From positions 2,976,001-3,040,000 of the forward strand of contig NZ_CP074149.1 of NCBI RefSeq assembly GCF_019968765.1: 64,000 nucleotides of DNA, in the 5' to 3' direction. The notes beneath the pieces are model-generated. The model was not told the origin of the DNA, searched no databases, and worked only from the letters and a program-made list of their open reading frames with translations. The DNA comes from Enterobacter sp. JBIWA008. Lineage in GTDB: Bacteria; Pseudomonadota; Gammaproteobacteria; Enterobacterales; Enterobacteriaceae. The position numbers and the translations under genes were made by a program. This document shows positions 1-64,000 of this stretch, piece by piece (within the stretch, counting starts at the first letter, position 1; each line of letters starts with the position of its first letter).

Positions 1-1
1 C

Positions 2-22
2 CCGATTGTAGCCAAAGTGTGA
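2..22 (+). CDS. 3' end of probable livH-like permease gene (partial)
   Basis: The first bases read as the codons P-I-V-A-K-V followed by TGA at 20-22, ending 8 bases before the livM start. LivH proteins end in a similar short basic-hydrophobic tail (E. coli LivH ends ...EVEKV, from memory), and livH precedes livM in known liv operons. Only six codons are visible, so the call rests mainly on position. Confidence 0.4.
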   Translation, partial: PIVAKV

Positions 23-30
23 GGGAGAGA

Positions 31-1308
31 ATGATGACATCACACGGTTTTTCACTTAAACGCTGCATGCTGGACGCGATTTTTTCCGGGCTGATTGCGC
101 TGATAATCTTCGGCCCAATAGCGGGCGTGGTGCTGGACGGGTACAGCTTTAACTTTGCCGGACAGCGGCTGGCCTGGATGGTTGGCATCGTCATGCTCGG
201 GCGTTTTCTGTTGAGCGTCTTTTTAGGTACCGCCGCGGGCGCGCGTTTCCAGGCACGCTTCGAGGCCGATAGCGCGGGCGTATATGTCCGGCCATCGGAA
301 TACAAAAGCCGCATGCGCTGGATTATTCCGCTGGTGATTGCTCTTGCGGTTTGCTTTCCGTTTGTCGCCACTAAATATGTGCTGACCGTCGCCATTCTCG
401 GGCTGATCTACGTGCTTCTCGGCCTGGGGCTGAATATCGTCGTGGGTCTTGCCGGTCTGCTGGACCTGGGATATGTCGCATTCTACGCGATCGGGGCGTA
501 CGGCCTGGCGCTGGGATACCAGTATCTCGGCTTAGGCTTCTGGAGCATGCTGCCGCTGGCGGCAATTATGGCCGCCGCCGCAGGCGCCCTGCTCGGTTTC
601 CCGGTACTGCGCATGCACGGTGACTATCTGGCCATCGTCACCCTCGGGTTCGGGGAGATCATTCGCCTGATACTGAACAACTGGCTGACCTTCACCGGCG
701 GACCCAACGGCGTGTCGGCCCCTCCCCCCACCCTCTTCGGTCTGGAATTTGGTCGGCGCGCGAAAGAAGGAGGGGTGCCCTTCCACGAATTTTTCCACCT
801 GACCTACAACCCGAACATGAAGTTTATTTTTATCTACACGGTGCTGTTCCTGGTGGTGATGCTGGTGCTCTATATCAAGCACCGCCTGACGCGAATGCCG
901 ATTGGACGGGCGTGGGAAGCACTGCGTGAAGACGAAATTGCCTGCCGCTCATTGGGGCTGAATCATGTTCTGGTTAAGCTTTCGGCCTTTACGCTGGGCG
1001 CATCGACCGCGGGGATTGCCGGCGTATTCTTCGCCACCTATCAGGGGTTCGTGAACCCGACCTCCTTCACCTTCTTTGAGTCGGCACTGATCCTCGCTAT
1101 TGTGGTGCTGGGCGGTATGGGCTCTACGCCTGGCGTGGTGCTGGCCGCCTTTGTGCTCACGGTAACGCCGGAACTGCTGCGCAGTTTTGCCGAGTACCGC
1201 GTCCTGCTGTTTGGCATGCTGATGGTGGTGATGATGATCTGGCGTCCACGCGGTTTGATCCGCATTAACCGCAGCGGGTTCGCCGTGCGTAAGGGCGTCG
1301 CGCCATGA
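31..1308 (+). CDS. livM: LivM-type branched-chain amino-acid ABC permease
   Basis: This is an inner-membrane permease of a high-affinity leucine/isoleucine/valine importer, about 425 residues. It has an N-terminal hydrophobic region, then a run of membrane helices from about residue 100, the conserved stretch GDYLAIVTLGFGEIIR and the cytoplasmic coupling loop EALREDEIACRSLGL that contacts the ATPases. The ATG-ATG at 31/34 follows a GAGGGAGAG ribosome site, so I prefer it to the upstream GTG at 19. The stop overlaps the livG start by 4 bases, so the two are translationally coupled. The closest family match is E. coli LivM, but in E. coli the liv operon is elsewhere, so this is probably a second copy of the system. 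Substrate specificity cannot be fixed from sequence. Confidence 0.88.
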   Translation: MMTSHGFSLKRCMLDAIFSGLIALIIFGPIAGVVLDGYSFNFAGQRLAWMVGIVMLGRFLLSVFLGTAAGARFQARFEADSAGVYVRPSEYKSRMRWIIPLVIALAVCFPFVATKYVLTVAILGLIYVLLGLGLNIVVGLAGLLDLGYVAFYAIGAYGLALGYQYLGLGFWSMLPLAAIMAAAAGALLGFPVLRMHGDYLAIVTLGFGEIIRLILNNWLTFTGGPNGVSAPPPTLFGLEFGRRAKEGGVPFHEFFHLTYNPNMKFIFIYTVLFLVVMLVLYIKHRLTRMPIGRAWEALREDEIACRSLGLNHVLVKLSAFTLGASTAGIAGVFFATYQGFVNPTSFTFFESALILAIVVLGGMGSTPGVVLAAFVLTVTPELLRSFAEYRVLLFGMLMVVMMIWRPRGLIRINRSGFAVRKGVAP

Positions 1309-2180
1309 ACGAAACGATATTACGCGTTGAACATCTGATGATGCACTTCGGCGGAATTAAGGCGCTAAACGACGTCAACCTGGACGTGCAGCGTGGATCA
1401 ATTACCGCCCTGATTGGGCCAAACGGGGCGGGAAAAACAACCGTGTTTAACTGCCTGACGGGCTTCTACAGGGCTTCCGGCGGCAACATTTTATTTAATA
1501 CCCGCACTAAAACGACCAACGTTATTCAGGTCCTCGGACAAAAATTCCAGCCGGGCGACTGGATTAACCCCGCGCAGTTCGGGCAGCGTCTGTTCTACAA
1601 AATGTTTGGCGGAACGCATCTGGTCAACCGCGCCGGGCTGGCGCGCACGTTTCAGAATATCCGTCTTTTTCGCGAGATGTCGGTCGTGGAAAACCTGCTG
1701 GTTGCGCAGCATATGCGGGTGAACCGCAATTTGCTCGCCGGGATCTTAAATACGCCGTCCTACCGGCGGGCGGAAAGCGACGCCCTGGACAGAGCCTTCT
1801 ACTGGCTGGAAGTGGTGGATCTGGTGGAGTGCGCCAATCGCCTGGCGGGAGAGATGTCGTACGGCCAGCAGCGGCGTCTGGAAATTGCACGGGCAATGTG
1901 CACAGGGCCGGAAATGATCTGTCTGGATGAACCCGCCGCAGGGCTGAACCCGGTTGAAACGCATAAGCTGAGCGGCATTATTCGCTTTCTGCGGGATCAT
2001 CATGACATCACGGTATTGCTGATTGAGCATGATATGGGGATGGTGATGGAAATTTCGGACGACGTTATCGTGCTCGACCACGGCGATGTGATTGCCAGAG
2101 GAAAACCCGAGCAGATCCAGCATGATGAAAAGGTCATTGCCGCCTACCTGGGTACGGACGAAAGCGAGGTCACCCTATGA
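1305..2180 (+). CDS. livG: LivG-type branched-chain amino-acid ABC ATPase
   Basis: This is a cytoplasmic ATP-binding subunit that powers the LivHM permease. Walker A GPNGAGKTT is at residues 38-46. A signature-like MSYGQQRR precedes Walker B ICLDEPAAGLNP, and the H-loop is IEHDM. At 291 residues it is about 36 longer than E. coli LivG (255). The extra length lies at about residues 60-100, between Walker A and the Q-loop region (ARTFQNIRLF), and looks like an in-frame insertion rather than damage. It overlaps livM and livF by 4 bases each, a compact operon. The BCA_ABC_TP C-terminal segment (KVIAAYLG) typical of LivG is present. Confidence 0.9.
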   Translation: MNETILRVEHLMMHFGGIKALNDVNLDVQRGSITALIGPNGAGKTTVFNCLTGFYRASGGNILFNTRTKTTNVIQVLGQKFQPGDWINPAQFGQRLFYKMFGGTHLVNRAGLARTFQNIRLFREMSVVENLLVAQHMRVNRNLLAGILNTPSYRRAESDALDRAFYWLEVVDLVECANRLAGEMSYGQQRRLEIARAMCTGPEMICLDEPAAGLNPVETHKLSGIIRFLRDHHDITVLLIEHDMGMVMEISDDVIVLDHGDVIARGKPEQIQHDEKVIAAYLGTDESEVTL

Positions 2181-2893
2181 GCGAACCGCTGCTGGCATTT
2201 CGCGAGGTGGATGTGTTTTACGGCGTCATTCAGGCGCTGAAGCAGGTTTCCCTCGAGGTCAATAAAGGGGAAACCGTGGCGCTGATTGGCGCAAACGGCG
2301 CGGGTAAATCGACACTGCTGATGTCCATCTTTGGCCAGCCCCGTATCCGCAACGGGCAGATCCTTTTCGGTGGTGAAGATATCAGCCATCAATCCACCCA
2401 CTACGTCGCGTCCGGCGGCATTGCGCAGGCGCCGGAAGGCAGACGAATCTTCCCGGATATGACCGTTGAAGAGAACCTGCTGATGGGGACCATCCCCATC
2501 GGCAGCCAGTTTGCCGCTGAGGATATGCAAACCATGTTCGACCTTTTCCCCCGCCTCAAGGAGCGACGCAAGCAGCGCGCGATGACCATGTCAGGCGGGG
2601 AACAGCAGATGCTGGCGATCGCCCGGGCGCTGATGAGCCGTCCGAAGCTGCTGCTGCTGGATGAACCAAGCCTGGGCTTAGCACCGATAGTGGTGAAGCA
2701 GATCTTCCAGACCCTTCGCGAGCTTGCCCGTAACGGCATGACCATCTTTCTGGTAGAGCAGAATGCGCATCACGCGTTGAAACTTTCCGACCGCGGGTAT
2801 GTGATGGTTAACGGGCAGATCCGGTTGAGCGGCAGCGGCGAGGAGCTGCTGGGAAATCAGGAGGTCAGGAAGGCTTATCTGGGCGGGGTGTGA
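2177..2893 (+). CDS. livF: LivF-type branched-chain amino-acid ABC ATPase
   Basis: This is the second ATP-binding subunit of the importer, 238 residues, the usual LivF length. Walker A GANGAGKST is at residues 38-46, the Q-loop region is APEGRRIFPDMTVEENL, the signature is MSGGEQQM and Walker B is LLLLDEPSLGLAP. It forms a heterodimer with LivG in known systems. It is the last gene of the operon. An intrinsic terminator hairpin begins 17 bases after its stop and also serves the opposing tRNA operon. No substrate-binding protein gene (livJ/livK type) is visible, so it must lie left of the window or be shared with another liv system. Confidence 0.9.
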   Translation: MSEPLLAFREVDVFYGVIQALKQVSLEVNKGETVALIGANGAGKSTLLMSIFGQPRIRNGQILFGGEDISHQSTHYVASGGIAQAPEGRRIFPDMTVEENLLMGTIPIGSQFAAEDMQTMFDLFPRLKERRKQRAMTMSGGEQQMLAIARALMSRPKLLLLDEPSLGLAPIVVKQIFQTLRELARNGMTIFLVEQNAHHALKLSDRGYVMVNGQIRLSGSGEELLGNQEVRKAYLGGV

Positions 2894-2910
2894 GGCGGAT
2901 ATTCAGGTAC

Positions 2911-2934
2911 AAAAAAACCACCTTTCGGTGGTTT
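2911..2934 (-). terminator. Intrinsic terminator of the glyW-cysT-leuZ operon
   Basis: A hairpin with arms AACCACC/GGTGGTT and a short loop is followed on the minus strand by a run of seven T. It lies about 40 bases beyond the 3' end of leuZ. The same stem can also stop transcription coming from livF, although the T run on that side is poor. Confidence 0.8.
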
Positions 2935-2975
2935 CACGACACTGCTTATTGCTTTGATTATTCTTTGTTTTCCCA

Positions 2976-3062
2976 TGGTAGCCGGAGTGGGACTTGAACC
3001 CACACAGCGCGAACGCCGAGGGATTTTAAATCCCTTGTGTCTACCGATTCCACCATCCGGCC
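2976..3062 (-). tRNA. leuZ: tRNA-Leu, anticodon UAA
   Basis: This 87-base class II tRNA with a long variable arm is nearly identical to E. coli leuZ. The anticodon loop reads TTTAAAA around TAA, the T arm is GGTTCAAGTCC, and the CCA end is encoded (TGGT at 2976 on the plus strand). The acceptor stem starts with a G1-U72 pair, as in E. coli. It is the last gene of the tRNA operon, so its 3' end faces the liv cluster. Confidence 0.97.
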
Positions 3063-3073
3063 AGGGAAGAAAG

Positions 3074-3147
3074 TGGAGGCGCGTTCCGGAGTCGAACCGG
3101 ACTAGACGGATTTGCAATCCGCTACATAACCGCTTTGCTAACGCGCC
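3074..3147 (-). tRNA. cysT: tRNA-Cys, anticodon GCA
   Basis: This is a 74-base tRNA with acceptor stem GGCGCGT/ACGCGCC, anticodon GCA within TTGCAAA, T arm GGTTCGACTCC and an encoded CCA. It matches E. coli cysT and is the middle gene of the tRNA operon. Confidence 0.97.
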
Positions 3148-3193
3148 GTAAAACTTTTCTAACTGACACCCGCAACTGCGCATGTCTTTAATC

Positions 3194-3269
<76 letters not shown>

Positions 3270-3343
3270 ATGCTATCAAGTAACTCTCTAACCACTTGAT
3301 TTCATTATCGTCCGACTTGCTGTGCCGCCGTTCGATGCGTTGC

Positions 3344-3371
3344 ATTCTACTGATATGACGTTATGAGTCAA
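3344..3371 (-). promoter_or_regulatory. Sigma-70 promoter of the tRNA operon
   Basis: On the minus strand TTGACT and TAGAAT are separated by 16 bases, about 75 bases upstream of glyW. The two boxes are close to consensus, and the placement between pgsA and glyW fits separate transcription of the tRNAs. The start point is inferred. Confidence 0.65.
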
Positions 3372-3421
3372 CGTTATTTTTTGCATCCCCGGATCGTTTG
3401 CTGAAATTTACGGCGAAACGA

Positions 3422-3970
3422 TCACTGATCAAGCAAATCCCCGCGTGCAGCGTTCAAATATTGCAGCATGGACCACAGAGTCAGTACTGCCGCTACCCAC
3501 AGGAGACCAATCCCCGCCCACTCGACCCAGGCGTTCGGACGCCAGAGCATCCAGACCAGCGCCGCCATCTGCGCCGTCGTTTTCACTTTACCAATCCAGG
3601 AAACCGCTACGCTGCTGCGTTTGCCCAGTTCAGCCATCCACTCGCGCAGTGCAGAGATAATGATCTCACGGCCGATCATGGTAGCCGCAGGCAGCGTTAC
3701 CCACCAGGTGTGATAGTGCTCGGCCACCAGAACCATGGCGATAGCGACCATCACTTTATCCGCCACCGGATCGAGGAAGGCGCCAAAACGGGTGCTTTGA
3801 TTCCAGCGGCGCGCCAGATATCCATCAAACCAGTCGGTGACTGCCGCGATCAGAAAGAGCAATGCGCAGGCGAAAGGTGCCCAAACGACCGGCAGATAAA
3901 ACGCCAGTACAAAGAACGGGATGAGTACAACACGAAAGAGAGTGAGCAACGTAGGGATATTATATTGCAT
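3422..3970 (-). CDS. pgsA: CDP-diacylglycerol-glycerol-3-phosphate 3-phosphatidyltransferase
   Basis: This enzyme makes phosphatidylglycerophosphate from CDP-diacylglycerol and glycerol-3-phosphate, the committed step to phosphatidylglycerol and cardiolipin in the inner membrane. The CDP-alcohol phosphatidyltransferase motif is visible around residues 46-68: [11 protein letters not shown], then [10 protein letters not shown], giving the D-DG-AR-G-D-D pattern. Several hydrophobic helices surround it. The 182-residue length equals that of E. coli PgsA. It is the third gene of uvrY-uvrC-pgsA, 56 bases after uvrC, and is followed by the tRNA operon promoter. Confidence 0.97.
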
Positions 3971-4026
3971 AGTGACGGTAACTATTTGTTGTCAGTAAAA
4001 TTTAGCTCTATGTTGCTACAGAGCCC

Positions 4027-5859
4027 TCAATGTTTCAACGAGTAGTAGATCTTTTCTGCCAGCCCTTGCGAAATACCCGGCACTTTTGCAATTTCCTCCA
4101 TGCTGGCGTTGAGTAACCCTTGCAATCCGCCCATATATTTCAGCAGCATCTGGCGACGCTTTGGCCCCACGCCTTCAATGGTCTCCAGCGAACTGGTGTT
4201 TTTCACCTTCGCCCGTTTTTTGCGGTGACCGCTGATGGCATGGTCGTGTGATTCATCGCGAATATGCTGAATGACGTGCAGCGCCGGAGAATCCGGCGGC
4301 AGGCTGAATCCCTCACCTTCCGGCTCGAAGAACAATGTCTCCAGGCCGGCCTTACGATCGGCCCCTTTTGCGACACCCAGCAGCAGCGGATGGTTTTTAT
4401 CCCAGCTGACATCAAGCGATTCAAATACCGCTTTCGCCTGGCCTAGCTGCCCTTTCCCACCGTCAATCAGGATCACATCCGGGATTTTGCTCTCTTCTAT
4501 GGCTTTACCATAGCGACGACGAAGCACCTGATTCATGGCCGCATAGTCATCACCCGGCGTGATCCCGGTGATGTTATAGCGGCGATACTCGGCGCGTAGC
4601 GGGCCGTTAGCATCAAACACCACGCAGGACGCTACCGTCTGTTCCCCCATCGTATGACTGATGTCGAAACATTCCATTCGCTTCACTTCCGGCAACTTTA
4701 ACAGCGTCGCCAGCGCCGTTAAACGCTGGTTAACCGTCGACTGCTGCGACAGCTTAGTGGTGAGTGCCGTCGCCGCGTTGGTTCGCGCCAGCTTCAGATA
4801 ACGCGCGCGATCGCCGCGTGGTTTGGTTTGAACATTGACCCGACGCCCCGCCAGTTCAGAGAGCGAATCGGCAAGCAGGGTTTTATCGTCAAGATTAAAA
4901 TCGAGCAGGATCTCAGAAGGGAGCGTACGCATCTGGCTCCCCTGTAGATAGAACTGGCCGACAAAGGTTTCCACCACTTCACCCAGTTCGGTACCGCCGG
5001 GCACTTTCGGGAAATAGCTGCGGCTGCCGAGCACTTTGCCCTGGCGAATAAACAGCACGTGCACGCAGGCCATTCCGGCGTCAAAGGCTACGCCGATGAC
5101 GTCGAGATCGTCACCGGTGTTCGAGACAAACTGTTTCTCAGTGACTCTGCGCACCGCCTGGATTTGGTCGCGGATACGCGCGGCCTCTTCGAACTCGAGT
5201 GCGGCGCTAGCTTTTTCCATCCGCGCGATCAGCTGCGTTAAGACCTGATCGTCTTTTCCGGCCAGGAACAGGCGCACATAGTCCACCTGCTGAGCATACT
5301 CTTCTTCACTTACCAGCCCCGCCACGCAGGGCCCCAGGCAGCGCCCAATCTGGTACTGCAGGCACGGGCGCGAGCGGTTACGGTAAACGCTGTTTTCACA
5401 CTGGCGGATCGGGAAGATTTTTTGCAGCAGCGCCAGCGTTTCACGCACGGCATAACCATTAGGGAATGGCCCGAAGTATTCGCCCTTAGCGTGTTTTGCA
5501 CCGCGGTGCATGGCCAGGCGCGGATGGGTGTCGCCGCTCAGAAAAATAAACGGGTAGGATTTATCATCACGCAGCAGGACGTTATAGCGTGGCTGGTAGA
5601 GCTTAATATAGTTGTGCTCAAGCAGCAGCGCTTCTGTCTCGGTGTGCGTGACGGTGACATCAATATTCTGAATGAGTGAGACCAGCGCTTCGGTCTTCCG
5701 TGAGGCCAGGTTGCTGCGAAAATAGCTGGAGAGACGTTTTTTAAGATCTTTTGCCTTCCCCACATAGATAACCGTACCGCCAGCGTCATACATGCGATAG
5801 ACGCCAGGCTGGCTGGTTACGGTTTTCAGAAATGCTTTTGAATCGAACACATCACTCAC
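4027..5859 (-). CDS. uvrC: UvrABC excinuclease subunit C
   Basis: UvrC makes the dual 3' and 5' incisions around bulky DNA lesions in nucleotide excision repair. The order is an N-terminal GIY-YIG nuclease ([21 protein letters not shown], about residues 19-40), a cysteine-containing stretch near residue 165 ([15 protein letters not shown]), a UVR motif near 204-239 that binds UvrB, the RNase H-like endonuclease half ([18 protein letters not shown]) and C-terminal helix-hairpin-helix motifs ([20 protein letters not shown]). The length of 610 residues matches E. coli. Its start overlaps the uvrY stop by 4 bases, which couples repair gene translation to the response regulator. Confidence 0.98.
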
Positions 5860-6512
5860 TGACTTAACAACGTCTCCGCATTACACAAACCATGCCGGAT
5901 GGCCAGATGTGTCAGTTCAACGTCACCATGAATGTTCAGTTTACTGAACATCCGGTAACGGTAGCTGTTCACCGTTTTCGGGCTGAGATTCAACTGTTCC
6001 GAGATCTCATTCACCTTCTGACCTTTGGTGATCATCAGCATAATCTGCAATTCACGCTCGGACAAACTGGCAAAGGGTGATTCGGTTTTCTCGGGCTCGA
6101 TCTGACTCAGCGCCATCTGCTGAGCGATATCGGAAGCAATGTAGCGCTGTCCGGCAAACACAGAACGGATTGCATTGACGACTTCCTGCGGCGCGGCCCC
6201 TTTACTCAGGTACCCCGCTGCGCCCGCCTGCATCACTTTCGCGGGCAGTGGGTTTTCGGTATGCACGGTCAGCATGATGACTTTTGTATCGACAAAGGTA
6301 CGCGCAATTTTGCGTGTTGCTTCAAGACCGCCGATACCGGGCATATTCATATCCATCAGTACCACATCGGCCGAGTTTGTGCGGCACCATTTTACCGCAT
6401 CTTCGCCACAGCAGGCCTCACCGGCAACTTTAATACCTTTAATATCTTCAAGAATGCGTCGTATCCCTGCGCGCACCAGTTCGTGGTCATCAACAAGAAG
6501 GACGTTGATCAA
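5856..6512 (-). CDS. uvrY: BarA-UvrY two-component response regulator
   Basis: UvrY (SirA in Salmonella) is the cytoplasmic response regulator of the sensor kinase BarA. It activates csrB/csrC small RNA transcription and so controls the carbon storage regulator. The receiver domain holds the acidic pair DD at 8-9 and the phospho-acceptor Asp54 in LMDMNMPG. A LuxR-type helix-turn-helix lies at about 143-208 ([21 protein letters not shown]). The 218 residues equal E. coli UvrY. It is the first gene of uvrY-uvrC-pgsA. Confidence 0.97.
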
Positions 6513-6978
6513 AGGAAATGTCTCCAGAATAGGGATAACGCTACTGAGTGATAATTTGGTTTATATTAACGGTTTTTATCACAAGATTAAAACGTTAAAA
6601 AATCGGCTATTCGATTTCCCTCTCGTTTTTGGAAATTAGGCTGTACAGTCCATGGAAAGAGAGACCGTGCATTTAGGGCTTTTGCAGCTTTTTTTAAGCA
6701 TCTGTATTCAAAAAGTTACAAAAAACTTGCAGGCTTTCCCTGCAAAAAAACAGTTCTCAAATTTTTGTAACAATAATTAACGGCAAGCGAACCAGGGGTA
6801 AACAATTAATTGCCATAAACAGCGGCTCAGTTTACCGGCTCGCTTTGTTTACGCAATTAAACACCCGCGTAAAAGTACAAAAAACAACCACTGCATTTTT
6901 TGCGTCAGCTTGTGGTATACTCCGCCGCCTTGACTTTCGTCGTCGCGTTTTAGCGCCGTTAAATAATGAGGAAAATAA
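6513..6978. other. 466-base divergent uvrY/yecF control region
   Basis: No gene is supported in this AT-rich stretch. It must hold the uvrY promoter (minus) and the yecF promoter (plus). A short imperfect inverted repeat with AAAAACTTGCAGG and CCTGCAAAAAAACAG lies at about 6720-6752. I saw no RNA gene that I recognise. Confidence 0.6.
6913..6921 (+). promoter_or_regulatory. Extended -10 element upstream of yecF
   Basis: TGGTATACT is a TGn-extended -10 box 57 bases upstream of the yecF start. No good -35 box lies at the right distance, which is usual for extended -10 promoters. The assignment is by sequence only. Confidence 0.4.
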
Positions 6979-7203
6979 ATGAGCACATCTGAATTTGCCA
7001 CTGCGGAGAATAACCAGGAACTGGCACAGGAAGTCAACTGCCTGAAAGCGCTGCTGACGCTGATGCTGCAGGCGATGGGCCAGGCTGATGCCGGTCGTGT
7101 GATCATTAAAATGGAAAAACAAATCGCGGAGATGGAAGACCAGGCTGAATCAGCAGTATTTGCGAACACTGTTAAGCAAATCAAACAAGCCTACCGCCAG
7201 TAA
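6979..7203 (+). CDS. yecF: DUF2594 family protein YecF
   Basis: This is a small cytoplasmic protein of 74 residues, the E. coli YecF length, with no known biochemical role. It is predicted to be almost wholly helical, with heptad-like spacing ([18 protein letters not shown], then [15 protein letters not shown]) suggesting a short coiled coil. It starts after AATGAGGAAAATAA, which contains a GAGGA ribosome site. It lies between uvrY and sdiA, as in E. coli, where the arrangement is conserved. Confidence 0.93.
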
Positions 7204-7206
7204 CAA

Positions 7207-7240
7207 AAAACGGCTGAATGCAGGGCATTCAGCCGTTATC
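7207..7240. terminator. Bidirectional terminator between yecF and sdiA
   Basis: Perfect 12-base arms AACGGCTGAATG and CATTCAGCCGTT flank a 5-base loop. On the minus strand the hairpin is followed by TTTTTTG, so it is strongest as the sdiA terminator. On the plus strand the trailing sequence is TATCTCG, a weaker site for yecF. Confidence 0.75.
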
Positions 7241-7269
7241 TCGTCTGTCACGCAGAACGTCTTATCTAC

Positions 7270-7992
7270 TCAAATCAGCCCCGTAGCCGCCGCGTAGCAT
7301 GCGATCTGCGTTTTATTTGGCGCATTGAATTTTTTCTGCATATTTTTTTGATGGAAGTTAACGGTATTCTCGGAGATAGAGAGAATGATCGCTATTTCCG
7401 CTGAGGTCTTCCCTTCCGCAGTCCATTTCAGAATTTCACGCTCGCGCTTGCTAAATTTCATTTCGGGCGGCATGACCATCTCATCGTCAAAACGCATCAG
7501 AGAGGTTAAGGCCATTTGCACCAGCATTTGCAATCGCAGCTCTATTTCCTCATGGGCTAATGCCCCCTCCCGTACACTAGTGCGAGAAACTGACAGGAAG
7601 CCGAGCGCATGATTAGGCAGCATCAGGCACTGCGTTATTCCCGCGCGTAAACCGTGGTCCTGCGCGCTGTGCCATAATTCCTGCGCCTCAGCGAATAATG
7701 CGTCTGTCCAGGGGAGATGCCCCTGAATGAAATTCTCCGGTTTTAAAACCGGATCGATCGCGAAATAGTTCGCGGATTGATATTGCGCCATCCACAGCTT
7801 TGGGTAAGTGGTATGCAGTGAGATTTTAGGGCGCGTAAATGGCACGGGATGGCGCACGCAGAGCGCGTAATAATCGAATTCCAGCGCCTGAGTTTGTTGC
7901 TCCAGCTCATGATATACCTCTGCAGCACAGGTCAATTCCTGAAAGCGGAGGGAGCAATCCCGTCGCCAGGTGAAAAAGTCTAAATCCTTCAT
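7270..7992 (-). CDS. sdiA: LuxR-type quorum-sensing regulator SdiA
   Basis: SdiA is an orphan LuxR receptor that responds to acyl-homoserine lactones made by other bacteria; no luxI is present here. The autoinducer-binding domain spans about residues 15-165, with the ligand-pocket residues Tyr63, Trp67 and Asp80 at the same numbers as in E. coli SdiA. The LuxR helix-turn-helix is at about 175-238 (FSKREREILKWTAEGKTSAEIA; ENTVNFHQKNMQKK). The length of 240 matches E. coli. The neighbourhood between yecF and tcyN is the conserved one. Confidence 0.97.
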   Translation of the reverse strand: MKDLDFFTWRRDCSLRFQELTCAAEVYHELEQQTQALEFDYYALCVRHPVPFTRPKISLHTTYPKLWMAQYQSANYFAIDPVLKPENFIQGHLPWTDALFAEAQELWHSAQDHGLRAGITQCLMLPNHALGFLSVSRTSVREGALAHEEIELRLQMLVQMALTSLMRFDDEMVMPPEMKFSKREREILKWTAEGKTSAEIAIILSISENTVNFHQKNMQKKFNAPNKTQIACYAAATGLI

Positions 7993-8165
7993 ACTTACTA
8001 AATGAAGCCTCTGAACAGATAATCATTATTATGGTGAATATAAGCTAACACATAAAACTTTTTTCTAACCGCAAAATATCTGTAATAGCACAATTAACTT
8101 TACTATCGATAAGGTTTGTCCGAGCCGGATGGAATAAAAAAAAGCCCCCCGCACAAAGGGTGAAT

Positions 8166-8197
8166 AATTTGCTCCAGGATTTATTCCTGGAGCAAAA
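8166..8197 (-). terminator. Hairpin downstream of tcyN
   Basis: TTTGCTCCAGGA and TCCTGGAGCAAA form a 12-base perfect stem with a 4-base loop, 14 bases past the tcyN stop. On the minus strand it is followed by AAATTATTC, a weak T tract, so it may be an imperfect terminator or an mRNA 3' stabiliser. Confidence 0.6.
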
Positions 8198-8210
8198 GAG
8201 TGCAAAAATG

Positions 8211-8963
8211 TTACTGCATAAGGAATTTTTCAAGGAACTGACGGGTTCGCGGCTGTTGAGGGTTGGCGAATAGGCTTTTCGCTGGCCCCTGCTCCACAAT
8301 CCGTCCCTGATCCATGAAGATAGCTCTGTCAGCAACATCGCGCGCAAAGCTCATTTCATGAGTCACGATCACCATCGTACGTTTCTCTTGTGCCAGCTGG
8401 CGAATGGTGCTCAGCACCTCGCCCACCAGTTCCGGATCGAGCGCAGAGGTCGGTTCATCAAAAAGGATCACGTCCGGGCGCATCGCCAGCGCACGTGCTA
8501 TCGCCACGCGCTGCTGTTGCCCGCCAGACAGGCGACGCGGATAGCTGGTCTCTTTTCCCGCCAGACCGACTTTAGCAAGCAGTTCGCGAGCCCGCGCCGT
8601 CGCTTCCTCTTTCGGCTCACCTTTAACGATAACCGGCCCTTCGATAATGTTCTCCAGCACCGTACGGTGCGGGAAAAGATTGAAGTTCTGGAAAACAAAG
8701 CCGACATGCTGGCGCAGGCGGCGAATTAACCCTTTCTGCTGGCTTATGGATTTACCGGTATCAATCGTGATCTCCCCTACCCGAATGGTGCCGCCTTCCG
8801 GCTGTTCAAGCAGGTTAATGCTGCGCAGCAGCGTCGTCTTTCCCGAACCGCTCGGTCCGATAATCGCCACCACTTCGCCTTGCTCGACTTCCAGATCGAT
8901 CCCGTGGAGCACCGTTTGACCGTGGAATTTTTTCACCAGGTTTTTGACGTCGATTGCACTCAT
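8211..8963 (-). CDS. tcyN: Cystine/cysteine ABC transporter ATP-binding protein
   Basis: This is the cytoplasmic ATPase of the TcyJLN L-cystine importer (YecC in E. coli). Walker A GPSGSGKTT is at residues 36-44, the signature is LSGGQQQRV, and Walker B with D-loop is ILFDEPTSALDP. The 250 residues equal E. coli TcyN. Its start overlaps the permease gene stop by 4 bases. It works with TcyL (membrane) and TcyJ (periplasmic binder) encoded just upstream. Confidence 0.96.
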   Translation of the reverse strand: MSAIDVKNLVKKFHGQTVLHGIDLEVEQGEVVAIIGPSGSGKTTLLRSINLLEQPEGGTIRVGEITIDTGKSISQQKGLIRRLRQHVGFVFQNFNLFPHRTVLENIIEGPVIVKGEPKEEATARARELLAKVGLAGKETSYPRRLSGGQQQRVAIARALAMRPDVILFDEPTSALDPELVGEVLSTIRQLAQEKRTMVIVTHEMSFARDVADRAIFMDQGRIVEQGPAKSLFANPQQPRTRQFLEKFLMQ

Positions 8964-9628
8964 TTTGGATCACGCTCCTGGCGGTTAAGCTGGTTTTCGA
9001 AATAGTTTTGCAGAGCAGACAGCACCGTCGCCATCACCCAGTAAATCAGCGATGCGGCGAGATACATGGTAAAGACTTCGAGCGTGCGGGAGGTGATAAG
9101 CTGTGCCTGGCGGAAAAGCTCCGGAACCTGAATCGTTGCCGCCAGAGAGGTATCTTTCACCAGGCTGATGAAGCTGTTGCTAAGCGGTGGTAGCGCAACG
9201 CGTGCCGCCTGCGGCAGAATGGCCCGGCGCAATGTTTGCCATGGCGTCATCCCGATGCTGGCCGCCGCCTCCCACTGGCCTTTATCAATGGAGGAGATGG
9301 CCGCACGCAGGGTTTCTGAAGTGTACGCCGCGGTATTGAGCGACAGGCCAATCATCGCGGCCGGGATCGGATCCAGCTCGATACCAAACTGCGGTAAGCC
9401 GTAGTAGATCATAAAGAGCTGAGCGATAAGCGGCGTACCGCGAAACACGGAGATATAAAAGCGCGCCAGCCAACGCACCGGTAAAACCGGTGACATGCGC
9501 ATTAAGGCCAGCACAAAGCCCAGCACCAGCCCAAAGAACATCCCGCCAATACTGAGCTGTAACGTAAATACCGCACCTTTCAGCAGATACGGCAGAGAAT
9601 CAATAACCAGTTGAATACTTTCTTGCAT
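8960..9628 (-). CDS. tcyL: Cystine ABC transporter permease
   Basis: This is the inner-membrane permease of the L-cystine importer (YecS in E. coli), 222 residues. It has the polar amino-acid permease layout: an N-terminal helix (LLKGAVFTLQLSIGGMFFGL), about five membrane helices and the cytoplasmic EAA loop (EAAASIGMTPWQTLRRAILPQA). It sits 21 bases after dcyD and overlaps tcyN by 4 bases, so dcyD-tcyL-tcyN is one operon. Confidence 0.96.
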   Translation of the reverse strand: MQESIQLVIDSLPYLLKGAVFTLQLSIGGMFFGLVLGFVLALMRMSPVLPVRWLARFYISVFRGTPLIAQLFMIYYGLPQFGIELDPIPAAMIGLSLNTAAYTSETLRAAISSIDKGQWEAAASIGMTPWQTLRRAILPQAARVALPPLSNSFISLVKDTSLAATIQVPELFRQAQLITSRTLEVFTMYLAASLIYWVMATVLSALQNYFENQLNRQERDPK

Positions 9629-9649
9629 TATTATTTTTCGACCTGATTT

Positions 9650-10672
<1,023 letters not shown>

Positions 10673-10700
10673 TCATTATGCACGCAGACGCGAAAGAAAT

Positions 10701-10731
10701 AAAAAAGGCGCTTTTAAAAGCGCCTTTTTTT
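10701..10731 (-). terminator. Terminator between tcyJ and dcyD
   Basis: AAAAAAGGCGCTTTTAAAAGCGCCTTTTTT is a symmetrical GC stem with A/T flanks, 12 bases past the tcyJ stop. On the minus strand it has a T run of at least six. It should stop or attenuate tcyJ transcription before dcyD. Confidence 0.88.
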
Positions 10732-10742
10732 ACGGCAGAAAC

Positions 10743-11543
10743 TTATTTTGTGACGTCTGCTCCGAACCACTTCTCGGAGAGCGCTTTCAGGCTGCCGTCT
10801 TTTTGCATGTCAGCAATCGCGGAATCAATCGCTTTTACCAGGTCTTCGTTGCCCTTACGAACGGCCACGCCGGATTCCTGACGAGAGAACGCATCACCCG
10901 CTACGGCCAGGGTATTGTTGGTTTTCTTAACCAGATCCAGCGCTGCCAGGCGGTCGACCAGAATGGCGTCGATACGGCCCACGCGCAGATCCTGGTATTT
11001 CGTCGGGTCATCATCATAGGTGCGGATATCAACGCCCTGCACGTTCTGGCGCAGCCACTCTTCGTAGTTGGTACCCAGACCGACACCGACTTTTTTACCT
11101 TTCAGATCCGCGGCAGTTTTAATTCCGTCTTCATTGCCTTTCTTCACCAGCGCCTGAATACCGGACACGGTGTACGGCGTAGAGAAGTCATATTTCTTCT
11201 TACGCTCGTCAGAAATGGTCACCTGATTGATCACCACATCAATACGTTTGGAATCCAGCGACGCCAGCATACCGTCCCATTTGGTCGGTTTCAGTGACGC
11301 TTTCACGCCGAGGTGCTTCGCCAGCTCTTCAGCAAACTCCACTTCAAAACCGGTCAGCTTACCGTCATCGCCCTGGAAGCTGAACGGAGGATAGGTTCCT
11401 TCCAGCCCGACCAGCAGCGTACCGCGCTCTTTTACTTTATTCAGCAGGTTTTCTGCGGCGAACGTTTTCACGCTCATGCCCGCAACCAGCGCAACGGCCA
11501 TAACACCCATCAGCGCCTGACGACCCAGAAGTGCAAATTTCAT
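10743..11543 (-). CDS. tcyJ: Periplasmic cystine-binding protein
   Basis: This is the solute-binding protein (FliY in E. coli) that captures L-cystine in the periplasm for TcyLN. It has a classic signal peptide of about 29 residues (LMGVMAVALVAGMSV, cleavage after TFA) and the family 3 binding-protein domain: GTYPPFSFQGDDGKLTGFEVE, WDGMLASLDSKRIDVVINQVT and GVGLGTNYEEW. The length of 266 matches E. coli. It is followed by its own terminator, so it can be made in excess over the membrane subunits, as is usual for binding proteins. Confidence 0.96.
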   Translation of the reverse strand: MKFALLGRQALMGVMAVALVAGMSVKTFAAENLLNKVKERGTLLVGLEGTYPPFSFQGDDGKLTGFEVEFAEELAKHLGVKASLKPTKWDGMLASLDSKRIDVVINQVTISDERKKKYDFSTPYTVSGIQALVKKGNEDGIKTAADLKGKKVGVGLGTNYEEWLRQNVQGVDIRTYDDDPTKYQDLRVGRIDAILVDRLAALDLVKKTNNTLAVAGDAFSRQESGVAVRKGNEDLVKAIDSAIADMQKDGSLKALSEKWFGADVTK

Positions 11544-11585
11544 AAATACCCCGATATAGTGGAATTTTTACGTAGTGTAGAGAAA

Positions 11586-11607
11586 TCGCCTGCAACGTCA
11601 AAGGCGA
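11586..11607 (-). terminator. Possible weak terminator after fliZ
   Basis: TCGCCT and AGGCGA arms with a 10-base loop lie 23-44 bases beyond the fliZ stop on the minus strand and are followed by TTTCTC. The stem is short, so the call is tentative. The same interval must also carry the tcyJ promoter. Confidence 0.35.
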
Positions 11608-11629
11608 CTGCGCTACATCTTATTCTTTT

Positions 11630-12181
11630 TTAATATATATCAGAAGTTGTTCCGGCGTGGGCTTTCTGCTTTATGGCACCCGGCATTTGTACCTTGTATT
11701 GCGCATACTTGCGCAGCGCAATTCGGTAGTTGTTGGTGCTGGTCGCAGGCAGCCACGGCTCCAGATTTTCATCCAGATAACCGGTTTTCAGCAGATCGCG
11801 AGAAATATTGTTTACGGTCAGATGCTGCCCAAGTCGACGCAGGCGAACGACATATTCGCGAACGGTGCCGTGGCTCATCTCCGTTTGTTCAAACAGGAAC
11901 TGCTTGAAGCCGATAATATCGAAGAAGTCGCTTTGCTCTTTGCAGTGGAGATCGCCACAGAAACGGCAAAGCGCTACCCACTCTTTTTGCTCTTCGAGCC
12001 ATGCTGCTTCGTCCATCAATGTGTCGAGGCGCGAAATCGCAATTTTATTGACGATTTCGCCGCGACGAACCAGCGTGATACGATCGAGTAACTTGTTACA
12101 GTGGGCGCAATGCGTCTGACTGTGTTTAAAGTCTTTCAGGTAGCGGCTTAAAGGCCGTCTTTTAGATTGCTGCACCGTCAT
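11630..12181 (-). CDS. fliZ: Flagella-associated regulator FliZ
   Basis: FliZ is a DNA-binding regulator that represses sigma-S-dependent promoters and, depending on species, boosts FlhDC activity. It thus biases cells to motility over curli and stress programmes. The 183 residues match E. coli FliZ. A core-binding, SAM-like helical region with the phage-integrase look (KQFLFEQTEMSHGTVREYVVRLRRLGQHL) spans about residues 95-170. It lies 54 bases after fliA in the same operon, as in E. coli and Salmonella. Confidence 0.96.
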   Translation of the reverse strand: MTVQQSKRRPLSRYLKDFKHSQTHCAHCNKLLDRITLVRRGEIVNKIAISRLDTLMDEAAWLEEQKEWVALCRFCGDLHCKEQSDFFDIIGFKQFLFEQTEMSHGTVREYVVRLRRLGQHLTVNNISRDLLKTGYLDENLEPWLPATSTNNYRIALRKYAQYKVQMPGAIKQKAHAGTTSDIY

Positions 12182-12235
12182 GATAACTCCTGGTTGTCAA
12201 TACGTTGTGCGGCATTTCCCAGGTGAATCAATCAC

Positions 12236-12955
12236 CTATAACTTACCCAGCTTGGTTCGTAAGCGTTTAATGGCCTGGCTGTGCAGCTGGCTCACCCGCG
12301 ACTCTCCCACCTCCAGAACAGCGCCAATCTCTTTAAGGTTTAGCTCTTCCTGGTAATAAAGGGTCAACACCAGCTGTTCGCGTTCTGGTAAAGCTTCAAT
12401 CGCTTCCATTACGCGCTGGCGTAAATTCCCTTCCATTAAATGGTGTAACGGGTTTTCCTGCTGGTGCTCATCCGTCACCAGCTCGATGCTATCGCCATGC
12501 TCTTCGCGCCACTCGTCGTAAGAGAAGAGTTGGCTATTATTGGTATCGAGCAACATCTGACGATACTCTTCAACAGCAATGCCAAGACGTTCCGCCACTT
12601 CGGTTTCCGTTGCGTTACGTCCCAGTTCCTGTTCCAGCTGCCCCATCGCATGCGCCACTTCGCGCGCGTTGCGGCGAACACTGCGCGGCACCCAGTCACG
12701 GCTGCGCAGCTCGTCCAGCATCGCACCACGAATACGCTGAACTGCGTAAGTCGTAAATGCCGTTCCTTGCAGAGCGTCGTATCGGTCAACTGCATTCAAT
12801 AACCCGATACCGCCCGCCTGTAGCAGATCGTCGAGTTCCACGCTCGCCGGCAAGCGCACCTGGAGGCGCAATGCTTCGTGACGCACCAGCGGGACATAAC
12901 GCTGCCACAGCGAGTGTTTATCCATTACACCTTCAGCGGTATAGAGTGAATTCAC
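12236..12955 (-). CDS. fliA: Flagellar sigma factor sigma-28
   Basis: FliA directs RNA polymerase to class 3 flagellar promoters (fliC, fliD and others) and is held inactive by FlgM until the hook is complete. The 239 residues contain sigma region 2 (VELDDLLQAGGIGLLNAVDRY; AVQRIRGAMLDELRS), region 3 (REVAHAMGQLEQELGR) and region 4 (LPEREQLVLTLYYQEELNLKEIG; SRVSQLHSQAIKRLR). It is the first gene of fliAZ. Its targets in this window are the sigma-28 promoters before fliC and fliD, and probably its own -10 at 12980. Confidence 0.98.
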   Translation of the reverse strand: MNSLYTAEGVMDKHSLWQRYVPLVRHEALRLQVRLPASVELDDLLQAGGIGLLNAVDRYDALQGTAFTTYAVQRIRGAMLDELRSRDWVPRSVRRNAREVAHAMGQLEQELGRNATETEVAERLGIAVEEYRQMLLDTNNSQLFSYDEWREEHGDSIELVTDEHQQENPLHHLMEGNLRQRVMEAIEALPEREQLVLTLYYQEELNLKEIGAVLEVGESRVSQLHSQAIKRLRTKLGKL

Positions 12956-12979
12956 GATAAACAGCCCTGCGTTAGTTGA

Positions 12980-12987
12980 GTTATCGG
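12980..12987 (-). promoter_or_regulatory. Sigma-28 -10 element upstream of fliA
   Basis: GCCGATAA, the exact sigma-28 -10 consensus, lies 25 bases before the fliA start. The expected -35 (TAAA-type) at the 11-base spacing is poor, so this is either a weak autoregulatory class 3 promoter or secondary to a FlhDC-dependent one. Confidence 0.5.
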
Positions 12988-13060
12988 CATGATTATCCGA
13001 TTCTGCAGGGCGTTCAATTGGATGAATAGTGGGTAAAATGAGGGGTTATTTGGGGGTTAC

Positions 13061-13087
13061 GGATGCATTTCGACATAACATGCATCC
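13061..13087. repeat. Inverted repeat at the fliA-proximal end of the island
   Basis: GGATGCAT and ATGCATCC, eight-base perfect arms with an 11-base loop, lie just beyond the stop of the last island gene and upstream of fliA. There is no T tract on either strand, so it is not a typical terminator. It marks the boundary between the island and fliA. Confidence 0.5.
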
Positions 13088-13103
13088 TTCAGTAAGAATA
13101 AAG

Positions 13104-13841
13104 TCAGCCTTTTTTGCACAGCAAAAATATGCTTGAACATAAATCCGGGTATTGATGGCCTAACTCGTAGCATCCCTCAAGATATTGCTTAGAGATGATA
13201 TCGGTCTGTAAAAGTTTGTCCCACTGGAAATTAGCGAGCGCCTTGAAGAAAATACCCGTTCGATAAACAACATTTAGGCCGGCAAGACGGGCCTCACTCT
13301 CAAGCGTATCCAGGGAATAAGTGCAGCGATGACCGTGGAGATATTCAGCCTCCGTCACCGCACTATTATGCGAGATTAACCCCATTTTAACGGCAATCTG
13401 CCGGGAGGCCGCATGTGCATTAGGACAGACCAGAAAGAGATATCCGTCATCCGTTAGCCATTCATCATTAATGCGTTTTAAGAGTTTAACGGGATCGTCG
13501 ATATGTTCCAGCACGTGCGTAAGGACAATATTGTCATAGCGTTCCGGCAGTACAACATCCTCAAAGCGGGAATGAACAAACGATATATGTTTACCCAGAC
13601 GCTCGCTAGCGATAGCCATCGCCTCTGCCGAGGCTTCCACGCAGGTGATGGCATCGAATTTTTCAGCAAGGCGTGCCGTAAAATCACCTTTAAAACTCCC
13701 AAGCTCAAGTAAATTACCCGGTTTAAAGAAAGGAGTGAACGCACGAATCATAAAAGGATGCATCACATCAAAATCGAAATTATAGGCATACTGATGATCG
13801 GATGTATCTTTGATTTCCTGATTATAATCACGAAGAGTCAT
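13104..13841 (-). CDS. Class I SAM-dependent methyltransferase of the flagellin island
   Basis: This 245-residue cytoplasmic methyltransferase has motif I LLELGSFKGDF at residues 44-54, an acidic ribose-binding residue in VEAS, and motif post-II/IV IVLTHVLEHIDDP. This is the Methyltransf_11/23 type common in sugar O-methylation. It is the last of eight same-strand genes and overlaps the acetyltransferase gene by 4 bases. By context it probably methylates a sugar or peptide component of the flagellin glycan. The substrate is not shown by the sequence. Confidence 0.8.
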   Translation of the reverse strand: MTLRDYNQEIKDTSDHQYAYNFDFDVMHPFMIRAFTPFFKPGNLLELGSFKGDFTARLAEKFDAITCVEASAEAMAIASERLGKHISFVHSRFEDVVLPERYDNIVLTHVLEHIDDPVKLLKRINDEWLTDDGYLFLVCPNAHAASRQIAVKMGLISHNSAVTEAEYLHGHRCTYSLDTLESEARLAGLNVVYRTGIFFKALANFQWDKLLQTDIISKQYLEGCYELGHQYPDLCSSIFLLCKKG

Positions 13842-14290
13842 GTTGTTTTCTCACTATGCAAGGTCATGGTTTTCTTTGAACCGTTTGAAACGCCGAAGGT
13901 AAACCCATGCTTTAGATATAAACGTTGCGCCGACGCATTATTCTCATCGACTTCAAGATTAATTTCAGCCACACCCAGGCGCTGTAAATGTTCAATGCAT
14001 TGAATCAATAGCTGGCTGCCAAGGCCGCATTGCTGCGCGTCAGGCAAAACGGAAACATTGGTAATAAATCCCAGTTGACGCTGCGCGTTATAATAAGCTG
14101 CAACCAGCCCTGTGAGCGTGTTGTTATGCCAGGCTTCTACTCGCCATGCGCGATCCACTATTTTTTGGGCATAGTCCTCTAACGCAATGACGGCGGTAAT
14201 TGAGGCAATAAAAAACGGGTCACATTGTTTAAAATGGACGACGATCTCCTCCGGAGTAGCGCGATTACGACAAAACGCCCAGCGATTCAT
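13838..14290 (-). CDS. GNAT-family N-acetyltransferase of the flagellin island
   Basis: This 150-residue protein has the GNAT acetyl-CoA-binding signature QQCGLGSQL at residues 86-94, preceded by the beta-4 strand ITNVSVLPD and followed by INLEVDENNASAQRLYLKHGF. It overlaps its upstream neighbour by 4 bases and its downstream neighbour by 4 bases. Next to a sugar aminotransferase, the likely job is N-acylation of an amino sugar, but GNAT proteins have many substrates, so this is inference. Confidence 0.82.
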   Translation of the reverse strand: MNRWAFCRNRATPEEIVVHFKQCDPFFIASITAVIALEDYAQKIVDRAWRVEAWHNNTLTGLVAAYYNAQRQLGFITNVSVLPDAQQCGLGSQLLIQCIEHLQRLGVAEINLEVDENNASAQRLYLKHGFTFGVSNGSKKTMTLHSEKTT

Positions 14291-15252
14291 ATCACCAGTT
14301 CCGCAAGGCCAAAGCCGGCTTTGCCAAATGCATTACCGTTATAGAGCAAATAGACTTTATCATCGCAGCGGAAAAGATGTGGATAGCACTGCATTTCGCT
14401 GTCCCAGTCATCCCCGGACACCAGCGAGGCCATCTGGCTGTCGTCACGATGCCAGTGCTGTAAATCATCAGACCAGGCATAGCCCAGACGATAACCGCGC
14501 CCCTGCCCGGTGCGGAAATCGAAACACTCCCGGAAGCAAAAGACCATATGATACCGACCATTTATTTCAATCACCGTCGGCAGCGCCTGGCATTCGTCAT
14601 CTCCCAGAACAGAAGGGATAATTTGCCTGCTGTCACGCTGCCAGTTTATGCCATCGTTTGATACCGCATGGGCAATTTTATAGATGCGATCCGGTACCGA
14701 ATCGGGCGTGCGCTTTTTCCAGCCCGTGCCAAAGATGTACCACATATGGAAACTTTCACGGGTATAGATAACAAACGCGTCCCCCACCAGATGCGGCTCG
14801 TGCAGCGAGGGCCCCATTACAGGGCCAGTGCCGACGCGAGTGAAGTGTTCGCCATTGTCCGTGCTGACCGCAAGACCTATTGCCGTATCAACCGAGACCG
14901 AAACGCGACGATTCCAGCCCGTTGTCCAGGCCAGGATTTTACCTTCGTGACGCAGGACGTTGCAGGGGAAAATACCGTGTTCATCGAATGTGCCCAGCTC
15001 AGCAGGCGCGATCACCGGCTCGGGGCTGACCCGAAGCACTGCCTGCAGAGATTTATCCATATCCACATAGCAGACCCGGCTTATAAACTTTGCTGAATTT
15101 TCCTCCCGCTCGCGCGTGGAAAAATAAATGCGAACAAAATCATCAAAAACCAGCGCCTGCGGAGACTGGGCAAAACCGACCCCTTTAACCAGAGGAGGAA
15201 ACTGTGACGGCGAATAGATAAGCCCATGCTTATGCCAGTTCAGGGTTAACAT
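14287..15252 (-). CDS. Five-bladed beta-propeller glycosidase-like protein A
   Basis: This 321-residue protein has repeated propeller blades like the GH43/GH32/GH68/GH130 superfamily: GFAQSPQALVFDDFVRIYF, HGIFPCNVLRHEGKILAW, GLAVSTDNGEHF, HAVSNDGINW, GYAWSDDLQHW. No signal peptide is visible, so it acts in the cytoplasm. It is a paralogue of the next upstream gene (15246-16208) with the same blade order, and the two reading frames overlap by 7 bases. Most secreted members hydrolyse glycans. A cytoplasmic pair inside a glycan-building operon more likely binds or rearranges an activated sugar. The function is unknown. Confidence 0.75.
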   Translation of the reverse strand: MLTLNWHKHGLIYSPSQFPPLVKGVGFAQSPQALVFDDFVRIYFSTREREENSAKFISRVCYVDMDKSLQAVLRVSPEPVIAPAELGTFDEHGIFPCNVLRHEGKILAWTTGWNRRVSVSVDTAIGLAVSTDNGEHFTRVGTGPVMGPSLHEPHLVGDAFVIYTRESFHMWYIFGTGWKKRTPDSVPDRIYKIAHAVSNDGINWQRDSRQIIPSVLGDDECQALPTVIEINGRYHMVFCFRECFDFRTGQGRGYRLGYAWSDDLQHWHRDDSQMASLVSGDDWDSEMQCYPHLFRCDDKVYLLYNGNAFGKAGFGLAELVI

Positions 15253-16208
15253 AATTTGCCCTCAAGTTCTGCCAGTCCAAAGCCGTAGCGCCCTACCTGA
15301 TCCCCCAGATAAGCCATATAAATCTTGCCATCCAGTTCGAAGACGTGCGGGTAGCTGATCATTTCTGCATCCCATCCGGAAGCAGAAACATCAATACCTG
15401 CTTTGCTATCATCCCGATGCCACGCGATCATATCCAGGCTCCATGCGTAGCCAATGCGGTAACCGTTCTGTTTTCCGCGGTAATGGGTGCTGTAGCGGTA
15501 GCAAAAAAACATGTGGTATTTGCCGTTGGCGTAAAAGACATCCGGACTGGCCTGCGCCTCGTCCTCTTCTATACGGCTGGGGATCAGATCTTTATTCAGC
15601 TTCGTCCAGTTGATGCCATCCTCAGATGTCGCCATGCGAATCTTGTAGACCGGTTCAGCGCGGCCATCCACCCACTTCCATTTGCGCCCGGCAATATAAA
15701 AAAGCTGCCATTGGTTATTGAATCTGCGAATTTTAGGCCCACTCATCACGAACGGTTCATCCGGAGAATAACCAATTGCCGGCCCAGGCCCCGCTTTAAC
15801 GAAGGTCTCCCCCTGGTCATGGCTTACCGCCATGCCTATTGCCACGTTGAAGGGCACGGACTCACATCGCGTCCAGCCTGCATACCAGGCCTTTACCACA
15901 TCGTTATCGCGCATCACGGAGACGGGATAGGTACCAAACTCGTCAAATTCTCCGTATCCGCCCAGCGGGAGAATAGGTTCGCGGGCAAAGCCTAATACGT
16001 TGAAGAGGTCATCACGGGCCAAATCTACCCAGGCGGAGTAGCTGACATATTTCCCCTGTTCATCGGCAGGCGGGCGGCAGGAGAAATAGACGCGCACGAA
16101 ATCATCAAAGATCAGCGTCGCGGGGGCCTGCGCAAACTCTTTAAGCCATGGGAGATGGGTCACCTCCTGCGGGGTAAAGACCTTCCCCAATTTTTTCCAT
16201 GTAAACAT
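15246..16208 (-). CDS. Five-bladed beta-propeller glycosidase-like protein B
   Basis: This 320-residue paralogue of the neighbouring protein A shares corresponding blades: EFAQAPATLIFDDFVRVYF, FDEFGTYPVSVMRDNDVVKAW, GMAVSHDQGETF, MATSEDGINW, GYAWSLDMIAWHRDDSKAG, and the C-terminal GFGLAELEG. It has no signal peptide. Acidic residues typical of the superfamily (for example FDEFG, SPDEP, EDEAQASPD) recur at matching places in both proteins, but I cannot say which are catalytic. It starts 1 base after the WbqC-like gene. It probably arose by tandem duplication and then diverged. The function is unknown. Confidence 0.75.
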   Translation of the reverse strand: MFTWKKLGKVFTPQEVTHLPWLKEFAQAPATLIFDDFVRVYFSCRPPADEQGKYVSYSAWVDLARDDLFNVLGFAREPILPLGGYGEFDEFGTYPVSVMRDNDVVKAWYAGWTRCESVPFNVAIGMAVSHDQGETFVKAGPGPAIGYSPDEPFVMSGPKIRRFNNQWQLFYIAGRKWKWVDGRAEPVYKIRMATSEDGINWTKLNKDLIPSRIEEDEAQASPDVFYANGKYHMFFCYRYSTHYRGKQNGYRIGYAWSLDMIAWHRDDSKAGIDVSASGWDAEMISYPHVFELDGKIYMAYLGDQVGRYGFGLAELEGKLC

Positions 16209-16209
16209 A

Positions 16210-16908
16210 TTAAATTAACTCATAACCACGTTGCAGGCGACGAACTACCTCATCGCGAGGGTTAAACATCATGACGTCAATAATCGACAGCCAGGGGATA
16301 AACTCTGCGTCAGAATGCGGGTAGTGCCACGGCTGCGGCTGTATAAATTGCAGTTCAAGCCCGCGTTCGTCGAAGTCCTGCCGGGAATAGAGCGCCATAC
16401 CTCCCGGGGGATTAATATACGTACGGGCGTTCATCGCCTGACAAATATCAATGACGCGATCCTGGGACTTTAAGGCGTGATTCGCCGGTAACGAAGACGA
16501 AACAATCAGCTCGCAGGATAAGCCGAAATAATCCCTCAGCCCGGTCAGCCCATGCCACAGATAATTAAAAAGGTTATCGTCCGGATTCTGAATAATGTCC
16601 TCAACTACCGGCATTACCGCGGAAAACCAGGGCGCGTGGCGGTACGCACCAACAATCTGATTGCACAGCTTATTGCGGTCAAACGCAGCCGAGAGCTGCC
16701 GCTCTCTGATATCCAGAAAGTCTGAGTCTTTTTTTAACGGCAGCGAAATTAACAACTCCGCGCCGCGAGCCTGGATACGGTTACGGTTAATCCACCCTTT
16801 TTTCGTGTACTTAATGTTGTCATACACCACGAAAGCATCCACTGCCGCCATCAGCTGGAAATAGCCACAATACGGGAAAAAATAGGGCTGCATGATCGCG
16901 AGCTTCAT
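16210..16908 (-). CDS. WbqC-family protein
   Basis: This 232-residue protein begins with the family signature MQPYFFPYCGYFQLM and has further conserved parts DNIKYTKKGWINRNRI and INPPGGMALY. WbqC-like proteins are found in O-antigen and other surface-glycan clusters. Their biochemical role has not been settled to my knowledge; a part in acylation or assembly of an amino sugar has been considered. It sits between the sugar aminotransferase (12-base gap) and the propeller pair, so it probably acts on the same sugar nucleotide. Confidence 0.85.
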   Translation of the reverse strand: MKLAIMQPYFFPYCGYFQLMAAVDAFVVYDNIKYTKKGWINRNRIQARGAELLISLPLKKDSDFLDIRERQLSAAFDRNKLCNQIVGAYRHAPWFSAVMPVVEDIIQNPDDNLFNYLWHGLTGLRDYFGLSCELIVSSSLPANHALKSQDRVIDICQAMNARTYINPPGGMALYSRQDFDERGLELQFIQPQPWHYPHSDAEFIPWLSIIDVMMFNPRDEVVRRLQRGYELI

Positions 16909-16920
16909 CGGTTTCCCTTC

Positions 16921-18075
16921 CTATCCATTGACGACCAGCGCAGGCTCTGCTGCACGGGAGGCATCTATAAACAAGTCCTGGATAATCTCAATGATGCGAC
17001 GCTGATCGGCCACCAGCAGGCCTGGATAGATTGGCAGGCAGAGCACCGCATGAGAAATTTCGTCCGCAACCGGGAGATTCTGCACATTAGCCGTCGGGAA
17101 GTGGCGATACATCGGGAATGCGCTGATCAGCGGATAGAAATAGCGCCGGGCATAGATATTATGCTTGCGCAGCTCCGTATAGATGGCATCCCGGCTTACC
17201 GCGGAATCTGCGCGAATAAGCACCGGGAAATAGGAGTAATTCCATTCAATATTACCGGCAGGCTTAATGTACTCCAGCGCAGGGAGCGTGGAATCGAGCA
17301 GCTCAACGTAACGTTGATAGATAATTGCGCGTTCCTGCAGCGCGCTATCAATATACTTCAACTGCAAAAGCCCCATCGCCGCCTGCACTTCATTCATTTT
17401 GGCGTTAATACCCGGCGCCATCACAATGGTTTCATCGGCAAAACCAAAGTTTTTAAGGTAATCGATACGCTGTTTGGTTTTGGCGTCATGGCAAATAATG
17501 GCTCCCCCTTCGAAGGTATTAAACACCTTCGTTGCGTGGAAGCTCAGCACGGATAAATCGCCATAATTAAGGATGCTGGCGTTATCTTGCTTGACCCCGA
17601 AACAGTGGGCCGCATCGTAGATCACCTTCAGGCCATAGGTATCGGCAATTTTCTGGATGCGCTCCATGTCGCAAGGAATGCCATAGCAGTGGACCGGCAT
17701 GATGGCTGTCGTTTTTGGGGTAATCAGCTCTTCAATGCGGTCCGGATCGATATTAAAGGTAACGGGGTCAATATCGGCAAAGACCGGCGTTAAATCATTC
17801 CACAGCAGGCTGTGAGAGGTGGCGACAAAGGAGTACGGCGTGGTGATCACTTCGCCGGTAATACGCAATGTCTGAAGCGCCGTCAGCAGTGCAAGCGTGC
17901 CGTTGGAGAACAGGCAGACATACTTCACGCCCAGATACGCCGCCAGCGCCTCTTCCAGCTGCTGGTGGAATTGCCCGCTGTTAGTCAAAATTTTACTTTC
18001 CCACAAGGTCTCCAGATAAGGGATAAACTCCTCAAGTGGCGGAAGAAGTGGACTGGTAACGTAGACATTTTTCAT
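16921..18075 (-). CDS. DegT/DnrJ/EryC1-family sugar aminotransferase, VioA-like
   Basis: This PLP-dependent transaminase (384 residues) puts an amino group on a keto-sugar nucleotide. The PLP-binding Lys183 is in LSFHATKVFNTFEGGA, and the upstream PLP contacts are in YDAAHCFG (Asp154, His157). The N-terminal pattern (VTSPLLPPLEEFIPYLETLW, then LFSNGTLALLTALQTLRI) resembles the VioA class making dTDP-4-amino-4,6-dideoxyglucose (viosamine). That subfamily assignment is from memory. The needed dTDP-4-keto-6-deoxyglucose could come from rmlA/rmlB elsewhere in the genome. It is coupled to its neighbours by short gaps of 3 and 12 bases. Confidence 0.85.
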   Translation of the reverse strand: MKNVYVTSPLLPPLEEFIPYLETLWESKILTNSGQFHQQLEEALAAYLGVKYVCLFSNGTLALLTALQTLRITGEVITTPYSFVATSHSLLWNDLTPVFADIDPVTFNIDPDRIEELITPKTTAIMPVHCYGIPCDMERIQKIADTYGLKVIYDAAHCFGVKQDNASILNYGDLSVLSFHATKVFNTFEGGAIICHDAKTKQRIDYLKNFGFADETIVMAPGINAKMNEVQAAMGLLQLKYIDSALQERAIIYQRYVELLDSTLPALEYIKPAGNIEWNYSYFPVLIRADSAVSRDAIYTELRKHNIYARRYFYPLISAFPMYRHFPTANVQNLPVADEISHAVLCLPIYPGLLVADQRRIIEIIQDLFIDASRAAEPALVVNG

Positions 18076-18078
18076 AAG

Positions 18079-21000
18079 TTAATCCTCAGTACCTGATACC
18101 CGGAAACTGCGAGGTGCCTCATCAGAACACCATTTTCGCCAGGCCTCACGAAGGGCCTGCTGGAAAGGAATCGCCACGTTGCTCTGGCCCTGCGGTGGGA
18201 TTGTGCTCCGCATCTTCTGGCGCAGGGCGTTGAGGGTTTCCAGGCGGGTTTGCCAGCTAACGGCTTTGTCGAAATAGTCCTGCTGACTTTCCGCCACAAA
18301 TTCATCCAGCCCGTAGATATGCATGATCTCCAGCCCCTGCCGCGCGGGATAGGTTGCCCCTGCCAGGGTAAGCGTCGGGACACCCATCCATATGCCATGG
18401 CTGGTGGTGGTTCCCCCGTTGTACGGGAAGGAATCAAGCAATATGTCTACCTCATGATGCATATGAAGATAGGACTCCAGCCCCGTCGTTTTACGGAAGA
18501 TAAGCTGCTCATCCGATACGCCCAGCGCATTTAGCTTTTTGCGGTAGCGGGCGATCATCGCATCGTCATCCATAAAGCCAATCAGCAAACGTGACGTGGC
18601 GTTATGCAGCAGAATGCGCGCCCACAGCGCAAAGACCTGGTCATTCAATTTCTTAGGGCGGTTGAAGCTACCGTAGGTAAACCAGCCGTTCGTCAGGGCT
18701 GGCAAGGCATTGACGTCAGGGCTGCAGGCATCCGGCTCGAAGAAGTTATCGAGTGGAATCGCGATCAGCTTTTCAGTGAACTGAGCGTCTATCGCTGCAT
18801 TCCTGACAAACCCGGTACTGATAATGCGGTAATCCATCTGCCGCATCCCGGTCGTGCCCGGATAGCCGAGCCAGGTGATTTGCACCGGCGCAGGCTTAAA
18901 GGCAAACGCGGGTAAACGCGTCCCGGTGGTGTGGCCTGAGAGGTCAAAAAGAATATCGATACCGTCGCTGTGGATCTGTTTTGCCAGCTCAACGTTATTG
19001 AGATGGGTAACGGATAACCACTTCGTGGAGGTGCTACGGAAGTGCTCCGTAACGGCATCATCTTTGTCCAGCGTGCTATATCCGTAGAGGGAAAACTGCT
19101 TCCGATCCATGCCGTCCCAGAACGGGCGCAGGAAGCGGCTTACGGGATGGTTACGGAAATCTCCGGAGACAAAGCCTACGCGCAGCGGCCGCTCGGGATC
19201 CTTGCTACCCTGCCACGTCAGCGACAGGTCGAATTTTTTCGCCCACGCGGCCACCAGTTCGCCATAGGCAAGATGGCGTTCGAAGAGCACGTCCGGGGAG
19301 ATAGAAAAGTCGTGGGTAAGAACAAACAGCAGGCTGGTGAAGCAGTCAAAATCACCCGGCGCAAACTCGAGCGATTTCTCGAGGAAATAGCGTGCTTCCG
19401 TCAGTTTCTGATTATCACTGAGAATAATGCCCATCATCGCAAGATGAAGCGGATTCGTGGCGTTATAGCGCAAAGACTCCCTTGCGCAGCGTTCAGCCAT
19501 GGCCATATTGCGACGCGTGTGATAAACCACCGCCAGCGTATTCCAGAATGACGCATTATGTTTATTTAGCCGCAGCAGCGCCTGCAGGATCCGGGCGGCA
19601 TAATGCAGCTCGCCTTTTTTCTGCAACACGGTTGCCAGATCAAACCAGATATCCTGTCCGGCAGAGTAGCGGCTCATGAGCTGACAGAGTGACGATAGCG
19701 CCTCATCCCAGTCGCCCATCAGCAGGCTGGCGCGGGAAGCGCAGCGAAGCATGTGCAGATTATGGGGATCGTTCTCAATCTGTCCCGTTATGTAATCGCG
19801 CGCGTCTTTCGCCAGACCAGCGGCAATCAGGGCGTTTACGTTTTGGTAGATGAGATCGATGGCAGGATCCTGTTCAGCCCTCTCCTCTACCATTATCTGC
19901 CCGTCCGCCAGTAAACCGCCCTGTTGCGACCCGACGTTAAGCAGTAATAGCGTCTCAATGCTGCGTTTGAGGTAGTCGACATCCCCCAGACGCAGAAAAC
20001 GCTGCTGTGCTTTGCGCCACGCTTGAGGGGCACCCTTCAACAGCCCTTTCGCTTTCAGTGCAGAAAAACGCTCGCTGCATCTGGCCTGATTCACATCCAT
20101 GCCCGCAACCGCGAACTCTCGCTCGTCATCACTGAGGGTCACACGCTCCCCCCAGAGATTAAGCGTGACGTCTGCGCCTTGCCCCGCCGGAAGGGGTGCA
20201 ATTAACGTGAGTTCACCCTCAGGCTGAACATTGTACGGCCCAGGTGAACCCGCCCAGTGCAGCCCCGGAATTTGGTTGAGAAACAGATCTTTCAGAGACT
20301 CAAGCACCTGCTGGGCGACATTTTCCTCTTTTTCGGGAAGGCGAGCGTTGAACACCAGCTGATCAAACGACAGGCTCAGCGGCCATGCGCCGCCAAGGAG
20401 ATCGAGAATGTGCAGCGTCGTGTTATTTTGCGTCGAGAAAAACTTCCCTTCCGCATTGGTGTGAGCATTGACGACCTCGCCGCGATCGTTACGGCAGCGC
20501 CTGAAATCCCCAGCCCAGTGCAGCGTGTTTAACCGGGTAAAATCTAGCGCCGCCGCGTTAGCGACATCATCACGGGAAAGGAGGCTGACGCGTTCGCGAC
20601 GGTTGACGGCAAAATCAAGGTATTGCTGAGCGGCTGTCGACGCCTGCCCCGATGACACCAGCGTATGCAGCTGATGAATGTGCTCGCTAACGCTCTCCCC
20701 GCTTTCGTACTGAGGAACTGCGTCCCCCACGTAGCGCAACCCGTATGAGGTGAGACTCTCGTTAAATTGATTGAACTGAGCGTAGGTCAGCGTGGCGCGT
20801 GCCATAGCGTCGAGAAGGACGGCGTCTTCAGCGCGTTCCATCGTGAGCACATGTTGTTTGATTTCGCCTTCCGGCTGGGTCAATGCCAGATAGCTGAGCA
20901 TGCCCCGAGCGAACGCAACCTTCTCTTCAGGCCGATCCGCCAGACGCGCATGGAAAGCCAACGCATCCTGAACATATTCTGCCGCAGATTCTGGGGGGGT

Positions 21001-21414
21001 AAAGACCTGATGGAAGGCAATGATCCCCTGTGCTGAAAGGTGCCGACGACACCACTTCAGCAACGCGTCTCGCTCTGCCATGCCAGCAGGAATAAAGCTC
21101 CCGCGAATCAGAATGTAATCGAACTCTCCCGGTGACACGTTCAGCACGTCGTTAAGCCCTGCCGCAACCAGTTCGATCTGGGTGATACCCAGACGCTGCG
21201 CCTGTCGTTGCCCCTCGGCAATAGCGTTTTCGCTGAGTTCGATACCAATCCCGACACAGCCTGGCCATGCCAGAGCGGTGGATAATAACGCATCACCATG
21301 CCCACAGCCTAAATCAAGGACGCGCGCACTCGCGGGCGCCCCGGCATGGAACTGATACAGGGCAGCTGCAGCCTGTAAACCCGATAGCGTAAATCGATTA
21401 TCTGGATACAACAT
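18079..21414 (-). CDS. Methyltransferase-TPR-GT41 (SPINDLY/OGT-like) fusion protein
   Basis: This is a very large cytoplasmic protein of 1111 residues. Residues 30-150 form a class I methyltransferase domain (motif I VLDLGCGHG at 32-40, IGIELSENAI). Residues of about 160-490 match a methyltransferase-regulatory region. About 535-700 are helical TPR-like repeats (FWNTLAVVYHTRRNMAMAERC, LHLAMMGIILSDNQKLTEARYF). Residues 743-1095 are a family GT41 catalytic domain: GDFRNHPVSRF with His756 matching the OGT NHP motif, TWLGYPGTTG, SFNRPKKL with Lys922 at the OGT lysine position, and DSFPYNGGTTTS at 994-1005. GT41 enzymes attach sugars to Ser/Thr of proteins, so this is the best candidate for the flagellin O-glycosyltransferase. 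The start is 3 bases or fewer from no alternative, and the gap to the upstream gene is 27 bases. Confidence 0.85.
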   Translation of the reverse strand: MLYPDNRFTLSGLQAAAALYQFHAGAPASARVLDLGCGHGDALLSTALAWPGCVGIGIELSENAIAEGQRQAQRLGITQIELVAAGLNDVLNVSPGEFDYILIRGSFIPAGMAERDALLKWCRRHLSAQGIIAFHQVFTPPESAAEYVQDALAFHARLADRPEEKVAFARGMLSYLALTQPEGEIKQHVLTMERAEDAVLLDAMARATLTYAQFNQFNESLTSYGLRYVGDAVPQYESGESVSEHIHQLHTLVSSGQASTAAQQYLDFAVNRRERVSLLSRDDVANAAALDFTRLNTLHWAGDFRRCRNDRGEVVNAHTNAEGKFFSTQNNTTLHILDLLGGAWPLSLSFDQLVFNARLPEKEENVAQQVLESLKDLFLNQIPGLHWAGSPGPYNVQPEGELTLIAPLPAGQGADVTLNLWGERVTLSDDEREFAVAGMDVNQARCSERFSALKAKGLLKGAPQAWRKAQQRFLRLGDVDYLKRSIETLLLLNVGSQQGGLLADGQIMVEERAEQDPAIDLIYQNVNALIAAGLAKDARDYITGQIENDPHNLHMLRCASRASLLMGDWDEALSSLCQLMSRYSAGQDIWFDLATVLQKKGELHYAARILQALLRLNKHNASFWNTLAVVYHTRRNMAMAERCARESLRYNATNPLHLAMMGIILSDNQKLTEARYFLEKSLEFAPGDFDCFTSLLFVLTHDFSISPDVLFERHLAYGELVAAWAKKFDLSLTWQGSKDPERPLRVGFVSGDFRNHPVSRFLRPFWDGMDRKQFSLYGYSTLDKDDAVTEHFRSTSTKWLSVTHLNNVELAKQIHSDGIDILFDLSGHTTGTRLPAFAFKPAPVQITWLGYPGTTGMRQMDYRIISTGFVRNAAIDAQFTEKLIAIPLDNFFEPDACSPDVNALPALTNGWFTYGSFNRPKKLNDQVFALWARILLHNATSRLLIGFMDDDAMIARYRKKLNALGVSDEQLIFRKTTGLESYLHMHHEVDILLDSFPYNGGTTTSHGIWMGVPTLTLAGATYPARQGLEIMHIYGLDEFVAESQQDYFDKAVSWQTRLETLNALRQKMRSTIPPQGQSNVAIPFQQALREAWRKWCSDEAPRSFRVSGTED

Positions 21415-21441
21415 TCAGGGAGAGTTCCGTGAGTTCAGGGG

Positions 21442-22860
21442 TTAACAAAAATAGGTTTGTTGCATAGCGGCTTTATAGTTCTGATACGCTTCGCCACCTG
21501 ATTTTTGCGTGGTCACTGTCCAGCTGAACGTGTCGTCGGTGTAGCGAATGTCGATCAGTTTTTCCAGCGGTTCGCGATGAACCGCCATCTGCTCAACCGC
21601 AGGCAGCGCATCCAGAGAGACCGACAGTGCGACCTGGTCGAGGAACCATTCCGCGTTGCCGCGGCGTAAATTCCAGTCAATGAAGGTCGCAACAAGCGAA
21701 AGATATTTACGTGAAAGCGCGCCCGGGGACGTGTAGACAAAGCCTGCGGGAACCTGCTCCCACGGCGGTGCGCCGTTGCTGTACGAGAGGACAATCTCAC
21801 TCTGCGGGAAATGTTGCTTCATATCGGCCCAGTTCTTACGAACCAGACAATCCGCATCAAGTACCATAATCGGCGCGGTGAATACGCTCAGCGCATAGCT
21901 GAGGAAAACAAAACGCCTTGAGGCGTACCAGACGTTGATACCAAAAACGGGTGCAATCTTTTCGGCCGTCGCGGAAATCACCATGCCCGGAAAACGCTGG
22001 TGCAGCGCATGAACGTGCGCCGCTGTCTCATCATCAGGGTTATAAAGATGCAGGTGGACGTTAAGCTGGCTGCCGTTGGTGTGGTAGATCGATCCTAACA
22101 GCGTCAGGGCGTGATCGAAATAATAGCGCTTGTCACAGGCGACAAGAACCGTGGTTTTTCCATTTTCTTCGGCAGGAAGAAGCCACTCGTAGTGCGAAAA
22201 ATCAGGCTCGTAATCAGCCATTTTCAATGCGGAAAAATCGATGAACGATTCAGGGCAGCCACCCAGCTTATGAATTCCCATGACGATCATCATCATAGTG
22301 AAAGTATCTTCACCAATATGTTCAGGATTGGCTGTCAGCTGCTGAATAAGGGTCTGTATCTGATTAAAGTCATCTTCCATCAGACACACTAGCAGCAATA
22401 TTTTCATCACGGCCGGGGATGGGTTGACCACCGCGTAGTAATTTGAAATCAGGAATAGCGCGGCTTCGATTTCGTTGATACGAAAGAAGACCTGAATACC
22501 CGCCACCAGAAGATTAATACTGTCGTCGTGCTGGATTGCCTCGACGATCCAGCCGGTAATGGTTTCGCTCAGCTCTTTCGAAAATGGCGTTGGCTTACCT
22601 TGATTTTTAAAATCAAACGCGGCGTTTGCGGCAGCAATCGCGCACAGCATGCGCTTAACGGCGAGTTCTTTATGCGCATCCAGATCGGTCGTTGCATCCA
22701 TGATCTGGGGTTCGAGCGTGGAAATATCAGAATTTTTATAGTGCAGGATTTCGGTCACAATATGCGCAGGCAATGCATCCGTTTCTGGCAAAAAAATTAG
22801 CCGCGAAAATTCGTCACGGTAAAACTGATGCAGCGATCGTGTACGCTCGAACTTGTTCAT
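21442..22860 (-). CDS. GT-A-like glycosyltransferase, first gene of the island
   Basis: This protein has 472 residues from the ATG at 22860. Residues 1-230 are helical and TPR-like. Residues 235-460 look like a GT-A/GT8-type fold with TTVLVACDKRYYFDHAL and the DxD metal/nucleotide-sugar motif in MVLDADCLV (Asp335, Asp337). An in-frame start at 22932 would add 24 residues. I prefer 22860 because MNKFERTRS begins a well-formed helix and an AAGAG sequence lies about 9 bases upstream. It is the first gene after the fliC terminator, so it opens the island transcript. It probably adds a sugar to flagellin or extends the glycan. Confidence 0.72.
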   Translation of the reverse strand: MNKFERTRSLHQFYRDEFSRLIFLPETDALPAHIVTEILHYKNSDISTLEPQIMDATTDLDAHKELAVKRMLCAIAAANAAFDFKNQGKPTPFSKELSETITGWIVEAIQHDDSINLLVAGIQVFFRINEIEAALFLISNYYAVVNPSPAVMKILLLVCLMEDDFNQIQTLIQQLTANPEHIGEDTFTMMMIVMGIHKLGGCPESFIDFSALKMADYEPDFSHYEWLLPAEENGKTTVLVACDKRYYFDHALTLLGSIYHTNGSQLNVHLHLYNPDDETAAHVHALHQRFPGMVISATAEKIAPVFGINVWYASRRFVFLSYALSVFTAPIMVLDADCLVRKNWADMKQHFPQSEIVLSYSNGAPPWEQVPAGFVYTSPGALSRKYLSLVATFIDWNLRRGNAEWFLDQVALSVSLDALPAVEQMAVHREPLEKLIDIRYTDDTFSWTVTTQKSGGEAYQNYKAAMQQTYFC

Positions 22861-22973
22861 CCCGATACTCTTAGTCAGATTGCGATTCTCACCCATCGTA
22901 CAAGGGAATATCCGGGATAATGGAAGGAACACCCCCGGAAATAAGGGCTTATTTCGGAGATTGTCTGGCGGGC

Positions 22974-23008
22974 AAAAAAAAAGGTTGCTGTTTCCAGCAA
23001 CCTTTTTT
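22974..23008 (-). terminator. fliC terminator
   Basis: AAGGTTGCTG and CAGCAACCTT form a 10-base stem with a 4-base loop, followed on the minus strand by nine T. It begins 16 bases after the fliC stop and lies between fliC and the glycosylation island, so island expression needs read-through or its own promoter. Confidence 0.9.
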
Positions 23009-23024
23009 GAAACAGGCGCGGCGA

Positions 23025-23861
23025 TTAACGCAGCAGGGACAGCATAGCCTGTGGAACCTGGTTTGCCTGAGACAGTACAGAAGTACCAGCCTGCTGCAGG
23101 ATCTGCGCGCGAGACATGTTGGAAACTTCGGTAGCGTAGTCAGCGTCCTGGATACGGGACTGAGCAGCAGACAGGTTGTTGATAGAGTTGTTCAGGTTGT
23201 TGATGGTAGATTCGAAACGGTTCTGAATCGCACCCATGTTAGAACGCGCGGTATCAATTTTCGCGATTGCAGCATCAGCAGCAGAGATAACAGCCTGTGC
23301 AGAGGCGTTATCGGAGATTGCAGTGCTCAGGCCAGCGCTCAGAGTACCAGAGGTCGCGTTGATCAGCGCGTTGCTGTCGATGGAGATGGTGTCGTTTGCA
23401 GAAGTACCTGCACCAACCTGAATTTTCAGCGCGGTAGATACGGAACCGTCCAGCAGTTTCTTACCGTTGAAGTTAGCTGAGCCCGCGATACGGTCGATTT
23501 CAGCCAGACGCTGTTTGATTTCAGTGTTTACTGAAGTCAGGTCAGAAGAGCCGTTGGTGTCGGTAGCAGCCTGAACAGACAGCTCACGAATACGCTGTAA
23601 GTTGGTGTTGATTTCGTTCAGGTTACCTTCAGCAGTCTGAACCAGGGAGATACCGTCGTTAGCGTTACGTGCCGCCTGGGTCATACCTTTAACCTGGGAG
23701 GTCATGCGGTTAGCAATCGCCTGGCCAGCAGCGTCATCTTTCGCGCTGTTGATACGCAGACCAGAGGACAGACGCTCGATAGCAGTGCCCAGAGAAGACT
23801 GAGATTTGTTCAGGTTGTTCTGAGTGGTCAGGGACAACAGGTTAGTATTGATAACTGCCAT
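23025..23861 (-). CDS. fliC: Flagellin, short form
   Basis: This is the filament subunit exported through the flagellar type III apparatus. At 278 residues it is far shorter than E. coli K-12 flagellin (498). The N-terminal D0/D1 domain (INTNLLSLTTQNNLNKSQS; LSSGLRINSAKDDAAGQAI; GISLVQTAEGNLNEI) and the C-terminal D1/D0 domain (MGAIQNRFESTINNL; QILQQAGTSVLSQAN) are intact, including the conserved TLR5-contact region. The outer D2/D3 domains are reduced to about 60 residues (about 135-200) rich in Ser, Thr, Ala and Asn, a plausible glycosylation zone. It has its own sigma-28 promoter and terminator. Confidence 0.97.
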   Translation of the reverse strand: MAVINTNLLSLTTQNNLNKSQSSLGTAIERLSSGLRINSAKDDAAGQAIANRMTSQVKGMTQAARNANDGISLVQTAEGNLNEINTNLQRIRELSVQAATDTNGSSDLTSVNTEIKQRLAEIDRIAGSANFNGKKLLDGSVSTALKIQVGAGTSANDTISIDSNALINATSGTLSAGLSTAISDNASAQAVISAADAAIAKIDTARSNMGAIQNRFESTINNLNNSINNLSAAQSRIQDADYATEVSNMSRAQILQQAGTSVLSQANQVPQAMLSLLR

Positions 23862-23934
23862 AATTTAATTCCTTCAAAAATGGTTTCTAGGGTCGGTGCC
23901 TTAACACTCGCGGCGTCTCTCACCGTCATGAAAG

Positions 23935-23961
23935 TTATCGACGGGTCTGAATAAGACTTTA
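23935..23961 (-). promoter_or_regulatory. Sigma-28 promoter of fliC
   Basis: On the minus strand TAAAGTCT and GTCGATAA are separated by exactly 11 bases. Compared with the consensus TAAAGTTT-N11-GCCGATAA there is one mismatch in each box. It lies about 74 bases upstream of the fliC ATG. Confidence 0.92.
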
Positions 23962-24177
23962 GAATTTTCGTCAAAAAAATATTAACCGCATGATTTTAAT
24001 AAATTTATAGTTATTAACGTGTACTCAGGTCGGCATCAAAAAACCAGTTTTTGAGGAAATGTTTTCGCATTTTATTCTTCACTCGTTTTTCTTTTATATA
24101 TGCCTCTCACGCGCCAATAGTGCTATATGACCGTAAGGTTGAGCGCTATTCAGTCGATAATTTTTTTACCTGAAACG

Positions 24178-24204
24178 TAAACTATCCGCATAAGTCGCCG
24201 ATAA
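24178..24204 (+). promoter_or_regulatory. Sigma-28 promoter of fliDST
   Basis: TAAACTAT-N11-GCCGATAA has a perfect -10 consensus and a TAAA -35 core, ending 37 bases before the fliD start. Confidence 0.92.
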
Positions 24205-24241
24205 CTACCTGAAACTACCATTGGCTAAAGGAAATAAAAAA

Positions 24242-25693
24242 ATGGCGAGTAGCTCAATCACTCTCTCTTCAGGCGCGACTATTACGAGTCTGGGCGTCGG
24301 TTCAGGTCTGGATCTGGCAACACTGTATAACAACCTCGAAACGGCTGAAAAAACCAAGCTAAACACCATTACCAAACAGCAGACCTCTTATAATGCCCAG
24401 CTGAGCGCGTTCAGCAAGCTGCAAAGCGCCATGACGTCGCTGAATACCGCCACTGCGGCCCTGGGGAAAACGGATACCTGGAACGCGGCCTCTATTGGCT
24501 CGACCAACACCACCTTCAGCGCCACGACCACGGCCGGTGCAGCGGTAGGTTCCTATAGCGTACAGGTTAAATCACTGGCGAAAGCCCAGGTATTAACCTC
24601 TGCCGTTCAGACCAGCGCCACCGCGCAGCTGGGGGCGACCACCGGCACAACGCGCAACATTACTATTACTCAGCCAGGCACCACCAAGCCGCTGAGTGTC
24701 GATCTTGCCGACGGTGACACCAGCCTGAACGGGATTGCTAACGCGATTAACAAGGCTAACGGCAACGTCACGGCAACGGTAGTGAAGTCGAAGGACAACC
24801 AGTACACCTTAATGCTGTCCTCCAAAACTACCGGCACGGCAAACGACATGACGGTAACGGTGACCGGTGACGACACGTTAAAAGGCATTATTAGCTACGA
24901 TTCCTCGACGAATACCGGCGCGATGAATCAGCAAACCGCATCAAAAAATGCCGTGGTAACCATCAACGATATCGACATTGAACGTTCTACAAACACGATT
25001 AATGATGCGCTGCCGGGCGTTACGCTGACGCTGAAGTCAGAAAGCACCAAGAGCGAGAATTTGGACGTTACCCGTTCAACCGATGCCACTAAAAAAGCCG
25101 TTACGGACTGGGTCACCGCCTATAACTCCCTTCAGTCGACCATTGCCAGTATCACTAAATATGTGAAGGTGGAAGCCGGGGCCGATCAGTCTGGCAGCAA
25201 CGGTGCGCTGCTGGGTGATAACACTGTGCGTTCCGTTCAGTCGCAGCTGCGCGATATGTTAACCGTCGTTCAGTCTGGCTCTTACTCGATCATGGCTCAG
25301 CTCGGTATCACGCAGGATCCAACCGTAGGTGCCGACGGCTCAATGGGTAACCTGAAAATCGACGATGCCAAGCTGACGAAAGCGTTGACCGACAGCCCGG
25401 AAGCCGTCCAGGCCTACTTTGTAGGTGATGGTAAAACAACCGGTCTGGCCACGCAGATGGGCGCAACGCTGACCACCATGCTCAGTACGACCACCGGTAA
25501 AGAAGGGATTATCAAAAGCGCCACTGACGGCATCAACTCCACGTTGAAAACGTTAGATAAGCGCTACGACGCAATGGAAGCGAGCATCGAAGCCACGATG
25601 GCCCGTTATAAATCCCAGTTCAACAGTCTTGATACCATGATGAGTAAACTGAACAACACGGCCACCTACCTGAAACAGCAATTCAGTTCTTAG
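24242..25693 (+). CDS. fliD: Flagellar filament cap protein (HAP2)
   Basis: FliD caps the growing filament and folds incoming flagellin. It has 483 residues from the ATG at 24242, which follows an AAAGGAAA ribosome site; an in-frame TTG at 24221 is unlikely. The N-terminal FliD_N region (TITSLGVGSGLDLATLYNNLETAEKTKL) and the C-terminal coiled region (ASIEATMARYKSQFNSLDTMMSKLNNT) frame a variable Thr/Ser-rich centre. It heads fliD-fliS-fliT under a sigma-28 promoter. Confidence 0.97.
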   Translation: MASSSITLSSGATITSLGVGSGLDLATLYNNLETAEKTKLNTITKQQTSYNAQLSAFSKLQSAMTSLNTATAALGKTDTWNAASIGSTNTTFSATTTAGAAVGSYSVQVKSLAKAQVLTSAVQTSATAQLGATTGTTRNITITQPGTTKPLSVDLADGDTSLNGIANAINKANGNVTATVVKSKDNQYTLMLSSKTTGTANDMTVTVTGDDTLKGIISYDSSTNTGAMNQQTASKNAVVTINDIDIERSTNTINDALPGVTLTLKSESTKSENLDVTRSTDATKKAVTDWVTAYNSLQSTIASITKYVKVEAGADQSGSNGALLGDNTVRSVQSQLRDMLTVVQSGSYSIMAQLGITQDPTVGADGSMGNLKIDDAKLTKALTDSPEAVQAYFVGDGKTTGLATQMGATLTTMLSTTTGKEGIIKSATDGINSTLKTLDKRYDAMEASIEATMARYKSQFNSLDTMMSKLNNTATYLKQQFSS

Positions 25694-25708
25694 TCGTAAG
25701 GAACGTAT

Positions 25709-26119
25709 ATGTATGCACAAAATGGCGCCCGAGCTTATCAGCAGGTCGGGCTGGAAAGCGCGGTGCTAAGTGCCAGTCCGCATCAACTTGTCGTTATGCT
25801 GTTCGACGGGGCACTTAGTGCCCTTGTCCGCGCGCGTCTTTTCCTGGACGAAGGTAAAATCACCGAGAAGGGTGAAGCCTTATCGAAGGCAATTAATATC
25901 ATCGATAATGGTTTAAAAGCCGGTCTGAATATGGAAATCGACAGTGAACTGCCGGGCAATCTTGCCGCGCTGTACGACTACATGGTCAGACGCTTGTTGC
26001 ATGCGAATCTGCGTAATGACGTGGAGGCGATTGTCGAAGTGGAAGCGCTGCTCAATAACATTGCGGACGCGTGGAAACACATTGGTCCCAATGGTTCTTC
26101 TTCTCAGGAAATCTTTTGA
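25709..26119 (+). CDS. fliS: Flagellin export chaperone FliS
   Basis: This 136-residue cytoplasmic chaperone binds the C-terminal disordered part of flagellin and prevents early polymerisation. The helical bundle signature is present (YQQVGLESAVLSASPHQLVVMLFDGAL; LPGNLAALYDYMVRRLLHANL). The length equals E. coli FliS. The stop overlaps the fliT start (TGATG). Confidence 0.97.
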   Translation: MYAQNGARAYQQVGLESAVLSASPHQLVVMLFDGALSALVRARLFLDEGKITEKGEALSKAINIIDNGLKAGLNMEIDSELPGNLAALYDYMVRRLLHANLRNDVEAIVEVEALLNNIADAWKHIGPNGSSSQEIF

Positions 26120-26493
26120 TGAATAATCCAGCGACCGCACTCGATAACTGGCAGGCCCTCTATAACCTCAGCCTCACCATGCTAAAACATGCTCGTTCCG
26201 GTCTCTGGGACGAGCTGATTACGCTTGAGATTACCTATGTCCAGCTGGTAGAGAACATTTCCAAAAACCCGATTTCAGAGGCTCATCCCGCGCAGATTGA
26301 GCAAGCACGCTTTTTACTCGAAAAGGCTCTGCAAAATGAGACCGAGCTAAAAACGCTGCTTGCCGCGCGCATGGAAGAACTGCGCAGCCTGATCGACCAA
26401 ACCGGTAAACAGCAATCCATCACGTCTACTTATGGAAAGCTGTCAGGGAATATTCTTTATCCAGAAAGTATTACCCGCGACACACAACTATGA
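26119..26493 (+). CDS. fliT: Flagellar export chaperone FliT
   Basis: FliT is the chaperone for FliD and, when free, an inhibitor of FlhDC. It has 124 residues from the ATG overlapping the fliS stop ([19 protein letters not shown]). A start 16 codons upstream is in frame but lies inside fliS and lacks homology. The protein is helical throughout ([30 protein letters not shown]). The unstructured C-terminus ends just before the amyA leader. Confidence 0.93.
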
Positions 26494-26545
26494 TTTCTTC
26501 ATCCATACTCCAGAAGTCTGCCAACTGGCTTCTGGAGCAAGGATG

Positions 26546-28033
26546 ATGAAAAACCCCACCCTGTTACAATGTTTTCACTGGTATTACCCTGCTGGCGGTG
26601 AATTGTGGCGAGAGGTCACGGCGTTAGCTCCCAATCTTAACGAAATCGGCATCAACATGATCTGGCTGCCGCCCGCCTGTAAAGGGGCGTCCGGCGGGTA
26701 TTCTGTCGGCTATGACACTTATGATCTGTTCGATCTTGGCGAGTTTGACCAGAAAGGCAGTATCGCCACGAAATACGGCGACAAAGCGCAGCTGCTGGAG
26801 GCCATTGATGCCCTCAAAAGCAACGACATTGCCGTGCTGCTGGACGTGGTGGTCAACCACAAAATGGGCGCCGATGAGAAGGAGGCCGTGCGCGTTCAGC
26901 GCGTGAACGAACAGGACCGCACGCAAATCGATGACGAGGTCATTGAGTGCGAAGCCTGGACTCGCTATACCTTCCCCGCCCGGGCCGGGCAGTATTCGCA
27001 GTTCGTCTGGGATTACAAATGCTTCAGCGGCGTCGACCATATTGAAAACCCCGATGAAGACGGCATCTTTAAAATCGTCAACGACTACACCGGCGAAGGC
27101 TGGAACGATCAGGTTGATGATGAGATGGGCAACTTCGATTACCTGATGGGCGAAAATATCGACTTTCGCAATCACGCCGTGACCGAGGAGATCAAATACT
27201 GGGCCCGCTGGGTCATGGACCAAACGGGCTGCGACGGTTTTCGTCTGGACGCCGTCAAGCATATTCCCGCCTGGTTTTACAAAGAGTGGATTGAGCTCGT
27301 CCAGGAGGTCGCCGACCAGCCGCTGTTTATCGTGGCGGAGTACTGGTCTCACGAGGTGGATAAACTTCAGGCCTATATTGACCAGGTCGAAGGCAAAACG
27401 ATGCTGTTTGATGCCCCCCTGCAGATGAAATTCCACGAGGCGTCGCGTCAGGGCCGGGATTACGACATGAGCCAAATCTTCACCGGTACCCTGGTGGAAG
27501 CCGATCCGTTTCATGCGGTCACCCTCGTCGCGAATCATGACACCCAACCTCTGCAGGCGCTCGAAGCGCCGGTCGAGCCCTGGTTCAAACCGCTGGCCTA
27601 CGCGCTGATCCTGCTGCGGGAAAATGGCGTACCGAGCGTCTTTTACCCGGATCTCTTCGGCGCCAGCTATGACGACACGGGAGGAGACGGTGAAACATAC
27701 CATATTGATATGCCGGTCATTGAGCAGCTTCACGAGCTGATCCTCGCGCGCCAGCGTTTTGCCCACGGTGTGCAGACGCTCTTTTTCGACCATCCTAACT
27801 GCATCGCCTTTAGCCGCAGCGGCACGGATGACGATCCCGGCTGCGTGGTGGTGCTGTCGAACGGGGACGACGGGGAAAAAGTGATTTGTCTTGGGGAAAA
27901 CTACGGCAACAAAACGTGGCGGGATTTTCTCGGCAATCGCGAAGAAACCATCACCACGGCGGCGGATGGCGAAGGGACGTTTACCTGTAATGGGGGGAGC
28001 GTGAGCGTTTGGGTAATAGAGGATGCGTTGTAG
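26546..28033 (+). CDS. amyA: Cytoplasmic alpha-amylase
   Basis: This GH13 alpha-amylase hydrolyses alpha-1,4 glucans inside the cell. It has 495 residues from the second ATG of an ATGATG pair; GGAG lies 8 bases upstream, and the start [15 protein letters not shown] matches the E. coli start. The GH13 motifs are visible: region I DVVVNHK, region [11 protein letters not shown] (catalytic Asp), region [11 protein letters not shown] (catalytic Glu) and region IV VANHDTQ. No signal peptide. It follows fliT as in E. coli and shares the locus without an obvious flagellar role. Confidence 0.97.
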
Positions 28034-28068
28034 TATTTGAAGAGTGCGGCCTGATGCCCTCACCCCAG

Positions 28069-28089
28069 CCCTCTCCCACTGGGAGAGGG
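28069..28089. repeat. Short GC-rich palindrome downstream of amyA
   Basis: CCCTCTCCC and GGGAGAGGG, nine-base arms with the loop ACT, lie within the sequence CCCTCACCCCAGCCCTCTCC. This wording is common in intergenic dispersed repeats of enterobacteria. It probably acts as an mRNA 3'-end element. Confidence 0.55.
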
Positions 28090-28099
28090 TGCAAACACC

Positions 28100-28126
28100 A
28101 AAAACGGCAACGAGGTTGCCGTTTTG
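28100..28126. terminator. Bidirectional terminator between amyA and yedD
   Basis: AAAAACGGCAAC and GTTGCCGTTTT form a stem with a 4-base loop between the converging genes. A/T tracts occur on both sides. Confidence 0.75.
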
Positions 28127-28135
28127 CGTTTACCC

Positions 28136-28552
28136 TCAGGGTAGCTTACTCTCCAGCGGATTCTTACTCAGGTAATCCGCACACTCAACCGTTGGGCGGT
28201 CAACCTTCTGCAGCTCCAGCCCGTCATACTCCAGCGTCGAGCCATCGCGCTCCAGCGGATAGATATCGAGCTTACGCGTCACGTTGTAATAACTGTCTGA
28301 ACGCAGCATGATTTTCCCCGGCACGGCAATCACGCGCAGCCACTGACGGCAGTCCAGCGTGTCGCCCTCCTCCGTCACCACCAGCGTGGCAATCGCCTTC
28401 GGGCTGACCATTTTGCTCTGCGGCCCTTTCGACTGCCAGTATCCCGCCAGATGCGCCGGGACAGGATGCTTAATCACGTCGTTGTAGTTATCGACCTGAA
28501 CGCACCCGGTCAGTGCCAGCAGCGCGCCAGCAATTGCTATTTTTTTCATCAT
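28136..28552 (-). CDS. yedD: Lipoprotein YedD
   Basis: This 138-residue protein begins with a lipoprotein signal peptide (MMKKIAIAGALLALTGC), with the lipobox LTGC placing the lipidated Cys at residue 17. The mature part includes VDNYNDVIKHPVPAHLAGYW and CRQWLRV. It matches E. coli YedD (137 residues). The function is unknown. It converges on amyA as in E. coli. In K-12 the yedE/F and yedK-N block follows before fliE; here fliE comes directly. Confidence 0.93.
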   Translation of the reverse strand: MMKKIAIAGALLALTGCVQVDNYNDVIKHPVPAHLAGYWQSKGPQSKMVSPKAIATLVVTEEGDTLDCRQWLRVIAVPGKIMLRSDSYYNVTRKLDIYPLERDGSTLEYDGLELQKVDRPTVECADYLSKNPLESKLP

Positions 28553-28623
28553 CTTTCCTGCATTCGAAGAAAAAAATATTGTGGCATTAAAGCGCTGCGG
28601 CTGCCAGCGAAGATCGCCAGGTC

Positions 28624-28938
28624 TTAAACCTGCATCCCCATCACCTCTTGATACGCCGACACCAGCTTGTTACGCACCTGGATCCCCATCTGCAGGGAAA
28701 CCGAGGCTTTTTGCAAATCGGTCATCACATCATTCAGCGCCACGCCCGGCTCACCGAGGGTGAACTTTTCGGCCTGAGTGCGCGCTGCGGTCTGGGTATC
28801 ACTGATACGGTCAAGAGCGGCATGCAGTTGCCCCGCGAAGCTGATGCTCGGCTGCTGATCTGCCACATTCTGATTACGGGCCGTCATCGCCGTTGCCTGC
28901 AGCTGACTGATTACCCCTTCAATGCCCTGTATAGCCAT
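28624..28938 (-). CDS. fliE: Flagellar hook-basal body complex protein FliE
   Basis: FliE joins the MS ring to the proximal rod and is the first substrate of the export gate. It has 104 residues, as in E. coli, with the conserved C-terminal part [33 protein letters not shown]. It is divergent from fliF, the standard arrangement, and forms a single-gene unit on the minus strand. Confidence 0.97.
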
Positions 28939-29166
28939 GACTCTCCCCTGGATGGTTTTTTACGCGGTCAAGACTAACAGCTTGTCAATAAGATAATGGC
29001 GGTAAATAGCATGAAAAAACCAGGTTATTTGACGCATAGAAAATCACGAATCATCAAATAATGGCAGGGCCATCAATATGGAACTTTTGTCGTGTTTGCC
29101 GACCCGGGAGTCAGTTTTGTTTCTCTACACGAATAACGTAAACCACCAGGATTTAAGAGGTGCGCA
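28939..29166. promoter_or_regulatory. Divergent fliE/fliF class 2 control region
   Basis: The 228-base region separates fliE and the fliF operon, both FlhDC-dependent class 2 units in E. coli and Salmonella. AT-rich stretches such as GGCGGTAAATAGC near 29000 resemble FlhDC half-sites, but I could not define a full box. The promoter function is inferred from gene layout. Confidence 0.45.
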
Positions 29167-32536
<3,370 letters not shown>

Positions 32537-32537
<1 letters not shown>

Positions 32538-33907
32538 TGACCGCACGCCTCACCCGCTGGCTCACCACGCTCGACAACTTTGAAACCAGGATGGCGCAAC
32601 TGCCATCCGTTCGTCGGTATGGACGGCTGACGCGCGCCACCGGTCTGGTTCTCGAAGCCACCGGCCTGCAGCTTCCGCTGGGCGCGACCTGCGTGATTGA
32701 GCGTCAGGATGGTCTGGAAACGCGTGAAGTTGAAAGCGAAGTGGTCGGGTTTAACGGCCAGCGTCTGTTCCTGATGCCGCTTGAAGAGGTGGAAGGCATT
32801 CTGCCCGGCGCGCGCGTGTATGCCAAAAACATTTCTGGCGACGGGCTGCAAAGCGGGAAACAGCTGCCGCTTGGCCCTGCCCTGCTGGGCCGCGTGCTTG
32901 ACGGCAGCGGTAAACCGCTCGACGGGCTTCCCTCCCCGGACACCACCGAAACCGGCGCGCTGATCACCCAACCGTTCAACCCCCTGCAGCGAACCCCTAT
33001 CGAGCATGTGCTGGACACCGGCGTGCGTCCGATTAACGCCCTGCTCACCGTGGGACGTGGGCAACGTATGGGCCTGTTCGCCGGGTCAGGCGTGGGTAAA
33101 TCCGTCCTGCTCGGCATGATGGCGCGCTACACGCAGGCCGACGTGATCGTCGTGGGTCTGATCGGCGAGCGTGGTCGTGAAGTAAAAGACTTTATTGAAA
33201 ACATTCTGGGCGCGGAAGGCCGCGCCCGCTCGGTGGTCATTGCCGCGCCGGCGGATGTGTCGCCGCTGCTGCGTATGCAGGGTGCAGCTTATGCCACCCG
33301 TATTGCCGAAGATTTCCGGGACCGCGGCAAGCACGTGCTGCTGATCATGGACTCCCTGACCCGCTACGCGATGGCGCAGCGTGAAATCGCGCTGGCCATC
33401 GGTGAGCCACCGGCGACCAAAGGTTATCCGCCTTCGGTATTCGCCAAACTCCCTGCGCTGGTGGAACGCGCGGGGAACGGCATCAGCGGCGGCGGCTCCA
33501 TCACCGCATTCTATACGGTACTGACGGAAGGCGATGACCAGCAGGACCCGATTGCCGACTCCGCGCGCGCGATCCTTGACGGTCATATTGTGCTGTCGCG
33601 TCGTCTGGCCGAAGCCGGGCACTACCCGGCCATTGATATCGAAGCCTCTATCAGCCGCGCAATGACGGCGCTGATTACCGAGAAGCACTACGCCCGCGTG
33701 CGTAGCTTCAAACAACTGCTTTCCAGCTTCCAGCGCAACCGCGATCTGGTCAGCGTGGGGGCGTATGCCAAAGGCAGCGACCCGATGCTCGACAAGGCGA
33801 TTAGCCTGTGGCCGCAGCTGGAGGCATTTTTGCAACAAGGCATTTTTGAACGCGCCGACTGGGAAGATTCAATTCAGGCACTGGAGCTGATTTTCCCGCA
33901 GGTGTAA
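32537..33907 (+). CDS. fliI: Flagellum-specific ATP synthase-like ATPase FliI
   Basis: FliI is the hexameric cytoplasmic ATPase of the flagellar type III export system. It has 456 residues from the ATG overlapping the fliH stop (TGATG). Walker A is [11 protein letters not shown], the catalytic region is [10 protein letters not shown], Walker B is [11 protein letters not shown], and the family signature is [16 protein letters not shown]. It shares the F1-beta/SctN fold. Confidence 0.98.
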
Positions 33908-33928
33908 CACAGGTGGAGGGCGAAGGTC

Positions 33929-34372
33929 ATGGCGCAAAACAGCGCGTTATCAACGCTGAAAGATCTGGCTGAAAAAGAAGTTGATGATGCCGCATTGCAG
34001 CTAGGCGCAATGCGACGCGGGTGCCAGCAGGCTGAAGAACAGTTGAAGATGTTGATCGACTATCAGCATGAATATCGCACCAACCTCAATACCGATATGA
34101 CACAGGGCATTGGAAGCCAGCGCTGGATTAACTATCAGCAGTTTATCCAGACGCTGGAGAAGGCGATAGATCAGCATCGCCAGCAGCTTAACCAGTGGAC
34201 CCAGAAAGTCGATACCGCGCTGAATTTCTGGCGCGAGAAGAAGCAGCGACTGCAGGCCTGGCAAACCTTACAGGACCGACAGATCGCGGCAACGACCCTG
34301 GCGGAAAACCGTCTGGATCAGAAGAAAATGGATGAGTTTGCCCAGCGCGCATCAATGAGGAAACCGGAATGA
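33929..34372 (+). CDS. fliJ: Flagellar export chaperone FliJ
   Basis: FliJ is a 147-residue antiparallel coiled-coil protein, equal in length to E. coli FliJ. It inserts into the FliI ring and recycles export chaperones. The whole sequence is charged and helical ([41 protein letters not shown]). It overlaps fliK by 4 bases. Confidence 0.96.
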
Positions 34373-35598
34373 TCACACTGCAACAACTGCTGATGAGAGA
34401 CAGCGACCTGTCAGGCGGCACGCAAACAGGGAAAGGCTCCGACGGTGCACAGGACTTTCTCTCTCTGCTGGCGGGCGCCCTGTCGGACGCAACGGGCAAG
34501 GGCAAAGATGCGCCGCTGACCCTGGCTGACCTGAAAGCCGCCGGCAGTAAACTGTCAAAAGTAGCGCAGGACGCCAAAGGTGATACCACCCTGCAGGCCA
34601 AAATTGCCGACCTGCTCTCGCGCCAGACCGCGCTGAATGGCGATGAAACGTCGCCCGTTACGTCGCTTGATGCGCTGGTTTCCGGGCTGGTGCCGCTGTC
34701 TAAGGGCGACGCACTGAAGACCCTCAATGCGGCGAACAGCAAAGATGATGGTAAAAGCGAGCTGAGCGAAGAAGAACTGGCCGGATTAAGCGCGCTGATG
34801 GCGATGCTGCCGCACCAGCAAACTACCGCCTCTCGCCAGGCAGGCAGTGACGGCGTTACCGCCACCTCAACGCTGAATTCCTCGACGCTTTCGCAAAACG
34901 GCGTGGGCCAACCGTCCCTGAACGCGTCTGCGGGAAGCCACGATAAAGCGCAGCTCTCTGCGCCTTACCAGAGCCAGGTGAAAAACAACGAACCCGCCCT
35001 GTCGGGCAACGCGTCTGCTACACCGGCCGTGACCCCGGCCGGTGAGAAGCAGGAACTTGCCAGTTCGTTCTCCTCATCATCCCCAACCGCCACCCTGGCA
35101 CCGATTATGTCCAGCCATGCGACCAGTCAGACGGCCGCCACCGTCGCCACCGCGCCGGTGTTAAGCCAGCCTCTGGGGACCCACGAATGGCAGCAATCCC
35201 TGAGCCAGCACATCACCCTGTTTACTAAGCAGGGCCAGCAGACGGCAGAGCTGCGTCTGCACCCGGAAGATCTGGGTCAGGTGCAAATTTCGCTTAAGCT
35301 GGATGATAACCAGGCGCAGCTGCAGATGGTCTCTGCGCACAGCCATGTTCGTGCGGCACTGGAAGCCGCGCTGCCGGTGCTGCGGACCTCACTGGCGGAA
35401 AACGGCATTCAGCTTGCCCAGAGCAGCGTCAGCAGCGAGAGCTTCACCGGGCAGCAGCAGTCCTCATCCCAGCAGCACCAGGCCTCGCGTTCCGACAACT
35501 CCGGCGGTTTTAATGAAGAGAGCGATGAGTTACTGCCAACCCCTGCCGCCCTGCAGTCCGCAGCGCGCGGTAACAGTGCCGTAGACATCTTCGCCTAA
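34369..35598 (+). CDS. fliK: Flagellar hook-length control protein FliK
   Basis: FliK is the secreted molecular ruler that sets hook length and switches export specificity. It has 409 residues (E. coli 375, Salmonella 405). The N-terminal export region and a long low-complexity Ser/Thr/Ala middle precede the conserved C-terminal FlhB-contact domain ([54 protein letters not shown]). It is the last gene of fliFGHIJK. Confidence 0.96.
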
Positions 35599-35704
35599 AC
35601 GCCAGAGGTAGCGTGATTATCCCCGTCTTTTCCACGCTTTGACGACAGCAGGACACGGGATAATCACCTTATTAAGCTGTACCGAAACAGGAAGCTCGTA
35701 TCAG

Positions 35705-36175
35705 ATGACTGACTCCGCTATCACCAAAAAAAGTAAGCGTTCCATCTGGATCCCGCTGCTGGTGTTGATCACGCTCGCCGCCTGCGCCACAGCGGGCTAT
35801 AGTTACTGGCGTATGCAGCAGGAACCTACCACCGCTGCGGCCAAAGCTGAAGCGCCACCTCCGCCGGCTCCAGTGTTCTTCCCGCTGGATACCTTCACCG
35901 TTAATCTGGGTGATGCGGATCGTGTGCTTTACGTTGGCATTACGCTGCGCCTGAAAGATGAAGCCACCCGTTCACGTCTGAACGATTACCTTCCAGAAGT
36001 GCGTAGCCGTCTGCTGCTGCTGTTCTCTCGTCAGGACGCTTCGGCGCTGGCAACCGATGTGGGTAAGCAAAAGCTGGTCGACGCCATTAAACAAACGCTG
36101 GCGACCCCGCTGGTAAACGGCCAACCTAAGCAGGAAGTCACTGACGTTCTGTATACAGCATTCATTCTGCGGTAA
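35705..36175 (+). CDS. fliL: Flagellar basal body-associated protein FliL
   Basis: FliL is an inner-membrane protein that surrounds the stator and supports torque. It has 156 residues from the ATG at 35705 ([13 protein letters not shown]); an upstream in-frame ATG at 35639 adds 22 residues without homology. A single membrane helix ([20 protein letters not shown]) is followed by a periplasmic SPFH-like domain. It starts fliLMNOPQR, and the 106-base gap after fliK carries its promoter. Confidence 0.95.
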
Positions 36176-36179
36176 CGAC

Positions 36180-37184
36180 ATGGGCGACAGTATTCTTTCT
36201 CAGGCAGAAATCGATGCGCTGCTCAATGGCGACAGCGATAAAAGTGATGATCCGCAACCGGGTATTGGCGGCGATAGCGATATTCGTCCCTATGACCCGA
36301 ATACCCAGCGTCGCGTGGTACGTGAGCGTCTGCAGGCGCTGGAGATCATTAACGAACGTTTTGCACGTCAGTTCCGTATGGGGCTGTTTAACCTGCTGCG
36401 TCGTAGCCCGGATATTACGGTCGGTGCGATCCGCATTCAGCCGTATCATGAGTTTGCCCGCAACCTGCCGGTGCCAACCAACCTTAACCTGATTCATCTG
36501 AAGCCGCTGCGCGGCACCGGTCTGGTGGTGTTTTCCCCAAGCCTGGTGTTCATTGCGGTGGATAACCTGTTTGGCGGAGACGGGCGTTTCCCGACCAAAG
36601 TAGAAGGTCGTGAATTCACCCACACCGAACAGCGCGTCATTAACCGCATGCTGAAGCTGGCGCTGGAGTCATACAGCGACGCGTGGAAAGCGATTAACCC
36701 GCTGGAAGTGGAGTACGTGCGTTCTGAGATGCAGGTGAAATTTACCAATATCACCACCTCCCCGAACGATATCGTCGTTAACACGCCGTTCCACGTGGAG
36801 ATCGGTAACCTGACCGGCGAGTTCAACATCTGCCTGCCGTTCAGCATGATCGAACCGCTGCGCGAGCTGCTGGTGAACCCGCCGCTGGAGAACTCCCGCA
36901 ACGAAGATCAGAACTGGCGTGAAAACCTGGTCCGTCAGGTCCAGCATTCGCAGCTTGAGCTGGTGGCGAGCTTCGCCGATATCCCGCTGCGGTTATCTCA
37001 GATCCTGAAATTACAACCCGGCGATGTTTTGCCGATAGAAAAACCCGACCGCATTATTGCCCATGTGGATGGTGTCCCCGTGCTGACAAGCCAGTACGGC
37101 ACGATTAACGGTCAGTATGCGTTACGCGTTGAGCACTTGATCAACCCGATTTTGAATTCGCTGAATGAGGAACAGCCCAAATGA
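36180..37184 (+). CDS. fliM: Flagellar motor switch protein FliM
   Basis: FliM forms the wall of the C ring and binds CheY-P. It has 334 residues. The N-terminal CheY-P-binding peptide (LSQAEIDALLNG) is followed by the middle domain with the GGEG-like turn (DNLFGGDGRF) and a C-terminal SpoA domain (LRLSQILKLQPGDVLPIEKP). It overlaps fliN by 4 bases. Confidence 0.98.
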   Translation: MGDSILSQAEIDALLNGDSDKSDDPQPGIGGDSDIRPYDPNTQRRVVRERLQALEIINERFARQFRMGLFNLLRRSPDITVGAIRIQPYHEFARNLPVPTNLNLIHLKPLRGTGLVVFSPSLVFIAVDNLFGGDGRFPTKVEGREFTHTEQRVINRMLKLALESYSDAWKAINPLEVEYVRSEMQVKFTNITTSPNDIVVNTPFHVEIGNLTGEFNICLPFSMIEPLRELLVNPPLENSRNEDQNWRENLVRQVQHSQLELVASFADIPLRLSQILKLQPGDVLPIEKPDRIIAHVDGVPVLTSQYGTINGQYALRVEHLINPILNSLNEEQPK

Positions 37185-37594
37185 GTGACATGAACAATCC
37201 GTCCGATGAAAACAGCGGAGCACTGGACGATCTGTGGGCTGAAGCGTTAAACGAGCAACAGGCGACCCCGGCCAAAAGTGCAGCCGATGCCGTATTCCAG
37301 CAGCTTGGTGGCGGCGACGTCAGCGGCACGCTGCAGGACATCGACCTGATTATGGATATCCCGGTTAAGCTGACCGTTGAGCTGGGACGCACCCGTATGA
37401 CCATTAAAGAGCTGCTGCGCCTGACGCAGGGTTCCGTGGTGGCCCTTGACGGTCTGGCCGGCGAGCCGCTGGATATTCTGATCAACGGTTATCTGATTGC
37501 CCAGGGTGAAGTGGTGGTGGTTGCCGATAAATACGGCGTGCGTATCACCGACATCATTACCCCGTCTGAACGTATGCGTCGTCTGAGCCGTTAA
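37181..37594 (+). CDS. fliN: Flagellar motor switch protein FliN
   Basis: FliN forms the base of the C ring and docks FliH-FliI. It has 137 residues, with a flexible acidic N-terminus and a C-terminal SpoA domain (MDIPVKLTVELGRTRMTIKEL; VVVADKYGVRITDII), matching E. coli FliN length. It is 1 base from fliO. Confidence 0.98.
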   Translation: MSDMNNPSDENSGALDDLWAEALNEQQATPAKSAADAVFQQLGGGDVSGTLQDIDLIMDIPVKLTVELGRTRMTIKELLRLTQGSVVALDGLAGEPLDILINGYLIAQGEVVVVADKYGVRITDIITPSERMRRLSR

Positions 37595-37595
37595 C

Positions 37596-37970
37596 ATGAA
37601 AACCCAGGCAACAATATCACAGCCTGCTGCCGTTCCCGGCTCGCCTCTGCTCCAGGTGAGCGGGGCATTGTTCGGTATTATTGCCTTTATTCTTATCGCC
37701 GCCTGGCTGGTGAAGCGCTTTGGCCTGGCGGGGAAAACCGCCGGCGCCCACGGGCTGAAGGTCAGCGCCAGCACCACGCTGGGACCTCGTGAACGCGTGG
37801 TCATCGTCGAGGTGGACGATGCGCGCCTGGTCCTGGGAGTAACGGCTTCAAACATCAGCGTATTACATAAGCTGCCGCCCGCCCCTGCTGCGGTGGACGA
37901 GCGTGCAGAGACCCCTGCGGATTTCCAGTCCGTGATGAAGAGTTTGCTTAAGCGTTCCGGGAGATCCTGA
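37596..37970 (+). CDS. fliO: Flagellar export assembly protein FliO
   Basis: FliO is a small membrane chaperone that promotes FliP ring assembly. It has 124 residues with one membrane helix ([20 protein letters not shown]) and a cytoplasmic domain ([22 protein letters not shown]). It overlaps fliP by 1 base. FliO proteins vary, so the identification rests on both context and these features. Confidence 0.95.
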
Positions 37971-38707
37971 TGCGCCGTTTGTTATCCCTGACGCTTGCGG
38001 GCGTTGGCCTGTTTGCTCCCGCGGTCTATGCGCAGCTGCCCGGTCTGGTTTCAACCCCTCTCGCGGGCGGTGGCCAAAGCTGGTCGCTTCCGGTTCAGAC
38101 GCTGGTATTCATCACCTCGCTGACGTTTATTCCGGCCATCCTGCTGATGATGACCAGCTTCACCCGCATCATCATCGTTTTTGGTCTGCTGCGAAACGCG
38201 CTGGGAACGCCTTCCGCACCGCCAAACCAGGTTATGCTGGGGCTGGCGCTGTTTTTGACCTTTTTCATTATGTCGCCGGTGATCGATAAGATTTATACCG
38301 ACGCCTATCAGCCGTTCAGCGAAGACAAAATCTCCATGCAGGAGGCGCTGGATAAGGGCGCACAGCCGCTGCGGGAATTTATGCTGCGCCAGACGCGCGA
38401 AGCCGATCTGGCCCTCTTTGCCCGCCTTTCCAACACCGGCGAGCTGCAGGGACCGGAAGCAGTGCCAATGCGTATTCTTCTGCCTGCCTATGTCACCAGC
38501 GAGCTGAAAACCGCGTTCCAGATTGGCTTTACCATCTTTATTCCGTTCCTGATTATCGACCTGGTGATCGCCAGCGTTCTGATGGCGCTCGGGATGATGA
38601 TGGTGCCGCCCGCGACCATTGCCCTGCCCTTTAAGATCATGCTCTTTGTACTGGTTGACGGCTGGCAGCTGCTGGTCAGTTCTTTGGCGCAGAGTTTCTA
38701 CAGTTAA
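37970..38707 (+). CDS. fliP: Flagellar export gate protein FliP
   Basis: FliP forms the core of the FliPQR export channel. It has 245 residues with a cleavable signal peptide ([21 protein letters not shown]), four membrane helices and family motifs ([50 protein letters not shown]). Confidence 0.98.
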
Positions 38708-38716
38708 GGAACGGCA

Positions 38717-38986
38717 ATGACACCCGAATCGGTCATGATGATGGGCACGGAAGCGATGAAAATCGCGATTGCCGTTGCCGCACCGCTGCTGCTTGTCGCG
38801 CTGGTTACCGGTCTGATTATCAGTATTCTGCAGGCCGCCACGCAGATTAACGAAATGACGCTGTCCTTCATCCCGAAAATCATCGCCGTATTCGTGGCGA
38901 TTATCATAGCCGGGCCGTGGATGCTGAACCTGTTGCTGGACTATATGCGCAACCTGTTTACCAATCTGCCGTACATCATCGGCTGA
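38717..38986 (+). CDS. fliQ: Flagellar export gate protein FliQ
   Basis: FliQ is an 89-residue component of the FliPQR gate with two membrane hairpin helices ([36 protein letters not shown]). The conserved [14 protein letters not shown] loop lies between them. It is 9 bases after fliP. Confidence 0.98.
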
Positions 38987-38993
38987 CCTGACG

Positions 38994-39779
38994 ATGCTGC
39001 ACTTCACCAGCGACCAGTGGGTTCAGTGGCTCGGCGTCTATTTCTGGCCGATGCTGCGCATCATGGCGCTGATATCCACCGCCCCCATTCTCAGCGAGAA
39101 ATCGATACCCAAGCGTGTCAAAGTGGGGCTGGGGATTATCATCTCCATTATCGTTGCGCCCTCTCTGCCCCCCGTGGATATTCCGATCTTCTCGGCAAAT
39201 GCGGTGTGGGTGGCCTTGCAGCAGGTGATGATTGGCGTCGCCGTTGGCTTTACCATGCAGCTCGCCTTTGCCGCGGTGCGTACCGCAGGGGAACTGATCG
39301 GTCTGCAGATGGGGCTTTCGTTCGCCACGTTTGTTGATCCTGGTAGTCATCTCAACATGCCCGTGCTGGCGCGAATTATCGATCTGCTCGCCATGCTGCT
39401 GTTCCTGTCGTTCAACGGCCATCTGTGGCTAATCTCCATGCTGGTGGATACGTTCCATACGCTACCGATTGGCGAAAATCCGGTGAACAGCAACGCTTTC
39501 CTCGCGCTTACTCGCGCTGCGGGGCTGATTTTCCTCAACGGGCTGATGCTGGCGCTGCCGATCATCACCCTGCTGCTGACCGTCAACCTGGCGTTAGGTC
39601 TACTCAACCGAATGGCGCCGCAGCTTTCAGTGTTTGTCATCGGTTTTCCGCTGACGCTGACGGTTGGAATTTTATTGATGTCATTACTGATGCCACTTAT
39701 CGCTCCCTTCTGTGAACATTTATTCGGCGAGATATTCAACCTGTTAGCGGATATTGTCAGCGAGCTGCCACGTAAATAA
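38994..39779 (+). CDS. fliR: Flagellar export gate protein FliR
   Basis: FliR is a 261-residue membrane protein of the export gate, with about six helices and the family pattern [16 protein letters not shown]. It is the last gene of fliLMNOPQR, followed by the 295-base rcsA control region. Confidence 0.98.
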
Positions 39780-39806
39780 TAGCCCTCACTGTTATTATTG
39801 TCTTTC

Positions 39807-39820
39807 TGAGGATATTCCTA
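39807..39820 (+). promoter_or_regulatory. RcsAB box upstream of rcsA
   Basis: TGAGGATATTCCTA matches the RcsAB-box consensus TAAGRATATTCTTA at 12 of 14 positions and is near-palindromic. It lies 255 bases upstream of rcsA in the fliR-rcsA gap. RcsA autoactivation through such a box is known in E. coli and Klebsiella. The rest of 39780-40074 is AT-rich and holds no gene. Confidence 0.7.
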
Positions 39821-40074
39821 AAATAAAACGTGTAAAACATCTTCCAGGATATATCTGACGCGGTTTAATTGTTTCTAACCACCTCACAATACTTAATATT
39901 TACTTTACTTTAAGAAGATTCCTGGCAAATTATACGTAACTTTACGGGATAGTGAGTCCGCCTGAAAGTCTTTGTCATGCTCACAGGTTTATTATTTTTT
40001 TTCCATCCCGTATGGCTGTTTTGAGCTCTCAGGCAGATGGTGAATTATCGTTACGCATTGAGTGAGGGTATGCC

Positions 40075-40698
40075 ATGTCAACGATCATTATGGATTTATG
40101 CAGCTACACCCGGCTAGGGTTAACCGGGTACCTGGCAAGCAGAGGGGTAAGAAAGAGAGACATCAACGATGCACACACCGTTGACGAACTCGCAGCCGCT
40201 TGTGACGAACTAAAACCAGGCGTGGTGTTTATTAATGAGGACTGTTTCATTCACGATCCAGCCAACAGTCAGCACATTAAGCAAATCATTAATCAGCATC
40301 CAAAAACCCTGTTTATTGTTTTTATGGCGATCGCGAATATCCATTTCGATGAGTATTTGTTGGTCCGTAAAAATTTATTGATCAGTTCTAAATCGATTAA
40401 ACCCGAGTCGCTGGATGACATTTTGGGTGATTATTTGAATAAAGAAGTTAAAAATGTAGGAGCGGTTAACTTGCCCACCCTATCATTAAGCAGGACTGAA
40501 TCAAGTATGCTGCGAATGTGGATGGCGGGACAAGGAACTATTCAAATCTCTGACCAGATGAATATTAAAGCGAAAACCGTTTCGTCACACAAAGGAAATA
40601 TTAAACGGAAAATTAAAACGCATAATAAGCAAGTGATCTACCATGTGGTACGCCTGACCGATAATGTGACGAACGGGATTTTCGTCAACATGCGTTAG
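40075..40698 (+). CDS. rcsA: Capsule/colanic acid regulator RcsA
   Basis: RcsA is a LuxR-family auxiliary regulator that pairs with RcsB to activate capsule genes. It is short-lived because of Lon and its synthesis is raised by DsrA. It has 207 residues. There is an unusual N-terminal domain without a receiver Asp, and a C-terminal helix-turn-helix ([43 protein letters not shown]). An RcsAB box lies upstream. It follows fliR as in E. coli. Confidence 0.97.
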
Positions 40699-40727
40699 TC
40701 GCTTAAGACCCTGTGCACCCTACCTTT

Positions 40728-40754
40728 GATCTCTGGCCTGGCCAGAGATTTTTG
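40728..40754 (+). terminator. rcsA terminator
   Basis: ATCTCTGG and CCAGAGAT arms with a short loop are followed by TTTTTG, 30 bases past the rcsA stop. Confidence 0.75.
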
Positions 40755-40800
40755 CTTCCAGAGAGGTTGTCGGGCATGCGATGTGCTACCCGACCCCGTG

Positions 40801-41346
<546 letters not shown>

Positions 41347-41352
41347 GGCGAA

Positions 41353-41442
41353 AAAAATCCCGGTCATGGGGATGACCGGGATCAAAACTTGCTTATGCAA
41401 GAAGCACTTGAAAATTCGTTACACCAGGAAATCTGATGTACA
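41353..41442 (-). ncRNA. dsrA: Small regulatory RNA DsrA
   Basis: The minus-strand sequence follows E. coli DsrA across its length. It has a first stem-loop from ACATCAGATTTCCTGGTGTA, then CGAATTTTCAAGTGCTTC, a TTGCATAAGCAAG hairpin and a terminator hairpin ATCCCGGTCA/TGACCGGGAT followed by seven T. DsrA pairs with rpoS leader RNA to raise translation and with hns RNA to lower it, using Hfq. The 5' end is aligned to the E. coli start and may be off by a few bases. It lies between yodD and yedP, as in E. coli. Confidence 0.93.
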
Positions 41443-41647
41443 AGCCACACTATCTCCAACGAATTTGGCTGACAAGCATATATTCTTATGATGAATATAA
41501 TATTTTTAACATTATGCTTTTTGTTATGAGTAATAACATACGCCGAATGCGGGTTTGCCAGGGGCATCCCTCATTTCTCCGGTTTTCGCCTCAATCATTT
41601 TTTAGGAATTTTCTTAGGGCGAAATGCATCTGCTACCAGGAGTCGCT

Positions 41648-42448
41648 ATGCCTTCACTGCGGGATACCTTGCTGATTTTTTCCGACCTGGATGGCTCGTT
41701 GCTGGATATTCATACCTATGACTGGCAGCCCGCCATGCCCTGGCTGGACAGGCTGCAGGATAACCAGATTCCGATCATTCTCTGCAGCAGCAAGACCGCG
41801 GCAGAGATGCTGGATCTCCAGCTGGATCTGGGGCTTGAAGGCTTGCCTTTTATTGCCGAGAACGGCGCGGTGATACAGCCTGACGTGCGCTGGGATAAGG
41901 TTCAGCGCCAGATCGGAGGGATGACGCACCGGGATATTTGCCCGCGAATCGAGCAAATTCGCCTGCAGACGGGCTTTAAATTCACCACTTTTGACGACGT
42001 GGATGAGCACGTTATCAGCGAGTGGACCGGACTGACGCGCTACCGTTCGACGCTTGCCCGCAAGCATGAAGCGTCCGTCACGCTCATCTGGCGCGATACC
42101 GACGAGAAACTGGTTCAGTTTGAAGAGGCGCTGGCGAATGTTGGCCTGAAATGCCTGCAGGGGGCGCGCTTCTGGCATGTTCTGGACGCCCGCTGCGGCA
42201 AAGACGTTGCGGTTAACTGGCTGATTGAGCAATACCGCGATCGGGAAGAGATTGAACCTACCACGCTGGGACTCGGCGACGGTCCCAATGATGCGCCGCT
42301 GCTCGACAGCGTTGATTTCGCGGTGGTAATTAAGGGCATTAACCGCCAGGGCATCCGGCTGCGGGACGATAACCCTGCCCGGGTTTATCACACCCGGCAG
42401 CCCGGTCCGGCGGGCTGGCAGGAGGGGCTGGATCACTTCCTGTCCTGA
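41648..42448 (+). CDS. yedP: Mannosyl-3-phosphoglycerate phosphatase homologue YedP
   Basis: This HAD-superfamily phosphatase has 266 residues from the ATG at 41648. The nucleophile motif is [10 protein letters not shown], motif II is [11 protein letters not shown], and motif IV is [12 protein letters not shown]. The COF/MPGP subfamily cap lies between. The name comes from similarity to enzymes removing phosphate from mannosyl-3-phosphoglycerate; the real substrate in enterobacteria is not established. Confidence 0.93.
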
Positions 42449-42453
42449 TCCCG

Positions 42454-44139
42454 TCATACGACCCTGTTACGCCCGCTCTGTTTGGCCTGATACAGCCGGG
42501 CGTCCGCCACCGACTGCAGCTGTTCAAACTCGTAGTTACCCGCTTCATCCGCGCTGCTGACCCCCAGCGACGCGCTGACGCGCTGAGTCGTGCTCTTCTT
42601 CACCAGGATCTCCTTACTGTTGATCCGGCAGCGTATACGGTCGGCGACGCTTCTCGCCTCCTCCAGTCCGATCCCCGGCAGGACGACGCAAAACTCTTCC
42701 CCGCCTACGCGCCCTGCCACATCATTCTTGCGTAACGAGCTGGCAATCAGTCCTGCCGTATGTGAGAGCACTTTATCCCCGGCCTGATGGCCGAAGCGGT
42801 CGTTGGTATTTTTAAAATGGTCGAGATCGATCTGAATCACCGAGAACGGCAGCGACTGCTGGCGACAGGTTTCCGCCAGCATTTTTGCGCGGTCGAACAG
42901 CGCACCGCGGTTATTCAACCGGGTAAGCGGGTCATGCCAGGCCTGCCACTGGAGCGAGTGCTGAAGCGTGTACATGTTACTCACCATGCGGCGGATCACC
43001 AGCCACGAGATCAATAGCATGGCGGTAAACAGCGCCCACAGCAGTGCCAGCACAATGCTGATGCTGCCGAAGTCGTCCTGTACCCCTTCGTGCAGGGTGT
43101 GGATCCGCAGAACAACGCCGTCGAAGTGATCGAGCCGCTCCCAGCTGACAAAACGGCTTCCGAGGCGGATCCCGCCGCCGTTCGCGTGCTCAATCGCCTG
43201 CGCAATCTGCGCCGTTTCGCGTTCGTCAAAATGGTTCACCGCGTTTCCCGTATGGGCAGAGGTGGCAATCATATTGAGCCGGGTATCGTACAGCTGATAC
43301 TCCCCTTCCGTTCGGTCTTCCGTCGCATCAGCCAGCAGACGCTGCATCGTGCTCAACGTAAAATCCATCGCCACGACGCCATACCAGTAATGATCGAAAT
43401 AGATGGGAACGCTGGCGGTGATCGTACGTTCACCGTTGGTCCAGGATGAAGGCGTGGAGATGAACCAGCGCACCGCGCGTGCGCGATTGTTCCGTTCTGA
43501 CTGCTGGGTAAACCAGGACTGCGTGACAAGATGGTAATAGCGGGAGGTAATGTCGCCTGCCCGATCCGGCGTATCCGTGGAAATGAAAAATCCGGCGCGG
43601 GACACGTAGATCACGCGCGCTTCCGTTTGCGCTCTCGATGACGCCAGCCTGAGCAGATACCCCACTTCCAACGCGGCAGAAATTTCATGACTGATGCGCT
43701 CGGCGTCACGATTCAGAAGCGTGGTTTTTTCGACGAATGCATCCGAAACGCCGTTAATGGGAAGGGTGCGTTTTTTATCGACGGCAAGCTGCCAGGTGGG
43801 GAGCTGGCGAACGGTGTTAAAGCGTGAAACCGCATTCTGAAGTACGTCAAATGCCAGCGGCGTCTGAATCGCATCATGCATACCCTGACGGAACAACAGC
43901 ATCCGGTCCACGCTGTTCTGCAACTGCCTGTCCAGCGAACTGGCCACCGTGTCCAGATGGTTTCGCTGGCTTGAGATGTACGCCTCTTCCAGGACCACCA
44001 CTTCACGCCAGGTCAGTAGAGTGGAAAATACCAGAACAACCAGAAAACAGAGATTAACAATCAACCCCGGATTGATACGCTTATGCAGCCACTGCAAAAA
44101 AGATTGTCTTACAACAAAGGTATCGCGCTGCACACACAC
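42454..44139 (-). CDS. dgcQ: Membrane diguanylate cyclase DgcQ (YedQ)
   Basis: This inner-membrane enzyme makes cyclic di-GMP and in E. coli promotes cellulose production. It has 561 residues: two membrane helices (about 25-43, [19 protein letters not shown]; about 365-385) around a large periplasmic CHASE7-type sensor domain, then a GGDEF domain with the active-site motif [12 protein letters not shown] and [14 protein letters not shown]. An RxxD-type inhibitory site is not seen right before the motif. It is convergent to yedP with a 5-base gap. Confidence 0.95.
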
Positions 44140-44173
44140 TCCCTGATCGCTGCCTTACACCCGGTACGTGAGA

Positions 44174-44200
44174 TAAAAACGCCCGGCAAAGCCGGGCGTT
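44174..44200 (-). terminator. yodC terminator
   Basis: AACGCCCGGC and GCCGGGCGTT, ten-base arms with a 3-base loop, are followed on the minus strand by a T run of five, 7 bases past the yodC stop. Confidence 0.85.
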
Positions 44201-44206
44201 ATGTGA

Positions 44207-44389
44207 TTAAGCCTTGTCCCGCTTGTGCTGCCCGTCTCCCGGCTGAAGCTCCTCTTCACGGAATGCTTCCCGCTTGATGCTGTAGCCATCGTGCCACCGA
44301 CACTCCACCATTCCGCTGGAATACCCGGTGACGATCATACGTGGGCCGCCCTTTTTAGGCTTAACTTCATCACTGACCAAAAAGACCAT
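44207..44389 (-). CDS. yodC: DUF2158 family protein YodC
   Basis: This 60-residue protein is equal in length to E. coli YodC, with the conserved core KKGGPRMIVTGYSSGMVECRW that defines the family. The function is unknown; the fold is probably a small beta-barrel. AGGCAGG lies upstream of the start as a ribosome site. Confidence 0.93.
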   Translation of the reverse strand: MVFLVSDEVKPKKGGPRMIVTGYSSGMVECRWHDGYSIKREAFREEELQPGDGQHKRDKA

Positions 44390-44467
44390 ACCTGCCTCCT
44401 GTATCAGGGTGAAACTTTTTCAATTTAGACGAGGAATGGTCTTTTTGCATCCTGCCGCGGGTAACAA

Positions 44468-45379
44468 TTAGTGCGACGTGCCGCGTATTTTCTCAACCAG
44501 CTTCACCGCCGCGACAACGATAGCGCCAATGATAAAGCCCAGTACAAGATTCAGCAGCGTGGGCAGAATCGCGGCGACCAGGGCCCCCTGCGCCGCGGAG
44601 AAATGCTCGATAGCATGGTGCAGCGGCGCGATACCGTGAACCAGGATCCCACCGCCCACGAGGAACATCGCCAGCGTGCCTACCACCGACAAACTCTTCA
44701 TCAGCCACGGGGCCAGCACCAGCAGGCTTTTGCCGATGCCTCTTGCCACCGCGCTCGATTTTTCTTCCAGCCAGTAGCCGATATCATCCAGCTTGACGAT
44801 CAGTCCCACTAGGCCGTAGACGCCGACGGTGACCAGAATGGCGATGCCGGAGAGGATCAGAACCTGATTCAGGAGCGGCGAGTCAGACACGATGCCCAGC
44901 GTAATGGCGACAATCTCCGCGGACAGGATAAAGTCGGTCCGAATGGCGCCTTTGACCTTGTCGCGCTCGAAGGTTTTCGGATCCTGAGCGGCAAGCGCTT
45001 CAAGACGCTGCTGGCGCATCTCCGGGGTATCGCTCTGCTTGCGGGCGCTAAAGGAGTGCAGCACCTTCTCCACGCCCTCGAAGCAGAGAAATGCGCCGCC
45101 AATCATCAGCAACGGGGTGATGGCCCACGGAATAAACGCGCTGATCAGCAGCGCCAGCGGCACCAGAATCACCTTGTTCAGGAAGGAGCCTTTCGCCACG
45201 CCCCACACCACCGGCAGTTCACGGTTTGCCCTCACCCCGCTTACCTGTTGGGCGTTAAGCGATAAATCATCTCCCAGCACGCCTGCGGTTTTCTTCGCCG
45301 CCAGTTTCCCCATCACTGAAATATCATCCAGTAAGGTCGCAATATCATCCAGCAATGTTAACAAGCTACTTCCTGCCAA
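44468..45379 (-). CDS. yedI: DUF808 membrane protein YedI
   Basis: This 303-residue inner-membrane protein (E. coli 305) has the family start [19 protein letters not shown] and several membrane helices ([44 protein letters not shown]). The function is unknown. It is divergent from yedA with a 178-base gap. Confidence 0.93.
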
Positions 45380-45557
45380 AATCCTAATCCTTCATTTTTT
45401 GGTAATTAAGTGAATAGTATGGAGCAAAAGCGCAAACCCGGAAACACCCACCTCGCGTCAACAAAAAATTCACCTCAGCCACACAATTAAAGGGCTCGCC
45501 AGCGAGATAGTTTTCGCGTTTACTATCAGCGACCTTTTTATTTCGTCGTGAGGGATT

Positions 45558-46472
45558 ATGCGTTTCCGGCAATTGCTACCGCTCATCGGGGCACTCTTTT
45601 CGCTGTACATCATCTGGGGTTCAACCTACTTTGTCATTCGCATCGGCGTGGAAAGCTGGCCACCACTGATGATGGCGGGCATTCGCTTTCTCTCGGCTGG
45701 CGTGTTGCTGCTGGCCTTCCTGCTGCTGCGCGGGCATAAACTTCCCTCTCTGCGCCCGATGCTGAATGCCGCCCTGATTGGCCTGCTGCTTCTGGCGGTG
45801 GGAAATGGGTTTGTAACGATTGCCGAGCACAGGAACGTACCGTCCGGGATCGCCGCCGTGGTCGTTGCCACCGTACCGCTGTTTACCCTCTGCTTTAGCC
45901 GCCTTTTCGGTATCCGAACCCGCAAGCTGGAATGGCTGGGGATTGGTATTGGCCTTGCCGGCATCATTCTGCTGAATAGCGGCGGTAACTTGAGCGGGAA
46001 TCCGTGGGGCGCAGTCATCATCCTGATTGGCTCGATGAGCTGGGCGTTTGGTTCCGTCTACGGTTCGCGTATCGAACTGCCGGCCGGCATGATGGCGGGC
46101 GCGATTGAGATGCTCGCCGCCGGGATTGTACTGCTGCTTGCCTCCACGCTGACGGGAGAAAAGCTGACGACCCTGCCGCCGCTGTCGGGCTTTCTGGCGG
46201 TAGGCTACCTGGCGCTGTTTGGTTCTATCATCGCAATTAACGCCTATATGTTCCTTATCCGTAATGTCTCTCCGGCTGTCGCCACCAGCTATGCCTACGT
46301 CAACCCGGTCGTGGCCGTGCTGCTCGGGACTGGATTGGGGGGAGAAACGCTCTCTTCCGTTGAATGGCTGGCATTAGGGGTGATTGTTTTTGCCGTCGTG
46401 CTGGTCACCCTGGGCAAATATTTACTGCCCGCAAAACCGGTAGTCACGCCTTGCGAGGTGGAGAAACCTTAA
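45558..46472 (+). CDS. yedA: EamA/DMT-family transporter YedA
   Basis: This is a ten-helix drug/metabolite transporter of 304 residues with two EamA repeats (IIWGSTYFVIRIGVESWPPL; SWAFGSVYGSRIELPAGM). In E. coli it is implicated in amino-acid and metabolite efflux. Its 3' end overlaps the vsr 3' end by 29 bases in converging orientation, as in E. coli. Confidence 0.95.
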   Translation: MRFRQLLPLIGALFSLYIIWGSTYFVIRIGVESWPPLMMAGIRFLSAGVLLLAFLLLRGHKLPSLRPMLNAALIGLLLLAVGNGFVTIAEHRNVPSGIAAVVVATVPLFTLCFSRLFGIRTRKLEWLGIGIGLAGIILLNSGGNLSGNPWGAVIILIGSMSWAFGSVYGSRIELPAGMMAGAIEMLAAGIVLLLASTLTGEKLTTLPPLSGFLAVGYLALFGSIIAINAYMFLIRNVSPAVATSYAYVNPVVAVLLGTGLGGETLSSVEWLALGVIVFAVVLVTLGKYLLPAKPVVTPCEVEKP

Positions 46473-46935
46473 GCAGGTGAATACCCTTCGTGTCGATCTG
46501 CGCGGTCTGGCCGCCGCCGCAGATCCACTCTTCCAGCCGTTCGGTCAGATCGGTATCGTTCAGTTTTAATCTGCCTCTCAGCGCACACTCCCAGACGATC
46601 AGCACCCGCCAGCCCTGCGCAATCAGCGCGCTGAGGTCCCGGCTGTCACGCTCGACGTTCTTGCCAATTTTATTCAGCCAGAAATCGGTACGCGTCGCGG
46701 GGACTTTAAACAGGTAACAGTCGTGGTGGTGCCAGAAACAGCCGTGGGTAAAGATGATGCACTGCCAGGCGTCGATGACGAAATCGGGGCGTCCCGCAAG
46801 CGCGGGATCCTGCACGCGGAAGTCAAACCCCGCCTGCGTCAGCAACGCGGCCAGGCGCTTTTCAATGGCGGTGTCACGCGTGCCGATGGCACGCATGTTT
46901 TTGCTGCGCGTCGTCTTATCGTGAACGTCCGTCAT
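46444..46935 (-). CDS. vsr: Very short patch repair endonuclease Vsr
   Basis: Vsr nicks 5' of the T in T:G mismatches that arise by deamination of Dcm-methylated cytosine, starting repair back to C:G. It has 163 residues from the ATG at 46935 ([18 protein letters not shown]). The catalytic Asp is in RPDFVID, and the zinc/structural motif is [15 protein letters not shown]. The reading frame begins inside the 3' end of dcm, so the two are translationally coupled as in E. coli. Confidence 0.97.
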
Positions 46936-48349
46936 TGACGGCCTCACTCTGGCGGAGCGCCACCGCCTGTCTGATGCGCGAGGAAAGCAGTTTTGCTACG
47001 GCCGCGAACGCAGGAACCACAACAGAATTACCGAACTGTCGATACGCCTGAGTATCCGAAACCGGAATCCGGAAGCGGTAGCCCTGCGGGGTCTCAAATC
47101 CCATCAACCGGGCGCACTCCCGCGGGGTTAAGCGCCGCGGGCGATGGCGCTGGTTGTGCGGATCGTCGAAATCTCTTTCACCCAGCGCTTTGTCCCAGCC
47201 TCTGTCGATCAGGATTTCCGCGCCGTCTTTATAGTAGCGAGCAGACAGCGTGCGGGTGACGCAGTGCGGATCGTTCGGGTTTACCATTCCAAAACCGAAG
47301 CCGTTGCCTTTCGCCTGATGCTTCTTGGCATAGTGGTAGAGGTATTTCCACAGCACTGGGGTAAGGATAAATTTCGCGTCGACGACCGGTTCCAGCAGGT
47401 CAGCCACGGTGGGACGGCGCTCGGGATACAAAGACGGGATATCCCGCAGGGTGAAATCACCCTTGAGATTGAGATCGCGGCGGAACCCCACCAGCACGAT
47501 ACGTTCGCGATGCTGGGGCAGGAAATGTTTGCCATCAATAATTTTAGGATCGTCCGCACCCATGTCCTGTGAATCGGCCACGTCATAACCCAGCTCATCC
47601 AGCGTCTGCATGATAATGCGGAAGGTTTTTCCGCCGTCGTGGCTCTTTAGATTTTTGACGTTTTCCAGCACAAAGATGGGCGGGCGACGGGCGTCAATAA
47701 TGCGCGCCACATCAAAAAACAGCGTTCCCTGCGTATCGCAGGCGAAACCGTGGGCCCGTCCAAGGGCATTCTTTTTAGAGACACCGGCCAGCGAGAAGGG
47801 CTGACAAGGGAAGCCTGCCAGCAGCACGTCATGCGCCGGGATTGTCTGACGAATGTGCTCGGCGGCCTGTTCATCGCTGACGCCGCTTTTATGGCTCAGG
47901 GTCACATCGCGGATATCCGCGTTGAAATGATGCTCGTTCGGATCGCAGTACCAGTTAGCCTTGTAGGTTCGTACGGCATGTTTGTTCCACTCGCTGGTAA
48001 ACACGCACTGTCCGCCGATAGCTTCAAAACCGTGTCGAATACCACCGATACCGGCAAATAGATCGATAAAGCGGAAGGCATAGTTTGGGTGCGCAGCAGA
48101 AGGACGCGGAAGCAGGTTTTGCAGATAACGAAACTCGCCTTCACTCAGGCGACGCCCCGCGCGTTCGCTGGTCAGCAGACGTTTAAGGATCGCCGGGCTC
48201 CAGTGGCTCTCGCCGTGCGCTACCAGCAAATTGGCCAGCGTTTTAGCATCATAGATATCCAACAGCTGGCGCAGTAACGCTTGCACCGTTGCCGTTGATT
48301 TCTCAGCCTGCTCAGGCGCGGGCTCAGTCACTGATCGATTTTCCTGCAT
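46916..48349 (-). CDS. dcm: DNA cytosine methyltransferase Dcm
   Basis: Dcm methylates the inner C of CCWGG. It has 477 residues (E. coli 472). C5-methylase motif I is [15 protein letters not shown], the catalytic Cys is in [11 protein letters not shown], motif VI is VLENVKNL, motif VIII is [12 protein letters not shown], and motif X is QFGNSVVVP. It is coupled to vsr. The cell is therefore expected to be Dcm-positive. Confidence 0.98.
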
Positions 48350-48392
48350 TCTTTTAACCGGAGAATAAAGACTGGGGACAGATTACCACAGT

Positions 48393-49094
48393 TCAATTGC
48401 GCAAACTGCGACGGAAGTGGCTCAACACCTGGCTATCCAGCCCGATGCAGTCGCCGTGTAATTCGGCACTGAGTTTCGCCATAAACTGGATCAGGAAATC
48501 GGCATTGTGACGTGCCAGCTCGCGGCCCATTTCCGTTTGCATTGTATCAGGCAATCGCAGCAGCTTGGTCTGAAAATGGTCGAGGGCAAACGCACGGTCG
48601 TCAAGTGTACGCGCGTCGGCAAAGGGATCGTCAGCATCAAAAAGCGGCACGCCCAGTGCGCCCGAGACGGCAAAGACGCGCGCCAGGCCGATAGCGCCTA
48701 AGGCTTCCAGCCGGTCTGCGTCCTGCACGATTTTGGCCTCCATACTCTGCGGCGCAATCCCGGCGCTGAAGCTGTGCGCCTCAATCGCGTGAGTAACGGC
48801 GGCAGCGTGCTCTGGCGGGAAGTCAGGGAAGTCGCAGCGCAGAATGTCACGCGTCCTGCGCGCTGCCAGCTGTGATGACCGGCTGCGTTCGGGATGGTTT
48901 TTCGGCAGGCTGACAATATCGTGGAAATAGCATGCGGTCAGGATCACCAGCGGCTCTACCCTCTGGCGATCCATGATTTTTTGCGCCGTCATCCAGACCC
49001 GACGAAAATGCGAAATATCATGTGCGGTATCGTCGGTACTGTGGTTTTCCTCGAGCCAGCGCTCAAATCTTTGCTGCCACCGGGCAAGTTCCAT
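48393..49094 (-). CDS. yedJ: HD-domain phosphohydrolase YedJ
   Basis: This HD-superfamily metal-dependent phosphohydrolase has 233 residues from the ATG at 49094, chosen because AGGA lies 7 bases upstream and the start [14 protein letters not shown] matches E. coli. The metal ligands are His and His-Asp in [12 protein letters not shown] and [13 protein letters not shown], then HAIEAHSF and [11 protein letters not shown]. The substrate is unknown. The gene is next to the porin pseudogene, as in E. coli. Confidence 0.95.
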
Positions 49095-49377
49095 CGTCAT
49101 ATCCTGTTGTTTAAAAGAGCAGGAATTATAACACAGCGAATTAAACCAATTAAAAAACAGAACACCGAAATACTTAATAATAATTATACCATGTAAATTC
49201 AATAGATTAATTCATTTGAAAAATGAAGAGATTAATAGAGATATTTGGCAATATTTCATCGAATTTAATTACATTTATTTTTGAAACTAAATAACATCTT
49301 CTGGAATAGTATCGCCCCCGTAATTACGGAGAGTAATTACATATATTTATATAAATTATCCTTTAAGGGAATATATA

Positions 49378-50333
49378 ATAAAAAGAAAAGCTCTGGCAAT
49401 TGTGGTACCCGCTTTATTAATGGCAGGCGCAGCAAATGCGGCTGAAATGTACAACAAAAACGGCAACAAAGTTGACCTGTACGGTAAAGTCGATGCGCGT
49501 CACACCTTCTCTGACAACGCTGGCGACGACGGCGACGAAACCTATGTGCAGATTGGTTTCAAAGGCGAAACCCAGATCGCTAACGACCGGATCGGTTACG
49601 GCCAGTGGGAATACAAAACCTACGCTAACGATACCGAAGGCGCGGGTGACAAATCGTTTAACCGTCTGGCATACGCTGGTCTGAAATATGGCGAATACGG
49701 TTCATTTGATTATGGCCGTAATTACGGCGTCCTGTACGACGTAGAAGCCTGGACCGATATGCTGCCAGTATTTGGCGGTGACTCTTACACCTGGACCGAT
49801 AACTTTATGAACGGTCGTGCTAACGGTCTGGCCACCTACCGTAACCAGGATTTCTTCGGTCTGGTTGAGGGTCTGAATTTTGCGCTGCAGTATCAGGGTA
49901 CAAACGAAGGTCAGGCGCCGGTTTTGCCGGTGGCGATAAAGCTGAAGCCTGGACCGTTGGCGCAAAATACGATGCAAACAACGTTTACCTGGCGATGATG
50001 TATGCGGAAACCCGCAACATGACGCCAATCGGTAGCGTGGGTATCGCTAACCAGACTCAGAACTTTGAAGCGGTTGCACAGTACCAGTTCGACTTCGGTC
50101 TGCGTCCTTCCCTGGCATGGGTTTATTCAAAAGGTAAAGACCTGGACGGTCAGGGATTCAATCAGGATCTGGTTAACTACATCGACCTGGGCATGACCTT
50201 CACCTTCAACAAAAACTTCTCCACCTATGTTGATTACAAGATCAACATGCTGGATGACGATGAAGCGCTGTATGACGCACACGGTATTTCCACCGATGAC
50301 ATCGTCGGCGTCGGCATGACCTACCAGTTCTAA
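49378..50333 (+). pseudogene. yedS: OmpC/OmpS-type porin pseudogene (yedS/ompS locus)
   Basis: The reading frame encodes a general porin signal peptide ([20 protein letters not shown]) and mature start ([21 protein letters not shown]), but the codon where ATG should be is ATA at 49378, after a normal AAGGGA ribosome site. The first frame runs to a stop at about 49998. From about 49915 porin sequence continues in another frame ([18 protein letters not shown]) to the intact C-terminal GVGMTYQF. Roughly 50-60 residues normally found between QYQGTNEG and this point are missing, so there is both a deletion and a frameshift. The position after yedJ matches E. coli ompS (yedS), also a pseudogene in K-12. 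Confidence 0.88.
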
Positions 50334-50347
50334 TATCTAAAAATACC

Positions 50348-50372
50348 AAAGGCCGCATCTGCGGCCTTTTTT
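50348..50372 (+). terminator. Terminator of the porin gene
   Basis: AAGGCCGCA and TGCGGCCTT arms are followed by TTTTTATG, 15 bases after the porin stop. The terminator survives although the gene is broken. Confidence 0.85.
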
Positions 50373-50389
50373 ATGTCATTTGTCATGCT

Positions 50390-51252
50390 CTATGGCGCTT
50401 CCTGCAGCGCCACGCGAATAAACCCGTTATTCTTCGCCAGCAATTCATGGGCTTTCCACGCATCCAGCCCTGTCAGCACCATTAATACTGCCGTTTTACA
50501 GTGTTGGTTACAGCTCTCCAGCGCGGCTTTTGCCTCCGCCCGGGAGCATCCCCCCGCTTCCATCACAATGGCGATTTGGCGTTCAGCCCATTTGGTCGTG
50601 CTCGCCTCAAGATCCACGCGCAGATTGCTGTAAACACGTCCGCTTCGAACGGCCAGCCCGGTGGCGATCATCGAGAGGATCATCTTCTGCGCAATCCCCG
50701 CTTTGGTATTGATATACCCTGCGACGGCATCGGCACCCAGCTCCGGAGCGATAACCATGCTTGCCAGCTGCGCGGCTTCGCTTTGCGCATTACCGGTAAT
50801 AATGGCAACTGGTGAACCCAGCGACCACGCATGGCGCATAGCCCCCCAGACCCAAGGCGTTTTTCCGCTGACGGTCACGCCCAGCATCATATCGTGTTCA
50901 TCAAACTTGATGGCCTGCAGATCGGCGACGCCGCGCTCGTAGCTCCCTTCCCCTTCTTGTGCCGTAACGGCCATCACAGGGGTTTTGCCTGGCGCATATT
51001 CTTCGGCAACCTGTTGCCAACGCGCCCCGACGATCCCGCGCCAACGATGACCAGGCGACCGCCGTGACTGAGCGTCGCGGCGGCGTTGTCCACCACGCGG
51101 GCGAGGGTATGTAAACAGGGGGCGATCGCAGCAGAAATGAGTGCATCATCCTGGTGAATGACTTTCAGCATGTCCAGCGTGGACAATCTATCAATATTCA
51201 TCGTGCTGGCGTGCCGTCGTTCCTTGACCGAACCGGTAAGCATAACGCTCAT
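50390..51252 (-). pseudogene. MurQ-like N-acetylmuramic acid 6-phosphate etherase, frameshifted
   Basis: The N-terminal frame begins at 51252 after GGAGG and reads to GGRLVIVGAGSSGR, the sugar-phosphate-binding SIS motif. A one-base loss at about 51020-51024 then puts the rest in another frame (WQQVAEEYAPGKTPVMAVTAQ ... GVTVSGKTPWVWGAM ... GYINTKAGIAQKMI ... ALQEAP) ending at 50390. Adding one base restores a protein of about 287 residues, near the family's usual 298. The family cleaves MurNAc-6-P to GlcNAc-6-P and lactate in cell-wall recycling, but the protein is divergent and may act on another sugar phosphate. A sequencing error is possible. Confidence 0.8.
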
Positions 51253-51417
51253 AAACAGCCTCCTTATTATGATTACCCACACACTATAAAGTGTTTTATA
51301 TGGATGACCTGCGAGGAGGGTCACGAAAAGAGGACCAAATCCATGCCTTTACATGGCTTTAAGAAAAGTGCGTCATCAGCGATAATTACCCCCTTTCTTA
51401 ATCATCGCGGAGTGTTG

Positions 51418-53034
51418 ATGAGCGATTTGCAGCCTTTCCTTCCGACGCGCAAGCGCCCCATGAAGCTGAACACCCTGGTCACGCTGATGGTGTGCGCGAT
51501 TATTGCCTCTGTGCTGCTGGTGGTCTTTGCGCTCTACTCCGTGCAAATCACCCGGGCGACGCGCGATGATGTAAAAGATACTGCTCTGGGTATCGCCAGA
51601 ACGCTGGCCAACAGCCCGGAGATCCAGCGCGGCCTGATGCAGCCACCACAGGCGGATATCATTCAGCCCATCGCCCAGGCGGTGACGAAACGAAACGATC
51701 TGCTGTTCACCGTTGTCACCGATATGCGCGGGATCCGCTACTCTCACCCGAACGAGGCGCTGCTGGGGCTGCATTTTATCGGCGACGATTTAACTCCCGC
51801 GCTGGAAGGTAAAGAAAATGTCTCCGTAAACCGGGGTGCCCTCGCCGAAGCGCTTCGTGTCTTTACGCCCGTTTACGACAGCCAGCATGACCAGATCGGC
51901 GTGGTGGTGGTCGGTATCTCCCTCAAAAAAGTGGAAGATCAGATTGCACGCGGGCGGCTAAACGCCGTCTGGACCATTTTATTCAGTATTTTTATGAGTT
52001 CCATGGCGATTTGGGGTCTGGTGCGGGTACTGAAACGCATCCTGTTCGGGCTCGAACCCTACGAAATTTCCGCCCTGTTCGAACAGCGTCAGGCGATGCT
52101 GCAGTCGCTTCGCGAGGGGGTGCTGGCCGTCGATATTCACGGGCGCGTGACGATGATCAACCAGACCGCCAGAGAAATATTGCTTCTCCCCGCCGGCAAG
52201 CAGACCGAAAACGCCAGCGCCCCCCTGCTGGCCAGCCTGCGCGACGTCTCGAAGACGGGGGTCGCGCGCCAGGATCAGGAGATCAGCTGCAACGGGCGGC
52301 TATTGCTGTGCAACATGGTCCCCGTTAAAAGTCAGAATCGGGTGATCGGCGCCATCACCACCTTCCGCGATAAAACAGAAATCAGCCAGCTGATGCAGCG
52401 TATTGATGGCATGGTTAACTACGTCGACGCCCTGCGGACCCATACGCATGAGTTTATGAATAAACTGCATGTGATCCTGGGCCTGCTGCACATGAAGCGC
52501 TACGACAAGCTGGAGGAGTACATCATCCAGACGGCACATAATTACCAGACGGATATCGGTACGATACAGAGCAAGGTAAAATCCCCGGTGATTGCCGGGT
52601 TCCTGCTGGGTAAAATCAATCGGGCGAAAGAAGCGGGCGTCACCCTGACGCTGGCGGATGAATGCCAGATACCGGATACCGCGAGCGAAGAGCAGGTCGC
52701 GGTGCTGATCACCGTGCTAGGTAACCTCATCGAAAACGCGCTCGACGCGATGGAAGGACAGCACGAAGGTGAGATCGGCCTGCTGCTGCATTATCAGAAT
52801 GGCTGGCTCAGCTGTGAAGTCAGCGACGATGGCCCCGGCATTGACCCCACTCAGCTGGAGGCTATTTTTACAAAGGGCTTCTCAACAAAAGGTGAAAACC
52901 GCGGCGTTGGGCTGTTCCTTGCTCGCCAGCAAATCCAGAACCTCGGCGGTGATATCACCGTTGAGTCTGAGCCAGGCGTATTTACCCAATTTTTTGTTCA
53001 CATCCCCTGGGATAGCGAGAGGAATATCGCGTGA
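51418..53034 (+). CDS. dcuS: DcuS-type C4-dicarboxylate sensor histidine kinase
   Basis: This membrane sensor kinase has 538 residues from the ATG at 51418. Helix 1 is about 19-42, a periplasmic PAS-like domain is about 43-180, helix 2 is about 183-203, then a cytoplasmic PAS domain. The phospho-acceptor His344 is in THTHEFMNKLHVILGLLHMK, followed by the ATPase domain (LIENALDAMEG; DDGPGIDP; GVGLFLARQQ). The fumarate-binding residues of E. coli DcuS, Arg107, His110, Arg147 and Phe149, fall at the same numbers here. The stop overlaps the regulator start by 4 bases. It is not beside dcuB, so it is probably a paralogue dedicated to this locus. Confidence 0.9.
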   Translation: MSDLQPFLPTRKRPMKLNTLVTLMVCAIIASVLLVVFALYSVQITRATRDDVKDTALGIARTLANSPEIQRGLMQPPQADIIQPIAQAVTKRNDLLFTVVTDMRGIRYSHPNEALLGLHFIGDDLTPALEGKENVSVNRGALAEALRVFTPVYDSQHDQIGVVVVGISLKKVEDQIARGRLNAVWTILFSIFMSSMAIWGLVRVLKRILFGLEPYEISALFEQRQAMLQSLREGVLAVDIHGRVTMINQTAREILLLPAGKQTENASAPLLASLRDVSKTGVARQDQEISCNGRLLLCNMVPVKSQNRVIGAITTFRDKTEISQLMQRIDGMVNYVDALRTHTHEFMNKLHVILGLLHMKRYDKLEEYIIQTAHNYQTDIGTIQSKVKSPVIAGFLLGKINRAKEAGVTLTLADECQIPDTASEEQVAVLITVLGNLIENALDAMEGQHEGEIGLLLHYQNGWLSCEVSDDGPGIDPTQLEAIFTKGFSTKGENRGVGLFLARQQIQNLGGDITVESEPGVFTQFFVHIPWDSERNIA

Positions 53035-53750
53035 TAAATGTATTAATTGTCGATGATGACGCCATGGTAGCCGACCTCAACCGTCTCTATGTCAACCGTG
53101 TTGAAGGTTTTAGCTGCTGCGGCGTCGCCTCCACGCTAAACCAGGCCGAGGCCATCATTAATAACCCCAGCCAGCCTGTCGATCTGGTACTGCTGGATGT
53201 CTACATGCAGCAGGATAACGGGCTGGATCTGCTGCCCGTTATTCGCGCATCTGGTCGCCCAATCGATGTGATTATGATCTCCTCGGCTGCTGACGCCACG
53301 ACGATCCAGACCTCTATCCATTACGGCGTGGTGGATTATCTGATAAAGCCGTTCCAGTTCCCGCGCTTTGAAGAGGCGCTTAACGGCTGGAAGGCAAAGC
53401 GCAACCTGATGGGTTCGCACCAGTATTATGAGCAGGCCGACGTCGACCGGCTGATCCACGGCGGGGCGCCGGAACTGGCGGACAGTAAAAAGCTGCCGAA
53501 GGGGTTAACGCCGCAAACGCTGCGCACGATTTGCCAGTGGATTGACGCTCATCCGGAGACAGAATTTTCTACCGACGATCTGGCAAACGCGGTCAATATT
53601 TCCCGCGTGTCCTGCCGCAAATATCTGATCTGGCTGGCGCAAATCAATATTCTGTTCACCAGCATTCACTACGGTGCCACCGGGCGTCCGGTGTATCGCT
53701 ACCGTCTCCAGCCGGAGCAGACCGGCCTGCTCAAGCAATACTGCCAGTAA
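53031..53750 (+). CDS. dcuR: DcuR-type response regulator
   Basis: This CitB-family regulator has 239 residues, the E. coli DcuR length, and is very similar to it throughout. It has acidic pocket DDD at 8-10, phospho-acceptor Asp56 in LLDVYMQQDNGLDLLPV, HYGVVDYLIKPFQFPRFEEAL, and a C-terminal DNA-binding part LPKGLTPQTLRTICQWID and NISRVSCRKYLIWL. It is predicted to activate the neighbouring transporter, fumarase and reductase genes when C4-dicarboxylates are present. Its 3' end overlaps apbE by 20 bases in converging orientation. Confidence 0.92.
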   Translation: MINVLIVDDDAMVADLNRLYVNRVEGFSCCGVASTLNQAEAIINNPSQPVDLVLLDVYMQQDNGLDLLPVIRASGRPIDVIMISSAADATTIQTSIHYGVVDYLIKPFQFPRFEEALNGWKAKRNLMGSHQYYEQADVDRLIHGGAPELADSKKLPKGLTPQTLRTICQWIDAHPETEFSTDDLANAVNISRVSCRKYLIWLAQINILFTSIHYGATGRPVYRYRLQPEQTGLLKQYCQ

Positions 53751-54693
53751 CGCGGTAGGTATCATCCAGCAGGGTAAAGCGGAAGTGGTGTGCTGAAGAG
53801 AACACCACTTCTTTTGTCCTGGTCACAAAGATTGCTTCTATATCGGGACGCGCGCGCAGCGCGGCGCAGCCCTTCTTCACGCCCATGCCGTACATCAGCG
53901 TGGTCCAGATATCTCCGTCAATGGAGTCTTTTGAAATGATGGTCACGCTATCCAGTTCGTTATCCAGCGGATACCCGGTGCGCGGGTCGAGAATATGATG
54001 ATAGCGTTTGCCGTTTTGTTCAAAATAGCGCTCGTACGTTCCCGACGTCACGACGGAGAGGTTCTCAACGGTCATTGTGCCGATCAGCGCATCTCCGGCG
54101 AACGGTTTTTTCAGCCCGACGCTCCAGCCCCCTTCCGGCGAGCCTAACGTCTGAATGTTTCCGCCGAGGTTAATCAGCCCCAGCTCAGCCCCCTCTTTAT
54201 GCAGGTAATCCCGCACCCTGTCGGCAATATAGCCTTTGGCAATCGCACCCAGATCGATTTCCATCCCCGCCCGGGCCAGAAACACGCTGCTGCTGGCCTC
54301 ATCAAGGAGAACATCCTCAGGACGGGTAATCGACAGCAGCGACGCAATGTCATCAGCGGGCGGAACGCTGTCTCCCTGAAAACCAATCTTCCAGCGCTTC
54401 ACCAGCGGACCGATCGCCAGATTAAAGGCGCTGTCCTTGAGCAGGCTTGCCGCTTTTGCACAGCGGACCAGATCAAACACCGGCCGACTGACGGTGACCG
54501 GATGCTGGCCAGCCGCATGGTTGATGTCCATCACCTGCGAGTGCGCGCGGTTGACGGTAAGCAGATCTTCGTACTGTTTGATCAGACGAAACACGCGGGA
54601 CGCGAGGGCTTCGTCATGGGAGAAGAGTTTCAGGAGAATGGGTGAGCCCATCAGGACGGCGGAGTAGCTGTAAACGCGATGGCTATCAGACAT
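53731..54693 (-). CDS. apbE: Cytoplasmic ApbE-type FAD:protein FMN transferase
   Basis: This 320-residue flavin transferase attaches FMN covalently to a Thr in target proteins, using FAD and Mg2+. Family features are DLGAIAKGYIADRV, LINLGGNIQTLG, SVVTSGTYERYF, YHHILDPRTGYPL and DGDIWTTLMYGMG. There is no signal peptide or lipobox, unlike the usual periplasmic ApbE, which fits a cytoplasmic target. The target is evidently the reductase encoded just upstream, which has the matching motif. Confidence 0.93.
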   Translation of the reverse strand: MSDSHRVYSYSAVLMGSPILLKLFSHDEALASRVFRLIKQYEDLLTVNRAHSQVMDINHAAGQHPVTVSRPVFDLVRCAKAASLLKDSAFNLAIGPLVKRWKIGFQGDSVPPADDIASLLSITRPEDVLLDEASSSVFLARAGMEIDLGAIAKGYIADRVRDYLHKEGAELGLINLGGNIQTLGSPEGGWSVGLKKPFAGDALIGTMTVENLSVVTSGTYERYFEQNGKRYHHILDPRTGYPLDNELDSVTIISKDSIDGDIWTTLMYGMGVKKGCAALRARPDIEAIFVTRTKEVVFSSAHHFRFTLLDDTYRVTGSIA

Positions 54694-54708
54694 GGCATGA
54701 GTCCTCAG

Positions 54709-54779
54709 ATGTAGCCCCGGCAGGCACCGTGCCGCCGGGGAAAATGCCGGATAGCGCTGCGCGTATCCGGCCTACAACA
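54709..54779. repeat. REP pair (BIME) between the reductase and apbE genes
   Basis: Two inverted REP-type elements lie head to tail: TGTAGCCCCGGCAGG-CCGCCGGGGAA (about 54711-54742) and TGCCGGATAGCGC-TATCCGGCCTACAA (about 54745-54777). The second is the standard enterobacterial REP wording. The location between two genes of one transcript suggests mRNA stabilisation or processing that lowers apbE relative to its target. Confidence 0.85.
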
Positions 54780-54787
54780 CAGGTGTC

Positions 54788-57568
54788 TTACTGCTTTTTC
54801 GAACGCATAGCCGCCTGGTGTCCTGCAAGCGTACCAAAAATAATGATATCTGCCACCGCGTTACCGCCGATACGGTTACCGCCGTGGATCCCGCCGACCA
54901 CTTCACCGGCCGCGAACGCGCCTGGCAGCACGTTGTGGTTGCTGTCCAGCACGCAGGTTTCGGTGTTGATAGTTACGCCGCCCATGGTGTGGTGCACGCC
55001 TGGCGCAATCTGAATGGCGTAGAATGGCCCTTCGTTGATTGGCGCACGCAGCGCGGTGGTACGACCAAAATCGTCATCGTGCTGTTTTTCGACGAAGCCG
55101 TTGTAGCGTTCCAGGGTCGCCAGGAAAGCGTGGTGATCCATACCGAGCGCTTCAGCCAGAGCTTTTGGCGAGCTGGCACTGGTCACGAAACCTTTCGCGA
55201 TGTACTCATCCGCGGCTTTGTTTTTAGCGCGGACATGCTCATCAAAGACGATGTAAGCATATTTCTCCGGCAGAGCGATGATCTGCGCCGATACTTTATC
55301 GCGAGTCGACATTTCGTTATAGAAGCGGTTCCCCTGCTGATTCACCAGAATCGCCCCGCCGCCGCGGATAGATTCGGAAATCAGATACGAGGTTTTCTGC
55401 TCAACGGTTGGGTGAATTTGAATTTCGCCCATATCCACGGTGCCCGCCCCGATGCGCTCCAGCAGCGCGATGCCACCGCCGGTTGCCCCTTTGTGGTTGG
55501 TGGTGACGAAACCTTCCAGATCCGGACGGTATTTCACCACCATCTGGCTATTGGCGCTGAAGCCGCCGGTGGCGACAATCACGCTTTTGGTTGCTACGGT
55601 GACGGTTTCGTTCTCTTCGGTGGTCAGACGTACGCCGGTGACTTCACCGTTCTCGAAGATGATGTCGCTGACGGAGGTATCCAGCATCACCTCGATGTTG
55701 CGTTTGTTGACGTTGCGCACCAGGCCGCTGATCAGGTAACCGCCCACCGCAGAACCGTCTTTTGGACGGTGGGTACGGTCAATGCTCATCCCGCCGGTGG
55801 TGGTGATGTCGTTCAGCATGATGCCGCGGGTGGCCAGCCACTCAATTGCCTGCGGCGCGTTCTCGACGAAGCGACGCAGCAGTTCAGGGTTGTTCTTGTT
55901 GCCGCCGCCTTTCAGGCTTTCCTGGTAGAACAGCTCTTTGCTGTCCTGAATGCCCTTCACGCGCTGGAAGCGAGTTTCGGCGGCGTTCATACCGGCAGAG
56001 GCTTTAATGGTGTTCCCACCGATGGTCGGCATTTTCTCGACAATCAGCACGCTCGCGCCTTCGTCGTGAGCCTGAATCGCCGCCGCCAGACCGGCGCCGC
56101 CGCTGCCGACAACCACCACGTCCACGCTGCGGGTTTCGTTCGGGTCAACGCCCTCTTCCGCGGCCAGCGCTTTGCTGGATTTCAGCATCGCTTTAGAAAC
56201 CGCTTTCTTCACCGCTTCACTCTGGCTGGTTGCGCCGGTGATGGCATCCACGTGCGGAGTATTGGCGTCCAGAATGCGGGTACGGATCTCGTCAAAGCTG
56301 GTCACAAACTCAACGTCTTCGCTCGGGCCGCAGACCAGCTCGATGTCCGCAATGCGGTCAGTTTCCAGGCTGACGTTAATCACCAGTTCGTTAGCGTCAT
56401 CCTGCACTTTCTCAGCAAAGGTACCCGGTTTGAATTTGGATTCGCCCATGCTCATGTCGCGGATCATCGCTTCTACCAGCGAGAAGCGCCACAGCGGTTC
56501 AGGAATGCTCAACGCCTCGCGCTTGGTGCTGTCCATAAACAGCTCAAGGCTTTCGCCAGCCGCGATGCGGTCTGTCCAGTCCGGATAAGCGATGGTGGCG
56601 CGGCCAACGGCGATCAGGTCGTAACCGTGGTCCAGCGCTTCATTCACATCTGAAGCATTCACCACGCCGCCCACGCCCATGACCGGAACCTGCGCCAGCG
56701 TTTCAGAACGCATCGCGCAGTATTTTTCGATAAGCGGGGTTGGATCCTGGGTGTCGACAATGGAAGGACGCAGAGTCGCGCCGACGGAGAAGTGCAGATA
56801 GTCCACGCCGCGCGCCGCCAGTTTTTCCAGCAGGTACATGGCGTCGTCAAAGCGAATGCCCGGGACTTCCATTTCTTCAGGGGAGAAACGATAGCCAATA
56901 ATAAACGCGTCGTCCGCGTACTGGCGCACCATTTTGTGGGTAATGTCCAGCACAGCCAGCGGGAACTTCGCGCGGTTATCGCGGCTACCGCCCCACTCGT
57001 CATCGCGCTGGTTTGAATTCGGTGAGTAGAACTGCTGAATCAGATAGGTGTTCGCCCCGTGGATTTCCACGCCGTCAAAACCGGCCTGGATGGCGCGGCG
57101 CACGGCCTCACCAAACTTGCCGATCATGCCTTCCACTTCTTCAGACGTCAGAGCAACCGGCGTTGCTGCACCTTCACGCGGCGCGGCTACGGCGCTCGGG
57201 CCAACCGGGGTACGGCCACCGATCAGTTTTGGGTCGACCATGCGGCCACCGTGGTAGATCTGCAGCAGCGCTTTAGACCCTTTGGATTTAATGGCCTCTG
57301 CGATTTTCGCCAGCCCGGCGATTTTCTCGTCATTATCAATACCGATCGCGCCCGGGAAGGCGAGACCGAGATCGTCGACGAAGCAACACTCCACAATAAT
57401 GGTGCCGATACTGCCGGAACGGGCACGATAGTACTCCACCAGTTCGCTGGTGACGGTGCCGTCATAATAGCCGGTACAGGTGGTCATAGGGGCCATTAAC
57501 AAACGGTTTTTCAGTTCAGTGCCATTCGGTAATGTGAAGGGGCTAAGAATGCGTTCGTTAGTGCTCAT
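54788..57568 (-). CDS. Soluble three-domain NADH:fumarate reductase-like flavoprotein
   Basis: This 926-residue protein has no signal peptide. An old-yellow-enzyme NAD(P)H oxidoreductase domain is at about 1-365 (EIHGANTYLIQQFYSPNSN with His170 and Asn173; VGRATIAYPDW). An FMN_bind domain is at about 380-460, with the ApbE target motif DAITGAT at 441-447 (Thr447 predicted to carry FMN). A FAD-binding fumarate-reductase-type domain runs from about 482 to the end (VVGSGGAGLAAA; GGNTIKASAGMNA; GGVTINTE). The arrangement matches the water-soluble NADH:fumarate oxidoreductase described in Klebsiella. Urocanate or acrylate-type substrates cannot be excluded. It is divergent from the transporter gene. 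Confidence 0.88.
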   Translation of the reverse strand: MSTNERILSPFTLPNGTELKNRLLMAPMTTCTGYYDGTVTSELVEYYRARSGSIGTIIVECCFVDDLGLAFPGAIGIDNDEKIAGLAKIAEAIKSKGSKALLQIYHGGRMVDPKLIGGRTPVGPSAVAAPREGAATPVALTSEEVEGMIGKFGEAVRRAIQAGFDGVEIHGANTYLIQQFYSPNSNQRDDEWGGSRDNRAKFPLAVLDITHKMVRQYADDAFIIGYRFSPEEMEVPGIRFDDAMYLLEKLAARGVDYLHFSVGATLRPSIVDTQDPTPLIEKYCAMRSETLAQVPVMGVGGVVNASDVNEALDHGYDLIAVGRATIAYPDWTDRIAAGESLELFMDSTKREALSIPEPLWRFSLVEAMIRDMSMGESKFKPGTFAEKVQDDANELVINVSLETDRIADIELVCGPSEDVEFVTSFDEIRTRILDANTPHVDAITGATSQSEAVKKAVSKAMLKSSKALAAEEGVDPNETRSVDVVVVGSGGAGLAAAIQAHDEGASVLIVEKMPTIGGNTIKASAGMNAAETRFQRVKGIQDSKELFYQESLKGGGNKNNPELLRRFVENAPQAIEWLATRGIMLNDITTTGGMSIDRTHRPKDGSAVGGYLISGLVRNVNKRNIEVMLDTSVSDIIFENGEVTGVRLTTEENETVTVATKSVIVATGGFSANSQMVVKYRPDLEGFVTTNHKGATGGGIALLERIGAGTVDMGEIQIHPTVEQKTSYLISESIRGGGAILVNQQGNRFYNEMSTRDKVSAQIIALPEKYAYIVFDEHVRAKNKAADEYIAKGFVTSASSPKALAEALGMDHHAFLATLERYNGFVEKQHDDDFGRTTALRAPINEGPFYAIQIAPGVHHTMGGVTINTETCVLDSNHNVLPGAFAAGEVVGGIHGGNRIGGNAVADIIIFGTLAGHQAAMRSKKQ

Positions 57569-58178
57569 AATAGAAACTCCAAACTTTTAAAAAATTAAGA
57601 ATTCGTTATCGGATTGTGTTTTTAGTTCGCTGTTATTTGCCGACGTTATGATATTAATATAATGATTAATTTAGTTTATAAAGTTATTACATTAGTTAAA
57701 AAACTATTTAATCCCATCAGTAACACAAATAACACATTGGTGTTAGCGATTGTAATTCAACCATTCACAATAATTTAAAATTCGTTAAATGATTAATGGT
57801 AAAACCATTTTCCCAGAACACATACAAATCCATATAAATCAATAAGATAAAAAATAACAAAAAGTAAAAATGTTACAATAATGATAAAGCCAACTCGTAA
57901 GATACGTAATACCCACATACGTCAGAGTGGTTATTAATAAAAGCATAAAAATAACACTGCAATTCTGTTTTTTTGATCGCGATCAATAGTTATTGCATCC
58001 AAAGGCGCAATATAAAAACATCATCAATTTTTAATTTAACGCAACCCAAAAAGCGTTAAATCGCTATTACTGAAAATACAAAGCAGCACCTTAAATAACT
58101 AAAGAAAGCAAAAAAACTTAAGAAAGCGATTTTGTTTTTCAGGGCAACCGAATTTTTGACAACTTAAGACGTGAAACT
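57569..58178. other. 610-base divergent control region of the fumarate locus
   Basis: No gene is supported in this strongly AT-rich region between the reductase (minus) and transporter (plus) genes. It contains a perfect FNR box (57973-57986), many TAAT/ATTA repeats near 57650-57800 that would suit DcuR or H-NS binding, and no obvious hairpin. Promoters for both directions must lie here. Confidence 0.65.
57973..57986. promoter_or_regulatory. FNR box
   Basis: TTGATCGCGATCAA is a perfect match to TTGAT-N4-ATCAA and is a full palindrome. It is centred about 199 bases upstream of the transporter start and about 411 bases upstream of the reductase start. It predicts anaerobic control of at least the transporter gene. 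Confidence 0.75.
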
Positions 58179-59687
58179 ATGAATACAAAAACTGCTGTAA
58201 CGCCCCCTGTGGCGAACCAGGCATCAAAAGGAAACGCAAAACGTCTGCTGATGATGGCGTTGCCCGTCATCGTCGCCGTACTGCTGCTGTTTGTTCCAGT
58301 TCCGGAAGGCCTGCCTCCTTACGCGTGGCACTACTTCGCCATCTTTGTCGGCGTGATCGTCGGTCTGATCTTCGAACCCCTGCCGGGTGCGGTGATCGGT
58401 CTGACCGGCGTCGTCGCCATTGCCCTGTGCAGCCAGTGGGTGCTGTTCAGCCCTGAACAGCTGGCTGACCCGAAATTCAAGCTGGCAGGCGCCTCCTTTA
58501 AATGGGCGGTGAGCGGGTTTGGTAACTCTACCGTCTGGCTGATTTTCGGCGCCTTTATGTTCGCCGCAGGCTATGACAAAACCCGCTTCGGCCGCCGTCT
58601 GGCGCTGATTCTGGTGAAGTACCTGGGCCGTCGCAGCCTGACGCTCGGTTACGCCATTACGTTTGCTGACCTGCTGCTGGCACCGTTCACCCCGTCCAAC
58701 ACCGCGCGCAGCGGCGGGACCATCTACCCGATTATCGCTAACCTGCCGCCACTGTACGGTTCAAAACCAAACGACCCAAGCGCGCGCAAAATCGGTTCGT
58801 ACCTGATGTGGGTGGCGATCACCGCGGCCTGTATTACCAGTTCAATGTTCCTCTCAGCCCTGGCGCCAAACCTGCTGGCCCTGGCGCTAGTGAAAAGTAC
58901 GGTTGGGATTGATATCTCCTGGGGCACCTGGTTCCTCGCCTTCCTGCCGCTGGGTATCCTGCTGATTCTTGCCATGCCGCTGCTGGCCTACTGGTTCTAC
59001 CCACCTGAAGTCAAAGTGAATAACGAAGTGCCGCTGTGGGCGACCCGTGAGCTGGAAAAACTCGGCAAGCTGTCCCGCAATGAAATTCTGCTGCTGGTAT
59101 TCGTATGCTGCGCGCTGCTGATGTGGATCTTCGCCACCGCGTGGATTGAGCCTGCCATGGCAGCCCTGCTCATCGTCGGCCTGATGCTGTGGACCGGCGT
59201 GCTGGAGTGGAACGATATCACCGGTAATAAAGCAGCGTGGAATACCTTCGTCTGGTTCGCCACCCTGGTGGCGCTGGCGGACGGCCTCTCCTCCACCGGC
59301 TTTATCGGCTGGCTGGGTAAAGAAGGCGGTCTGTTAATGAGCGGCATTTCACCGGGCGTGGCGACTATCGTTCTGCTGCTGGCGTTCTACCTGCTGCACT
59401 ACCTGTTTGCCAGCACCACCGCGCACACCACCGCGCTGCTGCCAGCGATGCTGACCATCGCCTCCACCATTCCGGGCATGAATATGGAAGTGTTTGTCCT
59501 GCTGATGGTGACCTCGCTGGGCGTGATGGGGATCATCACCCCGTACGGTACTGGCCCAAGCCCGATTTACTACGGTAGCGGCTACCTGCCAACCAAAGAC
59601 TACTGGCGCCTTGGCACCATCTTCGGTGCCATCTTCCTGGCGGCCCTGCTGCTGATTGGCTATCCGTGGATGTCCATGATGTTCTGA
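58179..59687 (+). CDS. DASS-family dicarboxylate/anion transporter
   Basis: This 502-residue inner-membrane protein of the divalent anion:sodium symporter family resembles E. coli TtdT and CitT, which exchange tartrate or citrate for succinate. There are about 12-14 helices. Family substrate/ion signatures are TPSNTARSGGTIYPI, FASTTAHTTALLPAML and TPYGTGPSPIYYGSGYLP. It begins after a 40-residue polar, positively charged N-terminus. It probably brings in malate, tartrate or citrate and exports succinate. The exact exchange is not readable from sequence. fumB follows after a hairpin. Confidence 0.88.
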   Translation: MNTKTAVTPPVANQASKGNAKRLLMMALPVIVAVLLLFVPVPEGLPPYAWHYFAIFVGVIVGLIFEPLPGAVIGLTGVVAIALCSQWVLFSPEQLADPKFKLAGASFKWAVSGFGNSTVWLIFGAFMFAAGYDKTRFGRRLALILVKYLGRRSLTLGYAITFADLLLAPFTPSNTARSGGTIYPIIANLPPLYGSKPNDPSARKIGSYLMWVAITAACITSSMFLSALAPNLLALALVKSTVGIDISWGTWFLAFLPLGILLILAMPLLAYWFYPPEVKVNNEVPLWATRELEKLGKLSRNEILLLVFVCCALLMWIFATAWIEPAMAALLIVGLMLWTGVLEWNDITGNKAAWNTFVWFATLVALADGLSSTGFIGWLGKEGGLLMSGISPGVATIVLLLAFYLLHYLFASTTAHTTALLPAMLTIASTIPGMNMEVFVLLMVTSLGVMGIITPYGTGPSPIYYGSGYLPTKDYWRLGTIFGAIFLAALLLIGYPWMSMMF

Positions 59688-59693
59688 TTCCTG

Positions 59694-59727
59694 ACCGCCG
59701 GACTTCTCCTCCGGCGGTTTTATTTTT
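59694..59727 (+). terminator. Terminator/attenuator between transporter and fumarase genes
   Basis: ACCGCCGGA and TCCGGCGGT, nine-base arms with an 8-base loop, are followed by TTTATTTTTG, 7 bases after the transporter stop and 16 bases before the fumarase start. It should reduce but may not stop read-through into fumB. Confidence 0.75.
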
Positions 59728-59742
59728 GTGGAGCAATACGCT

Positions 59743-61392
59743 ATGTCAAACAAACCGTTTATCTACCAGAACCCCTTCCCGCTTTCCCATGACGACACCG
59801 AATACTACCTGCTGACCAAAGAGCACGTTTCAGTTGCCGAATTCGACGGTCAGGAAGTACTGAAAGTGGAGCCGGAAGCCCTGACTCTGCTGGCACAGCA
59901 GGCCTTCCACGACGCCGCGTTTATGCTGCGTCCTTCCCATCAGAAGCAGGTTGCCGCCATTCTCAATGACCCGGAAGCCAGCCAGAATGACAAATACGTT
60001 GCCCTGCAATTCCTGCGTAACTCTGAAATTGCCGCAAAAGGCGTGCTGCCAACCTGTCAGGATACCGGCACCGCTATCATCATGGGAAAAAAAGGCCAGC
60101 GCGTCTGGACCGGCGGCGGTGACGAAGCAGCCCTGAGCCAGGGGGTGTATAACACCTACATCGAAGACAACCTGCGCTACTCCCAGAATGCGGCGCTGGA
60201 CATGTATAAAGAGGTGAATACTGGCACCAACCTGCCTGCGCAGATTGACCTCTACAGCGTGGACGGCGACGAATACAAATTCCTGTGCATGGCAAAAGGC
60301 GGCGGTTCTGCCAACAAAACCTATCTGTATCAGGAAACCAAAGCGCTGATCACCCCGGCAAAGCTGAAAAACTATCTGGTTGAGAAGATGCGCACCCTGG
60401 GAACTGCCGCCTGCCCGCCTTACCATATCGCGTTTGTGATTGGTGGTACCTCTGCCGAAAGCACCCTGAAAACCGTGAAGCTGGCCTCCACGCGCTACTA
60501 CGACGCGCTGCCAACGGAAGGCAACGAACACGGCCAGGCGTTCCGCGACGTTCAGCTCGAACAGGAACTGCTCCAGGAAGCACAGAACCTCGGCCTCGGC
60601 GCGCAGTTCGGCGGTAAATACTTCGCCCACGACATCCGCGTGATTCGTCTGCCGCGCCACGGCGCTTCCTGCCCAATCGGCATGGGCGTCTCCTGCTCCG
60701 CAGACCGCAACATCAAAGCGAAAATCAACCGCGACGGGATCTGGATTGAGAAGCTGGAGCACAATCCGGGCCAGTATATTCCTGAATCACTGCGTCAGCA
60801 GGGCGAAGGCGACGTGGTGAGCATCAACCTGGACAAACCGATGAATGAGATCCTGGCGCAGCTCTCCGCGCACCCGGTCTCTACCCGCCTGTCGCTGAAC
60901 GGTACCATCATCGTGGCGCGCGATATCGCCCACGCGAAGCTGAAAGAGCTGCTCGACAACGGTGAAGAACTGCCGCAGTACGTTAAAGATCACCCGATTT
61001 ACTACGCAGGCCCGGCCAAAACGCCGGAAGGCTACGCGTCTGGGTCACTCGGCCCGACCACGGCGGGACGTATGGACTCGTATGTGGATTTACTGCAATC
61101 CCACGGCGCGAGCATGATCATGCTGGCGAAAGGCAACCGCAGCCAGCAGGTAACCGACGCCTGCCATAAACACGGCGGCTTCTACCTGGGCAGCATTGGC
61201 GGCCCGGCGGCGGTGCTGGCGCAAAACAGCATTAAGAGCCTGGAATGCGTCGCGTATCCGGAGCTGGGAATGGAAGCTATCTGGAAAATTGAGGTCGAGA
61301 ACTTCCCGGCGTTTATCCTGGTGGATGACAAAGGCAACGATTTCTTCCAGCAGATCCAGAACCAACAGTGCAAAGGCTGTTCACAGCGCTGA
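59743..61392 (+). CDS. fumB: Class I fumarate hydratase, FumB-like
   Basis: This oxygen-sensitive [4Fe-4S] fumarase interconverts malate and fumarate. It has 549 residues from the ATG at 59743 (GGAG lies upstream; a GTG at 59728 is also in frame). It is closer to E. coli FumB than FumA by memory of the sequence. The cluster cysteines are in [22 protein letters not shown] and [12 protein letters not shown]. The beta-domain motif is [26 protein letters not shown]. It lies in the fumarate locus and would feed the soluble reductase. Its 3' end overlaps the LysR gene by 12 bases. Confidence 0.95.
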
Positions 61393-62316
61393 GTGCTTCC
61401 ACACCTCCGGTAATAGCGCCAGCGCGTCAGCAATGATGGCGCGCTTGTCACTCCCCGGCTTCCAGATGATGACCATCGTCTGACTAATTCCCTGGCTGCC
61501 CACTTCTGTGCGCAGCCTTTTTACATTTTGCCACCGCACGGCATGAAAATGGGTCGGTAAAAATCCCCAGCCGCATCCGCGCTCCAGCAGACCGCGCAGC
61601 ATCTCCGGTTCGTTAGTAAAAAGGGTATGCCCGGAGATCTGCAGGCGACGCGCGACCGGCTCGTCAGAGGCTGGGTGCATAACTATCTGTGGAACCAGGG
61701 AGAGATCGAGCAGCGACAGGGGGGATGAAATATCCGTAAACAGCTTGCCGGAGGCGTAAAAATCCATATCAATTGCGCCTAAGGCCCGCCACTCCATGTC
61801 ATTGCCCACGCTGCGGTTGCGCGCCTGGCAGATGGCCAGATCGGCACGACCGCTCGTCAGCATGTGTTCCGACTCATCGCGCGAGGCGCAGATCAGGCTC
61901 AGCCGGATTTTTCGCGACGCCATCTCTGCGATAACCCCGTGCAGAAAGGCTCTGGGCGTAAAAGGATCGTAAACCAGCGTCAGATCCTGCGTGGCGCCGT
62001 GAGGCACTTCTCTGGCAAAGGCTTCGAAGGCTTTTACCTGCCGCATCAGCAGATGTGCCTGGCGCTGGAGCTGCTCCCCTTCCGCCGTGAGCCTAAGGGT
62101 GCGCCCGTCGCGAATAAACAGCGCGTAGCCCAACCCGTCCTCAAGAAAATCAATCAGATCGCGAAGCGTCGTTCGGTCTTTTTTCAGCGCCACTGCCGCT
62201 TTACTCAGGCTCCCGTTCTCGGCCACGGCGGTAAATGCCTCGAGCTGTGCAAAAGAATAGATCAGTCCCGCCACGCTACGCTCCCTCCGTTTTTTAGGGG
62301 GATTTTCCCCCACCAC
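61381..62316 (-). CDS. LysR-family transcriptional regulator
   Basis: This 311-residue protein has an N-terminal winged helix-turn-helix ([34 protein letters not shown], about residues 21-55) and a C-terminal effector-binding domain. The first 15 residues are basic and may be an extended N-terminus; a later start is possible but no other ATG precedes the helix. It converges on fumB with a 12-base overlap and is divergent from the serine hydrolase gene. The target and effector are unknown. Confidence 0.85.
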
Positions 62317-62380
62317 GCGTTTTTTATTATAGCCCCGGGGTTTTTAAACTGAAGCCGTTCTTAACCCATACGAGACGGAT

Positions 62381-63679
62381 ATGAAAAACAGAAAAGTAAA
62401 CCGGACCCTGCTGGCAGGCCTTGTCTTCAGCAGCCTGCTCTCCCCTGCGGCAATGGCCGCCTGTGATGGCACCGGCCTTAGCGCCTGCCCTGCCCCCTTT
62501 GACGCCGCGCTGCCGGACACCCATAAGATGCTCACCTGGAGTCAGGCCGACCGCGTGGTGGGCTTTCGCAATGATTACCGTAACTACGCCGGGGATATTT
62601 TCCGTCACGGCAAAGCCGTGCCGCTGCTTGTGTCGGACAAGCCGCTTGCGGACGCCCACTATCAGGTCAACGGCAGGCGCTACGGCCTACAGGAGTACCT
62701 TAAGCGCCAGAACGTCAGCGGCATGCTGGTGCTGAAGGACGGCAAAATCGCCTGGAAATATCTCGCAAAGGGCAATACCGACTCCACGCTCTGGACCTCG
62801 CGCTCGGTAGGCAAATCGGTGGTATCGGCGCTGGTGGGCGTTGCCCTTAAAGAGGGAAAAATTCATTCACTCGACGACCTGATTACGCAGTACGAACCCG
62901 ACCTGAAAGGCACCGCCTGGGACGGCGTGACGCTCAAACAGCTTATCACCCACACCTCCGGCGTGGCGTGGAACGAGGATTACACCAACCCTAACTCCGA
63001 CTTCGCGCAGCTCACCGAGTGCGAGGCGAAACCGGGCACCTACGACTGCGTGCGCAGGCTGGTGAAGGGATTGCGCAGGGTTCACCCGGCCGGAGAGAAC
63101 TGGTCTTACTCTTCGGGCGGCGCCTGGCTGCTGGGTGACGTGCTGGAGCGCGCTACCGGCATGACGATCGCAGCGTATCTGGAGAAAAGTATCTGGCAGC
63201 CGTACGGCATGGCGAGCGACGGCGTATGGCATGCCTACAGCAAAGGCCAGCACGACGTCGGCGCGCACGGCTTTAACGCCACGCTGGAGGACTGGGGTCG
63301 CTTCGGGGAGTTTATCCGTAAAAACGGTACGCTGCCGAACGGCAAGACGATCCTTCCGGATAACTGGATCCAGCAATCGTCAGACTGGACGAAGGCCAAA
63401 GGCTCGGTATCAGACGCCCATCCAGACGGACTGTACGGCTTTCAATGGTGGAATAACGCAGTTCCCGCCAACGCCACGGGCGTTGAGCCGACGGTGCGAG
63501 ATTCGCTGAAAGATTCGCTCTGGGCGCTGGGGATTTTTGGTCAGATGATTGTGGTAAACCAGAAGGAAAAACTGGTTATCGTTCAGTGGTCTACCTGGCC
63601 GCAGGCGGAACCATCCTTTAGCGCTCAACCGCTGGAGGCCTCTCTGATGTTTAGCGCCATTGCCAGGGCGCTGCGCTAA
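62381..63679 (+). CDS. Secreted serine hydrolase of the beta-lactamase/esterase family
   Basis: This 432-residue protein has a signal peptide (TLLAGLVFSSLLSPAAMA, cleavage after residue 26). It has the class C beta-lactamase-like fold: nucleophile Ser142 and Lys145 in SVGK, and Tyr243-Ser-Ser in WSYSSGG, the usual Tyr of the family. Proteins of this kind include EstB esterases, DD-peptidases and 6-aminohexanoate-dimer (nylon oligomer) hydrolases. I do not think it is a true AmpC, because the KTG box is not recognisable (GIFGQMIVVN is at the corresponding place). The natural substrate is unknown. Confidence 0.85.
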   Translation: MKNRKVNRTLLAGLVFSSLLSPAAMAACDGTGLSACPAPFDAALPDTHKMLTWSQADRVVGFRNDYRNYAGDIFRHGKAVPLLVSDKPLADAHYQVNGRRYGLQEYLKRQNVSGMLVLKDGKIAWKYLAKGNTDSTLWTSRSVGKSVVSALVGVALKEGKIHSLDDLITQYEPDLKGTAWDGVTLKQLITHTSGVAWNEDYTNPNSDFAQLTECEAKPGTYDCVRRLVKGLRRVHPAGENWSYSSGGAWLLGDVLERATGMTIAAYLEKSIWQPYGMASDGVWHAYSKGQHDVGAHGFNATLEDWGRFGEFIRKNGTLPNGKTILPDNWIQQSSDWTKAKGSVSDAHPDGLYGFQWWNNAVPANATGVEPTVRDSLKDSLWALGIFGQMIVVNQKEKLVIVQWSTWPQAEPSFSAQPLEASLMFSAIARALR

Positions 63680-63688
63680 ATTGCCCCC

Positions 63689-63714
63689 GCCGGGTAACGA
63701 AGCGCTTGCCCGGC
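63689..63714 (+). terminator. Possible terminator after the serine hydrolase gene
   Basis: GCCGGG and CCCGGC flank the inner palindrome AAGCGCTT, about 10 bases after the stop. The T tract (TCTTTC) is weak. The following 63715-63962 holds no gene that I could support and is AT-rich, likely the promoter of the next gene. Confidence 0.4.
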
Positions 63715-63962
63715 TCTTTCAGATGCAACGCAGCCTGCGCCACGTCACAAAACCGTGATATCAGCCACTTAGCAAAAAGTGGTGAATAAAAAATCAATTA
63801 ATTGTTAAGTTATTGTTGTCATTAATTGTATTTATCCCCCTGAGGATATTCATGCAAAAAGTGCATCAGTCGATGTCGCATTTGCGCTTATCTATTTCCT
63901 CATCCTGATCCAGTTTTCAAAAACAGACGCGTAAAACGTCAATAATAAACTGGAGATAACCA

Positions 63963-64000
63963 TGTTTTCCTCAACCTCACCTGCAACCGTACGGTCTAAG
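63963..64000 (+). CDS. 5' end of an unidentified gene (partial)
   Basis: An ATG at 63963 opens a frame (MFSSTSPATVRSK) that runs off the window. A CTGGAGATAACC sequence 5-10 bases upstream is a good ribosome site. The N-terminus is polar with a basic residue, as in many transporters, but the product cannot be named from 12 codons. Confidence 0.5.

Follow-up and report, generated by a model that had tools for sequence, protein, structure and literature searches.

The eight genes between fliC and fliA in the window (the whole 64,000-nucleotide stretch of DNA analysed) most likely serve to make an unusual amino sugar, which probably carries an amino acid, and to attach it to flagellin. We place the probability of this reading, a flagellin O-glycosylation island of modular plan, at about two in three, and from the gene families we infer the following chemistry, amino acid and acceptor. 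RmlB, encoded elsewhere in the genome, and an assumed RmlA would supply dTDP-4-keto-6-deoxyglucose, which gene 3 (VioA type) would aminate to dTDP-Qui4N. Gene 4 (WbqC) may then join an amino acid to the 4-amine as an amide, with glycine the likeliest candidate judging by E. coli O121; gene 7 (GNAT) would acylate the free amine of the attached amino acid, and the product would be methylated by gene 8, by the N-terminal domain of gene 2, or by both. The TPR part of gene 2 would dock flagellin, and its GT41 domain would transfer the sugar to Ser/Thr of a FliC lacking D2/D3, in the cytoplasm and before export. Gene 1 may be a second transferase or an accessory, and the propeller-type proteins P1 and P2 (genes 5 and 6) may work together, as a pair, on the acylated sugar. 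The explanation is weakest for these two propellers and for gene 1. The features, in order of transcription, are:

23935..23961, minus strand: sigma28-like promoter of fliC (11/12 matches to the consensus)
23025..23861, minus strand: fliC, 278-aa flagellin without a D2/D3 insert, the proposed acceptor
22977..23008, minus strand: hairpin and A/U tract 3′ of fliC, read as the fliC terminator (MFE −20.1 kcal/mol, z −3.06)
21442..22860, minus strand: gene 1, 472 aa, N-terminal part helical/TPR-like, C-terminal part putatively GT-A-like
18079..21414, minus strand: gene 2, methyltransferase-TPR-GT41 (SPINDLY/OGT-like) fusion, 1111 aa
16921..18075, minus strand: gene 3, VioA-type dTDP-4-keto-6-deoxyglucose 4-aminotransferase
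16210..16908, minus strand: gene 4, WbqC family
15246..16208, minus strand: gene 5, propeller-type P1, GH130-like by profile
14287..15252, minus strand: gene 6, propeller-type P2
13838..14290, minus strand: gene 7, GNAT acyltransferase, PF00583
13104..13841, minus strand: gene 8, SAM-dependent methyltransferase, PF13489
12981..13007, minus strand: sigma28-like site upstream of fliA (10/12 matches to the consensus)
12236..12955, minus strand: fliA, the downstream flank of the island

Gene 1 starts 164 bp after fliC, the following spacings are 27, 3, 12, 1, −7, −4 and −4 bp, and 148 bp separate gene 8 from fliA. These ORF coordinates agree with the initial annotation, which had described eight same-strand genes with overlaps or gaps of at most 27 bases, and Pfam returned the domains it had named (methyltransferase-TPR-GT41 fusion, DegT aminotransferase, WbqC, GNAT and methyltransferase). 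Three congeners carry all eight genes at full length with dN/dS of 0.021–0.249, which rules out chance or decayed ORFs. Like enterobacterial flagellin glycosylation islands, the set is inserted between fliC and fliA and combines a glycosyltransferase with a sugar biosynthesis gene. Such islands usually have a lower G+C content than the genome as a whole, the mean difference being −5.2% and the values spanning −17.7 to +4.0 (PMC4875605); here the ten 1-kb steps from 13001 to 23000 average 0.52 (a hand mean) against 0.545 for the window, the comparison being with the window rather than the genome average. None of the six best minus-strand sigma28-like matches lies before gene 1. This, together with the strong fliC hairpin, leaves expression of the island unexplained and counts against our reading. 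A promoter and terminator consensus scan yielded 11 promoter-like sites versus 11.3 expected and 13 terminator-like sites versus 12.5 expected, the fliC hairpin not being among them.

Gene 3, proposed to make dTDP-Qui4N, matches the DegT aminotransferase family at 332 bits and is 64% identical over 368 residues to VioA of E. coli O116 and 55% identical to the O121 enzyme. Its best PDB match is 2po3, and its score of 285 bits against NCBIfam TIGR04427 (DesI) is below the curated cut-off of 650 bits. Of 5426 E. coli genomes, 153 contain DNA matches to gene 3, and the 20 matches listed are annotated as VioA or DegT. The genome of the window contains rmlB elsewhere, and rmlA and/or rmlB lie near the cassette described below in at least 10 of 80 loci in the DNA examined.

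The initial annotation had named WbqC and did not see its likely chemistry. Gene 4 passes PF08889 with 221.9 bits (gathering cut-off 21.3), a family called functionally uncharacterised in PMC5532660, and its predicted structure has a fold like that of BshC, a match that rests on a VIA-align second look drawing on Foldseek's own ranking. We propose that gene 4 is an amino acid:amino-sugar ligase of the BshC fold. At the time of PMC4360819, BshC activity still awaited demonstration in vitro and its mechanism was open, so the fold match is suggestive of ligase activity and no proof of it. No BshC model was among the 15 families matched when 29 WbqC members were compared with Pfam at E ≤ 5, and a PDB sequence-profile search with WbqC gave no credible match; Q7, G15, R42 and Y164 are invariant across 29 sequences. 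Also counting against our reading, no aminotransferase lies within about 1.5 kb of WbqC in 7 of 15 other gammaproteobacterial genomes that have it. A less likely alternative is that the island does glycosylate flagellin, with Qui4N acylated by the GNAT alone and WbqC acting like a nucleotidyltransferase or in plain acyl transfer.

Under the ligase reading, the GNAT of gene 7 is proposed to cap the amino acid. It shows a weak, below-cut-off NCBIfam match to the mycothiol synthase MshD and is 30% identical to the E. coli O121 GNAT over 97 aa. By its family, gene 8 may methylate the sugar or the acyl group. P1 and P2 are 42% identical to each other. P1 is 68–81% identical across the 80 cassette loci and shows no signal peptide by eye; P2 stands directly behind it in 80/80 of these loci, which were picked by P1. 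P2 exceeds the Pfam cut-offs of both Glyco_hydro_130 and Glyco_hydro_32N and P1 falls below both; for PF04041 (GH130, gathering cut-off 26 bits) the scores are 28.6 and 18.7 bits, respectively. A joint P1+P2 profile matches solved GH130-type enzymes (7fip, E 6e-11; 9fj8, 1.1e-8) as well as anhydro-galactosidase and beta-fructosidase entries. These families have a five-bladed fold. The propellers may conceivably be glutaminyl-cyclase-like. A suspected link between the propellers and a 324-aa protein of E. coli O123/O186 was dropped, as the two did not match; a literature search at the level of records found no O123/O186 O-antigen structure.

Gene 2 is proposed to be the flagellin O-glycosyltransferase. 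It combines a TPR part and a GT-B/GT41 part in one protein and matches PF13844 at 154.9 bits (cut-off 25). Its N-terminal region bears a methyltransferase regulatory domain, and residues 13–305 match protein lysine methyltransferases 1 and 2 in the PDB (E 1.3e-19 and 1.2e-17). Both features could mean that gene 2 is bifunctional, its methyltransferase domain acting on flagellin lysines instead of the sugar, in which case flagellin would be both methylated and glycosylated. We consider this improbable: the substrate of such a methyltransferase cannot be read from similarity, and gene 8, together with an FkbM gene in another version of the island, suggests sugar methylation.

The initial annotation had proposed comparing fliA-fliC intervals across the genus. 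Gene 2 has a match in 19 of 61 genomes, and all 19 lie inside the fliA-fliD interval. A VioA-type gene is found in the same interval in 15 of the 19; five have gene 2 without gene 1, and in three of these (L144, L147 and L148) no other island ORF was called, the match in L147 and L148 covering the GT41 part only. The donor of the GT41 domain can thus come from outside the island, and GT41 includes OGT, both of which lend something to the reading that the sugar transferred by GT41 is GlcNAc or another housekeeping one (as read in PMC4875605), with genes 3–8 decorating it later or acting elsewhere. The frequent VioA-type partner argues against this, as does the best solved relative of gene 2 by sequence, which is SPINDLY rather than OGT, and we regard it as a slim prospect. 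A further point against our own reading is that the gene 2 match of one core-bearing genome (G178) is divided between two ORFs.

Gene 1 has no significant Pfam match, and a PDB sequence-profile search gave no credible match. Its putative GT-A label comes from a conserved LDADC stretch and weak sub-threshold sugar-transferase matches in a few of 24 relatives (PF03407 in 2/24, best E 0.039). Among 8000 candidates scored there were 76 relatives, the named ones enterobacterial except for one Pseudomonas and one Vagococcus entry. Gene 1 is possibly a second transferase of the core: across 60 genomes of the genus with both flanks measured (own genome included, relatedness uncorrected) it co-occurs with the GT41 gene in 14 and never occurs without it.

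Genes 1–3 are found together in 14 of these 60 genomes. FliC is at least 84% identical to that of the window in 14/14 core-bearing genomes and in 0/46 others, the closest of which reach 82% (within a 98-aa ORF) and 81%. Three alternative tails follow this core: WbqC-P1-P2-GNAT-methyltransferase; ATP-grasp, GFO/IDH and FkbM methyltransferase; and hexapeptide acyltransferase, SDR, AMP-binding enzyme and LuxC (the latter two by Pfam, one locus each). In each tail there is a candidate enzyme that could acylate the VioA amine. If our reading is right, the pattern suggests a route by which flagellin islands diversify: the transferase/aminotransferase core stays fixed and goes with one flagellin, and the tails are interchangeable, one of them common to polysaccharide loci across phyla.

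Most of the island is a portable cassette that also occurs in distant bacteria, where its neighbours are mostly genes of other surface sugars. In the best 80 of 157 confirmed loci, picked by P1, 67 carry the cassette (genes 3–8) with no flagellar gene in the examined DNA, many loci being incomplete; GT2, Wzx or ABC exporter genes are common neighbours there. A GT41-like match accompanies 11/13 flagellin-linked but only 7/67 other loci (Fisher p 1.9e-7, relatedness ignored). The initial annotation had named as a refuting result the same eight genes mainly in O-antigen clusters with no flagellar link; for genes 3–8 these 67 loci go halfway to that result, though within the genus all 19 genomes with a gene 2 match have it inside the fliA-fliD interval. 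That the cassette serves a surface polysaccharide, with fliC-fliA merely an insertion hot-spot, is very unlikely despite these neighbours, and a polysaccharide-only island was rejected as the main reading, since Pfam finds no Wzx, Wzy or polysaccharide glycosyltransferase among the eight genes and the core is fully associated with one flagellin type.

A quick tree separates G482 from the genus of the window and Buttiauxella (L016), but in an AU test the six rows remain compatible with a single clade (p 0.271), so we do not claim independent acquisition within enterics. Over 85 rows the flagellar label changes 12 times, at least 8 changes being forced by starred branches, versus a shuffled mean of 16.4; the label is partly clustered on this tree, in which gains are not separable from losses and twelve rows have odd letter composition.

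Taken together, the VioA identity, the match to one flagellin type and the recurrent linkage of GT41 to flagellin-associated cassettes lend comparative support to the initial proposal that the genes would make an amino-deoxy sugar, acylate and methylate it, and place it on flagellin. More tentatively, and with slightly less than even confidence, WbqC proteins may be widespread stand-alone BshC-like amino acid:amino-sugar ligases, VioA-WbqC-P1-P2-GNAT-methyltransferase a trans-phylum N-(acyl-aminoacyl) Qui4N cassette repeatedly linked to flagellin, and the paired propellers a new two-subunit enzyme acting on the aminoacyl sugar. If so, PF08889 would gain a mechanistic role, small soluble enzymes would become available for assaying BshC-type amino-acid-to-amino-sugar ligation, and a peptide-like glycan is predicted on a flagellin without the usual variable domains.

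The proposed chemistry has parallels in bacillithiol and mycothiol synthesis (BshC/MshC-MshD), which share with it the BshC fold and the logic of an amino-acid-to-amino-sugar amide followed by acetylation (PMC4360819). BshC is longer than WbqC (540 residues in 4wbd) and has no sequence-family match with it, and the substrate proposed here is nucleotide-linked Qui4N. The E. coli O121 O-antigen cluster (L170) has an rfbB-rfbA-VioA type-WbqC-GNAT block that resembles the island, and its Qui4N is N-acetylglycyl (review PMC3210612, which cites O116 for N-acetyl); the O116 cluster holds vioA and an acyltransferase and no WbqC. The O121 product belongs to LPS, and the features listed for its cluster include no propellers, gene 8 methyltransferase or GT41. 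They do include asnB and a serine O-acetyltransferase, which could bear on the acyl group, and the island product therefore need not be N-acetylglycyl.

In the Pseudomonas syringae viosamine island, VioA makes dTDP-Qui4N, as proposed here, and flagellin carries N-acylated, 2-O-methylated Qui4N capping rhamnose (unmethylated N-hydroxybutyryl-Qui4N, 231 Da; PMC3927599). For the product proposed here, residue masses summed by hand would be 145.07 for Qui4N and, with glycyl (57.02) and acetyl (42.01) added, 244.11 Da, rising to 258.12 with one methyl group and 272.14 with two; summing in this way also reproduces the 231 Da. Its acyl group comes from VioB/VioS/VioR/ACP, families absent from the Pfam and NCBIfam matches of the eight genes, which include WbqC, GNAT and propellers instead. 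FlmG of Caulobacter is a precedent for gene 2, a TPR part with a GT-B glycosyltransferase acting on flagellin; its donor is pseudaminic acid, and the available text mentions no methyltransferase domain (PMC7591256).

The initial annotation had not recognised the gene combination as characterised, yet similar sets are on record. Dickeya zeae WH1 has seven like-annotated genes between fliA and fliC (methyltransferase, glycosylase, WbqC, DegT, a methyltransferase-regulatory-domain protein and two hypotheticals; PMC9650423), a likeness in annotation, and enterobacterial flagellin glycosylation islands were surveyed by De Maayer and Cowan in 2016 (PMC4875605). The main text of that survey names no WbqC, GNAT or TPR, and its available text does not describe the core/tail plan, the flagellin-type match or the trans-phylum cassette. 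What those islands share with ours is the fliC-fliA insert, the methyltransferase-fused GT41 with a DegT aminotransferase, methyl- and acetyltransferases, and a variable content in which gene clusters are swapped piecewise.

The region under study comprises the following features, genes 1–3 being the core, those behind it the tail, and genes 3–8 the cassette:

23025–23861: fliC
13104–22860, minus strand: eight-gene island encoding a putative GT-A-like protein (gene 1), a methyltransferase-TPR-GT41 fusion (2), a VioA-type DegT aminotransferase (3), WbqC (4), propellers P1 and P2 (5 and 6), a GNAT (7) and a methyltransferase (8)
12236–12955: fliA

We consider it about two-to-one likely that this is a flagellin glycosylation island, ordinary in kind and unusual in content, whose tail is a trans-phylum cassette. 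The initial annotation described eight same-strand genes with gaps of at most 27 bases, and eight minus-strand ORFs are indeed found between fliC and fliA, spaced by 27, 3, 12, 1, −7, −4 and −4 bases. Pfam and NCBIfam confirmed the gene 2 fusion (methyltransferase, TPR and GT41), the DegT aminotransferase, WbqC, the GNAT and the methyltransferase; the two propeller-type proteins share 42% identity, with P2 above and P1 below the Pfam cut-offs of Glyco_hydro_130 and 32N. Gene 1 gave no significant match. For the island genes, dN/dS was 0.021–0.249 in three congeners carrying all eight at full length. Against a sigma28 consensus of 12 positions, a candidate fliC promoter matches at 11 and a site preceding fliA at 10; immediately 3′ of fliC lies a strong hairpin (z −3.06) that carries a U tract, and the fliC–gene 1 gap contains none of the six top-scoring sigma28 matches on the minus strand. 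Elsewhere in the window, four 1-kb steps (6001–7000, 40001–41000, 49001–50000 and 57001–58000) have a G+C of 0.44–0.46 versus ~0.545 for the window, and are possible further inserts.

To compare the site across the genus we used 61 genomes, own included, in 60 of which fliA and fliD were both located; ORFs were called in the 59 other fliA–fliD intervals, two of them covered for 19.9 kb. The length of the interval varies between 1.4 and 19.6 kb, and within it lie all 19 gene 2 matches (E ≤ 1e-30; 19/61 genomes), two of which cover the GT41 part only and one of which (G178) is spread over two ORFs. Gene 1 never occurs without gene 2, and a gene 2 match lacks gene 1 in five genomes. P1 is present in 4/61 genomes; at two loci it was masked in the ORF calls by an antisense ORF and is whole by direct comparison. 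Genes 1, 2 and 3 co-occur in 14 of the 60 genomes. Identity of FliC to that of the window reaches 84% or more in 14/14 core-bearing genomes and 0/46 others, the nearest among the latter being 82% over a 98-aa ORF, then 81% (p = 6e-14, a value that overstates independence, since the genomes are of related species). The aligned flagellins of this type lack a D2/D3 insert. Five fliC-like ORFs occupy the fliD–fliA interval at L145, L146, L165 and L166, at the last two immediately ahead of a glycosylation core. Twelve genomes (L131–L142) carry a 274-aa FliC followed by a 331–419-aa ORF, possibly FliB; the one example searched (L134) had no Pfam match.

Three tails follow the core. WbqC-P1-P2-GNAT-MT is found in four core-bearing genomes; a second, also in four, comprises an ATP-grasp protein, a GFO/IDH/MocA oxidoreductase and an FkbM methyltransferase (families from one locus, L151); and a third, longer one, in six, includes a hexapeptide acyltransferase, an SDR, an AMP-binding enzyme and LuxC (families from four ORFs of L161). 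Judged by family, every tail contains a candidate enzyme for amine acylation. One fliA–fliD interval (L160, G154:C2:176265-191625) holds an E. coli O121-like triad alone (VioA-type gene 72%, WbqC 54%, GNAT 46%), with other glycosyltransferases; the propellers and gene 8 methyltransferase are not among its called ORFs. At L155 (G184, 9683–10387) a WbqC gene (36%) adjoins the 3′ side of fliC, separate from that interval's aminotransferase.

Beyond the genus, P1 at E ≤ 1e-120 was found in 2/295 family genomes, the window's own and G482, where it also lies between fliC and fliA and the gene 1 relative is shifted to between the aminotransferase and WbqC. A P1-profile scan of genome contigs gave 157 confirmed loci, of which the best 80 were used. 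Among these, chosen by P1, WbqC lies ahead of P1 and P2 directly behind it in 80/80, and the complete one-strand order AT-WbqC-P1-P2-GNAT-MT (AT, aminotransferase; MT, methyltransferase) is found in 56/80. Their P1 proteins are 68–81% identical to that of the window, and by record title the hosts are Proteobacteria, Bacteroidetes, Nitrospirae, Acidobacteria and others, many metagenome-assembled. A flagellar gene lies within the examined DNA of 13/80 loci, and a GT41-like match accompanies 11/13 of these versus 7/67 others (Fisher p 1.9e-7); among the 42 loci flanked by over 9 kb of DNA on each side, 9 of 10 flagellar and 3 of 32 non-flagellar loci have GT41. At other loci, common neighbours are GT2 enzymes, Wzx flippases and ABC exporters, and RmlA and/or RmlB occur in 10/80 loci. 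A quick 85-row tree requires 12 changes of the flagellar label, no fewer than eight of them forced by starred branches, and the number stays at 12 when short loci without flagellar genes are left uncounted; a single clade of the six enteric flagellar rows was not rejected (AU test, p 0.271). The E. coli O123/O186 O-antigen cluster (L168:8944-12708) has the order DegT-WbqC-324-aa protein-GNAT-MaoC, and this 324-aa protein does not match the propellers. In G034 (L098/L099) both genes of an aminotransferase-WbqC pair appear broken.

A joint P1/P2 profile matches structures of beta-mannobiose phosphorylase and related glycosidases (7fip, E 6e-11), and the two propellers share invariant acidic residues including D89, E151, E217 and D280; by eye, no signal peptide is evident in either. 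The methyltransferase part of gene 2 is similar to PDB entries labelled as protein lysine methyltransferase 1 and 2, so it might methylate flagellin itself. The glycosylation island reading yields a specific, testable proposal for the role of WbqC; a literature search, largely at title level for WbqC, found no account of it as a ligase.

Of the 2,000 Enterobacteriaceae in a published survey (De Maayer & Cowan 2016, PMC4875605), 307 have fliC–fliA glycosylation islands, in which GT41 enzymes that bear a methyltransferase are common, as are DegT aminotransferases; WbqC, GNAT and TPR go unmentioned in its main text. Counterparts appear in excerpts of two further reports: Dickeya zeae WH1 has seven genes with annotations matching the island (PMC9650423), and P. 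atrosepticum SCRI1043 reportedly has an island of seven genes and a flagellin that lacks domains 2 and 3, flagellin glycosylation being said to be demonstrated in related Dickeya and Pectobacterium (PMC12310338). For gene 2, the closest structures to the GT41 part are SPINDLY and a bacterial TPR protein. A precedent for its layout is Caulobacter FlmG, described in part of PMC7591256 as a TPR plus GT-B protein that glycosylates flagellin; like gene 2, it combines a TPR part with a glycosyltransferase part.
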